This document shows, in pieces, positions 1 through 64,000 of a stretch of DNA of 64,000 nucleotides. A model generated the notes under the pieces. The model did no database searches, was not told where the DNA came from, and was given only the letters and a program-made list of their open reading frames with translations. A program made the position numbers and the translations under genes. The stretch is from Acuticoccus sediminis (lineage in GTDB: Bacteria; Pseudomonadota; Alphaproteobacteria; Rhizobiales; Amorphaceae). The stretch covers positions 62,001 through 126,000 of the forward strand of contig NZ_QHHQ01000007.1 in NCBI RefSeq assembly GCF_003258595.1. Direction: 5' to 3'. The number at the start of each line of letters is the position of its first letter. Position 1 is the stretch's first letter.

Positions 1-1121
1 CCAACCAGGCGATCCTGTCGCTGCTGGCGCGCCTCGGCGCGGGGATGGACGTCGTCTCGGGCGGCGAGCTGCAACGGGCCCTGGCAGCGGGCGTCCCGGG
101 CGAGCGCATCGTCTTCTCCGGCGTCGGCAAGACGGACGCCGAGATCGCGGCGGCGCTCGACGCACGCATCATGTGCTTCAACGCCGAGTCCGAGAGCGAG
201 CTCTTCCGCCTCTCCGCGATCGCCACCGAGAAGGGCGTCACCGCCCCGGTGTCGCTGCGCGTCAACCCGGACGTCGACGCCAAGACCCACGCCAAGATCG
301 CGACAGGCGCCTCGGAGACGAAGTTCGGCATCCCCGCCTCGCGCGCCCGCGAGATCTACGCCGAGGCGGCCTCGCTGCCGGGGATCCGGGTGTGCGGCGT
401 CGACATGCACATCGGCTCGCAGATCACCGCGCTGGAGCCGTTCGACGCGGCCTTCACGGTCCTCGGCGACCTCCTCGACACGCTCCGCAGCGACGGCCAC
501 CGGATCGAGCACATCGACGTCGGCGGCGGCCTCGGCGTGCCGTACGACCCCGCGGTTCCCGACCCGCCGCTGCCGGTCGACTACGCCGCGCTGGTGGCGC
601 GTCACGCCAACCGCTTCGGCTGCCGCGTCGTCCTGGAGCCGGGCCGCATGATCGCCGCCAACGCCGGCATCCTGCTGACCCGCGTGATCCATACCAAGAC
701 CGGCGAGGCGAAGTCCTTCGTGATCGCCGACGCGGCGATGAACGACCTCATCCGCCCGACCCTCTACGACGCGCACCACGAGATCGTCCCGGTCGCGCCG
801 CGCGAAGGCGCGCGCAAGGTCGTCGACGTCGTCGGGCCGGTCTGCGAGACGGGCGACTATCTGGCGCTCGGGCGGGAAATGCCGCCGGTCGAGCGGGGCG
901 ACCTCCTCGCCATCATGAGCGCCGGCGCCTACGGGGCGGTTCAGTCGTCCACATATAATACGCGCACGCTGGTGCCGGAGGTGCTCGTCTCCGGCGACCG
1001 CTACGCCGTGGTGCGCCAGCCGATGACCCCGGCCGAGCAGATCGCCCGGGACAGCGTGCCGGACTGGATCGGCGAGGCGGCAGCGCTCGCCACCGAAGGA
1101 CTCGGCACGGGGGACGCCTGA
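1..1121 (+). CDS. lysA: Diaminopimelate decarboxylase, 5'-truncated by window
   Basis: PLP enzyme converting meso-diaminopimelate to L-lysine, the last step of lysine synthesis. The reading frame is open from base 3, so the gene starts upstream and the N-terminal PLP-lysine motif is outside the window. What remains is typical of fold-type III decarboxylases: HIGSQI, the glycine-rich phosphate loop GGGLG, EPGR, the C-terminal CETGD active-site segment and GAYG with the conserved Tyr. About 372 residues are visible of a family length near 420. It ends in TGA and is followed by a 374-bp spacer before a DUF4175-type gene on the same strand, a neighbour pair common in Hyphomicrobiales. Identity is secure; only the start is unknown. 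Confidence 0.96.
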   Translation, partial: NQAILSLLARLGAGMDVVSGGELQRALAAGVPGERIVFSGVGKTDAEIAAALDARIMCFNAESESELFRLSAIATEKGVTAPVSLRVNPDVDAKTHAKIATGASETKFGIPASRAREIYAEAASLPGIRVCGVDMHIGSQITALEPFDAAFTVLGDLLDTLRSDGHRIEHIDVGGGLGVPYDPAVPDPPLPVDYAALVARHANRFGCRVVLEPGRMIAANAGILLTRVIHTKTGEAKSFVIADAAMNDLIRPTLYDAHHEIVPVAPREGARKVVDVVGPVCETGDYLALGREMPPVERGDLLAIMSAGAYGAVQSSTYNTRTLVPEVLVSGDRYAVVRQPMTPAEQIARDSVPDWIGEAAALATEGLGTGDA

Positions 1122-1495
1122 CCGCCGCTTGCGGGACGTGGGGCATCACCCAACCGCCTGACCGGCAACGGGCCGCCATCTGCCCGCCGCGCGGTGTACG
1201 CGGAGTTGATGCCGCAGCGCGGGGCGGCGGCGTTGCGCCGGCCGGTGCGGCGATGGTATCGCTGATACGGCCGAAGGGGTGGATCCGGTGGTCCGCCGCG
1301 ACGGTTTCGACGACCGCGCGAAAAGAAACTTGCAGCATTCTGAAAATTGCGCGGGGCTTGTGGCGGGACGTTCCGCCACAGTCTGAAGCACGCTTTCGTG
1401 ACGTGTTTAACCCCCACATGGCTTGCCGCATGCATTCTCGCAGCTAAGCTCGCCACCGGCTCGCGCCAACCATGCGTATCAAGGGGACGTGCACT
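1122..1495. other. Intergenic spacer, lysA to DUF4175 gene, with one perfect hairpin
   Basis: No credible gene is seen in this 374-bp spacer. Its second half (about 1315-1440) is less GC-rich than the coding DNA around it and probably holds the promoter of the next gene. A perfect 8-bp dyad, TGTGGCGG / CCGCCACA with a 6-nt loop, lies at 1359-1380. It has no T-run, so it could be an operator, a leader hairpin or a weak lysA terminator. I could not assign -35/-10 boxes with confidence. Confidence 0.5.
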
Positions 1496-4138
1496 ATGGC
1501 CTCACCGCTGAACACGCGATTGTCGCGCCTGATCCTGTCCGCCAGGGCGGCAATCGCCTGGGAGCGGCTCTGGCCGGCCCTCGCGCCGATGGTCGGCGTG
1601 GTCATCCTGTTCGTCGCCTCGGCGTGGATGGGGCTGTGGGTCGGCCTCTCGCCGACGGCGAAGATCATCGCCCTCGCGGTGTTCGCGGTCCTGTTCGTGC
1701 TCGCCGGCTGGCGCCTCGTGGCCGTGACCATGCCCGGCCGCAACGAGGCGATGCGGCGCCTGGAAACCGACGCCCACCTCGAGCACCAGCCCCTCAACGC
1801 GTACGAGGACGAGCTCGCCCCGGGGGGCGACGCCTTCGCGCAGCGCGTCTGGCAGGCGCACCGCAAGCGGGCCGAGGCGCGCCTCGCCAGCCTCCGCGTT
1901 CCCCTCCCGCGCGCCGACCTCGCGCCGCACGACCCCTACGCGGTCCGCGCGGCCGTCGGTATCGTCGCGTTCATCGGCGTCGTCGTGGGGGCGGGCGCGC
2001 TCGCCGAGCGGCTCATCACCCCGTTCGACTTCACCGAGCCGGCGGAGGTCGCCACCGGTCCCCAGTTCCGCCTCGACGCGTGGGTGACCCCGCCGTCCTA
2101 CACCGGCCGCTCGCCGCTGTTCCTGTCGTCGGCCACCCGGGTCGACACGGGCGAGGGCATCCGCGTGCCCATCGGCTCGGTGCTGACCGTCCGCACCCAG
2201 GGGATCGAGGGCGCGACGCTCCACGTCTCCGGTTCGAAGGACACCGGCCAGCGCGACATGTCCGCCCTCGAAGGGGCCGACGCCAAGGCCGTCAACGCGA
2301 TGCAGGGCACCGTCGAGATCGATTCGGCGATGACCGTCGACGTGCGCCAGGACGGCAAGGCGGTGGATTCCTGGCGTTTCACCGCCCAGCCCGACGCCGC
2401 GCCCAGCGTCCAGTTCACCGAGGCGCCGACCAATTCCCAGCGCGACACCTTCGAGCTGCGCTACCAGCTCGACGACGACTACGGCATCGCGTCCGCCGAA
2501 GCGGCCGTGACCCCGGTCGAGGCACCCGGCAACCGCCGCCCGCTGGTCGAGGATCCGACGTTCCCGCTCACCCTTCCGGGTGGCGCGGGCATGCGCGGCG
2601 CCGCCCGCACGGTGCACGACCTGACCGCGCACCCCTACGCCGGCCAGGAGGTCGCGATCACCCTCAAGGCGACCGACGGCCTCGGCCAGTCCGGCGTCAG
2701 CGGGCAGGAGATCTTCCGCCTCCCGGCCCGCCCGTTCACCAACCCGGTCGCCCGCGCGGTGATCGAGCAGCGGGCCCTTCTCGCGATGGACGCAAACGCC
2801 GCGCCGCGCGTGATCGACGCGATGGACATGATCCTGCTCGACCCCGGCGCGCTGGACAGCGCGGGTCACTTCCTGGCGACGAAGGTCGCCTATGCCGAGC
2901 TCGTCAACGCGCGCACCGACGACGAGCTGCGCGAGATGCTCGGCCGCCTGTGGGATCTCGCCATCCTGCTAGAGGATGACGGCCTGTCGGACGCCGAGCG
3001 TGCGCTGAAGGCCGCGCAGGAGCGGCTGCGCCGCGCCCTCGAGGACGGTGCCCCCGAGGAGGAGATCGCCCGCCTGACCGAGGAGCTGCGCCAGGCGATG
3101 CAGGAGTACATGCGCGCCCTCGCCGAGAACATGGAGAACCAGCCACAGCAGGGTCAGATGGACCCGAACGCGCAGATGATCACCCAGCGCGACCTCGACG
3201 ACATGCTGAAGCGCATCGAGGAGCTGGCGCGCCAGGGCCGCCACGCCGAGGCCGAGGCGCTCCTCGCCGAGATGCAGCAGATGATGCAGAACATGCAGAT
3301 GGCGCGCGGCCAGGGGCAGGGTCAGGGACAAGGCCAGGGTCAGCAGGGCCAGATGGGCGAGGAGGGCCAGACCCTCGACGAGCTCGGCCGCATGATCCAG
3401 CGCCAGCAGCAGCTGATGGACGAGACCTACGGCATGAACCCGAACCAGGGTCAGGGACAGCCCGGCGGGCAGGGCCAGAACGGGTTCGGCCAGCAGCGCA
3501 ACCCCTTCGGCCAGCCCGGCAACCCGTTCGGCCAGCCGTTCGGCGGCGACCAGTTCGGCCGTGCCCCGCAGCAGGGGCAGCAGGGCCAGCAGGGCGGTCC
3601 CGGCCAGCCCGGCGGCGAGAACCAGGACGGCATGAGCCCGCAGGAGCGCGCCGACGCGATGGAGCGCCTCCAGCGCGAGCAGCAGGCCCTGCAGCAGCAG
3701 CTCAGCGAGCTGATGGACCGACTGACCGAGCGCGGCTTCAGCCCCGGCGAGCGGATGGGCGACGCCCAGCGCTCCATGGGTGACGCCGGCAACGCGCTCG
3801 GCCAGAACCAGGCCGGCGAGGCGGTGGAGCAGCAGTCCGACGCGCTGCAGGCGCTGCGCGAGGGCGCCCAGGACATGGCCCGCCAGCTCGCCGAGGCGCA
3901 GCAGCAGCAGGGCGGCCAGGATGGCGACCAGATGGGCCAGGGCCAGCCCGGCCCGGGCCGCGACCCGCTCGGCCGCTCCCGCCGCGAGGGCACCTACGCC
4001 GACACCAGCCGCGTCGGCGTCCCGGAGGAGATCGAGATGCAGGCCGCCCGCCGCATCCTGCAGCAGCTCCGCGAGCGCCTCGGCGACATGTCCCTCCCGC
4101 GCCTCGAGCGGGACTACCTGGAGCGCCTGCTCCCCTGA
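1496..4138 (+). CDS. DUF4175 / TIGR02302-family membrane protein
   Basis: Large alphaproteobacterial protein of unknown function, 880 aa from the preferred start. ATG at 1496 is chosen over the in-frame ATG at 1472 because AAGGGGA sits 8 nt upstream of it. Two hydrophobic helices lie near residues 22-75 and a third near 145-165, so the N-terminus is membrane-anchored. A beta-rich central part follows. The C-terminal half (from about residue 480) is charged, helical and very Gln/Gly/Asn-rich, with runs of GQ and NPFGQP repeats around residues 600-720, then heptad-like helices. The Q-rich repeats belong to this family rather than to a separate element. Location next to lysA supports the assignment. 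A role in envelope organisation is only a guess. Confidence 0.85.
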   Translation: MASPLNTRLSRLILSARAAIAWERLWPALAPMVGVVILFVASAWMGLWVGLSPTAKIIALAVFAVLFVLAGWRLVAVTMPGRNEAMRRLETDAHLEHQPLNAYEDELAPGGDAFAQRVWQAHRKRAEARLASLRVPLPRADLAPHDPYAVRAAVGIVAFIGVVVGAGALAERLITPFDFTEPAEVATGPQFRLDAWVTPPSYTGRSPLFLSSATRVDTGEGIRVPIGSVLTVRTQGIEGATLHVSGSKDTGQRDMSALEGADAKAVNAMQGTVEIDSAMTVDVRQDGKAVDSWRFTAQPDAAPSVQFTEAPTNSQRDTFELRYQLDDDYGIASAEAAVTPVEAPGNRRPLVEDPTFPLTLPGGAGMRGAARTVHDLTAHPYAGQEVAITLKATDGLGQSGVSGQEIFRLPARPFTNPVARAVIEQRALLAMDANAAPRVIDAMDMILLDPGALDSAGHFLATKVAYAELVNARTDDELREMLGRLWDLAILLEDDGLSDAERALKAAQERLRRALEDGAPEEEIARLTEELRQAMQEYMRALAENMENQPQQGQMDPNAQMITQRDLDDMLKRIEELARQGRHAEAEALLAEMQQMMQNMQMARGQGQGQGQGQGQQGQMGEEGQTLDELGRMIQRQQQLMDETYGMNPNQGQGQPGGQGQNGFGQQRNPFGQPGNPFGQPFGGDQFGRAPQQGQQGQQGGPGQPGGENQDGMSPQERADAMERLQREQQALQQQLSELMDRLTERGFSPGERMGDAQRSMGDAGNALGQNQAGEAVEQQSDALQALREGAQDMARQLAEAQQQQGGQDGDQMGQGQPGPGRDPLGRSRREGTYADTSRVGVPEEIEMQAARRILQQLRERLGDMSLPRLERDYLERLLP

Positions 4139-4920
4139 CCCGGCACGCCGGCCGCGAGCCTCCCGGCAGGCTCGCTCCCACGCCGCCGGCGTCCCGGGCG
4201 ACACCGGCTTGGGCCCGTCGCGGTCCGTGAATGGCGACGGCGTACGAGCCGGGCCGGGCGAAAGGCTCCGCCCGGGCGAGACGCCCCTGTGCGGGCAAAG
4301 CCCCCTGCGCGTGCTAGCGCCGTCCCGGGCGCCCGCCACCGGTTTCAGCAGGCTGCTATCGCAGGCCAGCCGCTAGAGCATTGACCCGTCCCGGGCGGCC
4401 GGAGCGGCTCGCCTTGGCGGTACGCGGCAGGCGACAGCGTCTCGCGGCAACCCGCCGGGGGCGGCGGCGATCCTGGTCCGACGACCCGACCTGCACCACC
4501 TGCATGATGCTCCCGGCCACGCGGCCGCCCTTGCCTCCGACGGCGCGCCGGCAGGCGAGGGTGACCTCAGGGCGGCACCCCGCTGCCGGGCGCGTGGCGC
4601 GGGCCGGCAGGTCGAAGCCCGGATACCGCAAGGTCTTGGCGCCGGATGGCCGCGGGCGCGGCCGCCCGGGCTCGAGCCGCGAGTTCCGGCCGGGGCGGCG
4701 CGCGACCGCGCCCGCCACAGGGCGCGGTGACGTAACCCCTTGCTTCCGGGGGCCGTGGACCGATATCGCGACTGTGGACGAGACGAGCGAACCGCGCGGC
4801 CGCCGTCCGCCTGTGGTAACCTTGCGATGGCGACGGGACCTTTCGCCCGCTCGGCTCTCGCACCAGCGCGACCACGGGCCCATAACATGCGCAGTGGAGC
4901 CGGCGAGCCCGGGGAGGCTC
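4139..4920. other. 782-bp spacer before ftsE, no recognisable gene
   Basis: Frames stay open here only because of extreme GC content; the translations are Arg/Pro/Ala-rich and match no family I recognise on either strand. The frame upstream of ftsE is open from 4381, but the conserved FtsE start is at 4921. Several dyads occur, including 4154-4175 and CCGGGCG / CGCCCGG with an 8-nt loop at 4254-4275. The promoter of ftsEX should lie in the last 200 bp, but I cannot place it. A small RNA is possible and untested. Confidence 0.45.
4154..4175 (+). terminator. Candidate terminator hairpin after DUF4175 gene
   Basis: A perfect 8-bp stem, GCGAGCCT / AGGCTCGC, with a 6-nt loop starts 16 bp after the stop codon. 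There is no U-tract, as is common in very GC-rich genomes, so termination may be weak or Rho-assisted. Confidence 0.4.
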
Positions 4921-5580
4921 ATGATCACGCTGGAAAATGTCGGTCTGCGCTACGGGAACGGTCCGGAAATCCTGCGCGATCTGTCGTTCCAGATCCCCCC
5001 GAGGTCCTTCCAGTTCCTCACCGGCCCCTCCGGCGCGGGCAAGACCACCCTCATGCGCCTCCTGTCCCTGTCGCTGACACCGTCGCGCGGCTTCATGAGC
5101 CTCTTCGGCTCGGACGTGTCGACGCTGGCGCACAAGGACATCCCCGCGATGCGCCGGCGCATCGGCGTCGTGTTCCAGGACTTCCGCCTGCTCGACCACC
5201 TCTCGACGTACGACAACGTCGCGCTCCCGCTGCGCATCCAGGGCCGCGACCCGGCGAGCTACCGCAACGATGTCGGGGAGCTCCTGAAGTGGGTCGGCCT
5301 CGCCGACCGCAAGCATGCCTTTCCGCCGGTCCTCTCGGGCGGCGAGAAGCAGCGCGTCGCCATCGCGAGGGCGCTGATCACCCAGCCGGACGTGCTGCTG
5401 GCGGACGAGCCGACCGGCAACGTCGACCCGCCCATGGCCCAGCGCCTCCTGCGCCTCTTCCTCGAGCTCAACCGGCTCGGCACCTCGGTCATCATCGCGA
5501 CGCACGACATCAACCTGATGGACCAGATCGACGCGCGCCGCCTCATCCTGTTCGACGGCCACCTCGAGACCTCGCCATGA
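4921..5580 (+). CDS. ftsE: Cell division ATP-binding protein FtsE
   Basis: Cytoplasmic ATPase of the FtsEX complex, an ABC-type machine at the divisome that controls periplasmic peptidoglycan hydrolases. 219 aa, the usual family length. Walker A GPSGAGKTT lies near residues 35-43, the Q-loop FQDFRLLDHLS is typical of FtsE, then the ABC signature LSGGEKQR, Walker B LLADEPTGNVD and the switch His in ATHD. The start is ATG 4921 with GGGAGG just upstream, at a rather short spacing; it gives the canonical N-terminus MITLENV. The ftsX gene follows after about 50 bp, so the two are almost certainly co-transcribed. Confidence 0.95.
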   Translation: MITLENVGLRYGNGPEILRDLSFQIPPRSFQFLTGPSGAGKTTLMRLLSLSLTPSRGFMSLFGSDVSTLAHKDIPAMRRRIGVVFQDFRLLDHLSTYDNVALPLRIQGRDPASYRNDVGELLKWVGLADRKHAFPPVLSGGEKQRVAIARALITQPDVLLADEPTGNVDPPMAQRLLRLFLELNRLGTSVIIATHDINLMDQIDARRLILFDGHLETSP

Positions 5581-5632
5581 GGGACGCGACGGTGGCGACG
5601 ACCCGGCGCGTCCGTCCCGGACGGTGCGGCTG

Positions 5633-7873
5633 ATGGAGGGCGGAGAGTTCGACCGCCGGCGCACGGGATCCGGGCGGCCCCCGTCCGACCGCGACCGCGG
5701 GGGGGACAGCCGCGCGCCCGTGCCACGCGCGCCGGCGCAGCGCGATCCCGAGCCGCGGGCGACGGCGCCTCGGGGCGGCGATCCGCGGGCGGCTGCGCCA
5801 CGCGGTCCGGACCCGCGTGGCGCAGCAGCGCGCGGACCCGAGGCGCCCGTCTCCCGCAAGGAGCGTCCCGACGGGGGCGCCGGCGCACGTCCGCCCGCTT
5901 CGCGTGGATCCGATTCCCGGGCGTCTGTCGGGCGGCCGGATCGCGGCGAGGTCCCGGCCGACCCCCGCACGCGCCGTCCCGAAGCGCCGCGCGTGGGCGG
6001 CCAGCCGCGCACCGAGGAGCGGCCGCAGCGCGTCAGCCCGCAGCGGATCGGCGAGGAGCCGGACCGCTCCGCCGGACCGCGCGCGTCCGACCCGCTCCGC
6101 TGGAACCGGGCGACGCCGTCAGGGCCGAAGCCGGTCCCCGTGGTGGCCCGCCCGCCGAACGGCGCCGAGGCGCCGGCGCGGCCGCGGCGCCTCGGCGCCG
6201 GTGAGCGTCCCGAGGCGGACGCGCCTGCCGGACGGGACGCACCGCAGCGCCGCGACGCCCGGCAGCCGGCCGACCCGCCGCGCCAGTCCCGCCCCGAGGG
6301 CCGCCGGCCATCGGCGGACCGGGAGGACGCGCGCCAGCCCGTCCGCACCCGCCGCACCGCGCTCCCCAACGACGACTACGAAGAGTTCGACGAGCCCGAC
6401 GAGGGGTTCGATGACCGTTCCGCCGGACCGCCCCCGCGGACGTCGTCGCGCCGCCCGCCCGAGCCCATCGCCCGCGACCGGCCGCCGGTCGGCGAGGACC
6501 GCCAGCAGACGACGGGCCGCGACCGCGAGGCCCCGGCGCCGCCGCAGACGCGTCACGCGGAGCCGGCATCGCGGGCGCCGTCGCGCGTGCCCGACGCGCG
6601 TTCGCGTCCGCGGGGCGCAGACACGGACCGGCGCTCGCGCGCCTCCGAGCCCGAACCCGAAGCGCGGTCGCCGTCGCGCCGCGAGGAGCCCGCGCGCCAG
6701 TCCCGGATGCGCGATGCCGAGCCCGACCGGCGCGGGCTGCGGCGCGGGGACGACACCGACCGGCGCGCGGCCCGCGACGCTGACGACGACGACCGTCGCC
6801 TGCCGCCGGCCGAGGCCGAGGCCGAGCCGCCGGTCCGCTCCCGCCGCGAGCCCGACGACGACGCGCCTGACTCGGCGGAGGACTCCCCGGCCTACGTCCC
6901 GTCCGACCGGGGCTCCGGCCGCAAGAACCGGCGCGAGGCGCCGACGCCGAAGCCCATAGACGTGATGGACGACGAGGAGGACCGGCCGACCGAGGAGGGG
7001 CCGATCGTCTCGCCGCGCAGCATCGCGGGCCGGGGGCTGACGGTCGTCATCGCCATCATGACCTTCCTGTGCGCGCTGCTGGTAGGAGGCGCGGTGCTCA
7101 TCGACCGCGCCGCCGGTGCCTGGAGCGCCAACGTGCTCGACGAGATCACCGTCACGGTGCTGCCCCTCGACGACAACCCGCTCGACGCCCGGCTCGACCA
7201 GGTCGCATCCATTCTCGCCGGCGCGCGCGGGCTGAGCGACGTCGTCGTCGTCCCGCTGTCGGACTCCGAGGCGCTGCTGGAGCCGTGGCTCGGCGACGAC
7301 ATCGATCTCTCGCCGCTTCCCATCCCGCGCCTCGTCACCGCGCGGCGCACCGGCGAGATCGACGCGGCGCTGTCGCAGTCGATCTCGCAGATCCCCGGCG
7401 CCTCCCTCGACGACCACACCGAGTGGAGCGAGCGGCTGTCGCGCATGGCCTCGGCGGCGGCCGGCGGTGCGATCGGCGCTCTCGCCCTGATGCTGATCGC
7501 GACCTGCATTTCGATCGTCTTCGCCACCCGCTCGGCGATCGCGACCAATGCCGCCACGGTGGAGGTGCTCAACGCGCTCGGCGCGGAGGACCGCTTCATC
7601 GTCCGTGCCTTCCGCCGCCGCTTCGTGGGCATCGGGGTGCGGGGCGCGGGGCTCGGCATCGCCGTGGCGCTGGTGCTCTTCGGGCTCCTCGACCTGTGGT
7701 CGCTGATCAGCAGCGGCGCACGCTCGGCGCAGTCGCGCGCCCTCCTCGGCGACCCCAGCATCGGCCTCTTCGGCTACGCCGCGCTCGCCGTGGTCGCGGC
7801 GGGCGTCGTCATCCTCGTCGCTGTGACGTCGGCCGCCTCGGTGCGGCGCCATCTGGAAAGCATGTACCATTGA
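5633..7873 (+). CDS. ftsX: Cell division protein FtsX with long disordered N-terminal extension
   Basis: Membrane partner of FtsE. 746 aa from ATG 5633 (an in-frame GTG lies at 5624), against roughly 300 aa for most FtsX. The C-terminal 280 residues are a normal FtsX: a first transmembrane helix near residue 468, an extracytoplasmic domain of about 110 residues, then three more helices near 610-632, 668-690 and 712-737. The first 460 residues are almost entirely Arg, Pro, Asp, Glu, Ala, Ser and Gly, with no predicted fold and many RxxEPRA-like near-repeats. This part would lie in the cytoplasm. No internal ATG with a good ribosome site near the first helix was evident, but a shorter start cannot be excluded. 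The stop codon overlaps the TTG start of the next gene. Confidence 0.85.
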   Translation: MEGGEFDRRRTGSGRPPSDRDRGGDSRAPVPRAPAQRDPEPRATAPRGGDPRAAAPRGPDPRGAAARGPEAPVSRKERPDGGAGARPPASRGSDSRASVGRPDRGEVPADPRTRRPEAPRVGGQPRTEERPQRVSPQRIGEEPDRSAGPRASDPLRWNRATPSGPKPVPVVARPPNGAEAPARPRRLGAGERPEADAPAGRDAPQRRDARQPADPPRQSRPEGRRPSADREDARQPVRTRRTALPNDDYEEFDEPDEGFDDRSAGPPPRTSSRRPPEPIARDRPPVGEDRQQTTGRDREAPAPPQTRHAEPASRAPSRVPDARSRPRGADTDRRSRASEPEPEARSPSRREEPARQSRMRDAEPDRRGLRRGDDTDRRAARDADDDDRRLPPAEAEAEPPVRSRREPDDDAPDSAEDSPAYVPSDRGSGRKNRREAPTPKPIDVMDDEEDRPTEEGPIVSPRSIAGRGLTVVIAIMTFLCALLVGGAVLIDRAAGAWSANVLDEITVTVLPLDDNPLDARLDQVASILAGARGLSDVVVVPLSDSEALLEPWLGDDIDLSPLPIPRLVTARRTGEIDAALSQSISQIPGASLDDHTEWSERLSRMASAAAGGAIGALALMLIATCISIVFATRSAIATNAATVEVLNALGAEDRFIVRAFRRRFVGIGVRGAGLGIAVALVLFGLLDLWSLISSGARSAQSRALLGDPSIGLFGYAALAVVAAGVVILVAVTSAASVRRHLESMYH

Positions 7874-8667
7874 GTGACACGAAGGCCCCTTCCTCCGCCG
7901 CCACCATGCCGGGCCGCACCGGCTTCGGCCGCGCCGTCGCGCTCGTGCGCACCGCCATCTACTCCGTCGTCGCGACGCTGGTCTTCATCGGGCTGAGCAT
8001 CGTCTGCTCGCCGGCGCTGCTCTTCCCGCCGAAGCCGACGCGATGGCTGCTGCGCTTCTGGACGTCGACGGACCTGTGGATCCTGCGCCTCGTCGTCGGC
8101 CAGAAGATCCGCATCCTCAATCCGGAGAACATTCCGGAGGGGCCGGCGCTGGTCGGCTCCAAGCACCAGTCGGCGTTCGAGACGTTGGCGCTGGTGCCGA
8201 TGCTGCCCAAGGGCGCGATCATCCTGAAGAAGGAGCTCCTCAAGATCCCGCTCTACGGCTGGTACGCGGCGCATTACGGGATGATCCCGGTGGACCGGTC
8301 CGCCGGCGCCGCCGCGCTCAAGCAGCTCGCGATCGACGCGCAGAAGGCGCTCGACGACGGCATGCAGATCGTCATCTTCCCGGAGGGCACGCGCCAGCCC
8401 CTGCACGCCCCGCCGGACTACAAGCCGGGCGCGATCTTCCTCTACGACAAGCTGAAGGTGCCGATGGTGCCGGTCGCGCTGAACTCCGGCGTCTTCTGGC
8501 CGCGCGGCGGCTACGCGAAGTACCCCGGCACGATCACCGTTTCCTTTCTGCCGGCGATCCCGCCGGGCCTGCCACGCGCCGAGGCGAAGGAACGGCTGGT
8601 CGCGGCCATCGAGCAGGAGACCGAGCGCCTCGTGCGCGAGGCCGAGGCCGAGGCGGGGAAGGGCTAG
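7870..8667 (+). CDS. plsC: 1-acyl-sn-glycerol-3-phosphate acyltransferase
   Basis: Membrane-associated enzyme that acylates lysophosphatidic acid to phosphatidic acid in phospholipid synthesis. 265 aa from TTG 7870, which overlaps the ftsX stop in the sequence TTGA and has GGAAAG 9 nt upstream; ATG 7906 is the alternative start. A hydrophobic helix covers residues 25-50. Acyltransferase motif I is KHQSAFET, i.e. HX4E rather than the usual HX4D, a variant I recall from alphaproteobacterial homologues. The substrate-binding motif FPEGTR lies near residue 172, followed by a VPVALNSG block. Translational coupling to ftsX is likely. It converges with the next gene with a 12-bp gap. Confidence 0.92.
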   Translation: MSDTKAPSSAATMPGRTGFGRAVALVRTAIYSVVATLVFIGLSIVCSPALLFPPKPTRWLLRFWTSTDLWILRLVVGQKIRILNPENIPEGPALVGSKHQSAFETLALVPMLPKGAIILKKELLKIPLYGWYAAHYGMIPVDRSAGAAALKQLAIDAQKALDDGMQIVIFPEGTRQPLHAPPDYKPGAIFLYDKLKVPMVPVALNSGVFWPRGGYAKYPGTITVSFLPAIPPGLPRAEAKERLVAAIEQETERLVREAEAEAGKG

Positions 8668-8679
8668 CGCGCACCCGGC

Positions 8680-9207
8680 TCAGGCGGCGTCGCGCTGGCG
8701 CAGCCGCTCGGCGAGGGTGTGGAGGCGCGGGTCGGCGATCCCGGCTTCGGTCAGCAGGTCCGCGGTGGAGAGTACGTACTCGTCGTTCGGGCCGGACTGG
8801 CCGACCGCGCCGTGCACCTGCGCGTACGTCTCGTCGAGCGAGAGGCGGCCGGCATACTGCGGGTGCTTCCGGTCCACCACGTAGGTGAGGGCGCTAACCG
8901 TCGACCCGTCGTCGATCTGCGCGGTCACGTTCACCTCGAGGTAGACCATCGTGACCTGCTCGCGGGCGCGCAGGTAGGCGACCACCTCGTCCCGCCGCTC
9001 GTCGGCGACGCGGTACACGATGCCGCGGCAGGCGCCGCCCCGGTCGAGCCCCATGACGAGGCCTGGACGCTCCTGCGTGCCGCGGTGGACCCAGGAATAT
9101 ACGCACAGCCTGCGGTGTCGGCCCCGGACGGTGGCGAACGCCTTGTCTTCGAACTCAAACCCCGGCCGCCACATCAGCGAGCCGTACCCGAAGACAAACA
9201 GTGACAT
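8680..9207 (-). CDS. Gamma-glutamylcyclotransferase, ChaC type
   Basis: 175-aa enzyme expected to cleave glutathione or gamma-glutamyl peptides to 5-oxoproline in the cytoplasm. The N-terminus has the hallmark FGYGSLMW, whose YGSL loop binds the substrate, followed by the LCVYSWVHRGT and PGLVMGL segments of the ChaC family. The ATG at 9207 is chosen because it places the FGYGSL motif at residue 6; the frame stays open upstream but becomes low-complexity. It is divergent from the DUF2125 gene with a 130-bp spacer. Activity on glutathione is inferred from family membership. Confidence 0.88.
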   Translation of the reverse strand: MSLFVFGYGSLMWRPGFEFEDKAFATVRGRHRRLCVYSWVHRGTQERPGLVMGLDRGGACRGIVYRVADERRDEVVAYLRAREQVTMVYLEVNVTAQIDDGSTVSALTYVVDRKHPQYAGRLSLDETYAQVHGAVGQSGPNDEYVLSTADLLTEAGIADPRLHTLAERLRQRDAA

Positions 9208-9337
9208 CAGTTCGCACCCCCCGGACCCGCGCTCAAACGCCCCGCCCATATCGCGTTGAACGGTGGTAGTGTCCACAAGTTCACTTGTCGATGAATCCGC
9301 GGTGGCCGTGCCGGGCACGGTCGGATAAGGGAGGATT

Positions 9338-10351
9338 ATGGCCGCTCGATCCGGGACCCGTCGCTTCAAGCTCCTCCTTGTCGGAGTGCTTTTTGCAATC
9401 GTAGCGTGGTCCGTCATCTGGTTCGTTGCGGCGACGATCGTAGACCGGCAGATCGCCCGAGCCGAACGGATGGCGCTCGACCGCGACGCGATCCTCATCT
9501 GCGCCGAGCGCCGGGTCACGGGCTATCCGTTCCGCGTCATCGTCCAGTGCGGCGACGGCACCAAGATCGGCGCCAACGGCCGCAAGCTGGCGCTCGGCGG
9601 GATCCGCGTGGCCGCCCAGGTCTACAACCCGGCCCACCTCATCGCCGAGGTGGACTCGCCCGCCCGCATGCACTTCGCCAACGGCGCCGAGATCGACTCG
9701 ACGTTCGACCTCGCCCACGCCAGCGCGCAGATCGACCTGTCCAACGGGTCCTTCAAGCAGCTCATCACCGAGATCGTCGACGTCGTCATCGACCTCGGTC
9801 CGACCGAGGTCGCGGCCGCCGAACTCGACATGAGCGTCCGCCGCAATCCCGAAGTGCCGGAGGATCTCGACTTCGCGATGAAGATGCGCGGCGCGGTTCC
9901 GAGCGAAGGGCTCGAGCCGTCGGACATCTCCGTGCGCGGGCGGATCAGCGGCGGGGCGGTGCTCCTGAAGGGCCGGCCGGAGCAGCTCATCAGAACGCTC
10001 GCGCGGCAGGGGCTCCCGTTCGTGATCGAGGCGGCGTCGGTGGAGTGCGGCGACATGATGGTCGGCCTCTCCGGCACGCTGGAGCTGCGGCCGGACGGAC
10101 TGGTCGACGGCCAGCTCGACGTCGCGGTCGCGGGCTACGAGATGGGCCTGCCCTATGTGAACCTCATCAACCCGAAGACCGAGACGGTGCTGTCGGGGCT
10201 GCTCACCAATTTCTTCGCCAATGCGCCGACGACGATGGTGAGCGGCCGCGAGGCCCGGATGATGTCGATCACGATCGAGGACAGCCGGATCAAGCCCGGC
10301 GGGTGGCTTCCGGTGGCGACGCTGCCGCCCCTGCCGCTGCGGTTCCGCTGA
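9338..10351 (+). CDS. DUF2125 domain-containing protein
   Basis: 337-aa protein of a family found in alphaproteobacteria, function unknown. It starts at ATG 9338 with GGGAGG 5 nt upstream. A single N-terminal transmembrane helix (about residues 10-32) is followed by a long extracytoplasmic beta-rich region with the family segment CAERRVTGYPFR, suggesting an inner-membrane-anchored periplasmic protein. It stands alone, divergent from the cyclotransferase gene and convergent with tyrA across a strong hairpin. No catalytic residues are apparent. Confidence 0.85.
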   Translation: MAARSGTRRFKLLLVGVLFAIVAWSVIWFVAATIVDRQIARAERMALDRDAILICAERRVTGYPFRVIVQCGDGTKIGANGRKLALGGIRVAAQVYNPAHLIAEVDSPARMHFANGAEIDSTFDLAHASAQIDLSNGSFKQLITEIVDVVIDLGPTEVAAAELDMSVRRNPEVPEDLDFAMKMRGAVPSEGLEPSDISVRGRISGGAVLLKGRPEQLIRTLARQGLPFVIEAASVECGDMMVGLSGTLELRPDGLVDGQLDVAVAGYEMGLPYVNLINPKTETVLSGLLTNFFANAPTTMVSGREARMMSITIEDSRIKPGGWLPVATLPPLPLRFR

Positions 10352-10360
10352 GCGGCGCCG

Positions 10361-10388
10361 CGCCTCGCGCGGGCTGAACCGCGAGGCG
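10361..10388. terminator. Hairpin between convergent DUF2125 gene and tyrA
   Basis: Perfect 9-bp dyad CGCCTCGCG / CGCGAGGCG with a 10-nt loop, 9 bp after the DUF2125 stop and 23 bp beyond the tyrA stop. It could serve both strands. No T-run is present. Confidence 0.45.
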
Positions 10389-10411
10389 TGACGAACGCGG
10401 CCCGGTCGGCC

Positions 10412-11473
10412 TCAGAAGGCCTCTTCGTCGTAGTCGTCGTCCGGCACGTCGACCGGGTGGTCGTGGTGAGCCTCGTGCGGCGTGTCGTGCGGCTGGTCCT
10501 GATCGACGTCGCGCCCCGGATTCCTCGGGTCGAAACGGGGGCGGCCGAAGTCGGGCGCGGCGGTCTCCTGACCGGCCTCGATGATCGACAGGCGGATGTT
10601 GCGGGTGCGCTGGAAGGTGTCGAAGAGCTGCTCGCCGTCGCCCCAGCGGATCGCCCGCTGCAGCATGGCGAGGTCTTCCATGAACCGCCCAAGCGTCTCG
10701 ATCACCGCCGTCTTGTTGTTGAGGAAGACATCGCGCCACATCGTCGGATCGGACGCGGCGATGCGGGTGAAGTCACGGAAGCCGCCGGCGGAGAACTTGA
10801 TCACGTCCTGCTCCGTGACCGTCTCCATGTCGTACGCAGTGCGAACGATGTTGTAGGCGATGAGGTGCGGCAGGTGCGAGGTGATGGACAGCACCAGGTC
10901 GTGGTGCTCGATGTCCATGATCTCGACGTTCGCTCCCATGGCGCGCCACATCGCGGCGACGACGTCGGTCGCGGCGGGATCGGTGTGCTCGGTCGGGGTC
11001 AGGATGCACCAGCGGTGCCGGAACAGCGTCGCCCAGCCGGCGCGCGGACCGGACTGCTCCGAGCCGGCGATCGGGTGGCCCGGCACGAAGCGCGACTTGT
11101 CCGGGATCGCCGCCGAGACGGCGCGCGCCACCGAGCCCTTCACGGAGCCGGTGTCGGTGACGATGGCGGTCTTGGAGAGGGCCGGGGCAATGGCCCGCGC
11201 CGTCGCGCCCATGGCGCCGACCGGCACGCACAGGAAGACCATGTCCGCGCCCGACACCGCCTTCGCGGCGCTGGTGTGGTAGCTGGTGCCGAGGCCGAGC
11301 TCGGTCGCCTCGCGCAGCGCCTCGCCGTTGCGGTCGGCGATGGAGATCGGCCCCTCGAACCCGTTGACGCGCAGCGCGAGCGCGACCGACGAGCCGATCA
11401 GGCCGATGCCGATGATCGCAACGTGATGGAAGAAGAATCCGGTTTCCTCGTCCGGCGAGTCGCTGTCAGGCAC
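10412..11473 (-). CDS. tyrA: Prephenate/arogenate dehydrogenase family protein
   Basis: NAD(P)-dependent oxidative decarboxylation of prephenate or arogenate in tyrosine synthesis. 353 aa. Rossmann motif GIGLIGSS is near residues 22-29, TDTGSVK binds the substrate region and the catalytic His lies in PGHPIAGSE near residue 132. The start is GTG 11473, overlapping the hisC stop by 8 bp, so it is translated with the upstream genes chorismate mutase and hisC as a small aromatic operon. The C-terminal 25 residues are rich in His and Asp ([11 protein letters not shown] and then acidic), absent from the core fold and possibly metal-binding. Prephenate versus arogenate specificity cannot be told from sequence. 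Confidence 0.92.
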
Positions 11474-12584
11474 CGGCCAGCCCTTCCCGGTATTCCGCCA
11501 GGGCGGCGATGACGGCCTCGTTCGCCTCCTCGTCGCCGATGGTCATGCGCAGCATCTGCGGCAGGCCGTAACCCGCGACGCGGCGCAGGACGCAGCCGCG
11601 GGCGCCAAGGAAGTCGTCCGCCTCGCCGGCGTCCCCGCCGGGCACGGTCGAGAAGTCGATCAGGACGAAGTTGCCGACCGAATCCGGCACGCCGAAGCCG
11701 AGCTCGCGCACGCGCCGCGTCACTTCCGGCAGCCAGTAGTTGTTGTGCTCGACGGCGCGCTCCATGTGGGCGCGGTCGGCCAGCGCGGCGACGCCCGCGG
11801 CGATCGCCGGCGCGTTGACGTTGAAGGGCCCGCGCACGCGATGCAGCGCGTCGATCACGTTGGCCGGCGCATACGCCCAGCCGAGGCGCAGCCCCGCCAG
11901 CGCGTGGATCTTGGAGAAAGTGCGCGTCATGATCGTGTCTTCGCGCGTCGCGACGAGCTCGATGCCGGACTCGTAGTCGTTCTTGCGCACGTACTCGGCG
12001 TAGGCCGCGTCGATCACCAGGAGGACGTTGCCCGGCAGCCCCTCGCGCAGGCGCTTCACCTCGGAGGCCGGGGTGTAGGAGCCGGTCGGGTTGTTCGGGT
12101 TGGCGAGGAAGACGACCTTGGTCCGCTCCGTCACCGCCTCGAGGATCCTGTCGACGTCGACCTGCATGTCCGGCTCGTCGACGACGACGGGGGTGCCGCC
12201 GGCCGCGAGCGTCACGATGCGGTACATGAGGAAGGCGTGCTCGGTGAAGATCGCCTCGTCACCCTCTTCCAGGTAGGCGTGCGCGATCATCGACAGGATC
12301 TCGTCCGAGCCGTTGCCGCAGATGATCCGGTCGGGCTTCAGGCCGTAGGTCGAGGCGACCGCGTCGCGCAGCGCGGTGGCGCCGCCGTCGGGGTATTTCT
12401 CCAGCGAGCTGGCGGCGTCGATGAACGCCTGGCGCGCCGCAGGGCTCGGGCCGAGCGGGTTCTCGTTGGAGGAGAGCTTGTACTCCTTGCGGTTCGCCCC
12501 CGCGGTCGAGCGGCCGGGGACATAGGGGGCGATGCGCATGATGGATTCGCGGGCGACGGGACGCATCGTAAGCGGAGCACTCAT
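11466..12584 (-). CDS. hisC: Histidinol-phosphate / aromatic aminotransferase
   Basis: 372-aa fold-type I PLP aminotransferase. NENPLGP near residue 40, [10 protein letters not shown] for substrate/PLP contact and the PLP lysine in [14 protein letters not shown] are all present. The ATG at 12584 overlaps the chorismate mutase stop as ATGA. HisC-like enzymes act on histidinol phosphate and often on phenylpyruvate or 4-hydroxyphenylpyruvate. Here it lies between chorismate mutase and tyrA, which suggests aromatic transamination as the main or an additional role. It is not next to other his genes in this window. Confidence 0.92.
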
Positions 12585-13237
12585 TGGGCCACCGGGATCG
12601 TGAAGGGGGAGGGGGCAAACCGGCCGAGGATGTCGTCCTCGTCGGACAGGTCGGCGACGTCGCATTCGTGAAGGCGGTCGTTCCGCACGGCGAGGGCCCT
12701 GGGGCCGTTGCTGGTGCCGACGCCGGAGCCGCCGAGGAGGGTGATGCGCGTGCCGTCCGTCAGTTCGAAACGGGCAAAGGCGTGGGCGGAGACGGGTTCG
12801 TCCCACCATCGTTCCGCGTCCGAAAGCACCGCGACGTCGCCGGACCCGTCGGCCAGCGCGCCGAGCGCTTCGGACGCGGTGGGCCATCGGACGATGGTGA
12901 CGGGGCCGTAGAGGTAGCGCGCCGCCTCCAGCGTGCCGCTGACGTGGATCGTGTAGGGGCGCTGCACCGCGCAGGCGCCGCCGATCAGGACGCGCCAGAT
13001 GTGGACCAGCGTGTCCCGGGGCATCGCCCCCTCGTGCAGCCGCAGCCGGTTGGCGACGACCTCGACCTCGCGGTCCGGCCGGATGATGGGTTCGTCCGGC
13101 CCCTTGGTCATGCCGATGGTCTCGGCGATCGCGAACCGCTCGCGCAGCAGGCGGTGGAGATCGCGATCGACGACGTCCAGCCGCTCGCGTAGGGCGAACA
13201 GATCGTCAGGCGAGGGGGACGGGACCGGCGACACCAT
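12581..13237 (-). CDS. Chorismate mutase with extra C-terminal domain
   Basis: 218 aa. Residues 10-95 form an AroQ-type all-helical chorismate mutase domain, with Arg and Lys residues positioned as in the family ([20 protein letters not shown], then MTKG). This converts chorismate to prephenate. The remaining 120 residues (about 98-218) are a mixed alpha/beta region reminiscent of a truncated periplasmic-binding-like or prephenate dehydratase-type domain; I do not see the TRF active-site motif of prephenate dehydratase. It is the first gene of the operon with hisC and tyrA and is divergent from metX. Mutase assignment is firm; the C-terminal role is unknown. Confidence 0.85.
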
Positions 13238-13382
13238 GGGGGCTTCACAAAGTTGACAGAACGGGCTGGATAGACCGACAGGGCGATTGACGCAAAGAAA
13301 ACGTTGACCGTAACAGCGCCCGGCGCCTAGCGTTGCGCACCTTACCGATGCGCCGATCGAAGCGCAGTGAGGACCTTATACT

Positions 13383-14606
13383 ATGCCTTCCGATTTCGTG
13401 GCCGACGACGGCGCGGACGCCGGCGACGCCATCGATATCCGTGAGCAGCGCCGCAGAGCCGAGGTCGACGAACCCTCCAGCCCCGTCGCCCGGTTCGACG
13501 AGCCGCTGCCGCTGGATGCCGGCGTGTCGCTGAGCCCGTGGCAAATTGCATATCAGACATACGGTGAGCTCAATGCTGACCGTACGAACGCCGTTCTGAT
13601 CTGTCATGCCCTGACGGGCGACCAGCACGCCGCCAACCGCCATCCGGTCACCGGGCGGCCCGGCTGGTGGGACGCGATGGTCGGCCCCGGCCGACCGGTC
13701 GACACGGACCGCTTCTTCGTCATCTGCGCCAACGTGATCGGCGGCTGCTCCGGCAGCACCGGCCCCGCCTCGGTCATGCCGGGCGCGACGCGTCCCTACG
13801 CGCTCGACATGCCGGTGCTGACGATCAGCGACATGGTCCGGGCGCAGGCCCGCCTCGTCGAGGAGCTGGGCATCGAGACGCTGTTCGCCGTCGTCGGCGG
13901 CTCCATGGGCGGCATGCAGGTGCTGGAATGGGGCGTCAGCTATCCGGAGCGCGTCTTCGCGGCCGTGCCGATCGCGACCGGCGTGCGCCACTCGCCGCAG
14001 AACATCGCGTTCAACGAGGTGGGCCGACAGGCGATCATGGCCGACCCGGACTGGTACGGCGGCAACTACATCCAGAACGGGGTGAAGCCCAGCAAGGGGC
14101 TCAGCGTCGCGCGGATGGCCGCGCACATCACCTACGTCTCGGAGGCCGCGCTGCACCGCAAGTTCGGGCGCGAGCTTCAGGACCGCGAGTTCCTGTCCTA
14201 CGGGTTCGACGCGGACTTTCAGATCGAGTCCTACCTGCGCCACCAGGGGTCGACCTTCGTCGACCGCTTCGACGCCAACTCCTACCTCTACCTGACCCGC
14301 GCGATGGACTATTTCGATCTCGCCGCCGACCATGACGGCGTCCTGCCCAACGCCTTCCGCAGTTCGCCGTGCCGCTGGTGCGTCGTCTCGTTCACGTCCG
14401 ACTGGCTGTTCCCGACCTCGGAGAGCCACCGGATCGTCCACGCGCTGAACGCGGCGGGCGCCGAGGTTTCGTTCGTCGAGATCGAGACCGACCGCGGGCA
14501 CGACGCCTTCCTGCTGATGGAGCCGGAGTTCCACCGCGTCGTGCGCGGCTTCCTGACCGGCGCCGCGCGGGCTCGCGGCATCGCCGTCCCGGCGCCTTCG
14601 GCGTGA
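13383..14606 (+). CDS. metX: Homoserine O-acetyltransferase
   Basis: Alpha/beta-hydrolase fold enzyme that acylates homoserine (acetyl-CoA donor in most members) as the first committed step of methionine synthesis. 407 aa. Nucleophile Ser lies in GGSMGGMQ near residue 174; the acid and base are in SDWLFPT and DRGHDAF near the C-terminus. Oxyanion and substrate segments [10 protein letters not shown] and GGCSGSTGP are conserved. ATG 13383 has GAGGA about 8 nt upstream. A possible sigma-70 promoter is TTGACG at 13287 with an 18-nt spacer to TAACAG. The gene is followed 5 bp later by metW, the usual proteobacterial pair. Donor preference (acetyl or succinyl) cannot be fixed by eye. Confidence 0.94.
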
Positions 14607-14611
14607 ACCCC

Positions 14612-15235
14612 ATGAGCGATGTCATTCCCGCTGCGGAGCAGCGCGTCGATTTCCGGATCATCCGTGATCTGGTGGAGCCCGGTACCCGCATCCTGGACGT
14701 CGGTTGCGGCGACGGCACGCTGATGGCCCTGCTGCGCCGGTCGCTCGAGGTGCGCGCCTCCGGGATCGAGCTGTCCCAGAAGGGGGTGAACGACGCGGTC
14801 GCCAAGGGCCTGTCGGTGATCCAGGGCAACGCCGACGTCGACCTCGACGGCTATCCGGACAAGTCGTTCGACTACGTGATCCTGTCCCAGACCCTTCAGG
14901 CGACGCGCAACCCGCGGCACGTGCTGGAGAACATGCTGCGCATCGGCGAGCGGGGCATCGTCTCGTTCCCCAATTTCGCCTACTGGAAGATGCGCCTGCA
15001 GCTCCTGACCCTCGGCCGGATGCCGCGCACCGAGCTCCTGCCGGAGCCATGGTGGCGCACCAACAACATCCACTTCTGCACCATCCGCGACTTCGTCGAG
15101 CTGTGCGACGATATGGGAGTGACGGTGGAGCACTCCATCGCCCTCAACGCGTGGGGTCGGCGCATCCCGTTCAACGCGCCGTGGTGGTTCTGGAACATGT
15201 TCGGCGAACAGGCGGTGTTCCTGCTCCGCCGCTGA
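14612..15235 (+). CDS. metW: Methionine biosynthesis protein MetW
   Basis: 207-aa class I SAM-methyltransferase fold protein. Motif I is ILDVGCGDGTL at residues 30-40, followed by the MetW-specific region NFAYWKMRLQLL and LPEPWWRTNNIHFCT. It starts 5 bp after metX. In proteobacteria MetW is needed together with MetX for homoserine acylation, so a partner or activator role is more likely than a free methyltransferase activity; that is family knowledge. Confidence 0.94.
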   Translation: MSDVIPAAEQRVDFRIIRDLVEPGTRILDVGCGDGTLMALLRRSLEVRASGIELSQKGVNDAVAKGLSVIQGNADVDLDGYPDKSFDYVILSQTLQATRNPRHVLENMLRIGERGIVSFPNFAYWKMRLQLLTLGRMPRTELLPEPWWRTNNIHFCTIRDFVELCDDMGVTVEHSIALNAWGRRIPFNAPWWFWNMFGEQAVFLLRR

Positions 15236-15335
15236 CCCCTCGGCCGCCGGCAGAAGCGCGCACGGCCCTGCCGCCGGAGTCCTCCGCACGTGATCCTCGA
15301 CCGGGGCGGAGGCCGGAAGGCACCCCGATGGCGCC

Positions 15336-15353
15336 GCCGCACGAGCGTGCGGC
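15336..15353. terminator. Hairpin between convergent metW and DUF1178 gene
   Basis: Self-complementary GCCGCACG / CGTGCGGC with only 2 nt between, giving a 7-bp stem and a 4-nt loop. It sits 17 bp from the DUF1178 stop, on the minus-strand exit side, and about 100 bp after metW. Confidence 0.4.
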
Positions 15354-15369
15354 GCGCCGGCCGGACGGT

Positions 15370-15891
15370 TCAGTTCTGCTCGTCGGGGAGGGCGGGGATG
15401 GGGAGGATGTCGATCCCCTCCTCGAGCAGCGCGCGCGCCTCCTCGAGGTCGGCCTGGCCGTAGATGCCGCGAGCTTCGGCCTCGCCGTAGTGGATGCGGC
15501 GCGCCTCTTCCGGGAAGTTGGTGCCGACGTCGACGCCGTACTCCTTCACCGCCGCATGCATCGCCTTGATGAGCGCGCGCAGCTTCTGGCCGCGCTCGTC
15601 CATCAGCGCCATCTCGCCCGGCTGCGCCGCCGGTGCGGGCGGCGGGCCGCCGGCCGCGGGGGCCGAGGTATCCTCGCGCTCCTGCGCCTCGCCCGTGGCC
15701 GCGGGGGCGGCGCCCCGGGTGTCGCGCCCGGCGACGACGGCGGGCGCCATCAGGGCGCGCTGCACCTTCGCCGAGTCGCACTGGGGGCAGGTCAGGAGGC
15801 CACGCTCATTCTGCGTGTCGAACGCCGCCGAGGAGGCGAACCAGCCGTCGAACTGGTGCCCCTTGTCGCAGCGGAGTGTGTAATGGATCAC
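15370..15891 (-). CDS. DUF1178 family zinc-ribbon protein
   Basis: 173 aa from GTG 15891, which gives the conserved start MIHYTLRCDKGHQFDGWF; a longer TTG start is less likely. CDKGH and CPQC provide the four ligands of an N-terminal zinc ribbon (Cys8, Cys at about 38 and 41). An Ala/Pro-rich linker of about 35 residues precedes a helical C-terminal half with the family segment GTNFPEEARRIHYGE. Function unknown. It lies downstream of comF and grxC on the same strand, an arrangement seen in other alphaproteobacteria, where from memory a nitrilase-family gene usually intervenes; none is present here. Confidence 0.9.
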   Translation of the reverse strand: MIHYTLRCDKGHQFDGWFASSAAFDTQNERGLLTCPQCDSAKVQRALMAPAVVAGRDTRGAAPAATGEAQEREDTSAPAAGGPPPAPAAQPGEMALMDERGQKLRALIKAMHAAVKEYGVDVGTNFPEEARRIHYGEAEARGIYGQADLEEARALLEEGIDILPIPALPDEQN

Positions 15892-15988
15892 TGTGCGCAG
15901 CCAATCCTGATGCAAGCGGCGTGAACGGGACGCCGGCCCGCCGGACCCGCAGTCGCCGCGTCGGCGCCTGCCGGGCTCAGCCGGATGA

Positions 15989-16255
15989 TCACTGGGCGAC
16001 TTCCCCGGTCAGCAGCGCATCGAGCCTGCCGGACCGCTCGGCGGCGTAGAGGTCGTCGCAGCCGCCGATGTGGACGTCGCCGATGAAGACCTGCGGGAAG
16101 GTGCGCTGCCCGCTCCGCTTGACCATGCGCTCGCGGGCGCCGGGGTCGACGGACGCGTTGTATTCGGTGAACGTCACGCCCTTCTGCTCCAGAAGTCGCT
16201 TCGCCCGGGTACAGAACCCGCAAAGATCGCGGGTGTAAACTTCCACTTTGACCAT
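15989..16255 (-). CDS. grxC: Glutaredoxin 3
   Basis: 88-aa cytoplasmic thiol-disulfide oxidoreductase working with glutathione. Active site is Cys-Gly-Phe-Cys near residues 10-13 (most GrxC have CPYC), followed by the cis-Pro segment TFPQVFIGDVHIGG that binds glutathione. The ATG at 16255 is chosen because it directly precedes the thioredoxin fold. It is 64 bp downstream of comF on the same strand, so co-expression is likely. The CGFC centre may shift redox potential relative to CPYC. Confidence 0.93.
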   Translation of the reverse strand: MVKVEVYTRDLCGFCTRAKRLLEQKGVTFTEYNASVDPGARERMVKRSGQRTFPQVFIGDVHIGGCDDLYAAERSGRLDALLTGEVAQ

Positions 16256-16319
16256 CACTCGAACTCCCTTCGGGCTCGAACGGAAGGATATAGGCAACAA
16301 AGTGGCACTCGCAACTGCA

Positions 16320-17111
16320 TCACGCGGGCTCCCGGTTGCCTTCGCCGACGACCCTGGCGAAGACCGCGACCCGCACCGCCCGCGCGCCGGCCGCCTTCAG
16401 CGTGACGGCGAGCGAGTCCGCCGTCGCGCCGGAGGTGAGGACGTCGTCCACCAGAACGACCGCCTTGCCGTCGACGGCGGCGCGGTCGACGATCCTGAAG
16501 GCGGCGTGGAGGTTGTCCGCCCGCTGCTCCCGCGCGAGGCCGACCTGGTGGGACGTGTACCGGACGCGGCGCACGGCGTGCCGCGCCACCGGCAGCCCCA
16601 CCAGCGGTGACAGGGCGTCGGCGATGAGGACCGCCTGATTGTAGCGCCGCGCGAGGAGGCGGCGGCGATGCAGCGGGACCGGCAGCAGGACGTCCGCGCC
16701 GGCGGTGAGGTCGGCGATCGCCGGGGCCATGAGCCGCGCCATCAGCGAGGCCATGCCGGGCACGTCCTGATACTTGAGCTGATGGACGAGGCGCTGGCTC
16801 ATCGGCCCGAACACCGTCGCGGCGCGGGCCTTGTCGTACAGCGGGTGGTTCCAGCGCAGCTCCGGCGAGCGGGCACCGGGCCCCGCGTCGAACGCGAGGG
16901 GCGTTCCCATGATGTCGCAGATCGGCGGGGTGATGATCTCGAGGTCGCGCACGCAGGGGCCGCACAGGGTACGCGGGTCGACCAGCGGTCGGCGGCAGGA
17001 GAGGCACAGCGGCGGAACCACCAGCCCGATTCCCGCCGCGACGAGACCCCGTCCTAGCCGCGCGGCGTGGGCGAGCGGGGCCGAAAGGGAGGGGCGGTCG
17101 GACAGGCTCAT
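16320..17111 (-). CDS. comF: ComF family phosphoribosyltransferase-like protein
   Basis: 263 aa from ATG 17111 (GTG 17117 is also possible). The N-terminal third has a zinc-ribbon-like double zinc site with CLSC and CGPC (about residues 35-55). The C-terminal part is a type I phosphoribosyltransferase domain with the PRPP loop VVLVDDVLTSGAT near residue 215. ComF proteins assist DNA uptake or recombination in competent bacteria and are widespread; their reaction is not settled. It is divergent from the methyltransferase gene with a short shared upstream region. Confidence 0.92.
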   Translation of the reverse strand: MSLSDRPSLSAPLAHAARLGRGLVAAGIGLVVPPLCLSCRRPLVDPRTLCGPCVRDLEIITPPICDIMGTPLAFDAGPGARSPELRWNHPLYDKARAATVFGPMSQRLVHQLKYQDVPGMASLMARLMAPAIADLTAGADVLLPVPLHRRRLLARRYNQAVLIADALSPLVGLPVARHAVRRVRYTSHQVGLAREQRADNLHAAFRIVDRAAVDGKAVVLVDDVLTSGATADSLAVTLKAAGARAVRVAVFARVVGEGNREPA

Positions 17112-17170
17112 CGCCACATGCTAACAGACTTCAACCCAAAGATGTAGTGAAAGGGCGCGCGGCGCAGTAC

Positions 17171-17992
17171 ATGTCGGCCATGATGTTCGACCGCACCCGC
17201 ATCCGATCCCGCAGCCGCATCGGCGAGGCCGACGTCGTCCACGTCCGCCTCGCGGAGGAGATCGTCGACCGCCTCGCCTTGGTGAGCCGCACGTTCGAAC
17301 GGGCGCTCGTCGTCGGCCCGGGGACCGCCGCGCTGCGGCAGGTCTGGGCGCAGCTCGGCGTGCCGGCGGTGCACGTCTCGCCCGTCGCGGCCGAGCGGCC
17401 GGACGTGGTGGCCGACATCGCCCAGCCCTTCCTGCGCCGCTTCGACCTCGCCATCTCGATCAACGAGCTGCACGTCGCCAACGACCCGGTCACGGCGCTC
17501 GGGGAGATGCGGGGGACGCTGAAGCCGGATGGGCTGTTCCTCGGCGCGGCCGCCTCCAGCGGGACGCTGACGGAGCTGACCGAATCGCTGCTCCACGCCG
17601 ACGCCGCGCTCTCCGGCGGGGCGGCGATGCGGGTCGCGCCGTTCGCGGACGTGCGCAAGTGGGGCGACGGTCTGGCGCGGGCCGGCTTCGCGCTGCCGGT
17701 GGTCGACGAGGTCCGCGTCTCGGTGACGTACGGCGCGCTCGCCTCGCTGATGCGCGACCTCGACGCCGTCGGCCTGAAGGGGGTTCTGGCGAGCCGCTCG
17801 CCGGCCCCCCGCCGCCTCTTCGTCGAGGCGGAGGAGTACTATCGTGCCCACCACGCGGACGAGCGGGGGCGGCTGAAGGCGACCTTCGTGTTCGCCTTCC
17901 TGTCCGGCTGGGCGCCGGATCCCGGCCAGCAGAAGCCCGCCCGGCGCGGCTCGGCGACCGTGCGGCTTGAGGACGCGCTGAAGTCGCTCTGA
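17171..17992 (+). CDS. SAM-dependent methyltransferase, NDUFAF5/BioC-like
   Basis: 273 aa from ATG 17171; GTG 17147, ATG 17180 and ATG 17183 are in frame and also possible. The fold matches the alphaproteobacterial homologues of mitochondrial complex I assembly factor NDUFAF5: the start MMFDRTRIRSR, a degenerate motif I ALVVGPGT, and the central segment LAISINELHVANDP followed by a LKPDG loop. NDUFAF5 hydroxylates an arginine of the NDUFS7 subunit in mitochondria, so a complex I role is a reasonable but unproved guess here. The C-terminal 30 residues are Lys/Arg/Pro-rich. It is divergent from comF. Confidence 0.8.
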   Translation: MSAMMFDRTRIRSRSRIGEADVVHVRLAEEIVDRLALVSRTFERALVVGPGTAALRQVWAQLGVPAVHVSPVAAERPDVVADIAQPFLRRFDLAISINELHVANDPVTALGEMRGTLKPDGLFLGAAASSGTLTELTESLLHADAALSGGAAMRVAPFADVRKWGDGLARAGFALPVVDEVRVSVTYGALASLMRDLDAVGLKGVLASRSPAPRRLFVEAEEYYRAHHADERGRLKATFVFAFLSGWAPDPGQQKPARRGSATVRLEDALKSL

Positions 17993-18026
17993 GGGGCCCG
18001 CGGGCCGGCGACGGCCCGCGTTTCGC

Positions 18027-18533
18027 TCAGTCCGGCTGGGCGAGGATCAGCACCCAGTAGGAATGGTACTTGCCCTTGTCCGTGAGGGCGAGGCCGATCC
18101 CCATGTGGGTGACGTCGCGGTTGAGCAGGTTCTTGTTGTGGCCGGACGACCGCTCCCAGCCCTCCACCGCCATGACCAGCGTCGGGTAGCCCGAGCCGAG
18201 GTTCTCCGCGGCGCGTGCGGCGGGGTAGTTGGCCTCGTCGAGGCGCCTGGCGAGGCCGCCGGGCGTGTGCATCGACGTCATCAGCTTGTCGCGCCGGGCG
18301 AGCTCGCGCGCGGTGTCGGCGGCGACGCGGTTGAGCGCCGGGTCGACCACCAGCGGCGCCCTGCCGTGCGCCTTGCGATGCGCGTTGATGAGCTCGGCGG
18401 CGCGGCCCGGGTCGACGCTGCGCTCGCGCGGGACGTTCGGCACCGTCGACGGCGCTTTCTCCTTGCCGCCCATCAGGCCGCAGCCGGCCAGCGCCAGCGT
18501 CAGACACACGATCACCGAAAGTCGCTTCATCAT
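18027..18533 (-). CDS. CAP (SCP/PR-1) domain lipoprotein
   Basis: 168 aa. A lipoprotein signal peptide ends in LALAGC near residues 14-18, so the protein should be lipid-anchored and face the periplasm. The CAP fold follows from about residue 45, with MHTPGG, AENLGSG and GHNKNLLNRDVTHMG, containing the conserved His and Glu residues of the cavity. The start is ATG 18533 with AGGTGAG 7 nt upstream; the next codon is also ATG. Bacterial single-domain CAP proteins have no settled function; peptide or lipid binding has been suggested for relatives. Confidence 0.9.
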   Translation of the reverse strand: MMKRLSVIVCLTLALAGCGLMGGKEKAPSTVPNVPRERSVDPGRAAELINAHRKAHGRAPLVVDPALNRVAADTARELARRDKLMTSMHTPGGLARRLDEANYPAARAAENLGSGYPTLVMAVEGWERSSGHNKNLLNRDVTHMGIGLALTDKGKYHSYWVLILAQPD

Positions 18534-18785
18534 CGAACTCACCTGCGCGCTCTCCGGCCGGGGCAGCCGCCGGGAGCATCTCACGCCACGCCCAACACAT
18601 GGGCGGCCGCACCGGGGGAGCCGGGGCGGCCGCATGATGCGGTAGCGGTGCGCCCGGCCGAACTCAAGTGCACGGTAGCGGCACATGGATCACGCCTCGT
18701 TAACCCGGAAGCGGGACGGCGAGGGAACGCTCGTGCCCCGCACCCGGTTAGCTCCTCAGGATCGGGTCGAAAGGTGAGGGCGGTC

Positions 18786-20225
18786 ATGGACGAGAGAGCG
18801 GTGGACGTCGCGATCATCGGCGCGGGAACCGCCGGTCTCGCCGCTTTCCGTGAGGCCCGCAAGGTCACCGACGACATCGTCCTGATCGACGCGGGGCCGT
18901 CGGGAACGACCTGCGCCCGTGTCGGCTGCATGCCCTCCAAACTCCTCATCGCCGCGGCCAACGCGGCCGCCCACGTGCGCGAGGCGTCCGCCTTCGGCAT
19001 CACCTGCGGCGACGTCGCGGTGGACGGGGCGAAGGTGATGGAGCGGGTGCGCCGCTACCGCGACCGCTTCGTCGACGCGGTGCTGGAGGGCCTCCACGCC
19101 ATTCCGGCGGAGATGCGGCTGAAGGGCACCGCCCGGTTCATGGCCGACCACCTGCTGACGGTGACGGGCGAGGACCGGACCGTCCTCGTCGAGGCGAAGC
19201 GCATCGTCGTCGCGACGGGGTCCGCCCCGGTCGTGCCGCCGGCGTTCGTTCATTCCGCGCCGCAGACGAGCGACGACCTCTTCGACTGGCCGGACCTGCC
19301 GGCCTCGGTCGCGGTCTTCGGGACCGGGATCATCGGTCTGGAGCTGGGGCAGGCGCTGGCGCGGCTCGGCGTGCGTGTGCGCCTCTTCGGCAAGGGGGAG
19401 GGCCTCGGCCCGCTGACGGACGAGGCCGTCTCGGCCGCCGCGCGGGAGCACCTCGGGGCGTCGATGGAGGTCGTCCCGGACCACGAGCTGGTCAACATCT
19501 CGGGCAACATGCAGGGCGTGACCGTCGAATATCGGGTCGACGGGCGGACCTACTCGGCGACGTTCGAGCGGATGCTGGTGGCGGTGGGCCGGGCGCCCAA
19601 CGTGTCGGACCTGAACCTCGCCGCGACGTCGCTCTCGCTGGACGAGGACGGCGTGCCGCATTTCGACCGCGAGACGGGGCGGTGCGGCGACGGCCCGATC
19701 TACATCGCCGGCGACGCGATGGACGACGCCCCGCTGCTCCACATCGCGGAGGAGTCGGGCATGGCCGCCGGTCGCAATGCCGCGCTGGGCCGGCCGGTGC
19801 CGACGATGCGCCCCGTACCTCTCGCGATCGTCTTCTGCGAGCCGCAAATGGCGCTCGTCGGGGAGACGCACCGCGAGCTTGTCGGCCGCGGCGCGGCGTT
19901 CGCCGTTGGAAGCGTCGACTTCTCCGACCAGGGGCGCGCGCTGGTGATGGGCGAGGCGGCGGGCCGGATGTCGCTCTACGTCGAGGTGGGGACCGGCGCG
20001 CTGCTGGGCGCGGAGATGTTCGCGCCGCGGGCCGAGCACATGGCCCACCTCCTGGCGCTCGCCCTGACCGAGGGACTGACGGTGCCGGAACTTCTGGAGA
20101 TGCCGTTCTACCACCCGACCTTCGAGGAGGGGCTCAGGACCGCGCTGCAGGACGCGCTCGCGGTCCTGCGCCGGATGGGCGACGGGGCGAGCTCCCGTCA
20201 CCTCGCCGCCGACGCGCCCGCCTGA
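18786..20225 (+). CDS. lpd: Dihydrolipoyl dehydrogenase-like flavoprotein disulfide reductase
   Basis: 479-aa FAD/NAD(P)-binding pyridine nucleotide-disulfide oxidoreductase. FAD motif GAGTAGLAA at residues 12-20, redox-active pair Cys-Ala-Arg-Val-Gly-Cys in TCARVGCMPSK, NAD-binding GTGIIGLELG near residue 180, second FAD motif YIAGDAMDDAP, and a C-terminal dimer segment FYHPTFEEGL with the catalytic His. Close to lipoamide dehydrogenase and SthA/MerA relatives; the gene is not next to 2-oxoacid dehydrogenase subunits, so its natural substrate is uncertain. ATG 18786 is preceded by GGTGAGGG. The gene is divergent from the CAP protein gene with a 250-bp spacer. Confidence 0.85.
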   Translation: MDERAVDVAIIGAGTAGLAAFREARKVTDDIVLIDAGPSGTTCARVGCMPSKLLIAAANAAAHVREASAFGITCGDVAVDGAKVMERVRRYRDRFVDAVLEGLHAIPAEMRLKGTARFMADHLLTVTGEDRTVLVEAKRIVVATGSAPVVPPAFVHSAPQTSDDLFDWPDLPASVAVFGTGIIGLELGQALARLGVRVRLFGKGEGLGPLTDEAVSAAAREHLGASMEVVPDHELVNISGNMQGVTVEYRVDGRTYSATFERMLVAVGRAPNVSDLNLAATSLSLDEDGVPHFDRETGRCGDGPIYIAGDAMDDAPLLHIAEESGMAAGRNAALGRPVPTMRPVPLAIVFCEPQMALVGETHRELVGRGAAFAVGSVDFSDQGRALVMGEAAGRMSLYVEVGTGALLGAEMFAPRAEHMAHLLALALTEGLTVPELLEMPFYHPTFEEGLRTALQDALAVLRRMGDGASSRHLAADAPA

Positions 20226-20236
20226 CGTCGGCGTCC

Positions 20237-20275
20237 GGGGCATCACGGCCGGGCTTCGCGGCCTGGGCGTGCCCC
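20237..20275. terminator. Possible bidirectional terminator between lpd and RTX gene
   Basis: Outer dyad GGGGCA / TGCCCC encloses an inner GGCC / GGCC pair. It occupies most of the 54-bp gap between two convergent genes. Stems are short and interrupted, so confidence is low. Confidence 0.35.
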
Positions 20276-20279
20276 AGGC

Positions 20280-21878
20280 TCAGGTGATGAGGTCGTTGAA
20301 GTCGCTCGTCAGGCGGAAGTCGTTGACGTCGACCTTCGCGTCGCTGTCGCCGTCCTTCTCGTAGGAGAAGCCGAACAACTTGACGGTCGCGGTCTGGTCC
20401 AGCGCGCCGTGCGGACTGTCCGACGCCCACGGCTCCACCGCGAAGGTGCTGTTATAGTAGTCCGCGCCCCAGGGGTCGTCGACGACCTTGATGTCGGCGT
20501 CCTTGAAGCGGAACTCCATGTTGTCGAGATCGACGAGCGTCTGGTTGCCGATGTTGGTGATGTAGACCTCGGCGTTGCCGCCGGTGGTGGTCTGCCCGGA
20601 CAGCCGCACGTCGATCTGGAAGGCGGGCTGGTAGTAGGTCTGCTCGGCGCCGGGATAATCCGGGATGAAGCCGTTCGTGCTCGTGCCGTCGATGGCGACC
20701 TCGGTGATCGGCGAACGGTTCGAGATCGAGAACTGCAGGACGGAGAGTTCCTGCGTCGCCGCCAGCGCGCGGTTGCCGCCGGAGGAGAGGTCGAACTCGC
20801 CGCCGTGGTAGGTGCCGCCGAAGACGCTGTCCGGCACGACGTTGAGGAGGGCCCCGCCGGTGAGCTTGATGTCGAGGTCGGACGTGTTGAGGATCGTCTT
20901 GTCGGTGTTGTTCCTGACGAGGACCTGGAACGTCTCGACGTAGTTGTCGCCGTCCTGGTAGCTGCCGATCCGCTGGAGGCGGAGGTTGACGACGCCGGTC
21001 GGCGCGGACGGGGTCCCGCCGACGTAGATGCCCTCGCGCGGCTGGGAGTGCGCCGGCTGGGTCGCCGGGTTCGGCTCCTGGTACTGGGTCAGGATGTCGT
21101 CGTCGTGCACGCGCGCGCCGTAGACGACGACGCGGTCGTCGGTCTGCTCGTTCACCAGCACCGTCGCGCGGCCGTAGCCGGGTATCTGGCCGAAGTGTTC
21201 GACGACGAGCTGGCCGGTGGTGTCGACGATCTGGTCGCCCTGGGCGGGCCGGTAGTCGCGGATGACGTCGACCGACGGACCGCGGCCGAAGTCGTCGGCC
21301 TCGAACAGGAAGGTGTCCGCGCCCTGGGCGCCCATCAGCGTGTCGTTGCCGATGCCGCCCTGCAGGATGTCGTCGCCGCGCCGGCCGTGGATGACGTCGT
21401 TGCCGTCGCCGCCGTAGAGCTGATCGTCGCCCATGCCGCCGCCGACGCGGTCGTCGCCCGCGCCCGCGTTGACGTAGTCGTCGCCGCTGCGGCCGAGGAT
21501 GACGTCGTTGCCGTCGCCGCCGAGGACTATGTCGTCGGTCGTGGTGCCGCGCAGGCCGCCGCCGCGATCGTTGCCGATCACCCAGGTGTCGCGGAAGCCG
21601 CCGTTGGACATGATGTATTCGATGGTCGGCAGCACGCCGCTGACGTCGATGTGTTTCACCCCGTCGACGATGGGCGGCACGCGGAGCTGGGAAAAGATCG
21701 CGTGGAGCTGGCTGCCGTCGACCGGCTGCGGCAGGCCGAGGTCGACCTGGTGGTCCGTCCTGAGCTCCCGCAGAAAATGACGGAAGGCGTAGCGATCGAC
21801 CGTGTCGTTGACTTCGGTGATCGAATAACCGCCGCTGGCGTTAAAATACTCGGTACTGAAAGTAGTCGCGCGCGCCAT
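20280..21878 (-). CDS. RTX (hemolysin-type calcium-binding) repeat protein
   Basis: 532 aa from ATG 21878, with GGAG 5 nt upstream. About 110 N-terminal residues of unknown fold are followed by 7-8 nonapeptide RTX repeats (GGDGNDVIL, GRSGDDYVN, GGGMGDDQL and so on) at about residues 112-185, which bind calcium in a parallel beta-roll. The C-terminal 290 residues look like two beta-sandwich modules separated by a proline-rich stretch, faintly resembling carbohydrate-binding modules (segments NTGNQ-like TNIGNQTLVDLDNMEFRF). There is no cleavable signal; RTX proteins normally leave by type I secretion using a C-terminal signal. No type I secretion genes lie nearby. Divergent from the LysR regulator. 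Confidence 0.85.
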   Translation of the reverse strand: MARATTFSTEYFNASGGYSITEVNDTVDRYAFRHFLRELRTDHQVDLGLPQPVDGSQLHAIFSQLRVPPIVDGVKHIDVSGVLPTIEYIMSNGGFRDTWVIGNDRGGGLRGTTTDDIVLGGDGNDVILGRSGDDYVNAGAGDDRVGGGMGDDQLYGGDGNDVIHGRRGDDILQGGIGNDTLMGAQGADTFLFEADDFGRGPSVDVIRDYRPAQGDQIVDTTGQLVVEHFGQIPGYGRATVLVNEQTDDRVVVYGARVHDDDILTQYQEPNPATQPAHSQPREGIYVGGTPSAPTGVVNLRLQRIGSYQDGDNYVETFQVLVRNNTDKTILNTSDLDIKLTGGALLNVVPDSVFGGTYHGGEFDLSSGGNRALAATQELSVLQFSISNRSPITEVAIDGTSTNGFIPDYPGAEQTYYQPAFQIDVRLSGQTTTGGNAEVYITNIGNQTLVDLDNMEFRFKDADIKVVDDPWGADYYNSTFAVEPWASDSPHGALDQTATVKLFGFSYEKDGDSDAKVDVNDFRLTSDFNDLIT

Positions 21879-22346
21879 GATCACTCCATCGACACGGATG
21901 CTGGGTACCGATCCCGTCAGGATTGGACGGATATAGGATGTGCCCCAACAATGCGCGGCATAACCAAATTATCGACAAAAAGCTATCCTGATGAGTAGGA
22001 CCAAGGTATGCACGTGCAGGTAGTGGTCGTATGCGTTATATAAGGAACGCAATGGGTAATAAATTGACCGAATCTTATATCCAAACTGGCGGTGCTGCCC
22101 TATGGTTGCTGGCTGTCGGCCCCGTCGAGGGGGCGCCGCCATAGGGAACCGACCGAAACGCCACATTGCATCTTCGGTCAAATGGTTTATATATGCGGAA
22201 AAGTTGTTCCGCTATTTGGAATTTTGGACGGGAAGTCATGCCTTGAAATTGGGACTGGCATGCCGCAATCGGCCAATGAAAGCCATAGCGTACAGTGTTC
22301 CATGCCCGTAAGCCGGGGTGGTTGAACAAGAACGGAGTACCCATCG
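21879..22346. promoter_or_regulatory. AT-rich, dyad-rich divergent control region, RTX gene / lysR
   Basis: 468-bp spacer with clearly lower GC than all surrounding DNA and no gene. Inverted repeats: CCCTATGG / CCATAGGG (22098-22105 and 22139-22146, enclosing a GC-rich hairpin), GACCGAA / TTCGGTC (22151-22157 and 22173-22179), GCGGAA-N6-TTCCGC (22195-22212), CATGCC / GGCATG (22237-22242 and 22257-22262). A weak promoter for lysR is TTGCAT at 22166 with 16 nt to TATATA at 22188, whose start site would fall in the GCGGAA dyad. LysR-type autoregulation plus control of the divergent RTX gene is the simplest reading. Confidence 0.5.
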
Positions 22347-23219
22347 ATGAGTCTGACCTCTTCCAAGATCCGCGCGCTGAATGCGGTTGTCGAGGAGGGC
22401 GGGTTCACAGCGGCCGCACGACGACTTGGGGTTTCGCAACCTGCGGTGACCCAGCATGTGCGCGAGCTGCAGACCGAATTTCAGGTTGCACTGTTTGAAA
22501 AGCGGCGCGGGGCCATCGTCCCGACCGCCCTCTGCCGCGAGCTCTATCGCATCACTTCGGACATCCGCCGGCGCGAGGACGACGCGCTGCGCCTGCTCGC
22601 CCGTCACGATGAGATGGACTTCGGCCCGCTGCGCATCGGCATCGGCAACGCCATGCCCGCGATGCGCTACATCAGTGCCTTCCGCGCCCGACACCCCACC
22701 GTGACCCTCCACATCGAGACCGGCCCCTGGAGCCGCATCATGGAGGCCGTCCTCACCCAGAACATCGACGTCGGCATCATCCCCGAGGTGCCGGACGAGC
22801 CGCGCTTCACCCGCGTGATGTGCTCGAGCCAGACGGTCGTCGCGCTGGTGCATCCCGATCATCCCCTCGCCGACCGCGACGAGATCGAGATCGCCGAGCT
22901 CGCCGAGCAGCAGATGATCTTCCGCACCAAGCAGTCCTACGTGCAGCGCGTCGTCGACGCGGCGTTCACGGCGGCGATGCTGGAGCCGCACGCGGCGGTG
23001 GTGGTGGACACCCGCGACAGCATGCTCGAGGCGGTCGCCAACAACCTCGGCGTCGGCTTCGTGTGGAGCAACGGCAGCTCCCGGACCGAGAACATCCGCC
23101 GCATCAAGGTGCGCGAGATGGAAAAGCCCTGGGACGAGTACGCCTTCCACCTCGCCCACTCCGCCCCGACGATCGCGCACCGCTTCCTCGCCGTCGTCAA
23201 CGAGACGTCGCTGACCTGA
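22347..23219 (+). CDS. LysR family transcriptional regulator
   Basis: 290 aa. Winged helix-turn-helix at residues 1-62 (GGFTAAARRLGVSQPAVTQH), then the type 2 periplasmic-binding-like effector domain from about residue 90 to the end, with the expected GPLRIGIG beginning. ATG 22347 has GGAG 9 nt upstream. It is divergent from the RTX gene over a spacer holding several inverted repeats, so regulation of that gene and of itself is likely. Effector unknown; the sequence reminds me of regulators of aminoethylphosphonate use, but that is weak. Confidence 0.92.
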   Translation: MSLTSSKIRALNAVVEEGGFTAAARRLGVSQPAVTQHVRELQTEFQVALFEKRRGAIVPTALCRELYRITSDIRRREDDALRLLARHDEMDFGPLRIGIGNAMPAMRYISAFRARHPTVTLHIETGPWSRIMEAVLTQNIDVGIIPEVPDEPRFTRVMCSSQTVVALVHPDHPLADRDEIEIAELAEQQMIFRTKQSYVQRVVDAAFTAAMLEPHAAVVVDTRDSMLEAVANNLGVGFVWSNGSSRTENIRRIKVREMEKPWDEYAFHLAHSAPTIAHRFLAVVNETSLT

Positions 23220-23344
23220 TCGACGCTCGCCCGATCGCCGCGGCAGCCCGACCCGTCCCGCCGATGCGGGAGCGCATGGGGCCCCCGACGGGATCGAACC
23301 TTCGCCCTGACGGGTATTCCTGCAACGCCGTCTGATATTCGCAC

Positions 23345-23363
23345 GTCCGGCCCTCCGCCGGAC
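23345..23363 (+). terminator. Candidate terminator after lysR
   Basis: Perfect 7-bp stem GTCCGGC / GCCGGAC with a 5-nt loop, 126 bp after the LysR stop. No T-run. The 214-bp gap also holds a short tRNA T-arm look-alike on the minus strand at about 23280-23305, which does not fold into a full tRNA. Confidence 0.35.
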
Positions 23364-23433
23364 CCTCACGTGCTGGCGACAGCGCCCCGGCAACGCGCCA
23401 TAACGGCCACAATTGCGTGTCGGAGGACCGCCC

Positions 23434-24330
23434 ATGCGTGGCCTTATCGTCTTACTCTGCGTTGCGATGCTGGCCGGCTGTCAGTCGGCGGAGACGGGGT
23501 CCTCGCCCGAGCTTGCCGCGGCGCCCGCCGCGGCCGCCGAGCCGATCCTCCCGCTGCAGCCCGTTCCCGCGGTGGCGCACCGCGCATACGCGTCGATCGT
23601 CGTCGACGGCAAGACCGGCAAGATCCTCGAGGAGGACGACGCCACCAGCCCGCGCTACCCCGCCTCGCTCACCAAGATGATGACGCTCTACCTCGTCTTC
23701 GAGCAGCTGAGCTCCGGTCGCTGGACGCCGCAGACCGCGCTCACCGTCAGCGCCGAGGCGGCGAGCCGCCCGCCCGCCAAGCTCGGCGTGAGGGCCGGCA
23801 GCACCATCCCGGTCGACACCGCCGTGCGGGCGCTCGCCGTGCGCTCGGCCAACGACGTCGCCGTGGTGATCGCCGAGAACATCGCCGGCTCGGAGGACGC
23901 CTTCGCCCGGCGCATGACCGCCAAGGCCCGCGCCCTCGGCATGAGCCGGACGTCCTTCGTCAACGCCTCGGGCCTGCCGGACGACCGGCAATACACGACC
24001 GCCCGCGACATCGCGATCCTCGGCAAGGCGCTGCACGACCGCTTCCCGCAGTACTTCAAGTACTTCTCGACCCGCGAGATCTCCTACGGCGGGCGCACCT
24101 GGAAGAACACGAACAAGCTGCTGACCAAGGTCGACGGCGTCAACGGCATCAAGACCGGCTACATCCGCGACTCCGGCTTCAACCTGTGCGCCTCCGTCGA
24201 GCGGGACGGGAAGCACATCATCGCGGTGGTGCTGGGCGGCAAGTCGGGCGCGTCCCGCAACGCGCAGATGGAGAAGCTGATCGAGGAGTACCTGCCGCAG
24301 GCCTCCGGCGGGAGCATCTTCGGCTTCTGA
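23434..24330 (+). CDS. D-alanyl-D-alanine carboxypeptidase (lipoprotein, PBP5/6 family)
   Basis: 298-aa serine peptidase of family S11 that removes the terminal D-Ala from peptidoglycan pentapeptides in the periplasm. The three penicillin-binding motifs are S78-L-T-K81, SAN near residue 138 and KTG near residue 236. The N-terminus is a lipoprotein signal with LAGC at residues 13-16, so it should be lipid-anchored instead of held by the C-terminal amphipathic helix of classical PBP5; the beta-rich C-terminal domain of PBP5 is absent. Start ATG 23434 has GGAGGA 6 nt upstream. It stands alone upstream of putA. Confidence 0.93.
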   Translation: MRGLIVLLCVAMLAGCQSAETGSSPELAAAPAAAAEPILPLQPVPAVAHRAYASIVVDGKTGKILEEDDATSPRYPASLTKMMTLYLVFEQLSSGRWTPQTALTVSAEAASRPPAKLGVRAGSTIPVDTAVRALAVRSANDVAVVIAENIAGSEDAFARRMTAKARALGMSRTSFVNASGLPDDRQYTTARDIAILGKALHDRFPQYFKYFSTREISYGGRTWKNTNKLLTKVDGVNGIKTGYIRDSGFNLCASVERDGKHIIAVVLGGKSGASRNAQMEKLIEEYLPQASGGSIFGF

Positions 24331-24391
24331 GGTGATGCCGCCTTGGCCGCCGGTGGCAGGTCAAGCGTTGGTCATGCCTGAATAATGGGCT

Positions 24392-24420
24392 GGGTTGCGT
24401 CCGTGCGACGCGGCCAACCC
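24392..24420. promoter_or_regulatory. Stem-loop upstream of putA
   Basis: GGGTTG / CAACCC outer pair and CGTC / GACG inner pair with a 5-nt loop, 56 bp before the putA start. It could be an operator dyad or a leader hairpin. Nothing in the sequence identifies the binding protein. Confidence 0.35.
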
Positions 24421-24475
24421 CTCGCGCGGCAGGCGTTTCTCGACGATAATCCGGCGACTGCCGCTGGAGGACCAG

Positions 24476-27400
24476 ATGACCGCCTCGACCCTGCTTTCGA
24501 CCGCCCGTGTCGAAGTCCGTGACGCCACCTTAGCGGACGAGGCCGCCGTCCTGGAACGCCTCGTCGGCCACGCCCAGCTCGACGAAACCACCCGCAAGCG
24601 CGCCGCCGACCGCGCCGCGCGGATCGTGCGCAAGGTCCGCACCGACTCCCGGCCCGGCCTGATGGAGACCTTCCTCGCCGAGTACGGCCTCTCCACCGAC
24701 GAGGGCATCGCGCTGATGTGCCTCGCCGAAGCGCTGCTGCGCGTTCCCGACGCTGACACCATCGACGCCCTCATCGAGGACAAGATTGCCCCGTCCGACT
24801 GGGGCAAGCACCTCGGCCACTCCTCGTCGTCGCTGGTCAACGCCTCCACCTGGGCGCTCCTCGTCACCGGCCACGTGCTCGACGAGGGGGGCACCGGCCT
24901 CGCCAAGTCCCTGCGCGCCGCGCTCCGCCGCCTCGGCGAACCGGTGATCCGCGCCGCCGTCGGCGAGGCGATGCGCCGCCTCGGCCGCCAGTTCGTCCTC
25001 GGCGAGACCATCGAGGGCGCCATGAAGCGCGCCGCCGGCATGGAGGCGAAGGGCTACACCTACTCCTACGACATGCTGGGCGAAGCCGCGCGCACCTACG
25101 AGGACGCCGCGCGCTATCGCAAGGACTACGAGGACGCCATCGCGGCGATCGCGACGCGCGCCCGCAAGGGCGTCCCGCCCGAGATGAACCCCGGCATCTC
25201 GATCAAGCTGTCCGCGCTGCACCCGCGCTACGACACGCTGCAGCGCGCCACCTGCGTCCCCGCGCTGATCGAGACGGTGAAGGATCTCGCCCGCAAGGCC
25301 GCCGCCGCCAACCTCGGCTTCAACATCGACGCCGAGGAGCAGGACCGGCTCGACCTTTCGCTCGACATCATCGCCGCCGTCGCGAGCGATCCCGAGCTTG
25401 CCGGCTGGGAGGGCTTCGGCGTCGTCGTCCAGGGCTACGGCCGGCGCGCGCTCCCCGTCATCCGCTGGCTCGACGCGCTCGCGCAGGAGACCGGGCGGCG
25501 CATCATGGTCCGCCTCGTGAAGGGCGCCTACTGGGACACCGAGATCAAGCGCGCCCAGGTGACCGGCACGCCGACCTTCCCGGTCTTCACCCGCAAATGC
25601 TCCAGCGACGTCTCGTACATCTCCTGCGCGCGGGCGCTGCTCAACCGCGCCGACCGGCTCTACCCGCAGTTCGCCACCCACAACGCGCACACCGTCTGCG
25701 CGGTGCTGGCGATGGCGAAGGACGAGAAGTTCGAGTTCCAGCGGCTGCACGGGATGGGCGAGGCGCTCTACGAGACCGTCCGCGGCGAGACCGAGGTCCC
25801 GGTGCGCATCTACGCCCCCGTCGGCGCGCATGAGGACCTCCTCGCCTACCTCGTCCGCCGCCTGCTCGAGAACGGCGCCAACTCCTCCTTCGCCAACCAG
25901 GTGGTCGACGAGCGCGTCCCGCCGGAGGAGGTCGCCAAGGACCCGTTCGTGACGCTCGCCTCCGCGCCCGTCGTCAACGCCCGCCTGCGCCAGCCGCCGA
26001 ACCTCTATGGCGCCGCGCGGCCGAACGCCGCCGGCTGGGACCTCTACGACCCCGTCGTGCTCCAGTCGTTCGAGGAGGCTCGCGCGCCCTTCCAGTACGC
26101 GACCTGGAGCGCGGCGCCGATGGCGGTTCCCGCCGGGGTCAACGGCGCGACGCGAACCGTCGTCAATCCGGCCCGACCGTCCGACGAGGTCGGTGCGGTG
26201 ATCGACCTCGACCCGGCGTCGGCCGGCGCCGTGGTCGACGCGGCGCGGGCGGGCGTCGACTGGGCGGAGCCGAGGGAGCGCGCCGCGGTCCTGCGCCGCG
26301 CCGCCGACCTCTACGAGTCCCACGCGGGCGAACTGTTCGCGCTCTGCGCCCGCGAGGCGGGCAAGATCGCGCTCGACGCGGTGTCGGAGCTGCGCGAGGC
26401 GGTCGACTTCCTGCGCTACTACGCCGCCGAGGCGGAGCGCACCGAGCCGGCGGGGGCCGGCGTGGTCGTCGCGATCTCGCCCTGGAACTTCCCCCTCGCG
26501 ATCTTCACCGGCCAGGTGGCGGCGTCGCTGGCCGCCGGCAACGCGGTCATCGCCAAGCCCGCCGAGCAGACATCGCTCGTCGCCTGCCGCGCCGCCCACC
26601 TGATGCACGAGGCCGGCGTGCCCCATGCCGCGCTGCAACTCGCGCCCGGCGGCGGCGAGGTGGGCGCGGCGCTGGTCTCGGTTCCGGGCCTCGCCGGCGT
26701 CGCCTTCACCGGCTCGACCGCGACCGCAAAGGCGATCGACAAGCAGCTCGCCAGGACCTCCCCCGACGCCTTCCTCGTCGCCGAGACCGGCGGCCTCAAC
26801 GCCATGATCGTCGACTCGACGGCGCTGCCCGAGCAGGCCGTGCGCGACATCGTCGCCTCCGCGTTCCAGAGCGCGGGCCAGCGCTGCTCGGCGCTGCGCG
26901 TCCTCTACGTGCAGGAGGACGTGGCCGACCGGCTGATGAAGATGCTGCGCGGTGCCGTCGCGGCGCTCCAGATCGGCGATCCGTGGCTGGTCGCGACGGA
27001 CGTCGGCCCGGTCATCGACGCCGAGGCGCGGGGGCGGATCGACGCGCACATCGAGGTGAACGGCCTGCCCGTTGCGGGCGAGGGCCTCTTCGTGCCGCCG
27101 ACGATCATCGACATTCCGGGGATCGAGGCGCTGGACGAGGAGATCTTCGGCCCCGTCCTCCACGTCGCGACGTTCAGGTCGGACGAGATCCACGACGTCA
27201 TCGACGCCATCAACGCCAAGGGCTACGGCCTGACCTTCGGTCTCCACACCCGCATCGACGACCGCGTCGAGGAGATCGTCAGCCGCATCAAGGTCGGCAA
27301 CATCTACGTCAACCGCAACCAGATCGGCGCCATCGTGGGCTCCCAGCCGTTCGGCGGCGAGGGCCTGTCGGGCACGGGGCCGAAGGCGGGCGGGCCGCGC

Positions 27401-27931
27401 ACCGTTGCGCGCCTGGCGCGGCGCGCGGCACGGCGCCTTCCTGCGGACACCGGTCCGGCCGCATCGGTCGAAGCCGTGCAGAGGCGCCTCGACGCGCTGA
27501 CGCCGAGCGAGGCGCCGGTCAGGATCGACGACATGCCCGGGCCGACGGGCGAGTCGAACCGCCTCTCGGTCCTCCCGCGCGGCACCGTGCTCTGCCTCGG
27601 CCCGACCCTCGCTCTCGCGGAGGCGCAGGCGGCTGCGGCACGCGCCTCCGGCAACACCACGCTGATCGTGGCGCCCGGCGCGAAGGACGGCGTCGACGGC
27701 ATCCTCGACCCGTCCGCGCTGGCGACGCTCGCCGGCTTTGACGCGGTCGCCTTCGAGGGCGAGGACCTCGGCGCCGTGCGTCAGGCGCTGGCGAGCCGCG
27801 GCGGTCCGATCCTGCCTGTGGTGTGCGCGGCCGACGAGGTCGTCATCGAGCGGCACCTGTGCATCGACACGGCCGCCGCCGGCGGCAACGCGCAGCTGAT
27901 GTCCACCACCGAGGACAACATGGCCGCCTGA
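24476..27931 (+). CDS. putA: Bifunctional proline dehydrogenase / L-glutamate-gamma-semialdehyde dehydrogenase
   Basis: Oxidises proline to glutamate in two channelled steps. 1151 aa from ATG 24476, with GGAGG 6 nt upstream. An N-terminal arm (1-120) is followed by the FAD-dependent proline dehydrogenase barrel (about 150-460: RLVKGAYWDTEIKRAQ, ATHNAHTV, YAPVGAHEDLLAYLVRRL). The NAD-dependent aldehyde dehydrogenase domain spans about 540-975, with SPWNFPLAIFTGQ, FTGST and catalytic Cys804 in GQRCSALR. The last 170 residues are the C-terminal domain of long PutA proteins. There is no N-terminal ribbon-helix-helix, so it should not repress its own gene as the enterobacterial enzyme does; no putR-like Lrp gene is adjacent. 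It is membrane-peripheral, passing electrons to quinone. Confidence 0.97.
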   Translation: MTASTLLSTARVEVRDATLADEAAVLERLVGHAQLDETTRKRAADRAARIVRKVRTDSRPGLMETFLAEYGLSTDEGIALMCLAEALLRVPDADTIDALIEDKIAPSDWGKHLGHSSSSLVNASTWALLVTGHVLDEGGTGLAKSLRAALRRLGEPVIRAAVGEAMRRLGRQFVLGETIEGAMKRAAGMEAKGYTYSYDMLGEAARTYEDAARYRKDYEDAIAAIATRARKGVPPEMNPGISIKLSALHPRYDTLQRATCVPALIETVKDLARKAAAANLGFNIDAEEQDRLDLSLDIIAAVASDPELAGWEGFGVVVQGYGRRALPVIRWLDALAQETGRRIMVRLVKGAYWDTEIKRAQVTGTPTFPVFTRKCSSDVSYISCARALLNRADRLYPQFATHNAHTVCAVLAMAKDEKFEFQRLHGMGEALYETVRGETEVPVRIYAPVGAHEDLLAYLVRRLLENGANSSFANQVVDERVPPEEVAKDPFVTLASAPVVNARLRQPPNLYGAARPNAAGWDLYDPVVLQSFEEARAPFQYATWSAAPMAVPAGVNGATRTVVNPARPSDEVGAVIDLDPASAGAVVDAARAGVDWAEPRERAAVLRRAADLYESHAGELFALCAREAGKIALDAVSELREAVDFLRYYAAEAERTEPAGAGVVVAISPWNFPLAIFTGQVAASLAAGNAVIAKPAEQTSLVACRAAHLMHEAGVPHAALQLAPGGGEVGAALVSVPGLAGVAFTGSTATAKAIDKQLARTSPDAFLVAETGGLNAMIVDSTALPEQAVRDIVASAFQSAGQRCSALRVLYVQEDVADRLMKMLRGAVAALQIGDPWLVATDVGPVIDAEARGRIDAHIEVNGLPVAGEGLFVPPTIIDIPGIEALDEEIFGPVLHVATFRSDEIHDVIDAINAKGYGLTFGLHTRIDDRVEEIVSRIKVGNIYVNRNQIGAIVGSQPFGGEGLSGTGPKAGGPRTVARLARRAARRLPADTGPAASVEAVQRRLDALTPSEAPVRIDDMPGPTGESNRLSVLPRGTVLCLGPTLALAEAQAAAARASGNTTLIVAPGAKDGVDGILDPSALATLAGFDAVAFEGEDLGAVRQALASRGGPILPVVCAADEVVIERHLCIDTAAAGGNAQLMSTTEDNMAA

Positions 27932-27934
27932 GCC

Positions 27935-27961
27935 GGCCCGGCGCGGGGCCGCGCGCCGGCC
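27935..27961. terminator. Terminator hairpin after putA
   Basis: Ten-base-pair GC stem with a single bulged C (27935-27945 paired with 27952-27961), starting 3 bp after the stop codon and followed by a short T-rich stretch about 10 bp later. It lies between convergent genes and may act on both strands. Confidence 0.55.
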
Positions 27962-27997
27962 CCGTCGCGTTTCCTGCCACGCGCCCGGCGGTCCGGT

Positions 27998-28879
27998 TCA
28001 GGCCGCGACCGTGCGGCGCAGCGGCGGCAGCGTCGCCTCCAGCTCGCGGCGCTTGCTCTCGTGCTGCGGCGGCAGCTTCAGCGACCGGCCGAGCTGGTCC
28101 TGCGGCTCGTCGACCGCGAACCCCGGCGGATCGGTGGCGATCTCGAACAGGATCCCGCCCGGCTCGCGGAAGTAGATCGAGTGGAAATACTGCCGGTCGA
28201 TGAGCGGCGTCGGGGAGAGGCCGAACCCGCGCACGGCGCTCTGCCACGACATCAGGTCGTCGTCGTCCGCCGCGCGGAAGGCGAGGTGGTGGATCGAGCC
28301 GGCGCCCGGCTGCGCGCGCGGGCCCCCGCTCGCGATGACGTCGATCACCCCGGCCGGCCCGTCTGGGCTCGCGAACCGCTGCCGGTCCCCCTCCTGGCCG
28401 ACCTTCTCGTAGCCGAACACCTCGGTCAGCAGACGCGCGGTCGGGTCGGGGTCGGCGACCACCATCGTCGCCGAATGGAAGAGCGCGTGCTCCAGCCGCG
28501 GACCGCCGGGCGTGGCCACCAGCTCGACGGGCGCGCCGTCGTTGTCGGTGATGGTCACGCCGGTCTCGCCGAACCGCTCGAACGGGCGGCCGCGATCCTC
28601 GAACGCCGCCACCGTCTCGGGGGAGACGGCGTAGCCGTAGCTCTCGGCGATCCCCGTGCCGGTGCGGCCGTGGCCGGCGTGGTCGTACGGGAAGACGGTG
28701 AAGATCCCGCCGGGACCGGCATCCTCGGCGCCGTAGTAGAGGTGGTAGACGCTGGGATCGTCGAAGTTCACGGTCGTCTTGACGAGGCGCCGGCCCAGCG
28801 TGCCCGTGTGGTAGTCGAGCGACGCCTGCGCTGGTCCCGAGATCGCGGTGATGTGGTGCAAGCCCCTGATGGCGGCCAT
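27998..28879 (-). CDS. VOC-family ring-cleaving dioxygenase
   Basis: 293-aa protein with two fused vicinal-oxygen-chelate halves (about 1-145 and 150-293). Metal ligands are expected at His8/His9 (GLHHIT), His in SIHHLAF near residue 208 and Glu in GGILFEIA near 255. The C-terminal PGFAVDEP signature is shared with the hydroquinone-cleaving PcpA and MhqO/MhqA-type group. Expected to be an Fe(II) extradiol-type enzyme opening a hydroquinone or similar ring, or a quinone-detoxifying protein. ATG 28879 has GAGGAG upstream. Divergent from the alcohol dehydrogenase across a 274-bp spacer, which includes the small dyad GGGCG-N5-CGCCC. Confidence 0.85.
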   Translation of the reverse strand: MAAIRGLHHITAISGPAQASLDYHTGTLGRRLVKTTVNFDDPSVYHLYYGAEDAGPGGIFTVFPYDHAGHGRTGTGIAESYGYAVSPETVAAFEDRGRPFERFGETGVTITDNDGAPVELVATPGGPRLEHALFHSATMVVADPDPTARLLTEVFGYEKVGQEGDRQRFASPDGPAGVIDVIASGGPRAQPGAGSIHHLAFRAADDDDLMSWQSAVRGFGLSPTPLIDRQYFHSIYFREPGGILFEIATDPPGFAVDEPQDQLGRSLKLPPQHESKRRELEATLPPLRRTVAA

Positions 28880-29153
28880 CGATGTCGTCTCCTCAACGGT
28901 CGTCGTTCTTGCGGCGGTCCCGGGGGAGCCGCCCGTTTTTGCGGCAGGGCGAAATCCGCCCGATTTGCCGACCGTTGCTTAATTGTGTGGCGGGAGCGGG
29001 GGAGCGCGACGGCAACTATGTCGCGGGACCGCGGCAGCGCGGAGGCGGACGGCTTGTTTCCAACTCCCTCGGCGGTCCATGGTTTTCGGCGCGCATTGCC
29101 GCAGCCGGCCGCGCGCCTGCCGCTGCCCGGCGGCCAACACCTCTGGAGCTTCG

Positions 29154-30284
29154 ATGCAAACCCGTGCCGCAATCCTGTCCGCATTTCCCGCCGAGCGTCC
29201 CTACGCCACCTCGCGGCCGCTTTCGATCGAGCGGGTCGAGCTGGACGATCCGGGGCGGGGCGAGGTGCTGGTGCGGGTGGCGGCGGCGGGCCTTTGCCAC
29301 TCCGACCTCTCGGTGATCAACGGCGACCGGCCGCGCCCGATGCCGATGGCGCTCGGCCACGAGGCCGCCGGCGTGGTCGAGCGCGTCGGCGAGGACGTGC
29401 CGGACCTCGTCCCCGGCGACCACGTGGTGATGGTGTTTGTGCCGTCGTGCGGCTCGTGCGCGCCGTGCGCGGAAGGGCGTCCTGCGCTCTGCGAGCCGGG
29501 GGCGGCGGCGAACAACGCCGGCACGCTCCTCTCCGGGGCGCGGCGCATCCACAAGGCGGACCATACGATCAACCATCATCTCGGCTGCTCGGCGTTCGCG
29601 GAGCACGCGGTGGTCTCGCACCGCTCACTGGTGAAGGTCGACCGCGAGATGCCGCTGGAGCGGGCCGCGCTGTTCGGCTGCGCCGTGCTGACGGGCGTCG
29701 GTGCGGTGGTCAACACCGCCGCGGTGCGGGCGGGCGAGACGGTGGCGGTCGTCGGCCTCGGCGGCGTCGGGCTCAGCGCCGTGCTGGGCGCGCTGTCCTC
29801 CGGCGCGGCGCAGGTGATCGCGATCGACGTGAACTCCGACAAGGCCGGCTTCGCCGCCTCCCTCGGCGCGACCGCCGTCTTCGACCCGCGCGGCGAGGAC
29901 ACCGTCGCTGCCATCAGGGAGCTGACCAGGGGAGGGGTGGACGTCGCGGTCGAGACCGCGGGCGTCGCCGCGGCCTTCAAGTGCGCCTACGACGTGACGC
30001 GCCGCGGCGGACGCACGGTGACCGCGAGCCTGCCGAACCCGGCGGTGACGCTGCCTGCCACCCACGTCAGCCTCGTCGCCGAGGAGCGGACGGTGCGCGG
30101 CTCCTACCTGGGCGGCGGCGTCCCGCGCCGCGACATTGCCCGCTACATGGCGCTGAACGCCGCCGGCCGCCTGCCGGTCGAGAAGCTTCACACCGGGACC
30201 GACCCGCTGGACAAGATCAACGAGGGGTTCGACGCGCTGGCCGAGGGGGCCACCATCCGGCGCCTGATTTCCATCGCCGCCTGA
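29154..30284 (+). CDS. Zinc-dependent alcohol dehydrogenase
   Basis: 376-aa medium-chain dehydrogenase/reductase. Catalytic zinc ligands lie in GLCHSDLS and GHEAAG; the structural zinc lobe CGSCAPCAEGRPALC is complete with four Cys. Rossmann motif GLGGVGLSA follows near residue 203, and an Asp at the end of beta-2 (AIDVNSDK) favours NAD(H). Start ATG 29154 has GGAG 6 nt upstream. It resembles class III-like and aryl-alcohol dehydrogenases; the substrate is not evident. It ends at a long bidirectional hairpin. Confidence 0.9.
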   Translation: MQTRAAILSAFPAERPYATSRPLSIERVELDDPGRGEVLVRVAAAGLCHSDLSVINGDRPRPMPMALGHEAAGVVERVGEDVPDLVPGDHVVMVFVPSCGSCAPCAEGRPALCEPGAAANNAGTLLSGARRIHKADHTINHHLGCSAFAEHAVVSHRSLVKVDREMPLERAALFGCAVLTGVGAVVNTAAVRAGETVAVVGLGGVGLSAVLGALSSGAAQVIAIDVNSDKAGFAASLGATAVFDPRGEDTVAAIRELTRGGVDVAVETAGVAAAFKCAYDVTRRGGRTVTASLPNPAVTLPATHVSLVAEERTVRGSYLGGGVPRRDIARYMALNAAGRLPVEKLHTGTDPLDKINEGFDALAEGATIRRLISIAA

Positions 30285-30299
30285 ACCCGGACCCGTTCG

Positions 30300-30337
30300 G
30301 GCCGCCCGCCCTGCCCGTATGGGAGGGGCGGGCGGCC
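30300..30337 (+). terminator. Strong hairpin terminator after alcohol dehydrogenase
   Basis: Perfect 12-bp stem, GGCCGCCCGCCC paired with GGGCGGGCGGCC, whose 14-nt loop can itself pair CCC with GGG. It begins 16 bp after the stop and is followed by TT. Confidence 0.65.
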
Positions 30338-30357
30338 TTGGTACGATTTAGGATTGA

Positions 30358-30384
30358 ACGGTGCCTCCCATTTGGGGGCACCGT
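30358..30384 (-). terminator. Hairpin terminator after the SDR gene
   Basis: Stem ACGGTGCC / GGCACCGT extended by CCC / GGG across one bulged T, with an ATTT loop. It lies 10 bp beyond the SDR stop on the minus strand and 20 bp from the previous hairpin, so the pair isolates the two convergent genes. Confidence 0.55.
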
Positions 30385-30393
30385 CGCGGCGGC

Positions 30394-31158
30394 TCAGTCC
30401 TGGACGGAGCCGCCGCCGTCGATGATGAGCACCTGGCCCGTCGTCCACGCGCCCGCCGGGGAGGCGAAGTAGACCGCGGCGCCGGCGATGTCATCCGGCT
30501 CGCCGAGGCGCTGCAGGGCGTAGCTCTGCGCCACCTTGCTGGCCCGCTCAGGGTCCTCCCAGAGCGCCCGCGCGAAGTCCGTCTTCACCAGCGCCGGGGC
30601 GATGCCGTTCACGCGGATGTTGTCCTTGCCGTAGGTCACAGCGAGGTTGCGCACGAGCTGGGCGTCGGCGGCCTTCGTCAGCGCGTAGATGCCCAGATAG
30701 TCCGACCCCTTGAACGCTGCGATGGACGAGACGACGACGATCGCGCCGTCCTTCCGGGCCTGCATCGCCGGGACGCACAGCTTGCACAGCAGCATGTTGG
30801 AGCGGACGTTGACGCGGATCGTCTTCTCGAACGCGTCGTCGGGCGTGTCGAGGAACGGCCCGTAGTAGGGGTTCACGGCGGCGTTGCAGACGAGGATGTC
30901 CGGCGCGCCGAGCTCGGCGGTCGTCTTCTCCACCAGCGCGGTGACGTCCTCGTCGCTCGAGATGTTGGCGGGGATCGGCACCGCGGTCGCCCCGGTGGCC
31001 CGGATCTCCGCGGCGACCGCCTCGCACGCGTCCTGCTTGCGGCTCGAGATGACCACGTTCGCGCCCGCGTCCGCGAGGGCGGCGGCGATCGCCTTGCCGA
31101 TGCCCTTGGTCGAGCCGGTGATCAGCGCGGTCTTGCCGCTGAGGTCGAACAGCCTCAT
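30394..31158 (-). CDS. SDR family oxidoreductase
   Basis: 254-aa classical short-chain dehydrogenase. TGSTKGIG nucleotide motif at residues 14-21, an SSRK after beta-2 that favours NADP, CNAAVNP, catalytic Ser-Tyr-Lys in SSIAAFKG... IYALTKAA, and the C-terminal GGG of the fold. The ATG overlaps the upstream oxidoreductase stop as ATGA, so the two are translationally coupled and likely act together. Close to DHRS4-like and 3-oxoacyl reductases; the substrate is unknown. Confidence 0.9.
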   Translation of the reverse strand: MRLFDLSGKTALITGSTKGIGKAIAAALADAGANVVISSRKQDACEAVAAEIRATGATAVPIPANISSDEDVTALVEKTTAELGAPDILVCNAAVNPYYGPFLDTPDDAFEKTIRVNVRSNMLLCKLCVPAMQARKDGAIVVVSSIAAFKGSDYLGIYALTKAADAQLVRNLAVTYGKDNIRVNGIAPALVKTDFARALWEDPERASKVAQSYALQRLGEPDDIAGAAVYFASPAGAWTTGQVLIIDGGGSVQD

Positions 31159-32195
31159 GCGGCGTCCCCGGTCAGCTTGACGACGGTCTTGCCGAAGTTG
31201 CCGCCCTTGAGCATCGAGATGAACTTCGCCGGCGCGTTCGCGAGGCCCTCGGCGATGTCCTCCTGGTACTTGATGCGGCCGTCCTTCACCATCGGGCCCA
31301 CCTCGGCGAGGAAGTCGCCGTAGCGGTCCCAGTGGTCCATGATGATGAAGCCGTGGACGTTGAGCTTGTTGACGAGGATGGACCGCATCGCCCGCGGCAG
31401 CATGTTGGGCCCGGGCGCGTCGCCGGCACCGAGGCCGCCGAGGTTGTAGTAGGCGATGGTGCCGCAGACCGGGATGCGGCCGAACGGGTTCATCAGCGAG
31501 AGCACCGCCTCCAGCACCTTGCCGCCGACGTTCTCGTAGTAGACGTCGATGCCGTCGGGCGCGGCCTTGGCGAGCGCCTCGCGCATCGCCGGGACGTCGG
31601 GGTAGGCGTGGTGGTCGAGGCAGGCATCGAAGCCGAGCGTCTCGACCGCGAAGCGGCACTTGTCCTCGCCGCCGGCGACGCCGACCGCGCGCAGGCCGAG
31701 CGCCTTGCCGAGCTGGCCGACCATCTGGCCGACGGGTCCGGTGGCCGCGGCGACGACGAGCGTCTCCCCGCTCTTGGGCCGCCCGAGTTCCTTGAGGCCG
31801 TACCAGCCGGTGAAGCCGGGCATGCCGAGGACGCCGAGGGAGGCGGACGGCGGCGCGTAGTCGGTGGCGGCGTGGCGGAGCTGGTTGGCCGGCAGCACGC
31901 CGTGCGTCGCCCAGCCGAACTGCCCGACGACGAGGTCGCCCTCCGCGAAGCGCGACGAGTTGGACGCGATGACGCGGCCGACGGTGCCACCCTCCATCGT
32001 GGCGCCGACCTCGACCGGCTTGGCGTAGGACTTCGCGTCGTCCATCCGCCCGCGCATGTAGGGATCGAGCGAGAGGTAGAGGTTCTCGACCGCGACCTCC
32101 TTCTCGCCGGGATCGCGCAACTCGGCGGATTCGAGGCGGAAGTTGTCTTCGGTCGGCGCGCCCGTGGGTCGGCTGGCGAGCACGATCCGCTGCAT
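31155..32195 (-). CDS. NADP-dependent oxidoreductase, zinc-free MDR (leukotriene B4 dehydrogenase-like)
   Basis: 346 aa. Lacks zinc ligands and has the MDR Rossmann motif AAATGPVGQMVGQ near residue 150. YLSLDPYMRGRM near residue 40 and YYENVGG are hallmarks of the CurA/PTGR alkenal and enone reductase family, which reduces alpha,beta-unsaturated carbonyls with NADPH. ATG 32195 gives the usual N-terminus, but an in-frame TTG at 32207 has GGAGGA at a better distance and may be the real start. It is the first gene of a two-gene unit with the SDR. Confidence 0.9.
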   Translation of the reverse strand: MQRIVLASRPTGAPTEDNFRLESAELRDPGEKEVAVENLYLSLDPYMRGRMDDAKSYAKPVEVGATMEGGTVGRVIASNSSRFAEGDLVVGQFGWATHGVLPANQLRHAATDYAPPSASLGVLGMPGFTGWYGLKELGRPKSGETLVVAAATGPVGQMVGQLGKALGLRAVGVAGGEDKCRFAVETLGFDACLDHHAYPDVPAMREALAKAAPDGIDVYYENVGGKVLEAVLSLMNPFGRIPVCGTIAYYNLGGLGAGDAPGPNMLPRAMRSILVNKLNVHGFIIMDHWDRYGDFLAEVGPMVKDGRIKYQEDIAEGLANAPAKFISMLKGGNFGKTVVKLTGDAA

Positions 32196-32355
32196 GGGTG
32201 TGGGCAAGGGGTCCTCCAGACGTTTCTGTTTCACGACGTGCGTGACGGCGTTTCTCGGTGTCGCGCCGATACCGGTTGCGCACCATGTGAAACTACGTTT
32301 CGCGGCGGCGGGCCACAAGCGCCGGACGCACCGGCACCGGGCCGCGAAGCGAGTT

Positions 32356-33072
32356 TTAGGGCCGCCCGGCGGGGACGGCGACGTCCTCGAGGGCGAGGCG
32401 CCCCGTCGCAAGGCGCGCGAGCACGTCGACGTGCACGTCGAGCGCGTCGATGACGGGGTAGCCGGGTTCCTGCCCGTCGAAGGCGAGATTGAGGTCGGTG
32501 CCGGCCAGCACGATCGCCTCGGCCCCGAGGTCGCGGACCATCCGTGCTCCCGCGTCGATGAAGAGGGCGCGCTGCGCGTCGGTGCAGGCGCCGGCGACCG
32601 CGACGTCCTGGTAGGTCTGGCCGATCGTGTCGATCTCGTCGTCGAGCGCCACCGCCTCTGTGCGGGCGAGCTGGCCGTAGAGCCGGGTGCGCATGACCAC
32701 CCGGGTGCCGAGGAGGCCGACCCGGCCGATACCGCGGCCGGCGAAGGCGTCGTCGAGCGGCGTCACGCCGGAGACGAGGGGCAGCGGGCTGATCGCGGCG
32801 AGTTCGTCGAAGCAGAAGTGGCCGCCGATGGAGGTGATCGCCGCGAAGTCGGCCCCCGCCTCCCGCAGCCGGGCGACCTGTGCGGCGAAGATCCCGGCTT
32901 GCGGGCCGCGGAGGTCAGCGAGATTATTGCGGATCAGCGTCTGGATGTCGCCGTGCGAGATGGTCAGGTCGAGCGGCCCGCCGAGAGCGTCGACAGCGGC
33001 CGTAAGGCGCTGATAATAAACGATCGTTGCAGCGACGCCGATGCCGCCGATCAGTCCGATGTGCATGGTCAT
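32356..33072 (-). CDS. Aspartate/glutamate racemase-superfamily protein lacking both catalytic cysteines
   Basis: 238 aa. The N-terminal MHIGLIGGIG and overall pattern match the Asp/Glu racemase fold. Where active racemases have CNTAH and GCTE, this protein has SIGGH (in ITSIGGHF, near residue 82) and AGTDL (near residue 190), so neither catalytic Cys is present. It may be a non-racemising relative such as a decarboxylase, isomerase or binding protein; I cannot name its activity. ATG 33072 is the outer start; ATG 33066 has better spacing from GGAG. Divergent from the acyl-CoA ligase gene. Confidence 0.8.
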   Translation of the reverse strand: MTMHIGLIGGIGVAATIVYYQRLTAAVDALGGPLDLTISHGDIQTLIRNNLADLRGPQAGIFAAQVARLREAGADFAAITSIGGHFCFDELAAISPLPLVSGVTPLDDAFAGRGIGRVGLLGTRVVMRTRLYGQLARTEAVALDDEIDTIGQTYQDVAVAGACTDAQRALFIDAGARMVRDLGAEAIVLAGTDLNLAFDGQEPGYPVIDALDVHVDVLARLATGRLALEDVAVPAGRP

Positions 33073-33231
33073 AAGCTCCCGCTGATATCCCGGATGGGAG
33101 TAGGGGGTGAAACCGTGAACGGCAAGTCGGGTGGCGCGCGGCCTGCATCACGCAAGGACAAGGAAGTGCCTAGCGGGTTCAAGGTGTTGAGCGGCGAAGT
33201 GATCTGTCACTGCGCCGCGGCCACCGCGTGT

Positions 33232-33268
33232 TTGAGACACGCCTTCGACCCGCTATGTACTTGAGACA
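33232..33268 (+). promoter_or_regulatory. Candidate fadD promoter with repeated TTGAGACA
   Basis: TTGAGA at 33232 and TATGTA at 33254 are separated by 16 nt, a plausible sigma-70 promoter 30 bp before the acyl-CoA ligase start. The 8-mer TTGAGACA at 33232-33239 recurs at 33261-33268, 29 bp apart, which could be two turns-spaced sites for a regulator. Confidence 0.4.
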
Positions 33269-33288
33269 AATAAACTAGGGAGAGCCTC

Positions 33289-34929
33289 ATGAAGGGCATG
33301 ATGATGAACCGTCCGCTGAAAATAGCGGACATTCTGGCGTTCGCCGCCGAGGTGTACCCGAACGGCGAAATCATCTCGGTGCGGACCGAGGGCGACGTCC
33401 ATCGTACGACCTATAAGGAAACCGCAGGTCGCGTCGCCCAGCTCGCCCATGCCCTGAAAGGCCTCGGAGTGGGGTTCGGCGACCGCGTCGCGACGCTCGC
33501 CTGGAACGGCTACCGCCACTTCGAGCTCTACTATGCCATCTCCGGCATCGGCTCGGTCTGCCACACGATCAATCCGCGCCTCTCGGCCGAGCAGATGATC
33601 TACATCGTCAACCACGCGCAGGATAAGGTCCTGTTCGTGGACACGACGTTCGTGCCCATCCTCGAGAAGCTGACGGGCGAGCTTCCGGCCGACCTCACCT
33701 TCGTCATCATGACCGACCGGGCGCACATGCCCGAGAACACGCTGAACGCCCTCTGCTACGAGGAGCTGCTGGAGGGACAGCCCACCAGCATCGACTGGCC
33801 GGAGTTCGACGAGAACACCGCCGCCGGCCTCTGCTACACCTCCGGCACCACGGGCGACCCCAAGGGCGCGCTCTACTCCCACCGCTCGATGGTGCTGCAC
33901 ACGCTGATCGTGCCGACCTCGATGCCGGGCGTCTTCGCGCCGGGGCACCGCATCATGCCGGTGGTGCCGCTCTTCCACGTCAACGCCTGGGGGACGCCCT
34001 ACACCGCGCCGCTGACCGGCGCCTCGCTGATCTTCCCCGGCGGCAAGCTCGACGGGCCGAGCATCTACGAGCTGATGGACTCCGAGAAGGTGTGGTCCGC
34101 CTGGGGCGTGCCGACGGTCTGGCTCGGCCTCCTCAACGAGATCGACAAGCGCGGCCGGATCCCCGAAGGCTTCGGCCACCTTGTCGTGGGCGGCTCGGCG
34201 GCGCCGCGCCCGATGGTCGAGAAGTTCGAGAACCTCGGCGTCGATGTCTGCCACGCGTGGGGCATGACCGAGATGAGCCCCATCGGCACCACCGGCCAGC
34301 AGATCGACGAAATGAAGGACTGGCCGCAGGACAAGCTCATCGACTGGAAGTCGCGCCAGGGCCGGCGCATCTTCGGCGTCGACTTCAAGATCGTCGACGA
34401 GGACGGCAAGCGCCTGCCGCACGACGGCAAGACCGTCGGCGAGCTCCACGTGCGCGGCAACACCATCGTCGCCGGCTATTTCAACAACGAGGCGGCGACC
34501 AGCAAGGCGCTAGACGAGGAGGGCTGGTTCGGGACCGGCGACGTCGCGCACATCTCCGCCGACGGGATCCTCACCATCACGGACCGCGCCAAGGACCTCA
34601 TCAAGTCCGGCGGCGAGTGGATCTCCTCGCTGGATCTCGAGAACATCGTGATGGCCCACCCGAAGGTCGCCAACTGCGCGGTGGTCGCGGTGCCGCACCC
34701 GAAGTGGGACGAGCGACCGCTTCTGGTGGTGACGCCCGCCGGCGACCCGCCGACGAAGGCGGAGCTGATCGCGATGCTGTCGGAGCATCTCGCCAAGTGG
34801 CAGATCCCGGACGACGTGGTGTTCGTCGAGCAGCTGCCCCTGACGGCGACCGGCAAGGTGTCGAAGCTGACGCTCCGGCAGAACTTCAAGGACTACCAGC
34901 TCCCGGACGAGCAGGCCGCGGCGAGCTGA
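33289..34929 (+). CDS. Acyl-CoA synthetase (AMP-dependent, fatty-acid or methylmercaptopropionate ligase type)
   Basis: 546-aa ANL-family ligase that activates a carboxylic acid to its CoA thioester via an acyl-AMP. ATP loop YTSGTTGDPKG near residues 182-192, then AWGMTEMSP, GWFGTGDVAHIS hinge region and the C-terminal catalytic Lys in TATGKVSK. Family relatives act on medium-chain fatty acids or 3-methylmercaptopropionate (DmdB). Start ATG 33289 has AGGGAGAG upstream; three further ATG codons follow within 16 bp. It may supply CoA esters to the beta-oxidation genes 9 kb downstream, but is a separate transcription unit. Confidence 0.9.
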   Translation: MKGMMMNRPLKIADILAFAAEVYPNGEIISVRTEGDVHRTTYKETAGRVAQLAHALKGLGVGFGDRVATLAWNGYRHFELYYAISGIGSVCHTINPRLSAEQMIYIVNHAQDKVLFVDTTFVPILEKLTGELPADLTFVIMTDRAHMPENTLNALCYEELLEGQPTSIDWPEFDENTAAGLCYTSGTTGDPKGALYSHRSMVLHTLIVPTSMPGVFAPGHRIMPVVPLFHVNAWGTPYTAPLTGASLIFPGGKLDGPSIYELMDSEKVWSAWGVPTVWLGLLNEIDKRGRIPEGFGHLVVGGSAAPRPMVEKFENLGVDVCHAWGMTEMSPIGTTGQQIDEMKDWPQDKLIDWKSRQGRRIFGVDFKIVDEDGKRLPHDGKTVGELHVRGNTIVAGYFNNEAATSKALDEEGWFGTGDVAHISADGILTITDRAKDLIKSGGEWISSLDLENIVMAHPKVANCAVVAVPHPKWDERPLLVVTPAGDPPTKAELIAMLSEHLAKWQIPDDVVFVEQLPLTATGKVSKLTLRQNFKDYQLPDEQAAAS

Positions 34930-34960
34930 CCGCCGCGTCCGGCGGGGCCGCCACCGTGCG

Positions 34961-34983
34961 GCCGCTCCCGGCGGGGGAGCGGC
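34961..34983. terminator. Bidirectional hairpin between acyl-CoA ligase and serine hydrolase
   Basis: Perfect 9-bp stem GCCGCTCCC / GGGAGCGGC with a 5-nt loop in the 69-bp gap between convergent genes. Confidence 0.5.
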
Positions 34984-34998
34984 GCGCGGGAGCGGGGC

Positions 34999-35997
34999 TC
35001 AGACCGTCGCGAGGATCAGCCGCTGCAGCACGATCAGCGGGTTGAGCCACTGGTCCGGGTCGCTGTAGCGGCCGCAGTAGAGGACGCCGACGGTCGCAAG
35101 GCTCGGCAGCACGAAGAGCCGCTGGCCGCCGTTGCCCATCCCGGAGATCATCGGCACCTGCTGGCCGGTGTCGCGGACGGGCTGCTGCGAGGAGTACCAC
35201 ATGCGGCTGTAGCCCATGCCGAAGGTTGTCTGCGCCACGGGCCTGCCGAGCGAGGCGATCCAGCCCGCGGGCACGATGCGCGTTCCGTCCCACACGCCGC
35301 CCTGGAGCACCATGGTGCCGATCCTGGCGAGGTCGCGCGCCGTCATGCGCAGGCCGGATGCCGCCGACGGCACCCCGTCGCGCCCGCGCATCCACTCGAC
35401 CTCGGTGATCCCCAGCGGGCCGAACAGGTGCCGCTCGGCGTAGGCGAAGAGGTCCATCCCCGAGCGGCGCTCGATGATGCTGCCGACCAGCGCCGAGGCG
35501 CCGCCGTTGTAGCGCCATGTCGTGCCCGCCGCGGCGACGATCGGCCGTTCGAGGACGAAGCGGAAGCGGTCGGTCGCCCGCTCCATGGCGATCTCGCTGT
35601 TGTTCGGGTCGGTGTAGGGGAGGTCCTCGTCCCACTCGATGCCCAGCGTCATGTTGAGCGCGTGGCCGATCGTCCAGGCGCTGCGCTGCGGGTCGGCCGC
35701 GAGGTCGCCGTACTCGGGAAAGACGTTGAAGAGGCGCGTGTCGGGCGCCGGCACGTCCCCCCGGCCCTGCGCGATGCCGTAGAGCAGCGACACCACGCTC
35801 TTCGTGATGGAGCGGATGTCGTGGAGGCTCGTCTCGTCGAACGCCACGCGGCCGAGGTCCCGGCCCCAGGCATAATCCTGACCCGGAAAGTACCGTTCGA
35901 CGATCGTTTCGTCCTCCCTCCGCACGAGAACCGCGTGGAGATCCGGCAGGACTCCGGACTGGAAGGCGAGGGCGATCCGTTCGTCGAGCGTCTCCAT
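34999..35997 (-). CDS. Serine hydrolase, class C beta-lactamase fold
   Basis: 332 aa. S63-I-T-K66 and Y163-N-G165 are the first two motifs of the beta-lactamase/DD-peptidase fold; the third motif is degenerate. ATG 35997 has GGAGGAG at close spacing. No signal peptide is seen, so it is probably cytoplasmic and an esterase or amide hydrolase rather than a resistance beta-lactamase. A dyad TTGCA-N6-TGCAA at 36015-36030 lies just upstream on its promoter side. Same direction as the alpha/beta hydrolase. Confidence 0.88.
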   Translation of the reverse strand: METLDERIALAFQSGVLPDLHAVLVRREDETIVERYFPGQDYAWGRDLGRVAFDETSLHDIRSITKSVVSLLYGIAQGRGDVPAPDTRLFNVFPEYGDLAADPQRSAWTIGHALNMTLGIEWDEDLPYTDPNNSEIAMERATDRFRFVLERPIVAAAGTTWRYNGGASALVGSIIERRSGMDLFAYAERHLFGPLGITEVEWMRGRDGVPSAASGLRMTARDLARIGTMVLQGGVWDGTRIVPAGWIASLGRPVAQTTFGMGYSRMWYSSQQPVRDTGQQVPMISGMGNGGQRLFVLPSLATVGVLYCGRYSDPDQWLNPLIVLQRLILATV

Positions 35998-36196
35998 GGG
36001 CTCCTCCACCGCGCTTGCACTACAATGCAAATGGCCCACGAGTGGGGCAGGACCATGCCGGACATGCCGCGAGCGGCAGCGGTCGTGGCCCGGGCGTGCC
36101 CGTCGCGGCAGGGAACGCGCCGCGGCGTTCAGCACGCCGTGGCGGTCGCCCAGCGTCCCGGAAACGCGGAAATCGTCTGGTTGGCGGCGCCGGGGA

Positions 36197-36913
36197 TCAG
36201 TCCTGCTGCGCGATCATGACGAGGAGGTCCACCGTCCCGGCCGGGTCGGTGATCATCAAGTCGTGGCCCGTGGCGATCTCGCGGTAGTCCCATCCGTAAG
36301 CTTTGGCGCGTTCGCGCGAGCCCCAGAGCGGCTGGTAGGCGGGGTCCGTGCAGGCGACGTAGGTGCAGGGAAACCCGTCGCCGGGCGGCTTCTCCAGGGC
36401 GAGCGGGGACTCGTAGGTCGAGAAGGGGTGAGGGGTGAGGCGGCGCTTGACGTACTCCGCCTCCCGCGGGTCGCGGATGCCGAGGCCCTCGGGTTCAGGG
36501 GCCGGCATGGAAAGACCGCCGCTCGAGGCCATGGAGCGCTCGCGCCGGGTCGCGACGATGTCCGCATCGATGCTGGAGAACACCGTCTCGCCGCCTTCCA
36601 GCAGCATCGCGTCGAGGTAGATGAGGCGCTGGATACGCTCCGGTACCGCCTCCGCCAGGCCGGAGACGACCGAACCGGCGAAGCTGTGGCCGACGACGAT
36701 CGTGTCGGTCATGGCGTGGCTGGTCATGAGGTGGGCCACCTCGTCGACCCATGCCTGCAGCGTGATCGTCCGCGACATCTGGTCGGCACGTTCGCCGAGG
36801 CCCCGCAGGGTCGGCGTGATGACGCGGTCGCCGACATGTTCGAGCCGCAGGCGGACCTGGTCCCAGCACCAGCTTCCATGCCACGCGCCGTGTATGAGGA
36901 GCCAGGTCTTCAT
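36197..36913 (-). CDS. Alpha/beta hydrolase
   Basis: 238 aa. The oxyanion segment LLIHGAWHGSWCW, nucleophile Ser77 in GHSFAG and a C-terminal His in ATGHDLM place it in the plant methylesterase/hydroxynitrile lyase-like group common in bacteria as small esterases. The start ATG 36913 gives the conserved N-terminus MKTWLLIHG; the ribosome site is weak. It lies between the serine hydrolase and the liv operon, all on the minus strand, but gaps of about 200-260 bp argue for separate units. Confidence 0.88.
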   Translation of the reverse strand: MKTWLLIHGAWHGSWCWDQVRLRLEHVGDRVITPTLRGLGERADQMSRTITLQAWVDEVAHLMTSHAMTDTIVVGHSFAGSVVSGLAEAVPERIQRLIYLDAMLLEGGETVFSSIDADIVATRRERSMASSGGLSMPAPEPEGLGIRDPREAEYVKRRLTPHPFSTYESPLALEKPPGDGFPCTYVACTDPAYQPLWGSRERAKAYGWDYREIATGHDLMITDPAGTVDLLVMIAQQD

Positions 36914-37143
36914 GGGTTGGTCCGTTCTTAAAAAGTGTCGCTGCGCCGATACTGCGTTAATACCATAGGTTGCGGAAACGCAATGGCAGAGGTCTAATCC
37001 ACTCGCCCCACCTTGGTAAAGCGTTAAGGCGCCGCCGATCGTGGTCGACGACCGGAGCGGCGTGCCGTGTCGGCCCAAAATGGCCGGGAGATTCGCCGCG
37101 CCGCCGATCAAGGGAGCGGGATGGTGCGCGGGTCCGCCGCGCC

Positions 37144-37164
37144 GCCGGCTTCTGAGAGGCCGGC
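37144..37164 (-). terminator. Hairpin at end of liv operon
   Basis: GCCGGC / GCCGGC 6-bp stem with a 9-nt loop starting 8 bp after the livF stop on the minus strand. No clear U-run. Confidence 0.4.
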
Positions 37165-37171
37165 CGGGCGG

Positions 37172-37918
37172 TCAGACCTCCAGCCACTCGCGGCGGATGT
37201 CCTGTCGGGTGGCGAACTCTGCCGGAGTTCCGGTGTAGACGATCTCGCCGTGACCCATGACGTAGACCCGCGCGGCGATCTTCAGCGCGATGGAGAGCTT
37301 CTGCTCGACCAGCAGGATCGCGACGCCCGCCCTGGCGATCTCGGCGATCAGCTCGCCCACCTGCGCGACGATCTTCGGGGCGAGGCCCTCGGTCGGCTCG
37401 TCGATCATGATGAGGTCCGGATCGCCCATCAGCGTGCGGCAGATGGTGAGCATCTGCTTCTCGCCGCCCGAGAGGACGCCGGCGGCCGTGTCGGCCCGGT
37501 TGCGCAGGTTGGGGAACATGTCGAGCATCTGCTCCACCGACCAGCGGCCGGGCCGGCGCATGTCCTTGATCCCGAGGAGGAGGTTCTGGCGCACCGTCAT
37601 CATCGGAAAGATGTCGCGGTTCTCCGGCACGTAGCCGAGGCCGGCGCGGGCGATCTCGTGGCTCGGCCTGCCGGAGATCAGCTCGCCCTTGAAGCGCACC
37701 TCGCCGACCGGCGCGACCTCGCCCATGATCGCCTTGACGGTGGTCGAGCGGCCGACGCCGTTGCGCCCGAGGAGGGCGACGACCTCGCCGGGAAAGACGT
37801 CGAGGTCCACGCCCTGCAGGACGTGGCTCTTGCCGTAGTAGGCGTTGAGGTTGCGTACCGCGAGGATCGGCGCTGTCGTGCCGGCCTCCGGGCGGTCGAG
37901 GACGTCGGTCGCGCTCAA
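37172..37918 (-). CDS. livF: Branched-chain amino acid-type ABC transporter ATPase LivF
   Basis: 248 aa from TTG 37918, which overlaps the livG stop as TTGA. ATPase that powers the LivHM channel. Walker A reads GRNGVGRST (residues 51-59), so the invariant Lys is Arg57; signature LSGGEKQM, Walker B LIMIDEPTEGL and switch LVEQ are normal LivF features. The substitution is real in the DNA (codon CGC). Arg at this place is seen from memory in some LivF relatives and LivG could carry the main ATPase activity. Last gene of livKHMGF. The substrate need not be an amino acid: many such systems import aromatic or carboxylic acids. Confidence 0.9.
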   Translation of the reverse strand: MSATDVLDRPEAGTTAPILAVRNLNAYYGKSHVLQGVDLDVFPGEVVALLGRNGVGRSTTVKAIMGEVAPVGEVRFKGELISGRPSHEIARAGLGYVPENRDIFPMMTVRQNLLLGIKDMRRPGRWSVEQMLDMFPNLRNRADTAAGVLSGGEKQMLTICRTLMGDPDLIMIDEPTEGLAPKIVAQVGELIAEIARAGVAILLVEQKLSIALKIAARVYVMGHGEIVYTGTPAEFATRQDIRREWLEV

Positions 37919-38688
37919 TGGGCTGCCTCCGCAAGAGTGGCCGCCTCGTCGCCGAGGTAGGCCTCGCGCACCTTCGGGTCGCCGCGGATCTCGTCCGGCC
38001 GGCCGGTGGCGATGATCTCGCCGTAGCACAGCACCGAGATGCGGTCGGCGAGGCCGAAGACGACGCCCATGTCGTGCTCGACGATGAGGAGCGTCTTGCC
38101 GCGCGTGGCCTGGGCGATGAGGGCGACGGCCCGCTCCGTCTCCGAGTGGCTCATCCCCGCGGTCGGCTCGTCCAGCATGATGACGTCGGCGCCGCCGGCG
38201 ATGGTGATCGCGATCTCGAGGGTGCGCTGGTCGGCGTAGGGGAGGAGCGCGGCCGGGAGGTTCGCCTTCTCCGTCAGGCCCACCTGGGCGAGGATCGCCG
38301 CGGTCTTGTCCTGCACCGCCTTGGAGGAGCGGATGCTCTTCCAGAACGCGTACTTCTGTCCCATCGACCAGAGGACGCCGCAGCGTACGTTCTCGCGCAC
38401 CGTCATGTTGGTGAAGACGGACGAGACCTGGAAGGATCGGGACAGGCCCTTGCGGTTCACCGCGTAGGCCGGCAGGCCCGAGATGCGCTCGCCGTTGAGC
38501 CGCACCTCGCCGGAGGTCGGCTTGAACATCCCCGAGACGAGGTTGAAGAGGGTGGACTTTCCCGCCCCGTTCGGCCCGATGATGGCGTGCCGCTCGCCCG
38601 GCTCGATGCTGAGGTTCACGCCGCGGATGATCTCGGCCGGGCCGAAGTTCTTCCTTAGGTCGACGATCTCGAGTGCGGGGGCGGTCAT
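37915..38688 (-). CDS. livG: Branched-chain amino acid-type ABC transporter ATPase LivG
   Basis: 257 aa. Walker A GPNGAGKST at residues 38-46 is intact. The LivG-specific RSFQVSSVFTNMTVRENV Q-loop region, a modified signature PYADQRTLEIA, Walker B VIMLDEPTAGM and IVEHDM follow. Starts with ATG overlapping the livM stop as ATGA. It pairs with LivF as a heterodimer on the membrane subunits. Confidence 0.94.
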   Translation of the reverse strand: MTAPALEIVDLRKNFGPAEIIRGVNLSIEPGERHAIIGPNGAGKSTLFNLVSGMFKPTSGEVRLNGERISGLPAYAVNRKGLSRSFQVSSVFTNMTVRENVRCGVLWSMGQKYAFWKSIRSSKAVQDKTAAILAQVGLTEKANLPAALLPYADQRTLEIAITIAGGADVIMLDEPTAGMSHSETERAVALIAQATRGKTLLIVEHDMGVVFGLADRISVLCYGEIIATGRPDEIRGDPKVREAYLGDEAATLAEAAH

Positions 38689-39956
38689 GCGTCGCTCCTC
38701 CGGGCGATGAGGCGCATCAGGGCGAGGCCGGCGCCGATGGGCACGAGGGCCACCAGCCAGGTCAGCGGCGAGCCGTGCGGCAGGGCGATGCCGAAGGGCT
38801 CGAACGTATCGCCGTAGCCGTTGGACCAGCGCACCGCGACCTCGATCACGACGACCAGCCCGGCGAGCGCGATGAGGGCGGCGAGGGTCATCTGCGACCA
38901 GCGGGCGAGGCGGGCCGCCGCGCCTGGCATGCGCACGCCGTTGACGAGGGCGACGACGATGCCGGCGAGCCCGTTCGGCGCGAACATCACGATCGTGATG
39001 AAGAGGAGGCCGAGGTACAGGAGCCACGCCTCCGAGTAGCCCGAGAAGCTCGACTGCATGAACGTCAGCACGATGGCGCCGAGGATCGGCCCGGCGAAGT
39101 ACCGGATGCCGCCGATATAGGCCATCAGCAGCACGAAGCCGGACGGGAGCAGCGAGAGGTTCTCGGGCGTGAAGATCTCGAAGTTGACCGCCGCCATGCC
39201 GCCGCCGACGCCGGCGAACCCGCCCGACGCGATGAAGACGAGGTAGCGCACCTGCTGCGGGTTGTAGCCCACGAACGCCGCGCGCTCGGGGTTGTCGCGC
39301 ACCGCCTCGGACATGCGCCCCAGCGGCGTGCGGGTGAAGGCGTACATGAGGACCGAGGCGACGAACGTCCAGAAGGCGATGAACCAGTAGACGTCGCTGA
39401 TCGGCCCCATCGTGAACTCGACCTCGTGGCCGAACAGCGTCACCGGGTCGAACCACTTCATGCGGTCACCGCTGATGCCTTCCTCGCCGCCGAAGACCGA
39501 GACGAAGATGAACGCGGCCGAGGCGACGAGCTCGGCGATGCCGAGAGAGATCATCGCGAACGGGATGCCGGCGCGGCGGCAGGAGGGCCAGCCGATGACC
39601 GCGCCCGCGAGCGCCCCGCCGGCGAAGCCGATCACCGGGAGGGCGAAGACGCCGGCGACGCCGAGGACGCTCTCCGGGATCCAGTTCATGGCGTGCATGG
39701 CGAGGTAGCCGCCGAGGCCGAAGTAGACGGCGTGGCCGAACGACAGGAGCCCCGCTCGCCCCAGGAGCATGTTGTAGGAGAGCGCGAAGACGATGTTGAT
39801 GCCCATCGAGTTGAGCAGCGTGTACCAGGTGCGCGACGGGCCGAGGGCCGGGATCGTGACCAGCACGGCGGCGAACACGAGGAACGGCAGCACCCGGTCG
39901 CGGAACTGCGCGAACCGCGTGGGGCCGAGCGCGACGGGGAGGGCGGTGTCGGTCAA
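38685..39956 (-). CDS. livM: Branched-chain amino acid-type ABC transporter permease LivM
   Basis: 423-aa inner-membrane permease. About ten hydrophobic helices, with the LivM hallmark NMLLGRAGLLSFGHAVYFGLGGY near residue 65 and TPLGRMSEAVRDNPERA in the cytoplasmic coupling loop. It starts with TTG overlapping the livH stop as TTGA. About 70 extra C-terminal residues add two hydrophobic segments beyond the usual LivM end. Works with LivH. Confidence 0.93.
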   Translation of the reverse strand: MTDTALPVALGPTRFAQFRDRVLPFLVFAAVLVTIPALGPSRTWYTLLNSMGINIVFALSYNMLLGRAGLLSFGHAVYFGLGGYLAMHAMNWIPESVLGVAGVFALPVIGFAGGALAGAVIGWPSCRRAGIPFAMISLGIAELVASAAFIFVSVFGGEEGISGDRMKWFDPVTLFGHEVEFTMGPISDVYWFIAFWTFVASVLMYAFTRTPLGRMSEAVRDNPERAAFVGYNPQQVRYLVFIASGGFAGVGGGMAAVNFEIFTPENLSLLPSGFVLLMAYIGGIRYFAGPILGAIVLTFMQSSFSGYSEAWLLYLGLLFITIVMFAPNGLAGIVVALVNGVRMPGAAARLARWSQMTLAALIALAGLVVVIEVAVRWSNGYGDTFEPFGIALPHGSPLTWLVALVPIGAGLALMRLIARRSDA

Positions 39957-40885
39957 AACTCGCGATCTCCCATCAGGCCACGCGGCCGAATCATCAGGAT
40001 GAGCACCAGCAGGAGGAAGGGCAGCATCGGCGCCAGCGAGGAGATCGAGATGCGCCCGACCTCCGTCATCTGGCCGAGCCCGGCCCAGCCGAACATGTCG
40101 TAGAAGGTGGCGTCGACGGCGACGGCGAAGGTCTGCAGCAGCCCGATCAGCAGCGAGGCGACGAACGCGCCGGCGAGCGAGCCCATCCCGCCGATGACGA
40201 CGACGACGAAGACGATCGGCCCCATGGCGTAGGCCATCGCCGGGTCGGTCACGAGGTAGTTGCCGCCGATCACCCCGGCGAGGCCGGCGAGGCCGCAGCC
40301 GATGCCGAACACGGTCATGAAGATCTTCGGCACGTTGTGGCCGAGGTGGCCGACCATGGCCGGATGCGTCAGCGCCGCCTGGATGATCAGCCCGGCGCGC
40401 GTCTTCTTCAGGAGCACGAAGAGGGCGATCAGCATCGTGATCGACACCGCCAGCATGAAGACGCGATAGGCCGGGTAGGAGGTGCCCCATAGCGTGAAGG
40501 CGGAGAAGTCGAGGAGGTGCGGGACCTTGTAGGGCACGGCGAGCTTGCCCCACACGATCTTGACGATCTCCTCGACGAGGTAGGCGAGGCCGAAGGTGAA
40601 GAGGAGCTCGGCGACGTGCCCGTTGGTGTGCACCTGCCGGAGGCCCCACCGCTCCACCGCCGCGCCGAGGAGGCCGACGAGGATCGGCGCCAGGAAGAGG
40701 GCGACCCAGAAGCCGGTCGCCGCGCCGATGGTGTACGCGAAATAGGCGCCGAGCATGTAGAAGCTGGCGTGCGCGAAGTTGAGGACCCCCATCATCGAGA
40801 AGATGAGGGTGAGCCCCGAGGACAGCATGAAGAGGAGCAGTCCGTACGTCACGCCGTTGAGGAGCGAAAAGACGATCGTTTCCAT
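39953..40885 (-). CDS. livH: Branched-chain amino acid-type ABC transporter permease LivH
   Basis: 310-aa inner-membrane permease with eight or so helices. NGVTYGLLLFMLSSGLTLIF at the N-terminus, VLNFAHASFYMLGAY and the late GGMGSLAGAFVASLLIG segment are standard LivH features. It follows the binding-protein gene after a 115-bp gap full of hairpins, and overlaps livM by 4 bp. Confidence 0.94.
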   Translation of the reverse strand: METIVFSLLNGVTYGLLLFMLSSGLTLIFSMMGVLNFAHASFYMLGAYFAYTIGAATGFWVALFLAPILVGLLGAAVERWGLRQVHTNGHVAELLFTFGLAYLVEEIVKIVWGKLAVPYKVPHLLDFSAFTLWGTSYPAYRVFMLAVSITMLIALFVLLKKTRAGLIIQAALTHPAMVGHLGHNVPKIFMTVFGIGCGLAGLAGVIGGNYLVTDPAMAYAMGPIVFVVVVIGGMGSLAGAFVASLLIGLLQTFAVAVDATFYDMFGWAGLGQMTEVGRISISSLAPMLPFLLLVLILMIRPRGLMGDREF

Positions 40886-40914
40886 GGATCCTGCCTGCTG
40901 GCGGCCGTCGTTCG

Positions 40915-40988
40915 GCGCCGCCCCGTGGGGGCGGCGCGCGTCTGCGCCCGGTCGCCGGGCGCAGTGAGGGCAGGGGCGCGGGCGCCCC
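40915..40988 (-). terminator. Three tandem GC hairpins between livK and livH
   Basis: Perfect 10-bp stem 40915-40937 (3-nt loop), perfect 10-bp stem 40942-40964 (CTGCGCCCGG / CCGGGCGCAG, loop TCG), and a shorter dyad GGGGCGC / GCGCCCC at 40973-40988. They fill the gap after the abundant binding protein gene. Likely roles are partial termination or protection of the livK mRNA 3' end. Confidence 0.6.
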
Positions 40989-41000
40989 GAGGGCGGACCG

Positions 41001-42233
41001 TCAGTTCGGCCGGTCCATCTTGCAGGTGGTCTCGGTCTTGGTCGCGGCGGCGTCGATCATGCCGTTTTCGACGGTCTTGAAGCCGAAGGGCGTGCCTTCG
41101 ACGGTGCCCGGCACGTCGTCCGACAGGATCGAGATGTAGAGATCCTGCAGGAGCTGGTGGTTGTCGGCGCGCATGGTGACGTGGCCGTAGGGGCTGTCGG
41201 CCTCCATGCCCTCGAGCGCCATCGCCACCTCGGTGGGCTCGTTGCTGCCGGCCTTCTCGGCGGCGGCCTTCAGCATGTCCATCAGGGTGAAGATGCGCAG
41301 GTAGTAGTAGTCGAGGCCGAACTCGTCCTCGAAGTCCTTGATCGCCTCGAGCTGCTCTTCCGACGCGTCGAGGTTCTCGTGGAACTCGCTGACCTGCATC
41401 ACGCGGCCGACGGCCGACTGGCCCATCGCGGTGACCGCGCCGAGACCGCCGCCATAGTAGGTGAGGAACGGCGCCTCGAGGCCCGCTTCCGACGCGGACT
41501 TGATGAGGAGCTGCATGTCCGCGCCCCAGTTGCCGGTGATCACCGCGTCGGCGCCGGAGGACATGATCTTCTGGATGTAGGGGGTGAAGTCCTTCACCTT
41601 GCCGAGGGGGTGAAGCTCGTTGCCGACGATCTCGATGTCGGGCCGCTTCTCCTTGATCTGCGAGACCGCCGCGTCCGCGACGGCCTTACCGAACGAATAG
41701 TCCTGGCCGATGATGTAGACGCTCTTGATGTCGGGCTGGCTTTCCAGCCAGTCGGTGATCGCGTTCATCTTCATGTCGGCGTCCGCGTCGAAGCGGAAGT
41801 GCCAGAAGGAACAGCGGTCGTTGGTGAAGGCGGGGTCGACGGCGGCGTAGTTGAGGAACAGCACCGGCTCGTCGGGATTGCGCTTGTTGTGCTTCTCGAC
41901 ACCCTCGATGAGGGCGGAGGCGATGGACGAGCCGTTGCCCTGGGTGACGAACTGGAATCCCTCGTCGATGGCGCGCTGAAGCTGGACGAGGCTCTCGCGG
42001 GGGTTGGTCTGACCGTCGAACGGCTCGACGACGACCTTCGCGCCGTTGATGCCGCCCTCGGCGTTGATCTTGTTGGCCGCCGCGGTGAAATGCTTGAGAC
42101 CCTGGTCGCCCACGTTGGCGAAGGGGCCGGACAGCCCTTCGATGTAGGCAATCCGGAACGTGTCGTCTTGTGCCATTGCTGAAGACGCAAGTAGTGCGAA
42201 CGTCGCCGCGGTGGCGAGCGCGAACTTCTTCAT
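41001..42233 (-). CDS. livK: Branched-chain amino acid-type ABC transporter substrate-binding protein
   Basis: 410 aa. Sec signal peptide MKKFALATAATFALLASSAMA (cleavage after residue 21), so periplasmic. Type 1 periplasmic-binding fold: IAYIEGLSGPFANVGDQ at the N-terminus, GGINGAKVVVEPFDGQTNP, then the second lobe with YIIGQDYSFGKAV. Start ATG 42233 has GGGAGGAAATTG upstream, an excellent site. Ligand unknown; adjacency to acyl-CoA dehydrogenase genes suggests an organic acid. First gene of the liv operon, divergent from the ACAD operon. Confidence 0.93.
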   Translation of the reverse strand: MKKFALATAATFALLASSAMAQDDTFRIAYIEGLSGPFANVGDQGLKHFTAAANKINAEGGINGAKVVVEPFDGQTNPRESLVQLQRAIDEGFQFVTQGNGSSIASALIEGVEKHNKRNPDEPVLFLNYAAVDPAFTNDRCSFWHFRFDADADMKMNAITDWLESQPDIKSVYIIGQDYSFGKAVADAAVSQIKEKRPDIEIVGNELHPLGKVKDFTPYIQKIMSSGADAVITGNWGADMQLLIKSASEAGLEAPFLTYYGGGLGAVTAMGQSAVGRVMQVSEFHENLDASEEQLEAIKDFEDEFGLDYYYLRIFTLMDMLKAAAEKAGSNEPTEVAMALEGMEADSPYGHVTMRADNHQLLQDLYISILSDDVPGTVEGTPFGFKTVENGMIDAAATKTETTCKMDRPN

Positions 42234-42250
42234 CAATTTCCTCCCATTGT

Positions 42251-42338
42251 CCCGCTTATACTGCGGGTGGATCTGGCGTCCGCCGCCAGAAAACCGAGAA
42301 ATCCTCGGGTTGTCAACCCGTTGTCGAAACGCTATTCT
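42251..42338. promoter_or_regulatory. Divergent promoters livK / ACAD operon with shared palindromic operator
   Basis: Plus strand: TTGTCA (42310-42315), 17 nt, TATTCT (42333-42338), about 30 bp before the ACAD start. Minus strand: TTGACA (complement of 42311-42316), 17 nt, TTTTCT (complement of 42288-42293). Both -35 boxes lie inside the dyad CGGGTTG-T-CAACCCG at 42306-42320. Two more dyads, CCGAG-N5-CTCGG at 42294-42308 and CCCGC-N7-GCGGG at 42251-42267, cover the minus-strand spacer and leader. A regulator bound here would control import and catabolism together; the IclR protein 8 kb away is a candidate. Confidence 0.6.
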
Positions 42339-42370
42339 GCACTGCAAAACAGAAACGACAGGGTCGAAAC

Positions 42371-43537
42371 ATGTCCGAGGACAGCGCCGAACTGGCGCAG
42401 TTTCGCGCCGACGTGGCGGCATGGCTGGACGCCAATTGCCCCGATGAGATGCGCGACGGCGCCACCGACCATGACAGCATCTGCTGGGGCGGTCGCCACT
42501 TCGTGTTCCAGTCCGACGCGCAGCGCCTCTGGCTGGAGCGGATGGCGCAACGCGGCTGGACCGCGCCGCGCTGGCCGGCCGAATACGGCGGCGGCGGTCT
42601 GACGCGCGAGGAGGACAAGGTCCTGCGGGAGGAGATGGCCCGCATCCACGCGCGCGTGCCCCTGTTCTCCTTCGGCCTCATGATGCTCGGCCCCGCGCTC
42701 CTCGCCTTCGGCCGCGAGGACCAGAAGCGTGAGCACCTGCCGAGGATCGTGCGCGGCGAGATCCGCTGGTGCCAGGGCTATTCGGAGCCCGGCGCCGGGT
42801 CTGACCTCGCCAGCCTGCAGACGCGCGGCGTCCTCGACGGCGACGAGTGGGTGATCAACGGGCAGAAGATCTGGACGTCCTGCGCCGACCAGTCCGACAT
42901 GATCTTCTGCCTCGTGCGCACCGACCGGGAGGCGCCGAAGCACCGCGGCATCTCCTTCCTCCTCGTCGACATGGACCAGCCGGGGATCGAGACGCGGCCG
43001 ATCAAGCTCATCTCCGGCCGCTCACCCTTCTGCGAGACCTTCTTCACCGATGCGCGCACCCACAAGGACAACGTCGTCGGCGAGGTGAACCGCGGCTGGG
43101 ACGTTGCCAAGTACCTGCTGACGCACGAGCGCGCCGGCGTCGGCGGCTTCCTGCAGACGCTCGCCGCCGGCCGCTCCCTCGCCGAGATCCTCAACGACGC
43201 GGGCACGCTGGACGATCCGGTGCTGCGCGCCGGGGCGATGCGGTGCGAGGTGGACAGCCTCGCCTTCTCGCTCACCTGCGACCGCTACGCCGATCAGGCG
43301 AAGGCCGGGCACGGCACCGGCGACGCCTCGGCGATGCTCAAGTACCTCGGCACCGAGATCAACAAGGACAGGCTGGAACTCATCATGTCGGCGCTCGGCA
43401 GCGAGGCGACCGACTGGGAGGGCGACGAGGGGATCGCCGCCAACTGGCTGCGCACCAAGGCCAACTCCATCGAGGGCGGCACCTCGGAGATCATGCTCTC
43501 CATCATCTCCCGCCGGATTCTGGAGCTGCCGCAGTGA
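42371..43537 (+). CDS. Acyl-CoA dehydrogenase, catalytic (alpha) subunit type
   Basis: 388 aa. FAD-dependent desaturase of acyl-CoA thioesters. CQGYSEPGAGSDLASL for FAD/substrate contacts; the candidate catalytic base is Glu253 in LLTHERAG, the position used by isovaleryl-CoA-type and ChsE4-type enzymes. The usual C-terminal EGT catalytic site is replaced by EGGTSEI. ATG 42371 lies 32 bp after a good -10. It overlaps the next ACAD gene as GTGA. Pairing with a base-less partner suggests an alpha2beta2 enzyme, as in steroid side-chain oxidation. Confidence 0.92.
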   Translation: MSEDSAELAQFRADVAAWLDANCPDEMRDGATDHDSICWGGRHFVFQSDAQRLWLERMAQRGWTAPRWPAEYGGGGLTREEDKVLREEMARIHARVPLFSFGLMMLGPALLAFGREDQKREHLPRIVRGEIRWCQGYSEPGAGSDLASLQTRGVLDGDEWVINGQKIWTSCADQSDMIFCLVRTDREAPKHRGISFLLVDMDQPGIETRPIKLISGRSPFCETFFTDARTHKDNVVGEVNRGWDVAKYLLTHERAGVGGFLQTLAAGRSLAEILNDAGTLDDPVLRAGAMRCEVDSLAFSLTCDRYADQAKAGHGTGDASAMLKYLGTEINKDRLELIMSALGSEATDWEGDEGIAANWLRTKANSIEGGTSEIMLSIISRRILELPQ

Positions 43538-44667
43538 GCCTCGCCGAGACCGACGACGAGGCGCTGCTGCGCGAGGCGGCGCGCGGCTTCCTCGACGACG
43601 CCGCGCCGGTGTCGCGCCTGCGCGCCATGCGGGACGACGGTCGCACCGGCGACCCGGACCTCTGGGCGCGGATGGTGGAGATGGGCTGGGCCGGCGTCCT
43701 CGTTCCCGAGGCTGCGGGCGGGGCCGACATGGGCCACCGCGCCGCGGGCATCCTCGCCGAGGAGATGGGCCGCACGCTCGCCGTCTCGCCGTTCCTGTCG
43801 ACCGCGGTGATCGCCGCGACGGCGCTCCGGCTGGCCGGCGGTCCGGCCGCCGGGGAGGCGCTCGGCGCCATCGCCGCGGGGCGCAGGACCTACGCCGTCG
43901 CCGTCGACGAGGGCCGCAAGTTCGCCCCCGCCGCCACCGGGATGACGGCGGAGCGCTCCGGCAACGGCTATTCCCTCACCGGCACCAAGACCTTCGTCGC
44001 CGACGGGGCGAACGCGGCACGCATCCTCGTCGTCGCCCGGACGTCCGGCACGCCGGGGGATGCCGTCGGCCTCACCCTCTTCGACCTGGAGCGCGGCCGC
44101 GCCGGGATCGCCGCCGATCCGGGCCGGTCCATCGACTCGCTCGACCGCGCGACGATCCGTTTTCAGGACGTCGAGGCGACCGGGGCGGACATCGTCGGCG
44201 CGCAGGACGAGGCGCTTTCGGTCCTGTCGCCGGCGCTGCGGGCGGGTCAGGCCGCGCTCGCCGCCGAAATGACGGGCTTGTCGGCAGCCGCGTTGCATTT
44301 AACCATAGCGTTCATGAAAGAGCGCAGGCAATTCGATCGACCCATCGGCTCGTTCCAGGCGTTGCAGTTCCGTGCGGCGCACCTGTGGAGCGATATCGAG
44401 ATGACGGCGTCGACGATCGTCAACGCGGGGCGCATGCTGGATACCGATCCCCAACGCGCCACGCTGGCGGTCTCCCTCGCCAAGGCGCGCGCGACCGCAA
44501 CGGCGCGGCTCGCTGTGTCGGAGGGCGTGCAGCTTCACGGCGGAGTGGGCGTGACCGACGCGCTCGACATGGGGTTTTACATGAAGCGTGCCCGCGTCGG
44601 CGCGGAGTGGCTGGGCGACTACGGCTACCACGCCGCCGAGGTGGCCCGTGAGCGAGGACTGCGATGA
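43534..44667 (+). CDS. Acyl-CoA dehydrogenase, non-catalytic (beta) subunit type
   Basis: 377 aa from GTG 43534, overlapping the preceding stop, with GGAG 8 nt upstream. Has the ACAD fold, with RRQFDRPIGSFQALQFRAA and QLHGGVGVTD, but no Glu at the HER position of its partner (LRAGQAALAAE instead) and no C-terminal EGT segment. This matches the structural subunits that pair with active ACADs in mycobacterial steroid catabolism (family knowledge). Probably inactive alone. Followed closely by the SDR gene. Confidence 0.9.
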   Translation: MSLAETDDEALLREAARGFLDDAAPVSRLRAMRDDGRTGDPDLWARMVEMGWAGVLVPEAAGGADMGHRAAGILAEEMGRTLAVSPFLSTAVIAATALRLAGGPAAGEALGAIAAGRRTYAVAVDEGRKFAPAATGMTAERSGNGYSLTGTKTFVADGANAARILVVARTSGTPGDAVGLTLFDLERGRAGIAADPGRSIDSLDRATIRFQDVEATGADIVGAQDEALSVLSPALRAGQAALAAEMTGLSAAALHLTIAFMKERRQFDRPIGSFQALQFRAAHLWSDIEMTASTIVNAGRMLDTDPQRATLAVSLAKARATATARLAVSEGVQLHGGVGVTDALDMGFYMKRARVGAEWLGDYGYHAAEVARERGLR

Positions 44668-44707
44668 GTTTTGGAATGCATGCGTCTGCAAGCCGGAGGC
44701 CGGCGCC

Positions 44708-45601
44708 TTGATCCGCTTCGACGACCGGGTGGCGATCGTCACCGGGGCGGGCGCCGGCATCGGCCGTGCCCACGCGCTGGGACTGGCCGAGCGCGGCGCC
44801 CGGGTGATCGTGAACGACTTCGCCGACCCGATGCCCGTGGTCGAGGAGATCCGGGCTGCCGGCGGCACGGCGATGCCCTGCGGGGCCGACGTCTCCGACG
44901 TCGCCGCGGTCAACCGGACCATGGAGCGCGCTGTCGCCGAGTGGGGCAGGGTGGACATCGTCGTCAACAACGCCGGTATCCTGCGCGACAAGTCGTTCGC
45001 GAAGATGCCGCTGGAGGACATGCGCCTCGTCCTCGACGTGCACCTCATCGGCTCGGTCAACGTCACCAACGCCGCCTGGCCGATCATGCGCGAGCAGGGC
45101 TATGGGCGCGTCCTCTTCACCTCGTCGTCGTCGGGGCTCTACGGCAATTTCGGTCAGGCCAACTACGGCGCCGCGAAGGCCGCGATGGTCGGCCTCATGA
45201 ACGTCCTCGCCATCGAGGGCGAGCGCTACGGCATCCGCGTCAACTGCCTCGCCCCGACCGCGACGACGCAGATGACCGCCGAGCTCCTTTCGCCCGAGGC
45301 GGCCGAGGTGCTCGACCCCGCGACCATAACTCCCGGCGTCCTGTGGCTCGTCTCGGACGACGCGCCCTCCAAGATGATCATGGGGGCCGGCGGCGGCTGC
45401 TTCACCGAGATCCGCATCACCGAGACGCCCGGCATCACGCTTCCCGCCGGGTCGCTGACGCCCGAGGAGGTCGCGGCGCGGGCCGCGGCGATCCGCGATC
45501 CGGAGGGTGCGGCGCCCTTCGTCAACGCATTCTCGCAAACCAACACCTTCGTCGAACGCGCCATCGCACTGCGCCGCGCGGCGACGTCCAAGACCGCCTG
45601 A
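44708..45601 (+). CDS. SDR family oxidoreductase, MFE-2/HSD17B4-like (3-hydroxyacyl-CoA dehydrogenase)
   Basis: 297 aa from TTG 44708, chosen because GGAGG lies 8 nt upstream and it gives the conserved start [15 protein letters not shown]; an in-frame GTG at 44648 would overlap the ACAD gene. TGAGAGIG coenzyme motif, [12 protein letters not shown] and catalytic Ser/Tyr/Lys ([20 protein letters not shown]) match the N-terminal domain of multifunctional enzyme type 2, which oxidises (3R)-hydroxyacyl-CoA. Extra C-terminal residues 250-297 are helical. It sits between an ACAD pair and a thiolase, consistent with beta-oxidation. Confidence 0.9.
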
Positions 45602-45611
45602 GAGGATATCC

Positions 45612-46814
45612 ATGCGCGAAGCCGTCATCGTCTCCACCGCCCGCACGCCCATCGGCAAGGCCTACCGCGGCGCGTTCAATGACACGCAGGCGCAGGCCCT
45701 CGGTGGTCACGCCGCCTCCGAGGCGCTGAAGCGCGCCGGTGTCGATGCCGCCGAGGTCGAGGACTGCATCATCGGTGCGGCCCTCCAGCAGGGCTCGACC
45801 GGCTACAACATCGGCCGCCAGGTGGCGATGGCCGCGGGCATGCCCGTCACGGTCGCCGGCATGTCGATGGACCGCCAGTGCGCGTCCGGCATGATGGCGA
45901 TCGCCACCGCCGCCAAGCAGGTCATCGCCGACAGCATGGACATCGTCGTCGGCGGCGGCCTCGAGTCGATCTCGCTGGTCCAGAACGAGCATCAGAACAC
46001 CTTCCGCGCCCGCGATCCGGAGATCGTGGAGCGCCTCCCGTCCCTCTACATGTCGATGCTGGAGACGGCCGAGACGGTGGCGCAGCGCTACGGCGTCTCC
46101 CGCGAGGCGCAGGACGAATACGCCCTCCAGTCGCAGAAGCGGACCGCCGAGGCCCAGGCCGCCGGCAGGTTCGACGACGAGATCGTGCCGCTGACCGCGG
46201 TCATGAAGGTGGTCGACAAGGAGACCAAGGCGGTCTCCGACCGGGAAATCACGCTGCGCAGCGACGAGGGCAACCGCCCGCAGACCACCCTCGACGGCCT
46301 CGCCTCGCTGAAGGCGGTGCCGATCAACGGTCAGAAGATCGTCGACGGCATCACGATCACCGCCGGCAACGCGTCCCAGCTGTCGGACGGCGCATCCGCC
46401 GCGGTGGTGATGGAGGCGAAGGAGGCGGAACGCCGCGGGCTCTCGCCGCTCGGCCGCTACGTCGGCATCGCCGTCGCCGGCTGCGAGCCGGACGAGATGG
46501 GCATCGGCCCGGTCTTCGCCGTGCCGAAGCTGCTGGCGAAGAACGGCCTCACAATGGACGACATCGACCTCTGGGAGCTCAACGAGGCGTTCGCGGTGCA
46601 GGTCCTCTACTGCCGCGACAAGCTGGGGATCCCGAACGACAGGCTGAACGTCAACGGCGGGGCGATCTCCATCGGCCATCCCTACGGAATGTCCGGCGCG
46701 CGCATGGTCGGCCACGCGCTGATCGAGGGCAAGCGCCGGGGCGCCCGGTACGTCGTCTGCACCATGTGCGTCGGCGGCGGCATGGGCGCCGCGGGTCTCT
46801 TCGAGGTCCTGTAG
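45612..46814 (+). CDS. Thiolase family protein (acetyl-CoA acyltransferase)
   Basis: 400 aa. Catalytic residues are Cys90 in DRQCASGM, His356 in [10 protein letters not shown] and Cys386 in [10 protein letters not shown], so all three thiolase motifs are present. Cleaves 3-ketoacyl-CoA with CoA, releasing acetyl-CoA or propionyl-CoA. ATG 45612 has GAGGATATC upstream, 10 bp after the SDR stop. It completes a beta-oxidation unit: ACAD, dehydrogenase, thiolase. No dedicated hydratase gene is in this operon. Confidence 0.95.
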
Positions 46815-46837
46815 GGGCCCGGCAGGCGCATGGCTCG

Positions 46838-47491
46838 ATGATCAAGCTCTACGGCCACCCGTTCGCGGCCTTCGTCTGGAAGCCGCTGATCGCGCTGCGC
46901 GAACGCGCGGTGCCGTTCGAGTTCCTGATGGTCGACCCCGACCACCCGGAGAACGGCGCCGCGCTGGCGAGACTGGCCCCGACGGGCCAGTTCCCGGTCC
47001 TCGTCGACGGGGCGCGCACGGTGGTCGAGTCGAGCGTCGTCATCGAGTACCTCGACCGCTTCGGCGACGCGCCGCCGCTGGTGCCGGCCGATCCGCTCGC
47101 GGCCATCGAGGTGCGGCAGATGGACGGCATCTTCGACGACTACGTCGCGGCACCGATGCAGCGGATCGTCGCCGACGCGCTGCGCGATCCGGCGGTCCGC
47201 GACCCGCACGGGGTCGCCGAGGCGAAGGCCGCGCTGTCGCGCGCCTACGACTGGCTCGAGCGGTGGCTGGCGGGGCGGACCTTCGCCGCCGCGGGCATGT
47301 TCTCGATGGCCGACTGCGCCGCCGCGCCGGCCCTCTTCTACGCCGACTGGGTCCACGAGATCCCGGCCGGCTGCGCGGCGCTGAGGGACTACCGCGCCCG
47401 CCTGCTCGCCCATCCATCGGTCGCGCACGTCGTCGACGGCGCGCGGCCCTATCGCCCGTACTTCCCGCTCGGAGCACCGGACCGGGACTGA
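46838..47491 (+). CDS. Glutathione S-transferase family protein
   Basis: 217 aa. Thioredoxin-like N-domain (residues 1-78) with MIKLYGHPFAAFVWK and the cis-Pro/ESSVVIEYL glutathione-binding motif (residues 66-76), then an all-helical C-domain with SMADCAAAPAL. The catalytic residue position suggests a beta or zeta-like class, but the exact class is not clear. Starts 23 bp after the thiolase stop in the same operon; it could handle an electrophilic intermediate or be a detoxification accessory. Confidence 0.88.
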   Translation: MIKLYGHPFAAFVWKPLIALRERAVPFEFLMVDPDHPENGAALARLAPTGQFPVLVDGARTVVESSVVIEYLDRFGDAPPLVPADPLAAIEVRQMDGIFDDYVAAPMQRIVADALRDPAVRDPHGVAEAKAALSRAYDWLERWLAGRTFAAAGMFSMADCAAAPALFYADWVHEIPAGCAALRDYRARLLAHPSVAHVVDGARPYRPYFPLGAPDRD

Positions 47492-47556
47492 CAGACTGAA
47501 CCGAGCGACGCCCCATCCGAATGAGGGCGCGCCGAACACGTGAGGGGAAACGCCCG

Positions 47557-48798
47557 ATGAACCTTGGAATGAGCGATCGCGTCGCCCCGCTCGTCGAGCG
47601 CGTGCGCGACATGGTCGAGAACGAGATCGCACCGCTCGATCACGAGTATCATGCCGAGATCGGTCGCCACCCCTCCGGCGACCGCTTCCAGATGACCGAC
47701 CGGCAGTACGAGATCCTCGCGACGCTGAAGGCGACGGCGCGCGAGCGGGGTCTGTGGAACTTCTGGCTCACCGACTCCTCGCGCGGCTACGGCCTGACGA
47801 CGGTGGAGTACGCGTACCTCGCCGAAGAGATGGGCAAGGTCGGCATCGCCGCCGAGGTCTTCAACTGCTCCGCGCCCGACACCGGCAACATGGAAGTGTT
47901 CGAGCGCTACGGCTCCGACGCGCACAGGCAGAAGTGGCTCGCCCGCCTGCTCGAGGGCGAGATCCGCTCCGCCTACGTCATGACCGAGCCGGGCGTCGCC
48001 TCGTCGGACGCGACGCAGATCGCCCTCTCAGCCCGCAGGGACGGCGGCGACTACGTCCTCAACGGCGAGAAGTACTGGGCCTCGGGCGCCGGCGACCCGC
48101 GCTGCAAGGTGATGATCGTGATGGCGGCGACGGACCCGGACGGGCCCAAGCACGCGCGCCACTCCATGTTCGTCGTCCCGCGCGACGCGGCCGGGATCGA
48201 GACGGTCCGCCCGATGCAGGTGTTCGGCAACGACGACGCGCCGCACGGCCACATGCACCTGAAGTTCAAGGACGTGCGGGTGCCGGCGGAGGATCTCATC
48301 CTCGGCGAGGGGAGGGGCTTCGAGGTCGCCCAGGGGCGGCTCGGCCCGGGCCGCATCCACCACTGCATGCGCGCCATCGGCCAGGCCGAGAAGGCGCTGG
48401 AACTCATGTGCCGCCGTGCCGTTTCCCGAACGGCCTTCGGCAAACCCATCGCGGAGCTTGGCGCCAACTACGACATCATCGCCAACGCCCGGATGGAGAT
48501 CGAGATGGCGAGGCTGCTCTGCCTCAAGGCCGCGTACATGATGGACACCGTCGGCACCCGTCAGGCGCAGCCCTGGATCTCCCAGATCAAGGTCGTCGCG
48601 CCGCTGATGGCCTGCAAGGTCGTCGACGAGGCGATGCAGATCCACGGCGCCACCGGCATCAGCCAGGATACCCCGCTCTACCAGATGTACCACAAGCTCC
48701 GGACGCTGCGCTTCGCCGACGGGCCGGACGCCGTCCACCGCCGGCAGGTCGCGCGTGCCGAACTGAAGCGCTACACCAACCAGAAAGCAGCAGAGTAG
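47557..48798 (+). CDS. Acyl-CoA dehydrogenase, ACAD10/11 (LvaC-like) type
   Basis: 413 aa from ATG 47557, which has GAGGGGAAA upstream. Distinct from the paired ACADs. RLGPGRIHHCMRAIG near residue 265 and the C-terminal LRFADGPDAVHRRQ are hallmarks of ACAD10/11 dehydrogenase domains. In eukaryotes that domain is fused to an APH-like kinase; here a separate APH-like kinase gene lies two genes downstream. By analogy with the LvaA-LvaC levulinate pathway, the kinase phosphorylates the 4-hydroxyl of a 4-hydroxyacyl-CoA and the ACAD eliminates phosphate and isomerises to 3-hydroxyacyl-CoA. That activity is inferred. Confidence 0.9.
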   Translation: MNLGMSDRVAPLVERVRDMVENEIAPLDHEYHAEIGRHPSGDRFQMTDRQYEILATLKATARERGLWNFWLTDSSRGYGLTTVEYAYLAEEMGKVGIAAEVFNCSAPDTGNMEVFERYGSDAHRQKWLARLLEGEIRSAYVMTEPGVASSDATQIALSARRDGGDYVLNGEKYWASGAGDPRCKVMIVMAATDPDGPKHARHSMFVVPRDAAGIETVRPMQVFGNDDAPHGHMHLKFKDVRVPAEDLILGEGRGFEVAQGRLGPGRIHHCMRAIGQAEKALELMCRRAVSRTAFGKPIAELGANYDIIANARMEIEMARLLCLKAAYMMDTVGTRQAQPWISQIKVVAPLMACKVVDEAMQIHGATGISQDTPLYQMYHKLRTLRFADGPDAVHRRQVARAELKRYTNQKAAE

Positions 48799-49461
48799 TT
48801 GGCCGAACTGATCCTCATCCGCCACGCCCAGGCCTCGTTCGGGGCGGCGGACTACGACGTCCTCTCCGAGCGCGGCCATCGCCAGTCCGCTGCGCTCGGG
48901 CTCGCCCTCAAGGCGCACGGCACGACCCCGGCCGCCGTCTTTCGCGGCGAGATGCGCCGCCACCGGGAGACGCTGGACGGCGTGACCGGGACTCTCGGCG
49001 TCACCGCCGAGCCCGCCATCCTGCCGGGCCTCAACGAGTTCGACTTCCGGGCCGTCCTCACCGCCCGCTACGGCGAGGAGGGCCCGCCCGGGCTCCACGA
49101 CGACCGCAAGACGCACTTCCGCAACCTGCGCGAGACGGTGCTCATGTGGCAGCGCGACGAGATCGACGGCGTTCCGGAGCGGTTCGGCGACTTCCAGGCG
49201 CGTGTCCTCGGCGCGGTCGACACCATGACGGCGAGCGGGGCGGACAGTGTGATGGCGGTCTCCTCGGGAGGGCCGATCGCGCTGGTCGTCGCGACGTTGC
49301 TGGAGACGCCGCTCAAGAAGATGATCGAACTTCAGCTTCAGATGAAGAACTGTGCCGTGACCCGGATCGTGTTCACCCCGACGCGCCGCTTCCTGCACAC
49401 CTTCAACGAAACGCCGCACATCGACGCCGAGACCACCGCAGAGTACTTGACCTATAGTTGA
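48799..49461 (+). CDS. Histidine phosphatase family protein
   Basis: 220 aa. The phosphohistidine motif is LIRHAQAS (Arg8-His9), and the second His-containing site is degenerate: VSSGGPIALV replaces the usual SHG, which is common in this subgroup. Starts with TTG directly after the ACAD stop, with no gap, so coupled translation is likely. Cytoplasmic. Being between the ACAD and the kinase, it may remove phosphate from dead-end phospho-acyl intermediates or act as a regulator; neither is shown. Confidence 0.88.
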   Translation: MAELILIRHAQASFGAADYDVLSERGHRQSAALGLALKAHGTTPAAVFRGEMRRHRETLDGVTGTLGVTAEPAILPGLNEFDFRAVLTARYGEEGPPGLHDDRKTHFRNLRETVLMWQRDEIDGVPERFGDFQARVLGAVDTMTASGADSVMAVSSGGPIALVVATLLETPLKKMIELQLQMKNCAVTRIVFTPTRRFLHTFNETPHIDAETTAEYLTYS

Positions 49462-49464
49462 ATA

Positions 49465-49476
49465 ATGTGATCACAT
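49465..49476. promoter_or_regulatory. Perfect 12-bp palindrome before the kinase gene
   Basis: ATGTGATCACAT is exactly self-complementary and lies 18 bp before the kinase start in the 33-bp gap. It looks like a helix-turn-helix operator (TGTGA / TCACA halves). The owner is unknown. Confidence 0.4.
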
Positions 49477-49494
49477 CGCCATGAAGACCGCCCC

Positions 49495-50526
49495 ATGACG
49501 AACGCCGCCGCATCCTTCGACGTGACCGCCGTCGAATCCTGGCTCTCCCGAACCGTCGACGGATTTCAGGGATCGCTGACGGCGGAGAAGTTCCCCGGCG
49601 GGCAGTCCAACCCGACGTTCAGGCTCACCTCGCCGAGCGGCTCCTACGTCCTGCGCCGCAAGCCGCCGGGTACGCTCTTGAAGTCCGCGCACGCCGTCGA
49701 CCGCGAGTTCCGCGTGCAGAAGGCGCTCGCCGACACCGCGGTGCCGGTCGCCCGGATGGTCGCGCTGTGCGAGGACGACAGCGTCATCGGCTCGATGTTC
49801 TACGTGATGGAGCATGTCGCCGCGCGCCACTTCGACGATCCGCGCACGCCCGAGCTCTCGTGCGATGAGCGCGCCGCCGTGTTCGACGCGATGAACGAGA
49901 CGATCGCCGCCATCCACTCCGTCGACGTCGATGCGGTCGGGCTCGCCGACTACGGCCGTCCGGGCAACTACTTCGCGCGCCAGCTCGACCGCTGGACCAG
50001 GCAGTACCGCGCCTCCGAGACGCGCCACATCGACGACATGGAGACGCTGATCGGCTGGCTGGAGGAGCACCTTCCCGAGGACGACGACCGCCGCACCCTC
50101 GTCCATGGTGACTTCCGCCTCGACAACCTGCTGTTCCACACCGACCGGCCGAGGGTGCGCGCGGTGCTCGACTGGGAGCTTTCGACGCTCGGCCACCCGT
50201 TCGCCGACCTCGCCGCGATCCTGATGCAGTGGCGCCTCGAGCCGGGATCGACCGGGCGCGGCCTCGCCGGGGTCGACCGCGCGGCGCTCGGCATCCCCAC
50301 CGACGAAGCCTTCGTCGAGGCCTATTGCCGGCGCACCGGCATCGCCGGCGTGCCGCACCTCAACGTCTACATGGCGTTCTGCTTCTTCCGGATGGCGGGG
50401 ATCCTCCAGGGGATCGAAAAGCGCCGGATCGACGGCAACGCCTCGAACCCGGAGCGGGCCGCCGCCGTTGGCGCGCTGGTCCCGGTCTACGCCAGGATGG
50501 GCATGGAGACGGCGTCGTATGGATAG
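49495..50526 (+). CDS. Phosphotransferase family protein (APH-like, LvaA/ACAD10-11 kinase type)
   Basis: 343 aa. Kinase-like fold: glycine-rich [12 protein letters not shown], Lys in YVLRRKPPG, catalytic loop HGDFRLDN near residues 204-211 and metal Asp in [11 protein letters not shown] near 226. The [15 protein letters not shown] and ELSTLG signatures match the kinase domain of ACAD10/11 and LvaA rather than antibiotic kinases. Expected to phosphorylate a hydroxyacyl-CoA. ATG 49495; the ribosome site is weak. Third member of the ACAD / phosphatase / kinase group. Confidence 0.9.
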
Positions 50527-50646
50527 ATTTCCCCCGCGGGAGAAGGTTTCGGTGCAAGGCATAAGTTCGATTGATGCGCCGCATACCGGTTTCCCGATCA
50601 GCATCTTGCGTCCAGCCCCGCTGGGCGCGAAGAAGAATTCGTGACC

Positions 50647-51465
50647 ATGACATCATCCGCACCAGACGACCTCGAATCGACCGATGAGAACGACCGCAGC
50701 TTCGTGACCGCGCTTGCCCGCGGCCTCGACGTCCTGCGCTGTTTTCGTCCGAACGAGACGACCCTCACGAACCAGGACATCGCCGCGCGCACCGGGCTCC
50801 CGAAGCCGACCGTGACGCGGCTGACCTACACTCTCCGGCGCCTCGGCTACCTCGCCCATTCGGAGCGGACCGGCACATACCGCCTCAGCGCGGGCGTCCT
50901 GTCGCTCGGCTACGGCGTGCTCGCCGGGATGGAGATCGGCGACCGCGCACAGGCCGAGCTGCGCCGCCTGGTGGACGAGGGGTCCAACCCGCACGTCACC
51001 GCGGCGCTCGCCGAGCGGCACCGCCTCAGCGCGGTCTACATGGCCGTCGCGCGGGCCCGGCACACGGTGTCGATGACGATGAACGTCGGGGCGCGGCTGC
51101 CGCTCTTCTCCTCGGCGATCGGCCGCGCGATCCTCGCCGGTATGCCCGAGCAGGAGCGCGAGCACATCGTCCTCCTCGCCAGGAGCGAGATGCCGGACCG
51201 GATCCACGAGATCGAGACCGGCGTCGAGGCCGCGGTCACGTCCTACCAGAAGCACGGCTTCTGCACCGCGTTCGCCGACTGGCGGCCGGAGGTGAACGGC
51301 ATCGCGGTGCCGATCATCTCGCTCAACGGCGACCGGATCTACGGCCTCAACGTCGGCGGCCCGTCCTTCCTCGTCTCGCCGGAATGCCTCGCGGAGGAGT
51401 ACGGCGACCGGCTCAAGTCGTCGTGCGAGGTGCTCAGCCAGCCGGCCCGTCCCGCCGCCTCATGA
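50647..51465 (+). CDS. IclR family transcriptional regulator
   Basis: 272 aa from ATG 50647 (GTG 50641 also possible). N-terminal winged HTH at about residues 18-80 (FVTALARGLDVLRCF, IAARTGLPKPTVTRLTYTLRRLGYL), then the GAF-like effector domain from about residue 95 with SSAIGRAILA and GIAVPI. IclR proteins usually control aromatic or acyl catabolic genes and bind palindromes. It lies at the end of the catabolic operon and overlaps the next thioesterase gene as ATGA. It is the best local candidate for the livK/ACAD operator. Confidence 0.92.
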   Translation: MTSSAPDDLESTDENDRSFVTALARGLDVLRCFRPNETTLTNQDIAARTGLPKPTVTRLTYTLRRLGYLAHSERTGTYRLSAGVLSLGYGVLAGMEIGDRAQAELRRLVDEGSNPHVTAALAERHRLSAVYMAVARARHTVSMTMNVGARLPLFSSAIGRAILAGMPEQEREHIVLLARSEMPDRIHEIETGVEAAVTSYQKHGFCTAFADWRPEVNGIAVPIISLNGDRIYGLNVGGPSFLVSPECLAEEYGDRLKSSCEVLSQPARPAAS

Positions 51466-51881
51466 GCTACCCCGACCTCGACCCGGCGCTGTTGGAAGCG
51501 CCGTATCCGGCACAGGCGCATCTCGGCTACGAGCTCGTGGCCTGGAGCGAGGACCTCGCGGTCTTTCGCATGCCGATCCGCACGATCCATCACAACCGCT
51601 ACGGCATCACGCACGGCGGCCTCTACTCGGTGCTGCTCGACACGGTGATGGGCTATGCCGGCTGCTTCACCGGCGACCCCGAGACCCGGCGCTTCGCGAT
51701 GACGCTGTCGCTCACGACCAACTACCTGGCGCAGCCGAGCGGCGACGTGCTCGTCGCGGAAGGCCGCCGCGTCGGTGGCGGCAGGCGCGTCTATTTCGCG
51801 GAAGGGACGGTGTTCGACGGCGCGGGCACGGTCTGCGCCCGCGCGTCCGGGACGTTCCGTTACCGGACCGGCGGCGCGTAG
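51462..51881 (+). CDS. PaaI family hotdog-fold thioesterase
   Basis: 139 aa from ATG 51462, coupled to the IclR gene. Hot-dog fold with the helix motif ITHGGLYSVLLDTVMGYAG near residues 47-65, where His-Gly-Gly starts the catalytic helix. Likely hydrolyses acyl-CoA thioesters, freeing CoA when the pathway stalls. It converges with the ogt gene, overlapping it by 22 bp at the 3' ends. Confidence 0.9.
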   Translation: MSYPDLDPALLEAPYPAQAHLGYELVAWSEDLAVFRMPIRTIHHNRYGITHGGLYSVLLDTVMGYAGCFTGDPETRRFAMTLSLTTNYLAQPSGDVLVAEGRRVGGGRRVYFAEGTVFDGAGTVCARASGTFRYRTGGA

Positions 51882-52447
51882 GGCATCCCCACCGGCGGCC
51901 GGGCGACACGGGCGAGCGGCCCGGTGTCGAGGAGGACGCCCTCGTGGGCGAGGAGCCAGCGCTTGCGCTCCAGCCCGCCGCCGTACCCCGTCAGCGAGTA
52001 GTTGGCGCCGATGACGCGGTGGCAGGGGACGATGATCGCGATAGGGTTGGCGCCGTTGGCGAGGCCCACGGCGCGCACCGCCTTCGTCTGGCCGATCTTC
52101 GCCGCGAGTTCGCCGTAGCTCATCGTGTGGCCGGCCGGAATCGTCCGGAGCGCGGCCCACACGTTGCGCTGGAACGGGGTGCCTCCGGTCTTCGTCGGCA
52201 GGTCGTCGAGCGCGTTGAGTTCGCCCGCGAAATAGGCGTCGAACGCGGCCTTGATGGCGGCGTCGGGCGCCGTCTCCATGAGCGTGAACTCATGTCCCGC
52301 GCGGCCGAGATGCAGCCGCAGCAGGCGGAGCATCCGCCCTTCGTAGTCGTCGAAATCGAGGGCCCGGATCCGCTTCTCGTCGTCGTGGACGAGGCGCAGC
52401 GGACCGAGCGGGCTGTCGATACGAGCCTGGTACAGGATGGGCAGCAT
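51860..52447 (-). CDS. ogt: Methylated-DNA-[protein]-cysteine S-methyltransferase
   Basis: 195-aa suicide repair protein that transfers the methyl group from O6-methylguanine to itself. The active site PCHRV with the acceptor Cys is near residue 140, preceded by the helix-turn-helix segment TMSYGELAAKIGQTKAVRAVGLANGANP and the Asn hinge. ATG 52447 is used. No Ada N-terminal zinc domain. It lies between catabolic operons and has no obvious link to them. Its end overlaps the thioesterase gene. Confidence 0.93.
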   Translation of the reverse strand: MLPILYQARIDSPLGPLRLVHDDEKRIRALDFDDYEGRMLRLLRLHLGRAGHEFTLMETAPDAAIKAAFDAYFAGELNALDDLPTKTGGTPFQRNVWAALRTIPAGHTMSYGELAAKIGQTKAVRAVGLANGANPIAIIVPCHRVIGANYSLTGYGGGLERKRWLLAHEGVLLDTGPLARVARPPVGMPYAPPVR

Positions 52448-52532
52448 GGGATCCTCCCCCGACCGGCGCCGGAACTCGGTGTCCGGCGTAGGATGGCGCG
52501 GTTACCCCCTCCGGGCAACCGCGCCCGACCGA

Positions 52533-53594
52533 TTAAGCGGCCATGTGTGCAGCCATGACACGCTCCAGATGGAAGTCCGTGTCGCCGAGCTGCGCGTCGA
52601 GCATCGTGAGCCGCTTGGCGTAGTGCGACAGCGGGTATTCCCACGTCATCGCGATGCCGCCGTGCATCTGGATCGTCTCCTCGGCGGTCAGCTTCGCCGC
52701 CCGGCCGATGAGGTTCTTCGCCATCGAGCAAGTGCGTGATTGTTCGGGCGTTCCCATCCGGCTCGCGGCGAGGATGGTGATCGACCGCGCCTGCTCGATC
52801 TCGATCGAGACGTCCACTGCGCGGTGCTGCAGGGCCTGGAAGTCGCCGATGCGCTTGCCGAACTGCTTGCGCGTCCTGAGGTAGTCGAGGAGCGTCGCGA
52901 AGGACCAGTCCATCGCCCCGACCGCCTCGGCGCAGAGGGCGAGCGTCCCCCAGTCGAGCGCGTCCTGCAGCGCGGCCGCGCCGTCGGCGAGCACGGTGCG
53001 GGCTTGTGTCGCATCGAGGAAGACCTCGCCCGCCGGCCCGCCGTCGATCATCCCGTAGGCGGTGACGCGCGCGTCCGACCCGTCCACCTCGTAGACGCCG
53101 AGCGTGCCGCCCGCCATCGCCGCGACGAGGATCCTGTCGGCCCCCGGCGCGCCGTACACGACGCTCTTGCGCCCGGTGAGCGTGCCGCCCGACGCCTCGG
53201 TCTCGATGAGGTCCAGCGTATAGGGGGCGGACAGCTCGCCGATCGCGACGGCGTAGCGCGTCGTGCCGGAGAGGGGGCCCTCCAGATCCTCGCCGGCGGC
53301 CATCAGCAGGCGGATCGCCATGAGCTGCGCCAGCACGGGCTCGGGACACAGCGCGCGGCCGAGCTCCTGGAACACCGTCGTGACGTCGAACCCGGTGCCG
53401 CCGAAGCCGCCGTTCTCCTCCGGCGCGAGCGCCATCAGCGTCCCGAGCTCGCACAGCGCGGCCCACTTCTCGGGCGAGTGGTAGGGGGCCGCGTAGGCGA
53501 CCTTGTTGCGGGCCGCGATGTCGTAGTCGCTCGACAGGAAGCGCGACAGGGTGTCGGCGAGCATCCGCCGGTCGTCGGAAACCTCGAAGTCCAT
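52533..53594 (-). CDS. Acyl-CoA dehydrogenase, non-catalytic (beta) subunit type
   Basis: 353 aa. ACAD fold with RTRKQFGKRIGDFQALQHRAVDV and QMHGGIAMTWEYPLSHYAKR at the end. It lacks a Glu at the position of Glu244 in its partner (the region reads ALDWGTLALCAEA) and lacks the C-terminal EGT catalytic segment. Same layout as the ACAD pair at 42-44.7 kb. It ends the TRAP/FadB/ACAD minus-strand operon, starting 14 bp after the catalytic ACAD stop. Confidence 0.88.
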   Translation of the reverse strand: MDFEVSDDRRMLADTLSRFLSSDYDIAARNKVAYAAPYHSPEKWAALCELGTLMALAPEENGGFGGTGFDVTTVFQELGRALCPEPVLAQLMAIRLLMAAGEDLEGPLSGTTRYAVAIGELSAPYTLDLIETEASGGTLTGRKSVVYGAPGADRILVAAMAGGTLGVYEVDGSDARVTAYGMIDGGPAGEVFLDATQARTVLADGAAALQDALDWGTLALCAEAVGAMDWSFATLLDYLRTRKQFGKRIGDFQALQHRAVDVSIEIEQARSITILAASRMGTPEQSRTCSMAKNLIGRAAKLTAEETIQMHGGIAMTWEYPLSHYAKRLTMLDAQLGDTDFHLERVMAAHMAA

Positions 53595-53608
53595 CAGATC
53601 TCCCTCCC

Positions 53609-54796
53609 TCAGAGTCCGAGGACGGTCTTGGTGAGGATGTTGCGCTGGATCTCGTTCGACCCGCCGAAGATCGAGAGCTTGCGGTTGTTGAAGTAGCTCG
53701 CCGCCGCGTGGGCGTGCTCGGGCGCCACCAGCGCCTCGTTGCCCTCCAGATCCTCCGACGGGAAGGGCGCGGCGGCCGGACCGAGCGCCCGGCGCGAAAG
53801 GTCGTTGAGCGCCTGGCGGATGACGGTCCCCTTGATCTTCATCATCGAGGTCTCGGGGCCGGGGGCGCCGTTCTTCTGCGCCTCGTAGAGGAGGCGCAGG
53901 TTCGTCACCTTCATGGCCTCGAGGTCGATCTCGATCTCGGAGAGGCGGGCGGCGAAGAGGGGGTTGTCGATCAGCCGCTTGCCGTTGCGGCGCTGCTCCC
54001 GCGCGAGCCCCTTCAGGCGGTCCAGCGCCTCGTTGGAGAAGCCGACGCCGGCGATCCCCGTACGCTCGTGCGTCAGCAGGTACTTGGCGACGGTCCAGCC
54101 CTTGTTCTCCTCGCCGACGAGGTTCTCGGCCGGCACGCGCACGTCGGTGAAGAACACCTCGTTCACCTCGTGCCCGCCCTCGATCAGCTTGATCGGCCGG
54201 ACCTCGATGCCGGGCGTCGCCATGTCGACGAGGATGAAGCTGATCCCCTCCTGCGGCTTCACCTCCGGGTTGGTGCGCACCAGGCAGAAGATGTGGTCGG
54301 CGTGCTGGCCGAGCGTCGTCCAGGTCTTCTGGCCGTTGATGACGTACGTGTCGCCGTCACGCACCGCCCGCGTCTTGAGCGAGGCGAGGTCCGACCCCGC
54401 GCCCGGCTCGGAGTAGCCCTGGCACCACCAGTCGTCCTGGTTGAGGATGCGCGGCAGGTAGCGGGACTTCTGCGCCTCGTTGCCGAACTTCATCAGCACC
54501 GGGCCCAGCATGTGGACGCCGAAGGAGACGATGCGCGGGGCGTGCGCCATCGCCATCTCCTCGTCGAAGATGTGCCGCTCGACCGGGGTCCAGCCGGGGC
54601 CGCCGGCCTCCTTCGGCCAGGTCGTGGCGTACCAGTGGCGCTCCTCGAGGACCCGCTGCCAGCGCTCGTGATCGTCCTTGGTGAGCGACTTGCCGGTCTT
54701 CACCTTCTCGGCGATGTCCTTCGGCAGCTTCTCGGCGAGGAAGGTGCGCACCTCCTGGCGGAAGGCTTCCTCTTCGGGCGTAAAGGAGAGGTCCAT
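53609..54796 (-). CDS. Acyl-CoA dehydrogenase, catalytic (alpha) subunit type
   Basis: 395 aa. CQGYSEPGAGSDLASLKTR as in the other alpha subunit, candidate catalytic Glu244 in LLTHERTGIAG, and a C-terminal FGGSNEIQRNIL, the GGSNEI form that lacks the classical EGT base. The ATG at 54796 is 3 bp after the fadB-like stop. Forms a predicted heteromeric enzyme with the next gene. The two alpha subunits share the YSEPGAG and THER features, suggesting duplication of a pair for different substrates or chain stages. Confidence 0.92.
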   Translation of the reverse strand: MDLSFTPEEEAFRQEVRTFLAEKLPKDIAEKVKTGKSLTKDDHERWQRVLEERHWYATTWPKEAGGPGWTPVERHIFDEEMAMAHAPRIVSFGVHMLGPVLMKFGNEAQKSRYLPRILNQDDWWCQGYSEPGAGSDLASLKTRAVRDGDTYVINGQKTWTTLGQHADHIFCLVRTNPEVKPQEGISFILVDMATPGIEVRPIKLIEGGHEVNEVFFTDVRVPAENLVGEENKGWTVAKYLLTHERTGIAGVGFSNEALDRLKGLAREQRRNGKRLIDNPLFAARLSEIEIDLEAMKVTNLRLLYEAQKNGAPGPETSMMKIKGTVIRQALNDLSRRALGPAAAPFPSEDLEGNEALVAPEHAHAAASYFNNRKLSIFGGSNEIQRNILTKTVLGL

Positions 54797-54799
54797 CGC

Positions 54800-56875
<2,076 letters not shown>

Positions 56876-56945
56876 GGTCGATCGTCCGGTTGGAGGTGGG
56901 GCCGGCGGGGGCCGGCCGCGCGCATTGGCCGTCGGGCGGTCGTCA

Positions 56946-58928
56946 TCAGGCGACCGCCCGGCGGACTTGGCCGGCCTGCCGCGCACGCAGGATCGGCAAT
57001 ATGGACAGCGCCAGACCGATGGCCGACAGCTGGATGTGGCCGAGCCCCAGCCCCTCGACCTCCGGCACCGCGAAGAACAGGCCGCCGATGAAGAGGAGCA
57101 CGCGCATCGCCGCGCCGTCGACACCCGCGAGCGGGCCGGCGAAGCTGACATATCCCTGTAATGCCATGGAAATGAAGGCGACGCCGATCAATGCCGTCAC
57201 CAGCGTGATCGCCACTTCGAAGAACGAGCCCTCGCCGATGAGCGCCGGGTTGAGCACGAAGAAGAAGGGGATGATGTAGATGACGCTGCCGAGGCGCATC
57301 GCCTCGAACCCGGCCTTCATGGCGTTGCCGCCGGCGAGGGTGGCGGCGGTGTAGGCGCCGAGCGCCACAGGCGGGGTGATGTAGCTCACCATGCCCCAGT
57401 AGAGGATGAAGAGGTGCACGGCGAGGATGTTGAGCCCGCCCTGCTCCAGCGCCGGCGCGAGCACCACGGCGAGGAAGATGTAGCACGCCGTCACCGTCAT
57501 CCCCATGCCGAAGACGAACGCCGTCAGCGCGCCCATGATGAGGAGGACGAAGGTGTTGTCGCCGGCGATGAAGACCAGCTCGTTGACGAGCGTGCCCGCG
57601 AGCCCCGTCGCGGAGAAGGCGCCGACGATGAGGCCGACCCCGAGCAGGATCGCGACCAGCTCGGCGAGCGCGGCCCCGACACCGACGACGAGGTGCTTGA
57701 GCCCCGTCCACGACAGGCGGTGCTGCGGCAGGATCTGGTTCACCACGAGGAGGAGCAGCGTCGAGTAGAAGGGCGCCGCCGTCTCCATCCGGAAGACCAG
57801 CATGAGGAGGATGAGGACGGCGAAGACGCCGACATAGAGCCAGCCCTCGCGCAGCGTCTTGGCGAGGCGGGGCAGATCCGGGCGCGGGATGCCCGAGAGG
57901 CCGCGCCGGGCGGAGTAGGCGTCGATCTGCGTGAACAGGCCGAAGTAGAAGAGGAGCGAGGGGATCGCCGCCGCGACCGCGATGTCGACGTAGGGCCGCG
58001 ACAGGAACGAGGCCATCACGAACGCGGTCGCGCCCATGATCGGCGGCATCAGCACGCCGCCGGTCGAGGCGCACGCTTCCGTCGCGGCGGCGGTGTTGGC
58101 GGAGAAGCCCGTCTTCTTCATCGCCGGGATCGAGACGGCGCCGGTGGTGAGCACGTTGGAGATCACCGAGCCCGACATCGAGCCCATGAAGCCGGACGCG
58201 AAGATCGACACCTTCGCGGCCCCGCCGCGGTACTGGCCGACGAGGGCCATCGCGAGGTCGTTGAAGAACTGCCCGCCGCCCGTGCGCTGCAGCACCGCGC
58301 CGAACAGGATGAAGCCGATGACGAGGCCGCCGAACGCCTTCATCGGGATCCCGAAGGCGCTCTCGGACGAGTAGATGTGGTAGGAGATCGCCTCCAGCGG
58401 CGGGCTCTGGAAGCCCGAGAACGGGTCCGGCACCCAGCTCGCGAAGGTCGGGTAGAACGCGAACAGCGTGACGATGCAGAAGAGCACCCAGCCGCCGGCG
58501 CGCCGCGTCGCCTCGAGGACGAGCAGGAAAAATCCGACCGCCACCCACTGGGCGAGCGGTGGGGCCGCGAACTCCCATGCCTCGAGGAGGTTCTGCCCCG
58601 CCGTCGCGACGAGATAGCCGCCGGTGGCGAGCGACGCCGCGACGAGCGCCCAGTCGAGCGCGGACACCTTGCCGCCCTTGTAGCCGTCCCAGCGGAAGAC
58701 CACGAAGGAGACGGCGAGGAAGAGCGTCCCGAGCGCATAGAGGTACCGGCCCTCGATGATGACGCCGAGGAAGGCCAGGTTGAAGAGCTGGTAGACCACG
58801 AGCGCGACGCCCGCGAGGGTGATGACGAGGATCGTCAGGCGCGCGGCGCCGCGGAAGGTCTCCGTCGGGTCGATCGGACCGGAGACGGTCGGGCTCGGCC
58901 GGTCGCCGGCTGGGGTGGCGTTGGTCAA
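56946..58928 (-). CDS. TRAP transporter permease, fused 4TM/12TM (DctQM) type
   Basis: 660-aa inner-membrane protein with 15-18 hydrophobic helices. The N-terminal about 190 residues are the small DctQ-like unit; the rest is the large DctM-like channel with FGGLVIGFILFGAVLQRTGGG, SGSVISNVLTTGAVSIP and ACASTGGVLMPPIMGATAFVMA, the sodium/substrate motifs. Starts with TTG 58928; no better start is evident. Together with the TAXI-type binding protein it is a sodium-driven importer of an organic acid. 70 bp upstream of fadB-like gene, one operon. Confidence 0.93.
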   Translation of the reverse strand: MTNATPAGDRPSPTVSGPIDPTETFRGAARLTILVITLAGVALVVYQLFNLAFLGVIIEGRYLYALGTLFLAVSFVVFRWDGYKGGKVSALDWALVAASLATGGYLVATAGQNLLEAWEFAAPPLAQWVAVGFFLLVLEATRRAGGWVLFCIVTLFAFYPTFASWVPDPFSGFQSPPLEAISYHIYSSESAFGIPMKAFGGLVIGFILFGAVLQRTGGGQFFNDLAMALVGQYRGGAAKVSIFASGFMGSMSGSVISNVLTTGAVSIPAMKKTGFSANTAAATEACASTGGVLMPPIMGATAFVMASFLSRPYVDIAVAAAIPSLLFYFGLFTQIDAYSARRGLSGIPRPDLPRLAKTLREGWLYVGVFAVLILLMLVFRMETAAPFYSTLLLLVVNQILPQHRLSWTGLKHLVVGVGAALAELVAILLGVGLIVGAFSATGLAGTLVNELVFIAGDNTFVLLIMGALTAFVFGMGMTVTACYIFLAVVLAPALEQGGLNILAVHLFILYWGMVSYITPPVALGAYTAATLAGGNAMKAGFEAMRLGSVIYIIPFFFVLNPALIGEGSFFEVAITLVTALIGVAFISMALQGYVSFAGPLAGVDGAAMRVLLFIGGLFFAVPEVEGLGLGHIQLSAIGLALSILPILRARQAGQVRRAVA

Positions 58929-58961
58929 CGCTTCTGTCTCACGATGCTGGTGGCGAGGCTC

Positions 58962-59101
58962 GAGCGCTTCGGGCAGGCCCGAAGCGCTCCGTCGTGTCGC
59001 CCGGTGCCTGCCGGACTCCGAAAGGCCGTGCCCGGCTGTCGCGGGGCGGCACCTGCGGCTGGGCGGCGGAGACGGCGCCGGGCCGCCTCCGCGCCGGAGG
59101 C
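58962..59101 (-). terminator. Hairpins between TAXI binding protein and TRAP permease genes
   Basis: A 13-bp perfect dyad, GAGCGCTTCGGGC / GCCCGAAGCGCTC with 2 nt between, at 58962-58989, and GCCTCCG-CGC-CGGAGGC at 59085-59101, just 18 bp after the binding-protein stop. As in the liv operon, the hairpins lie in a long (190 bp) gap after the binding-protein gene and may allow its higher expression. Confidence 0.55.
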
Positions 59102-59118
59102 CGGGCGCGCGGCGGTCC

Positions 59119-60255
59119 TCAGAAGTAGACCTCGAAGTCGCCGTCGGCGAGCGCCTTGCGCCGGGTCTCGGCCCAGGCGGCTTCCCAGTCGCTCGGGTTC
59201 TCGGCCTTCAGCGCGTCCCAGGTCTTCTTGAGGGCGGCCTGGCGGGCGACCAGCTTGTCGTTGTGCGCCTGCGCCTCGTCATTCCAGACGCCGGCCTCCT
59301 TGTAGTAGCGGATCGCGCCGTCGTGGTAGGGCACCACCCAGTTGAAATTCTGGAACTCGAGCGCCCAGCCGTTGATGCCGGGCGCCTTGCCCTTGTAGGC
59401 GGGGTAGAGATCGAACATCGCCTTCGTCATGTTGTAGACGAGGTCCTCGTCCTGCTCCGCCATCGCGGTGAGGACGGGGTAGGCGTAGCCGGCGCCCTGG
59501 TAGCCGTCCGTGCCGTCGATGTCGGCGCCGACGGTGGCGAGGTTCGGGGTGAAGAACGGCGCGATGCCGGTCATCCGTTTCAGCCCGTCCTTGTCGTCGG
59601 GATCGACGGGCGGCCAGAAGAGGCCCCGCGGTCCGGTCGCCGCCTCGTAGGCCATGCCGGAGTTGGTGGAGGCGAATGCCGCGTCGACCTGGTCCTCGAT
59701 CAGCCCGCGCCAGGCTGCGCCGAAGCCGCCGAACTCGACCTTCTCGACATCGTCCCAGCCGAGGCCGCCGTAGGCGAGGTAGGCTTCGACGTTCACGTTG
59801 AGCGCCGGCGCGCCGACGACCCAGGCGACGCGCTTGCCCTTGAGGTCGGAGTAGGTCTTGATCCCCTCGTCGCCGGCGACGCCGACGGACAGGTTGATCG
59901 CTCCGCCGTTGTTGGCCGCGAGGACGCGCACGGCCTGCGGTCCCCAGTTCGCCTCGCCAAACTCGAAGACGCCTTCCTGCGCCATGAACGAGCCGCCGAC
60001 GCCGGTCGCGGAGAACTGGACTCGGCCGCGCCGCAGCGGCTCGGTGCGCGAGATGTCGTTCTTGCCGGGCAGCACGCGGAGATTGACGCCGGCTGCGTCC
60101 TGCAGCGCCGCGCCGATGGCGACCGCCTGGTTGTAGCCGGCCGACCCCGTGTCATAGGCCGTCCAGGCGAGCTGGCGCGGCAGATCGAGGTCCTGCGCAT
60201 TCGCGGAGGTGGCCAGGAACAGCGCGCACACTGCGGCACTGAGGCGGAAATTCAT
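59119..60255 (-). CDS. TAXI family TRAP transporter solute-binding protein
   Basis: 378 aa. Sec signal peptide ends at residue 20 (ATSANA), so periplasmic. Features of the TRAP-associated extracytoplasmic immunogenic family: WTAYDTGSAGYNQAVAIGAAL at the start, RGRVQFSATGVGGSF, LKGKRVAWVVG and DQVDAAFAST. First gene of the minus-strand operon TAXI, TRAP permease, FadB-like, ACAD alpha, ACAD beta. A dyad GCGGAA-N5-TTCCGC lies 100 bp upstream. Ligand unknown. Confidence 0.93.
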   Translation of the reverse strand: MNFRLSAAVCALFLATSANAQDLDLPRQLAWTAYDTGSAGYNQAVAIGAALQDAAGVNLRVLPGKNDISRTEPLRRGRVQFSATGVGGSFMAQEGVFEFGEANWGPQAVRVLAANNGGAINLSVGVAGDEGIKTYSDLKGKRVAWVVGAPALNVNVEAYLAYGGLGWDDVEKVEFGGFGAAWRGLIEDQVDAAFASTNSGMAYEAATGPRGLFWPPVDPDDKDGLKRMTGIAPFFTPNLATVGADIDGTDGYQGAGYAYPVLTAMAEQDEDLVYNMTKAMFDLYPAYKGKAPGINGWALEFQNFNWVVPYHDGAIRYYKEAGVWNDEAQAHNDKLVARQAALKKTWDALKAENPSDWEAAWAETRRKALADGDFEVYF

Positions 60256-60704
60256 ATCAGTCCTCCCGTCGGTCGACGCTCGCGGCGCCTTATTGTCGGT
60301 GCTACCTCCGCCTCTGCGGGCGGATGCTCAAAGTTGTGGCAGTGCCGAATTTTAGCGGAATGTCGTTCCGCACCGCGGATTTTTTCAGCCGCCGGCATCG
60401 AAAGTCAAGGTTTGCTGAACCAGCGCCCGGATACACTGATCGTCCGGCTCGCGACGCGGTCGGTGCGGCACCGGGGCCGGATGCGAGCAATGTCGGGGCG
60501 AAGAGATCGACAGTGGGCACGGCTGTCCACAGGTGGCTATTTTCACGGCAACAATTTTGCCGGCTCAAATGGGAGGCATTTGCGAACGGTCGCGTTCTTG
60601 TTACGCTGCTGCAAGCCGGCAAAATACCGGTACGACCCGACATGACTCGGACCGGACCGGAGGAGGCCAGGCACAGAGCCGCGAGAGCTAGGTGGGGGAC
60701 CACT
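60256..60704. other. 449-bp divergent spacer, TAXI gene / ppx, with leader structure
   Basis: Relatively AT-rich, no gene seen. Near the TAXI side lies GCGGAA-TGTCG-TTCCGC (60355-60371), a likely operator. Near the ppx side is the compact multi-stem structure 60554-60655 described separately. The plus-strand frame is open through most of the spacer but its translation resembles nothing and the composition is unlike coding DNA. Confidence 0.5.
60554..60655 (+). ncRNA. Candidate structured leader RNA of ppx-rlmE
   Basis: ATTTTGCCGGCT (60554-60565) pairs perfectly with AGCCGGCAAAAT (60614-60625). Inside lie CAAATG-GGAGG-CATTTG (60566-60582) and, one base later, GAACG-GTCG-CGTTC (60584-60597), giving a three-way junction. 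A further hairpin, CCGGT..CCGA / TCGG..ACCGG, follows at 60627-60655. The GGAGG loop is a Shine-Dalgarno-like sequence held in a hairpin loop, 120 bp before the ppx start. I know no matching riboswitch class. It may act as a cis-regulatory element or a separate small RNA. Confidence 0.4.
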
Positions 60705-61859
60705 ATGAGCGTCCAAGGCGAGCAACAGGGTGAGCGCCCCGGCCGAATCACCGGCTTCGACGGTGAGAGGAACGGCTTCCGGCGCCCCTTTCCGGTCACG
60801 AAGCGATCCCACGCGGCTCGCTCGCGCCGGTATGCTGCGCTGGACCTCGGGACCAACAACTGCCGGCTCCTGATCGCGGAGGCGCGCGGCACCGGGTTCC
60901 GCGTCGTCGACGGATTTTCCCGCATCGTGCGCCTCGGCGAGCGCCTCTCCTGCGACGGCGTCCTCTCCGAGCCGGCGATGTCGCGCGCCATCGAGGCGCT
61001 GAAGGTGTGCGCCGCCAAGCTGGACCTCGCCGACGTCGCCTCCGCGCGCCTCGTCGCCACCGAGGCCTGCCGCTCCGCCCGCAACGGGCGCGACTTCACC
61101 GACCGCGTGCGTACCGAGACCGGCCTCGACATCGAGGTGGTCGACCGCGAGACCGAGGCCCGCCTCGCCGTCGCCGGCTGCGCCCCCCTCATCGCCGACG
61201 ACGCCGAGGGCGTGCTGCTGTTCGACATCGGCGGCGGCTCGTCCGAGATCGTCTGGATCGACCTCACCAGCCGCTACCGCCTTTCCGGCACAGCCCTGGT
61301 GCGCTGCATCCGGGCGTGGACGTCGCTCCCGGTGGGCGTCGTCACCCTCGCCGAGCGCCACGGCGGCACCGAGGTCGACGAGACCGTCTTCGCCGACATG
61401 GTCGCCGACGTGCGGCAGATGCTCGACCGGATCGACCCGCGCGGCGTTCTCGCCGAGGCCGTCGCCCGCGGCAAGGTGCACCTCCTCGGCACCTCCGGCA
61501 CCGTGACCACGCTCGCCGGACTGTTCCTCGGCCTCAAGCGCTACGACCGCCGCCAGGTCGACGGCACCTGGCTCGACCACCAGCAGATCGACACGCTGAT
61601 CGCCCAGCTCCTGTCGATGGATTTCAACGAGCGCGTCGCCAATCCGTGCATCGGTGCGGACAGGGCGGACCTTGTCCTCGCGGGCTGCGCCATCCTAGAA
61701 GCGATCCGTCAGCGCTGGCCGTGCGAACGGCTGCGCGTTGCGGACCGGGGATTGCGCGAAGGGATGCTCATGGAGCTCATCGAACACGACCGCCTGGCGC
61801 GACACCGCTCCCGCCGGAGCCGCGTGTCCGTCATCGGCGCGGCACCGACGCTCGCCTGA
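60705..61859 (+). CDS. ppx: Ppx/GppA exopolyphosphatase family protein
   Basis: 384 aa from ATG 60705. ASKHA-fold phosphatase: phosphate-1 motif [12 protein letters not shown] near residues 46-57, [12 protein letters not shown] near 175, and the central [13 protein letters not shown]. Acts on polyphosphate or guanosine pentaphosphate, linked to the stringent response; which one is uncertain. About 45 basic, Arg/Gly-rich residues precede the fold. The short 384-aa form lacks the C-terminal HD domain of E. coli Ppx. The rlmE gene follows immediately, so an operon is likely. Confidence 0.92.
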
Positions 61860-61860
61860 A

Positions 61861-62625
61861 GTGCCGGGCAACAGGAGGCCACCCGCCAAAGGGGGTGGCA
61901 AGCGGCCCGGCTCCGGCGGAGGCGGCGGCGAACGCACACTCAGCCAGCGGGTGAAGACCGCGCGCGGCAGGAAGCTGTCGTCCACGCTCTGGATCCAGCG
62001 CCAGCTCAACGACCCGTACGTGCAGAAGGCAAAGGCCGCCGGCTACCGCTCGCGCGCCGCCTTCAAGCTCATCGAGATCGACGACCGCTTCGGCATCCTG
62101 AAGCCGGGGCGGACGGTCGTCGACCTCGGCGCGGCGCCGGGCGGCTGGAGCCAGGTGGCGGCGGAGCGCGTCCGCGCGAGCGCCGCGAAGCCCATCGTCG
62201 CGATCGACATCCTGCCGATGGACCACATCGACGGCGTGACGATCCTGCACCAGGACTTCAACGAGGAGAGCGCGCCGGACAACCTGATCGCGGCACTCTC
62301 CGGGCGCCGGCCGGACGTCGTCCTCTCCGACCTCGCCCCCGAGACGACGGGGCACCGCGCGACCGACCACCTGAGGATCGTCGGGCTTGCGGAGCTGGCG
62401 CACGACTTCGCGAGCCGCACCCTCGCGCCCGGCGGGACCTTCCTCGCCAAGGTCTACCAGGGTGGCACCGAGGGCGAGCTCCTCACCGCCCTCCGCCGCG
62501 ACTTCCGCCAGGTGCGCCACGTCAAGCCGCCCGCGTCCCGCCCCGAATCGCCCGAGACATACGTGCTCGCGACCGGGTTCCGGGGACGCCGTCCGGAGAG
62601 CGACGCGGACGACGCCGAGGCCTGA
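61861..62625 (+). CDS. rlmE: 23S rRNA (uridine-2'-O)-methyltransferase RlmE
   Basis: 254 aa from GTG 61861, 1 bp after the ppx stop. Methylates U2552 in the A-loop of 23S rRNA using SAM, needed for late 50S assembly. The catalytic tetrad is visible: Lys69 (RAAFKL), Asp157 (LSDLAPE), Lys197 (FLAKVYQGG) and Glu232 (PETYVLA); SAM motif [12 protein letters not shown] is at residues 87-98. A 25-residue Gly/Arg-rich tail precedes the [14 protein letters not shown]-binding segment, as in other alphaproteobacteria. The ppx-rlmE pair is conserved in this class. Confidence 0.95.
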
Positions 62626-62744
62626 CGGCCGGGGAGGACGAGAGGCCGCGGGCGCTCCGGCTTCACCAGGGAACAGGCTCGGGCCGTGCCCGCGGATGCG
62701 GCCCGGGGGATCGTCTCGCGGTCCGGGTGCCGGCGCGGAGCGGG

Positions 62745-64000
62745 TCAGCGGGCCGGGAGGAGGCGGCCGGGGTTCATCAGGCCCTTGGGGTCGAACGCGT
62801 CCTTGACCGCGCGCATCATGTCGAGCTCCACCTCGTCGCGGACGGTGGGAAGGAGGTCGCGCTTCATCCGCCCGACGCCGTGCTCCGCCGCGATCGACCC
62901 GCCGTAGCGGCGCACGACCGCGTGCACCGCCTCGTTCATCTCCGCCCAGCGGCCGAGGAAGGCGGCCTTGTCCGCGCCCTCGGGCTGGGAAATGTTGAAG
63001 TGGATGTTGCCGTCGCCGAGATGGCCGAAGGGCACCGGCCGGGCGCCCGGGATCACGGCGAGCGCCGCCGCCGTCGCCTCGGCCAGGAAGGCCGGCACCT
63101 CCGCCACCGGGACGGACACGTCGTGCTTGATCGAGCCGCCGAGGACGCCCTGCGACTCGCTCATCAGCTCGCGGATCTGCCACAGCTCCCGCGCCTCGCC
63201 GAGCGATTGCGAGACCACCGCGTCCGACACGATCCCCTGCTCGTAGGCGCGCATCAGCACCTGCTCCAGGACGTCGCGCATCGGCCGCTCGGGCAGGAAG
63301 GTCGAGGCCTCGATCAGCACCGCCCAGGGCGGCGTCTCGGCGAAGGGCTGGCGCGTATCGGGCTTGTGGCGCGAGACGATCTCGAGGCCGATTGCGGGGA
63401 TGAGCTCGAACGCCGTCAGCGCGTCGGCGAGCGCGGCGCGCATCATGGACAGGAGCGTGAGCGCGGTCGCGGGCGATTCCACGCCGACCATCGCGACGTC
63501 CAGCACGTGGGGTTTCGGCACCAGCTTCAGGACCGCCCGCGTCACCACGCCGAGCGTGCCCTCGGCGCCGATGAAGAGGTGCTTCAGGTCGTAGCCGACG
63601 TTGTCCTTGTGCAGCGCGCGCAGTCCGTTCCAGATGCGCCCGTCCGGCAGCACCACCTCGAGCCCGAGGATCTGGTCGCGCATGTTGCCGTAGGCGAGGA
63701 CGCCGACGCCGCCGGCGTTGGTCGAGATCAGCCCGCCGATGCGCGCCGACCCCTTCGAGGCGAGCGAGACCGGGAACATCAGCCCGACCGCGTCGGCCGC
63801 CTCGTGCACGTCCGACAGGATCGCCCCGGCCTCCACGGTCACGCAGGAGCCGTCCACGTTCACGTCGGCGATCGCCGTCATCCTGTCGAGCGACAGGAGG
63901 ACCTCCCCGTCCATCGGGATCTGGCCGCCGACGAGACCGGTGTTGCCGCCCTGTGGAACGATGGGGATTTCGAGCCGCGCGGCATGCCGCACGATCGCCG
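62745..64000 (-). CDS. FAD-linked oxidase, D-2-hydroxyacid dehydrogenase type, truncated by window
   Basis: About 418 residues visible; the gene continues past the window end, so the very N-terminus is missing. FAD PP-loop PQGGNTGLVGGQ, ISTNAGGVGVLAYGNMRD and GYDLKHLFIGAEGTLGV define the VAO/PCMH FAD-binding domain; the C-terminal substrate domain has HLGDGNIHFNIS and EHGVGRMKRD, the metal-site motif shared with glycolate oxidase GlcD, D-lactate and D-2-hydroxyglutarate dehydrogenases. The stop is at 62745. It is convergent with rlmE. Substrate among D-2-hydroxyacids is undetermined. Confidence 0.93.
   Translation of the reverse strand, partial: AIVRHAARLEIPIVPQGGNTGLVGGQIPMDGEVLLSLDRMTAIADVNVDGSCVTVEAGAILSDVHEAADAVGLMFPVSLASKGSARIGGLISTNAGGVGVLAYGNMRDQILGLEVVLPDGRIWNGLRALHKDNVGYDLKHLFIGAEGTLGVVTRAVLKLVPKPHVLDVAMVGVESPATALTLLSMMRAALADALTAFELIPAIGLEIVSRHKPDTRQPFAETPPWAVLIEASTFLPERPMRDVLEQVLMRAYEQGIVSDAVVSQSLGEARELWQIRELMSESQGVLGGSIKHDVSVPVAEVPAFLAEATAAALAVIPGARPVPFGHLGDGNIHFNISQPEGADKAAFLGRWAEMNEAVHAVVRRYGGSIAAEHGVGRMKRDLLPTVRDEVELDMMRAVKDAFDPKGLMNPGRLLPAR

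Follow-up and report, generated by a model that had tools for sequence, protein, structure and literature searches.

A histidine phosphatase subfamily with a serine in place of the second catalytic histidine is a widespread genomic partner of predicted bacterial 4-hydroxyacyl-CoA kinases

Introduction

The human proteins ACAD10 and ACAD11, in which a kinase and an acyl-CoA dehydrogenase (ACAD) are fused, were functionally assigned only in 2024-2025. In the homologs studied, a 4-hydroxyacyl-CoA is first phosphorylated by the kinase at its 4-hydroxyl group; the flavoenzyme of the ACAD11 type then removes the phosphate by elimination, leaving a 2-enoyl-CoA. Assays exist for homologs from Pseudomonas putida and from Burkholderia pseudomallei, and both the 4-phospho-acyl-CoA and the free 4-phospho acid have been measured in mammalian cells (PMC11342911). 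ACAD10 additionally contains a HAD phosphatase-like domain with an incomplete DxD motif and negligible phosphatase activity that nevertheless lowers the kinase activity (PMC11342911), which raises the question of why the domain is there.

In the bacterial lva operon, the kinase (LvaA) and the dehydrogenase (LvaC) are encoded by separate genes and are accompanied by the small protein LvaB, a sigma-54-type regulator, LvaR, and, in the wider cluster, a short-chain dehydrogenase (SDR) and an acyl-CoA ligase. The levulinate cluster of Pseudomonas citronellolis LA18T, described in 2019, lacks lvaB and contains, in this order, a phosphotransferase homologous to LvaA, a histidine phosphatase family protein, an LvaC-like ACAD and an SDR (PMC6692424). 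Here we describe a related locus of Acuticoccus sediminis, in which a histidine phosphatase is inserted between the dehydrogenase and the kinase, and show that this phosphatase is not a local oddity but a widespread, previously unnamed partner of the kinase.

Organization of the gene cluster

The window, that is, the entire stretch of 64,000 nucleotides that was analyzed, contains three genes arranged head to tail on the plus strand within a beta-oxidation cluster: a predicted 4-phosphoacyl-CoA phosphate-eliminating dehydrogenase of the ACAD10/11-LvaC type (47557-48798; Pfam ACAD N, M and 1 domains and homology to ACAD11), a histidine phosphatase of what we denote the SGG subfamily (48799-49461; PF00300, His_Phos_1, E 5e-21) and a predicted APH-fold 4-hydroxyacyl-CoA kinase of the ACAD11/LvaA type (49495-50526; PF01636, E 1e-55). 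The list of open reading frames offers an alternative ATG start for the ACAD at 47521, 36 bp upstream of 47557. The TAG stop codon of the ACAD gene is immediately followed, with 0 bp in between, by the TTG start codon of the phosphatase at 48799, and the relatives of the phosphatase start at the equivalent residue (for example, MAELWLVRHAQ in locus L052), so that the abutment of the two genes, which had been noticed in the original prediction, is real. The phosphatase and kinase genes are separated by 33 bp, and no small open reading frame lies between the three genes, in agreement with the initially reported lack of an LvaB-like gene.

The head of the gene row consists of two further ACADs (42371-43537 and 43537-44667, identified by Pfam), an SDR of the 3-hydroxyacyl-CoA dehydrogenase type with an uncertain start codon (44708-45601; PF00106), an acetyl-CoA acyltransferase or thiolase (45612-46814; PF00108/PF02803) and a glutathione S-transferase-like protein (46832-47491; GST_N/GST_C), all on the plus strand. 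Downstream of the kinase, on the same strand, there is a PcaR/PcaU-like regulator of the IclR family (50641-51465; TIGR02431 at 127.5 bits, below the cut-off of 284.75), in contrast to the sigma-54-type LvaR, followed by a PaaI-like thioesterase of the 4HBT family (51462-51881; PF03061). The 3' ends of the thioesterase gene and of the O6-methylguanine methyltransferase gene on the opposite strand overlap by approximately 22 bp (51860-51881). Farther downstream, the minus strand encodes a pimC-like pair of small and large ACADs together with a FadJ-type hydratase/dehydrogenase (52533-57076), so that, compared with the lva operon, a full beta-oxidation set surrounds the three genes. The region beyond the cluster (59119-61859) encodes an NMT1-like solute-binding protein and a Ppx/GppA phosphatase, and positions 4001-8000 of the window reach a G+C content of 0.75-0.76, compared with 0.70 for the remainder.

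Much of this arrangement is conserved. The thiolase neighbor is retained in Vannielia, Sulfitobacter and the genus of the window, the IclR regulator is located 3' of the kinase in relatives as well, and the thioesterase gene adjoins the phosphatase-kinase pair in several of them. The full cluster, including the minus-strand ACAD pair and FadJ, is preserved in another genome of the same genus (G365) and, largely, in Vannielia litorea (L070).

The segment 33289-42422 encodes an AMP-binding ligase (33289-34929), a serine hydrolase of the beta-lactamase family and an ABC transporter of the branched-chain-amino-acid type, the latter among genes on the opposite strand. In Sulfitobacter (L163), the transporter and a serine hydrolase likewise flank the phosphatase-kinase pair; perhaps, these flanking genes hint at an imported ester or lactone. 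The ligase and the SDR at 44708-45601 are candidate counterparts of the LvaE-type ligase and the LvaD-type SDR, respectively, as matched by family.

The dehydrogenase and the kinase

The original prediction assigned the ACAD to the ACAD10/11-LvaC type and the kinase to the LvaA type from the motifs FADGPDAVH in the former and HGDFRLDN and ELSTLGHP in the latter, all of which are indeed present in the proteins. This assignment is borne out by sequence comparison with proteins of known structure. Among the closest relatives of the ACAD in PDB are ACAD11 of mouse (8v3u, E 4e-121) and of human (2wbi) as well as bacterial homologs, and R260, R265, H268, R271 and D388 align one-to-one with R626, R631, H634, R637 and D753 of mouse ACAD11, the residues that distinguish ACAD10/11 from other ACADs (PMC12440821). 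Thus, the active-site set of mouse ACAD11 is fully kept, including the HCMR motif with the upstream arginine (R260, H268 and R271) and the catalytic aspartate that replaces the usual glutamate (D388, within FADGPD), each of which is essential or specific in ACAD11 (PMC12440821). The HHCMR sequence is present in all 18 of the ACAD neighbors that were sampled.

For the kinase, the best PDB matches are 3dxp (E 5e-115) and the kinase domain of mouse ACAD11 (E 2e-82). Its catalytic HGDxxxDN motif takes the form HGDFRLDN, with D206 and N211 aligned with mouse D220 and N225, and the DWELS motif is present as well. R162 aligns with the CoA-contacting R176 of the mouse protein, and R70 is located beside the alpha-C glutamate, its mapping to mouse R86 being uncertain. 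Among 200 sampled Pseudomonadota genomes, the kinase is found in 51 and the ACAD in 50, all 50 of which encode both. Taken together, the ACAD11-specific residues, the kinase homology and this co-occurrence make it a well-supported prediction from sequence that the two proteins are a bacterial equivalent of the human ACAD11 pathway of 4-hydroxy fatty acid breakdown, encoded by separate genes rather than fused. The substrate of the route would be 4-hydroxyvaleryl-CoA or a longer 4-hydroxyacyl-CoA, between which the sequence does not discriminate. The same genome encodes a second kinase of this family (G000 C5:121737-122696; loci L002 and L227) that is 55% identical to the first one and is adjoined by an SDR, without a phosphatase.

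A distinct subfamily of histidine phosphatases

The phosphatase shares the fold and the core signature of branch-1 histidine phosphatases, such as PhoE, phosphoserine phosphatase 1, CobC and PGAM5, namely the nucleophile-containing RH dyad (R8 and H9), the second arginine (R54) and the glutamate acid (E80). In contrast to these enzymes, the position of the second catalytic histidine is occupied by a serine, S156, in every sampled member. In the set of 108 relatives, gathered from sampled genomes and from a collection of named genomes, R8, H9, E80, S156, G157 and G158 are invariant, and R54 is present in 107. The collection was scanned with the N-terminal motif LIRHGQASF, not with the serine, so that the serine result is not circular. 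Of 69 further matches, 68 have the serine and one could not be parsed. In most of the remaining PF00300 proteins encoded in the same genomes, this position is a histidine (HGG, HGN, HMP, HQP).

The AlphaFold model of the phosphatase (pLDDT 95.3) matches canonical histidine phosphatases (9mmh, 4ij5 and 1h2e in Foldseek), with VIA-align Z scores of about 21 to PGAM5, RosC and PhoE. A search of PDB with the phosphatase sequence alone yielded no match, and the family profile retrieved only canonical members, so that by sequence there is no solved structure in PDB for the SGG subfamily. We considered the C-terminal H207 as a substitute for the lost histidine, but the same N...HL ending occurs in 9mmh, which retains its second histidine, and hence this residue is not a special feature of the subfamily.

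In the histidine phosphatase superfamily, the second histidine is usually important for catalysis, and therefore, the SGG phosphatase might have only low activity or serve as a sensor. The retention of the nucleophile, both arginines and the glutamate speaks for catalysis or, at least, phosphate binding, and the fixed replacement of histidine with serine suggests altered chemistry or a narrower substrate range. The fixed serine appears to be a new observation: in the open-access literature searched, neither the subfamily nor the serine change is the subject of any paper. The same literature contained no assay of any SGG-subfamily enzyme and no functional test of the phosphatase, consistent with the perceived novelty of its role, and it goes unmentioned in the P. 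putida and beta-proteobacterial fitness studies consulted.

Genomic associations of the phosphatase

The association of the phosphatase with the kinase and the ACAD far exceeds chance expectation, given that genes of the three families adjoin each other in the same direction, in several arrangements, across numerous unrelated genomes. In the sample of 200 Pseudomonadota genomes, all 27 phosphatase-encoding genomes also encode both the kinase and the ACAD (Fisher p 1e-19, uncorrected for relatedness), and for 18 of the 29 phosphatase copies, the kinase is no more than 6 kb away and invariably encoded on the same strand. By comparison, another ACAD of the gene cluster, used as a control, is present in 18 of these 27 genomes and is a neighbor in only 2 of the 29 cases, as counted by hand. 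Furthermore, the distances of the kinases and the phosphatases are correlated (r 0.87; 0 of 2000 permutations, with shared ancestry uncorrected). The search for the ACAD-phosphatase-kinase triplet, which the original prediction had called for, recovered that order in 3 loci along with three other triplet orders (ACAD-kinase-phosphatase in 7, phosphatase-ACAD-kinase in 5 and phosphatase-kinase-ACAD in 3), and the phosphatase and the kinase form a row without an ACAD in 23 loci. The possibility that the ACAD has been replaced where it is missing from the row found no support in the one genome checked (G067), in which an ACAD11 homolog with 70% identity is encoded on another contig.

The pair or the triplet recurs in Pseudomonadota, in Deinococcota and on one Streptomyces plasmid, so that the phosphatase commonly adjoins such kinases across at least three phyla. 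An extended form, ACAD-SDR-kinase-phosphatase, is found in Deinococcus, Streptomyces, Pseudoalteromonas, Ideonella and one Rhodobacteraceae plasmid, and contains a second type of kinase in which HND replaces HGD; thus, the phosphatase accompanies both kinase sub-clades. In two Pseudomonadaceae genera, 121 of the 124 genomes sampled contain a match to the phosphatase family, and further matches come from many Rhodobacteraceae and from Deinococcus. With respect to the lva operon, then, the original prediction was correct in that a phosphatase is inserted, but the contrast with lva that it drew needs correction, because a histidine phosphatase, likened to the one analyzed here by annotation, is already present in the lva-like cluster of P. 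citronellolis (PMC6692424), in the order kinase-phosphatase-ACAD-SDR.

Other neighbors recur as well. The usual context in the two Pseudomonadaceae genera is phosphatase-SCP2-kinase, with an SCP-2 sterol-carrier protein of about 103 amino acids in between (L046:6159-8641). In many Rhodobacteraceae, a flavoprotein of the nitronate monooxygenase family directly precedes the phosphatase, in the position of the ACAD of the window (L052:6953-8005; L055, L071, L166); in L241, it precedes the kinase instead. The plasmid of Haematobacter massiliensis (L166) carries this flavoprotein, the phosphatase and a thioesterase, with no adjacent kinase.

Despite this coupling, the phosphatase is an accessory to the kinase. 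In the order to which the window belongs, a close kinase is encoded in 131 of the 397 genomes, and the phosphatase only in 8; of these 8, 7 pass the kinase threshold, and the eighth has a nearby APH-type gene with 28% identity. Two relatives from the same genus as the window illustrate both sides of this accessory status. G408 (L254, contig C9) has the order ACAD-kinase-IclR-thioesterase with a 30-bp gap in place of the phosphatase, and in G279 (L250, contig C22), the order is thiolase-phosphatase-IclR, the adjacent ACAD and kinase having been lost, whereas the phosphatase gene is intact and, with a dN/dS of 0.27-0.30, evolves under purifying selection. Hence, the main reactions do not require the phosphatase, and it can persist after its neighbors have disappeared. 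Given the G279 case and the solitary copies, among which are most of those in Comamonadaceae and a group from Rhodobacterales, the role of the phosphatase may be wider than this pathway.

Possible roles of the phosphatase

In the scenario that follows, the kinase would phosphorylate the 4-hydroxyl of a 4-hydroxyacyl-CoA, and the ACAD would eliminate the phosphate, as their homologs do, with the resulting 2-enoyl-CoA presumably routed through beta-oxidation by the neighboring hydratase, dehydrogenase and thiolase. Going beyond the observed identity, residues, genomic coupling and accessory status of the phosphatase, we infer for it the following substrate, direction and role. As a dedicated accessory of the kinase, off the main line, the phosphatase would most likely act on 4-phosphoacyl-CoA or on the free 4-phospho acid, stripping the phosphate off such species when they have stalled or derive from a wrong substrate and thereby preventing CoA and phosphate from being trapped. 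The existence of such species is indicated by their detection in mammalian cells. Hydrolysis of 4-phosphoacyl-CoA undoes the kinase reaction and so cannot advance the pathway, which, together with the frequent presence of a thioesterase next to phosphatase loci, is compatible with a role in overflow control or in the repair of CoA esters or free phospho acids unsuitable for the ACAD. On balance, we consider it somewhat more likely than not that the locus is a 4-hydroxyacyl-CoA feeding module in which the phosphatase is a safety valve on phospho-acyl species.

The main rival to the safety-valve scenario, less probable but to be taken seriously, is that the phosphatase has little or no catalytic activity and instead acts as a regulator, sensing phospho-acyl-CoA and holding the kinase back, in which case it would correspond to the HAD domain of ACAD10. 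This possibility is compatible with the loss of the second catalytic histidine in every member read, with the precedent of ACAD10, where the kinase is fused to an activity-lowering domain (PMC11342911), and with the fact that, in many loci, no gene is closer to that of the kinase than the phosphatase gene, which even overlaps it in Deinococcus. Against it, the nucleophile histidine, the glutamate and one arginine are invariant, and the second arginine is nearly so, which would be unusual in a dead enzyme. The intact nucleophile, arginine and glutamate lead us to lean toward catalysis, with the fixed serine keeping the regulator alive as a candidate.

Whichever the mode of action, both ACAD10 and the locus analyzed here pair the kinase with a phosphatase-like protein, a HAD domain in the former and a histidine phosphatase in the latter. 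We therefore tentatively propose, at slightly less than even chances, that the subfamily with the fixed histidine-to-serine replacement is a dedicated counter-enzyme or brake of the kinase, and that the pairing of this kinase with an altered phosphatase, which keeps phospho-acyl-CoA in check, arose independently in bacteria and animals. If bacteria keep a separate phosphatase beside the same kinase, the ACAD10 question becomes testable by simple deletions and with purified proteins, and a function would be gained for a family annotated merely as 'histidine phosphatase family protein'. The subject is also relevant to the engineering of 4-hydroxy acid and levulinate use, for which lva genes have been transferred without a phosphatase partner.

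It is quite unlikely that the phosphatase catalyzes an in-line step, removing the phosphate of 4-phosphoacyl-CoA en route to 3-hydroxyacyl-CoA. Phosphate removal was suggested for P. citronellolis in 2019, based on the absence of lvaB and the presence of the phosphatase in that cluster (PMC6692424), but simple hydrolysis only gives back 4-hydroxyacyl-CoA, ACAD10/11 and LvaC eliminate the phosphate unaided, and most kinase-bearing genomes of the order to which the window belongs, as well as G408 with the same operon, lack the phosphatase. No more credible is an unrelated housekeeping enzyme, such as a general acid phosphatase or a CobC-like protein, located there by chance: the NCBIfam matches of the phosphatase are to alpha-ribazole phosphatase, all of them weak, and single copies are located elsewhere in some genomes, but the recurrent co-directional neighborhood in several gene orders and three phyla, and the complete co-occurrence in the 200-genome sample, with the control gene uncoupled, speak against a chance location. 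Finally, the least plausible reading, an ordinary ACAD accompanied by a kinase with some other substrate, agrees with the conventional motifs of the remaining ACADs of the cluster but is contradicted by the HCMR motif, the upstream arginine and the catalytic aspartate, all found in this ACAD, and by its presence in 50 of the 51 kinase-encoding genomes.
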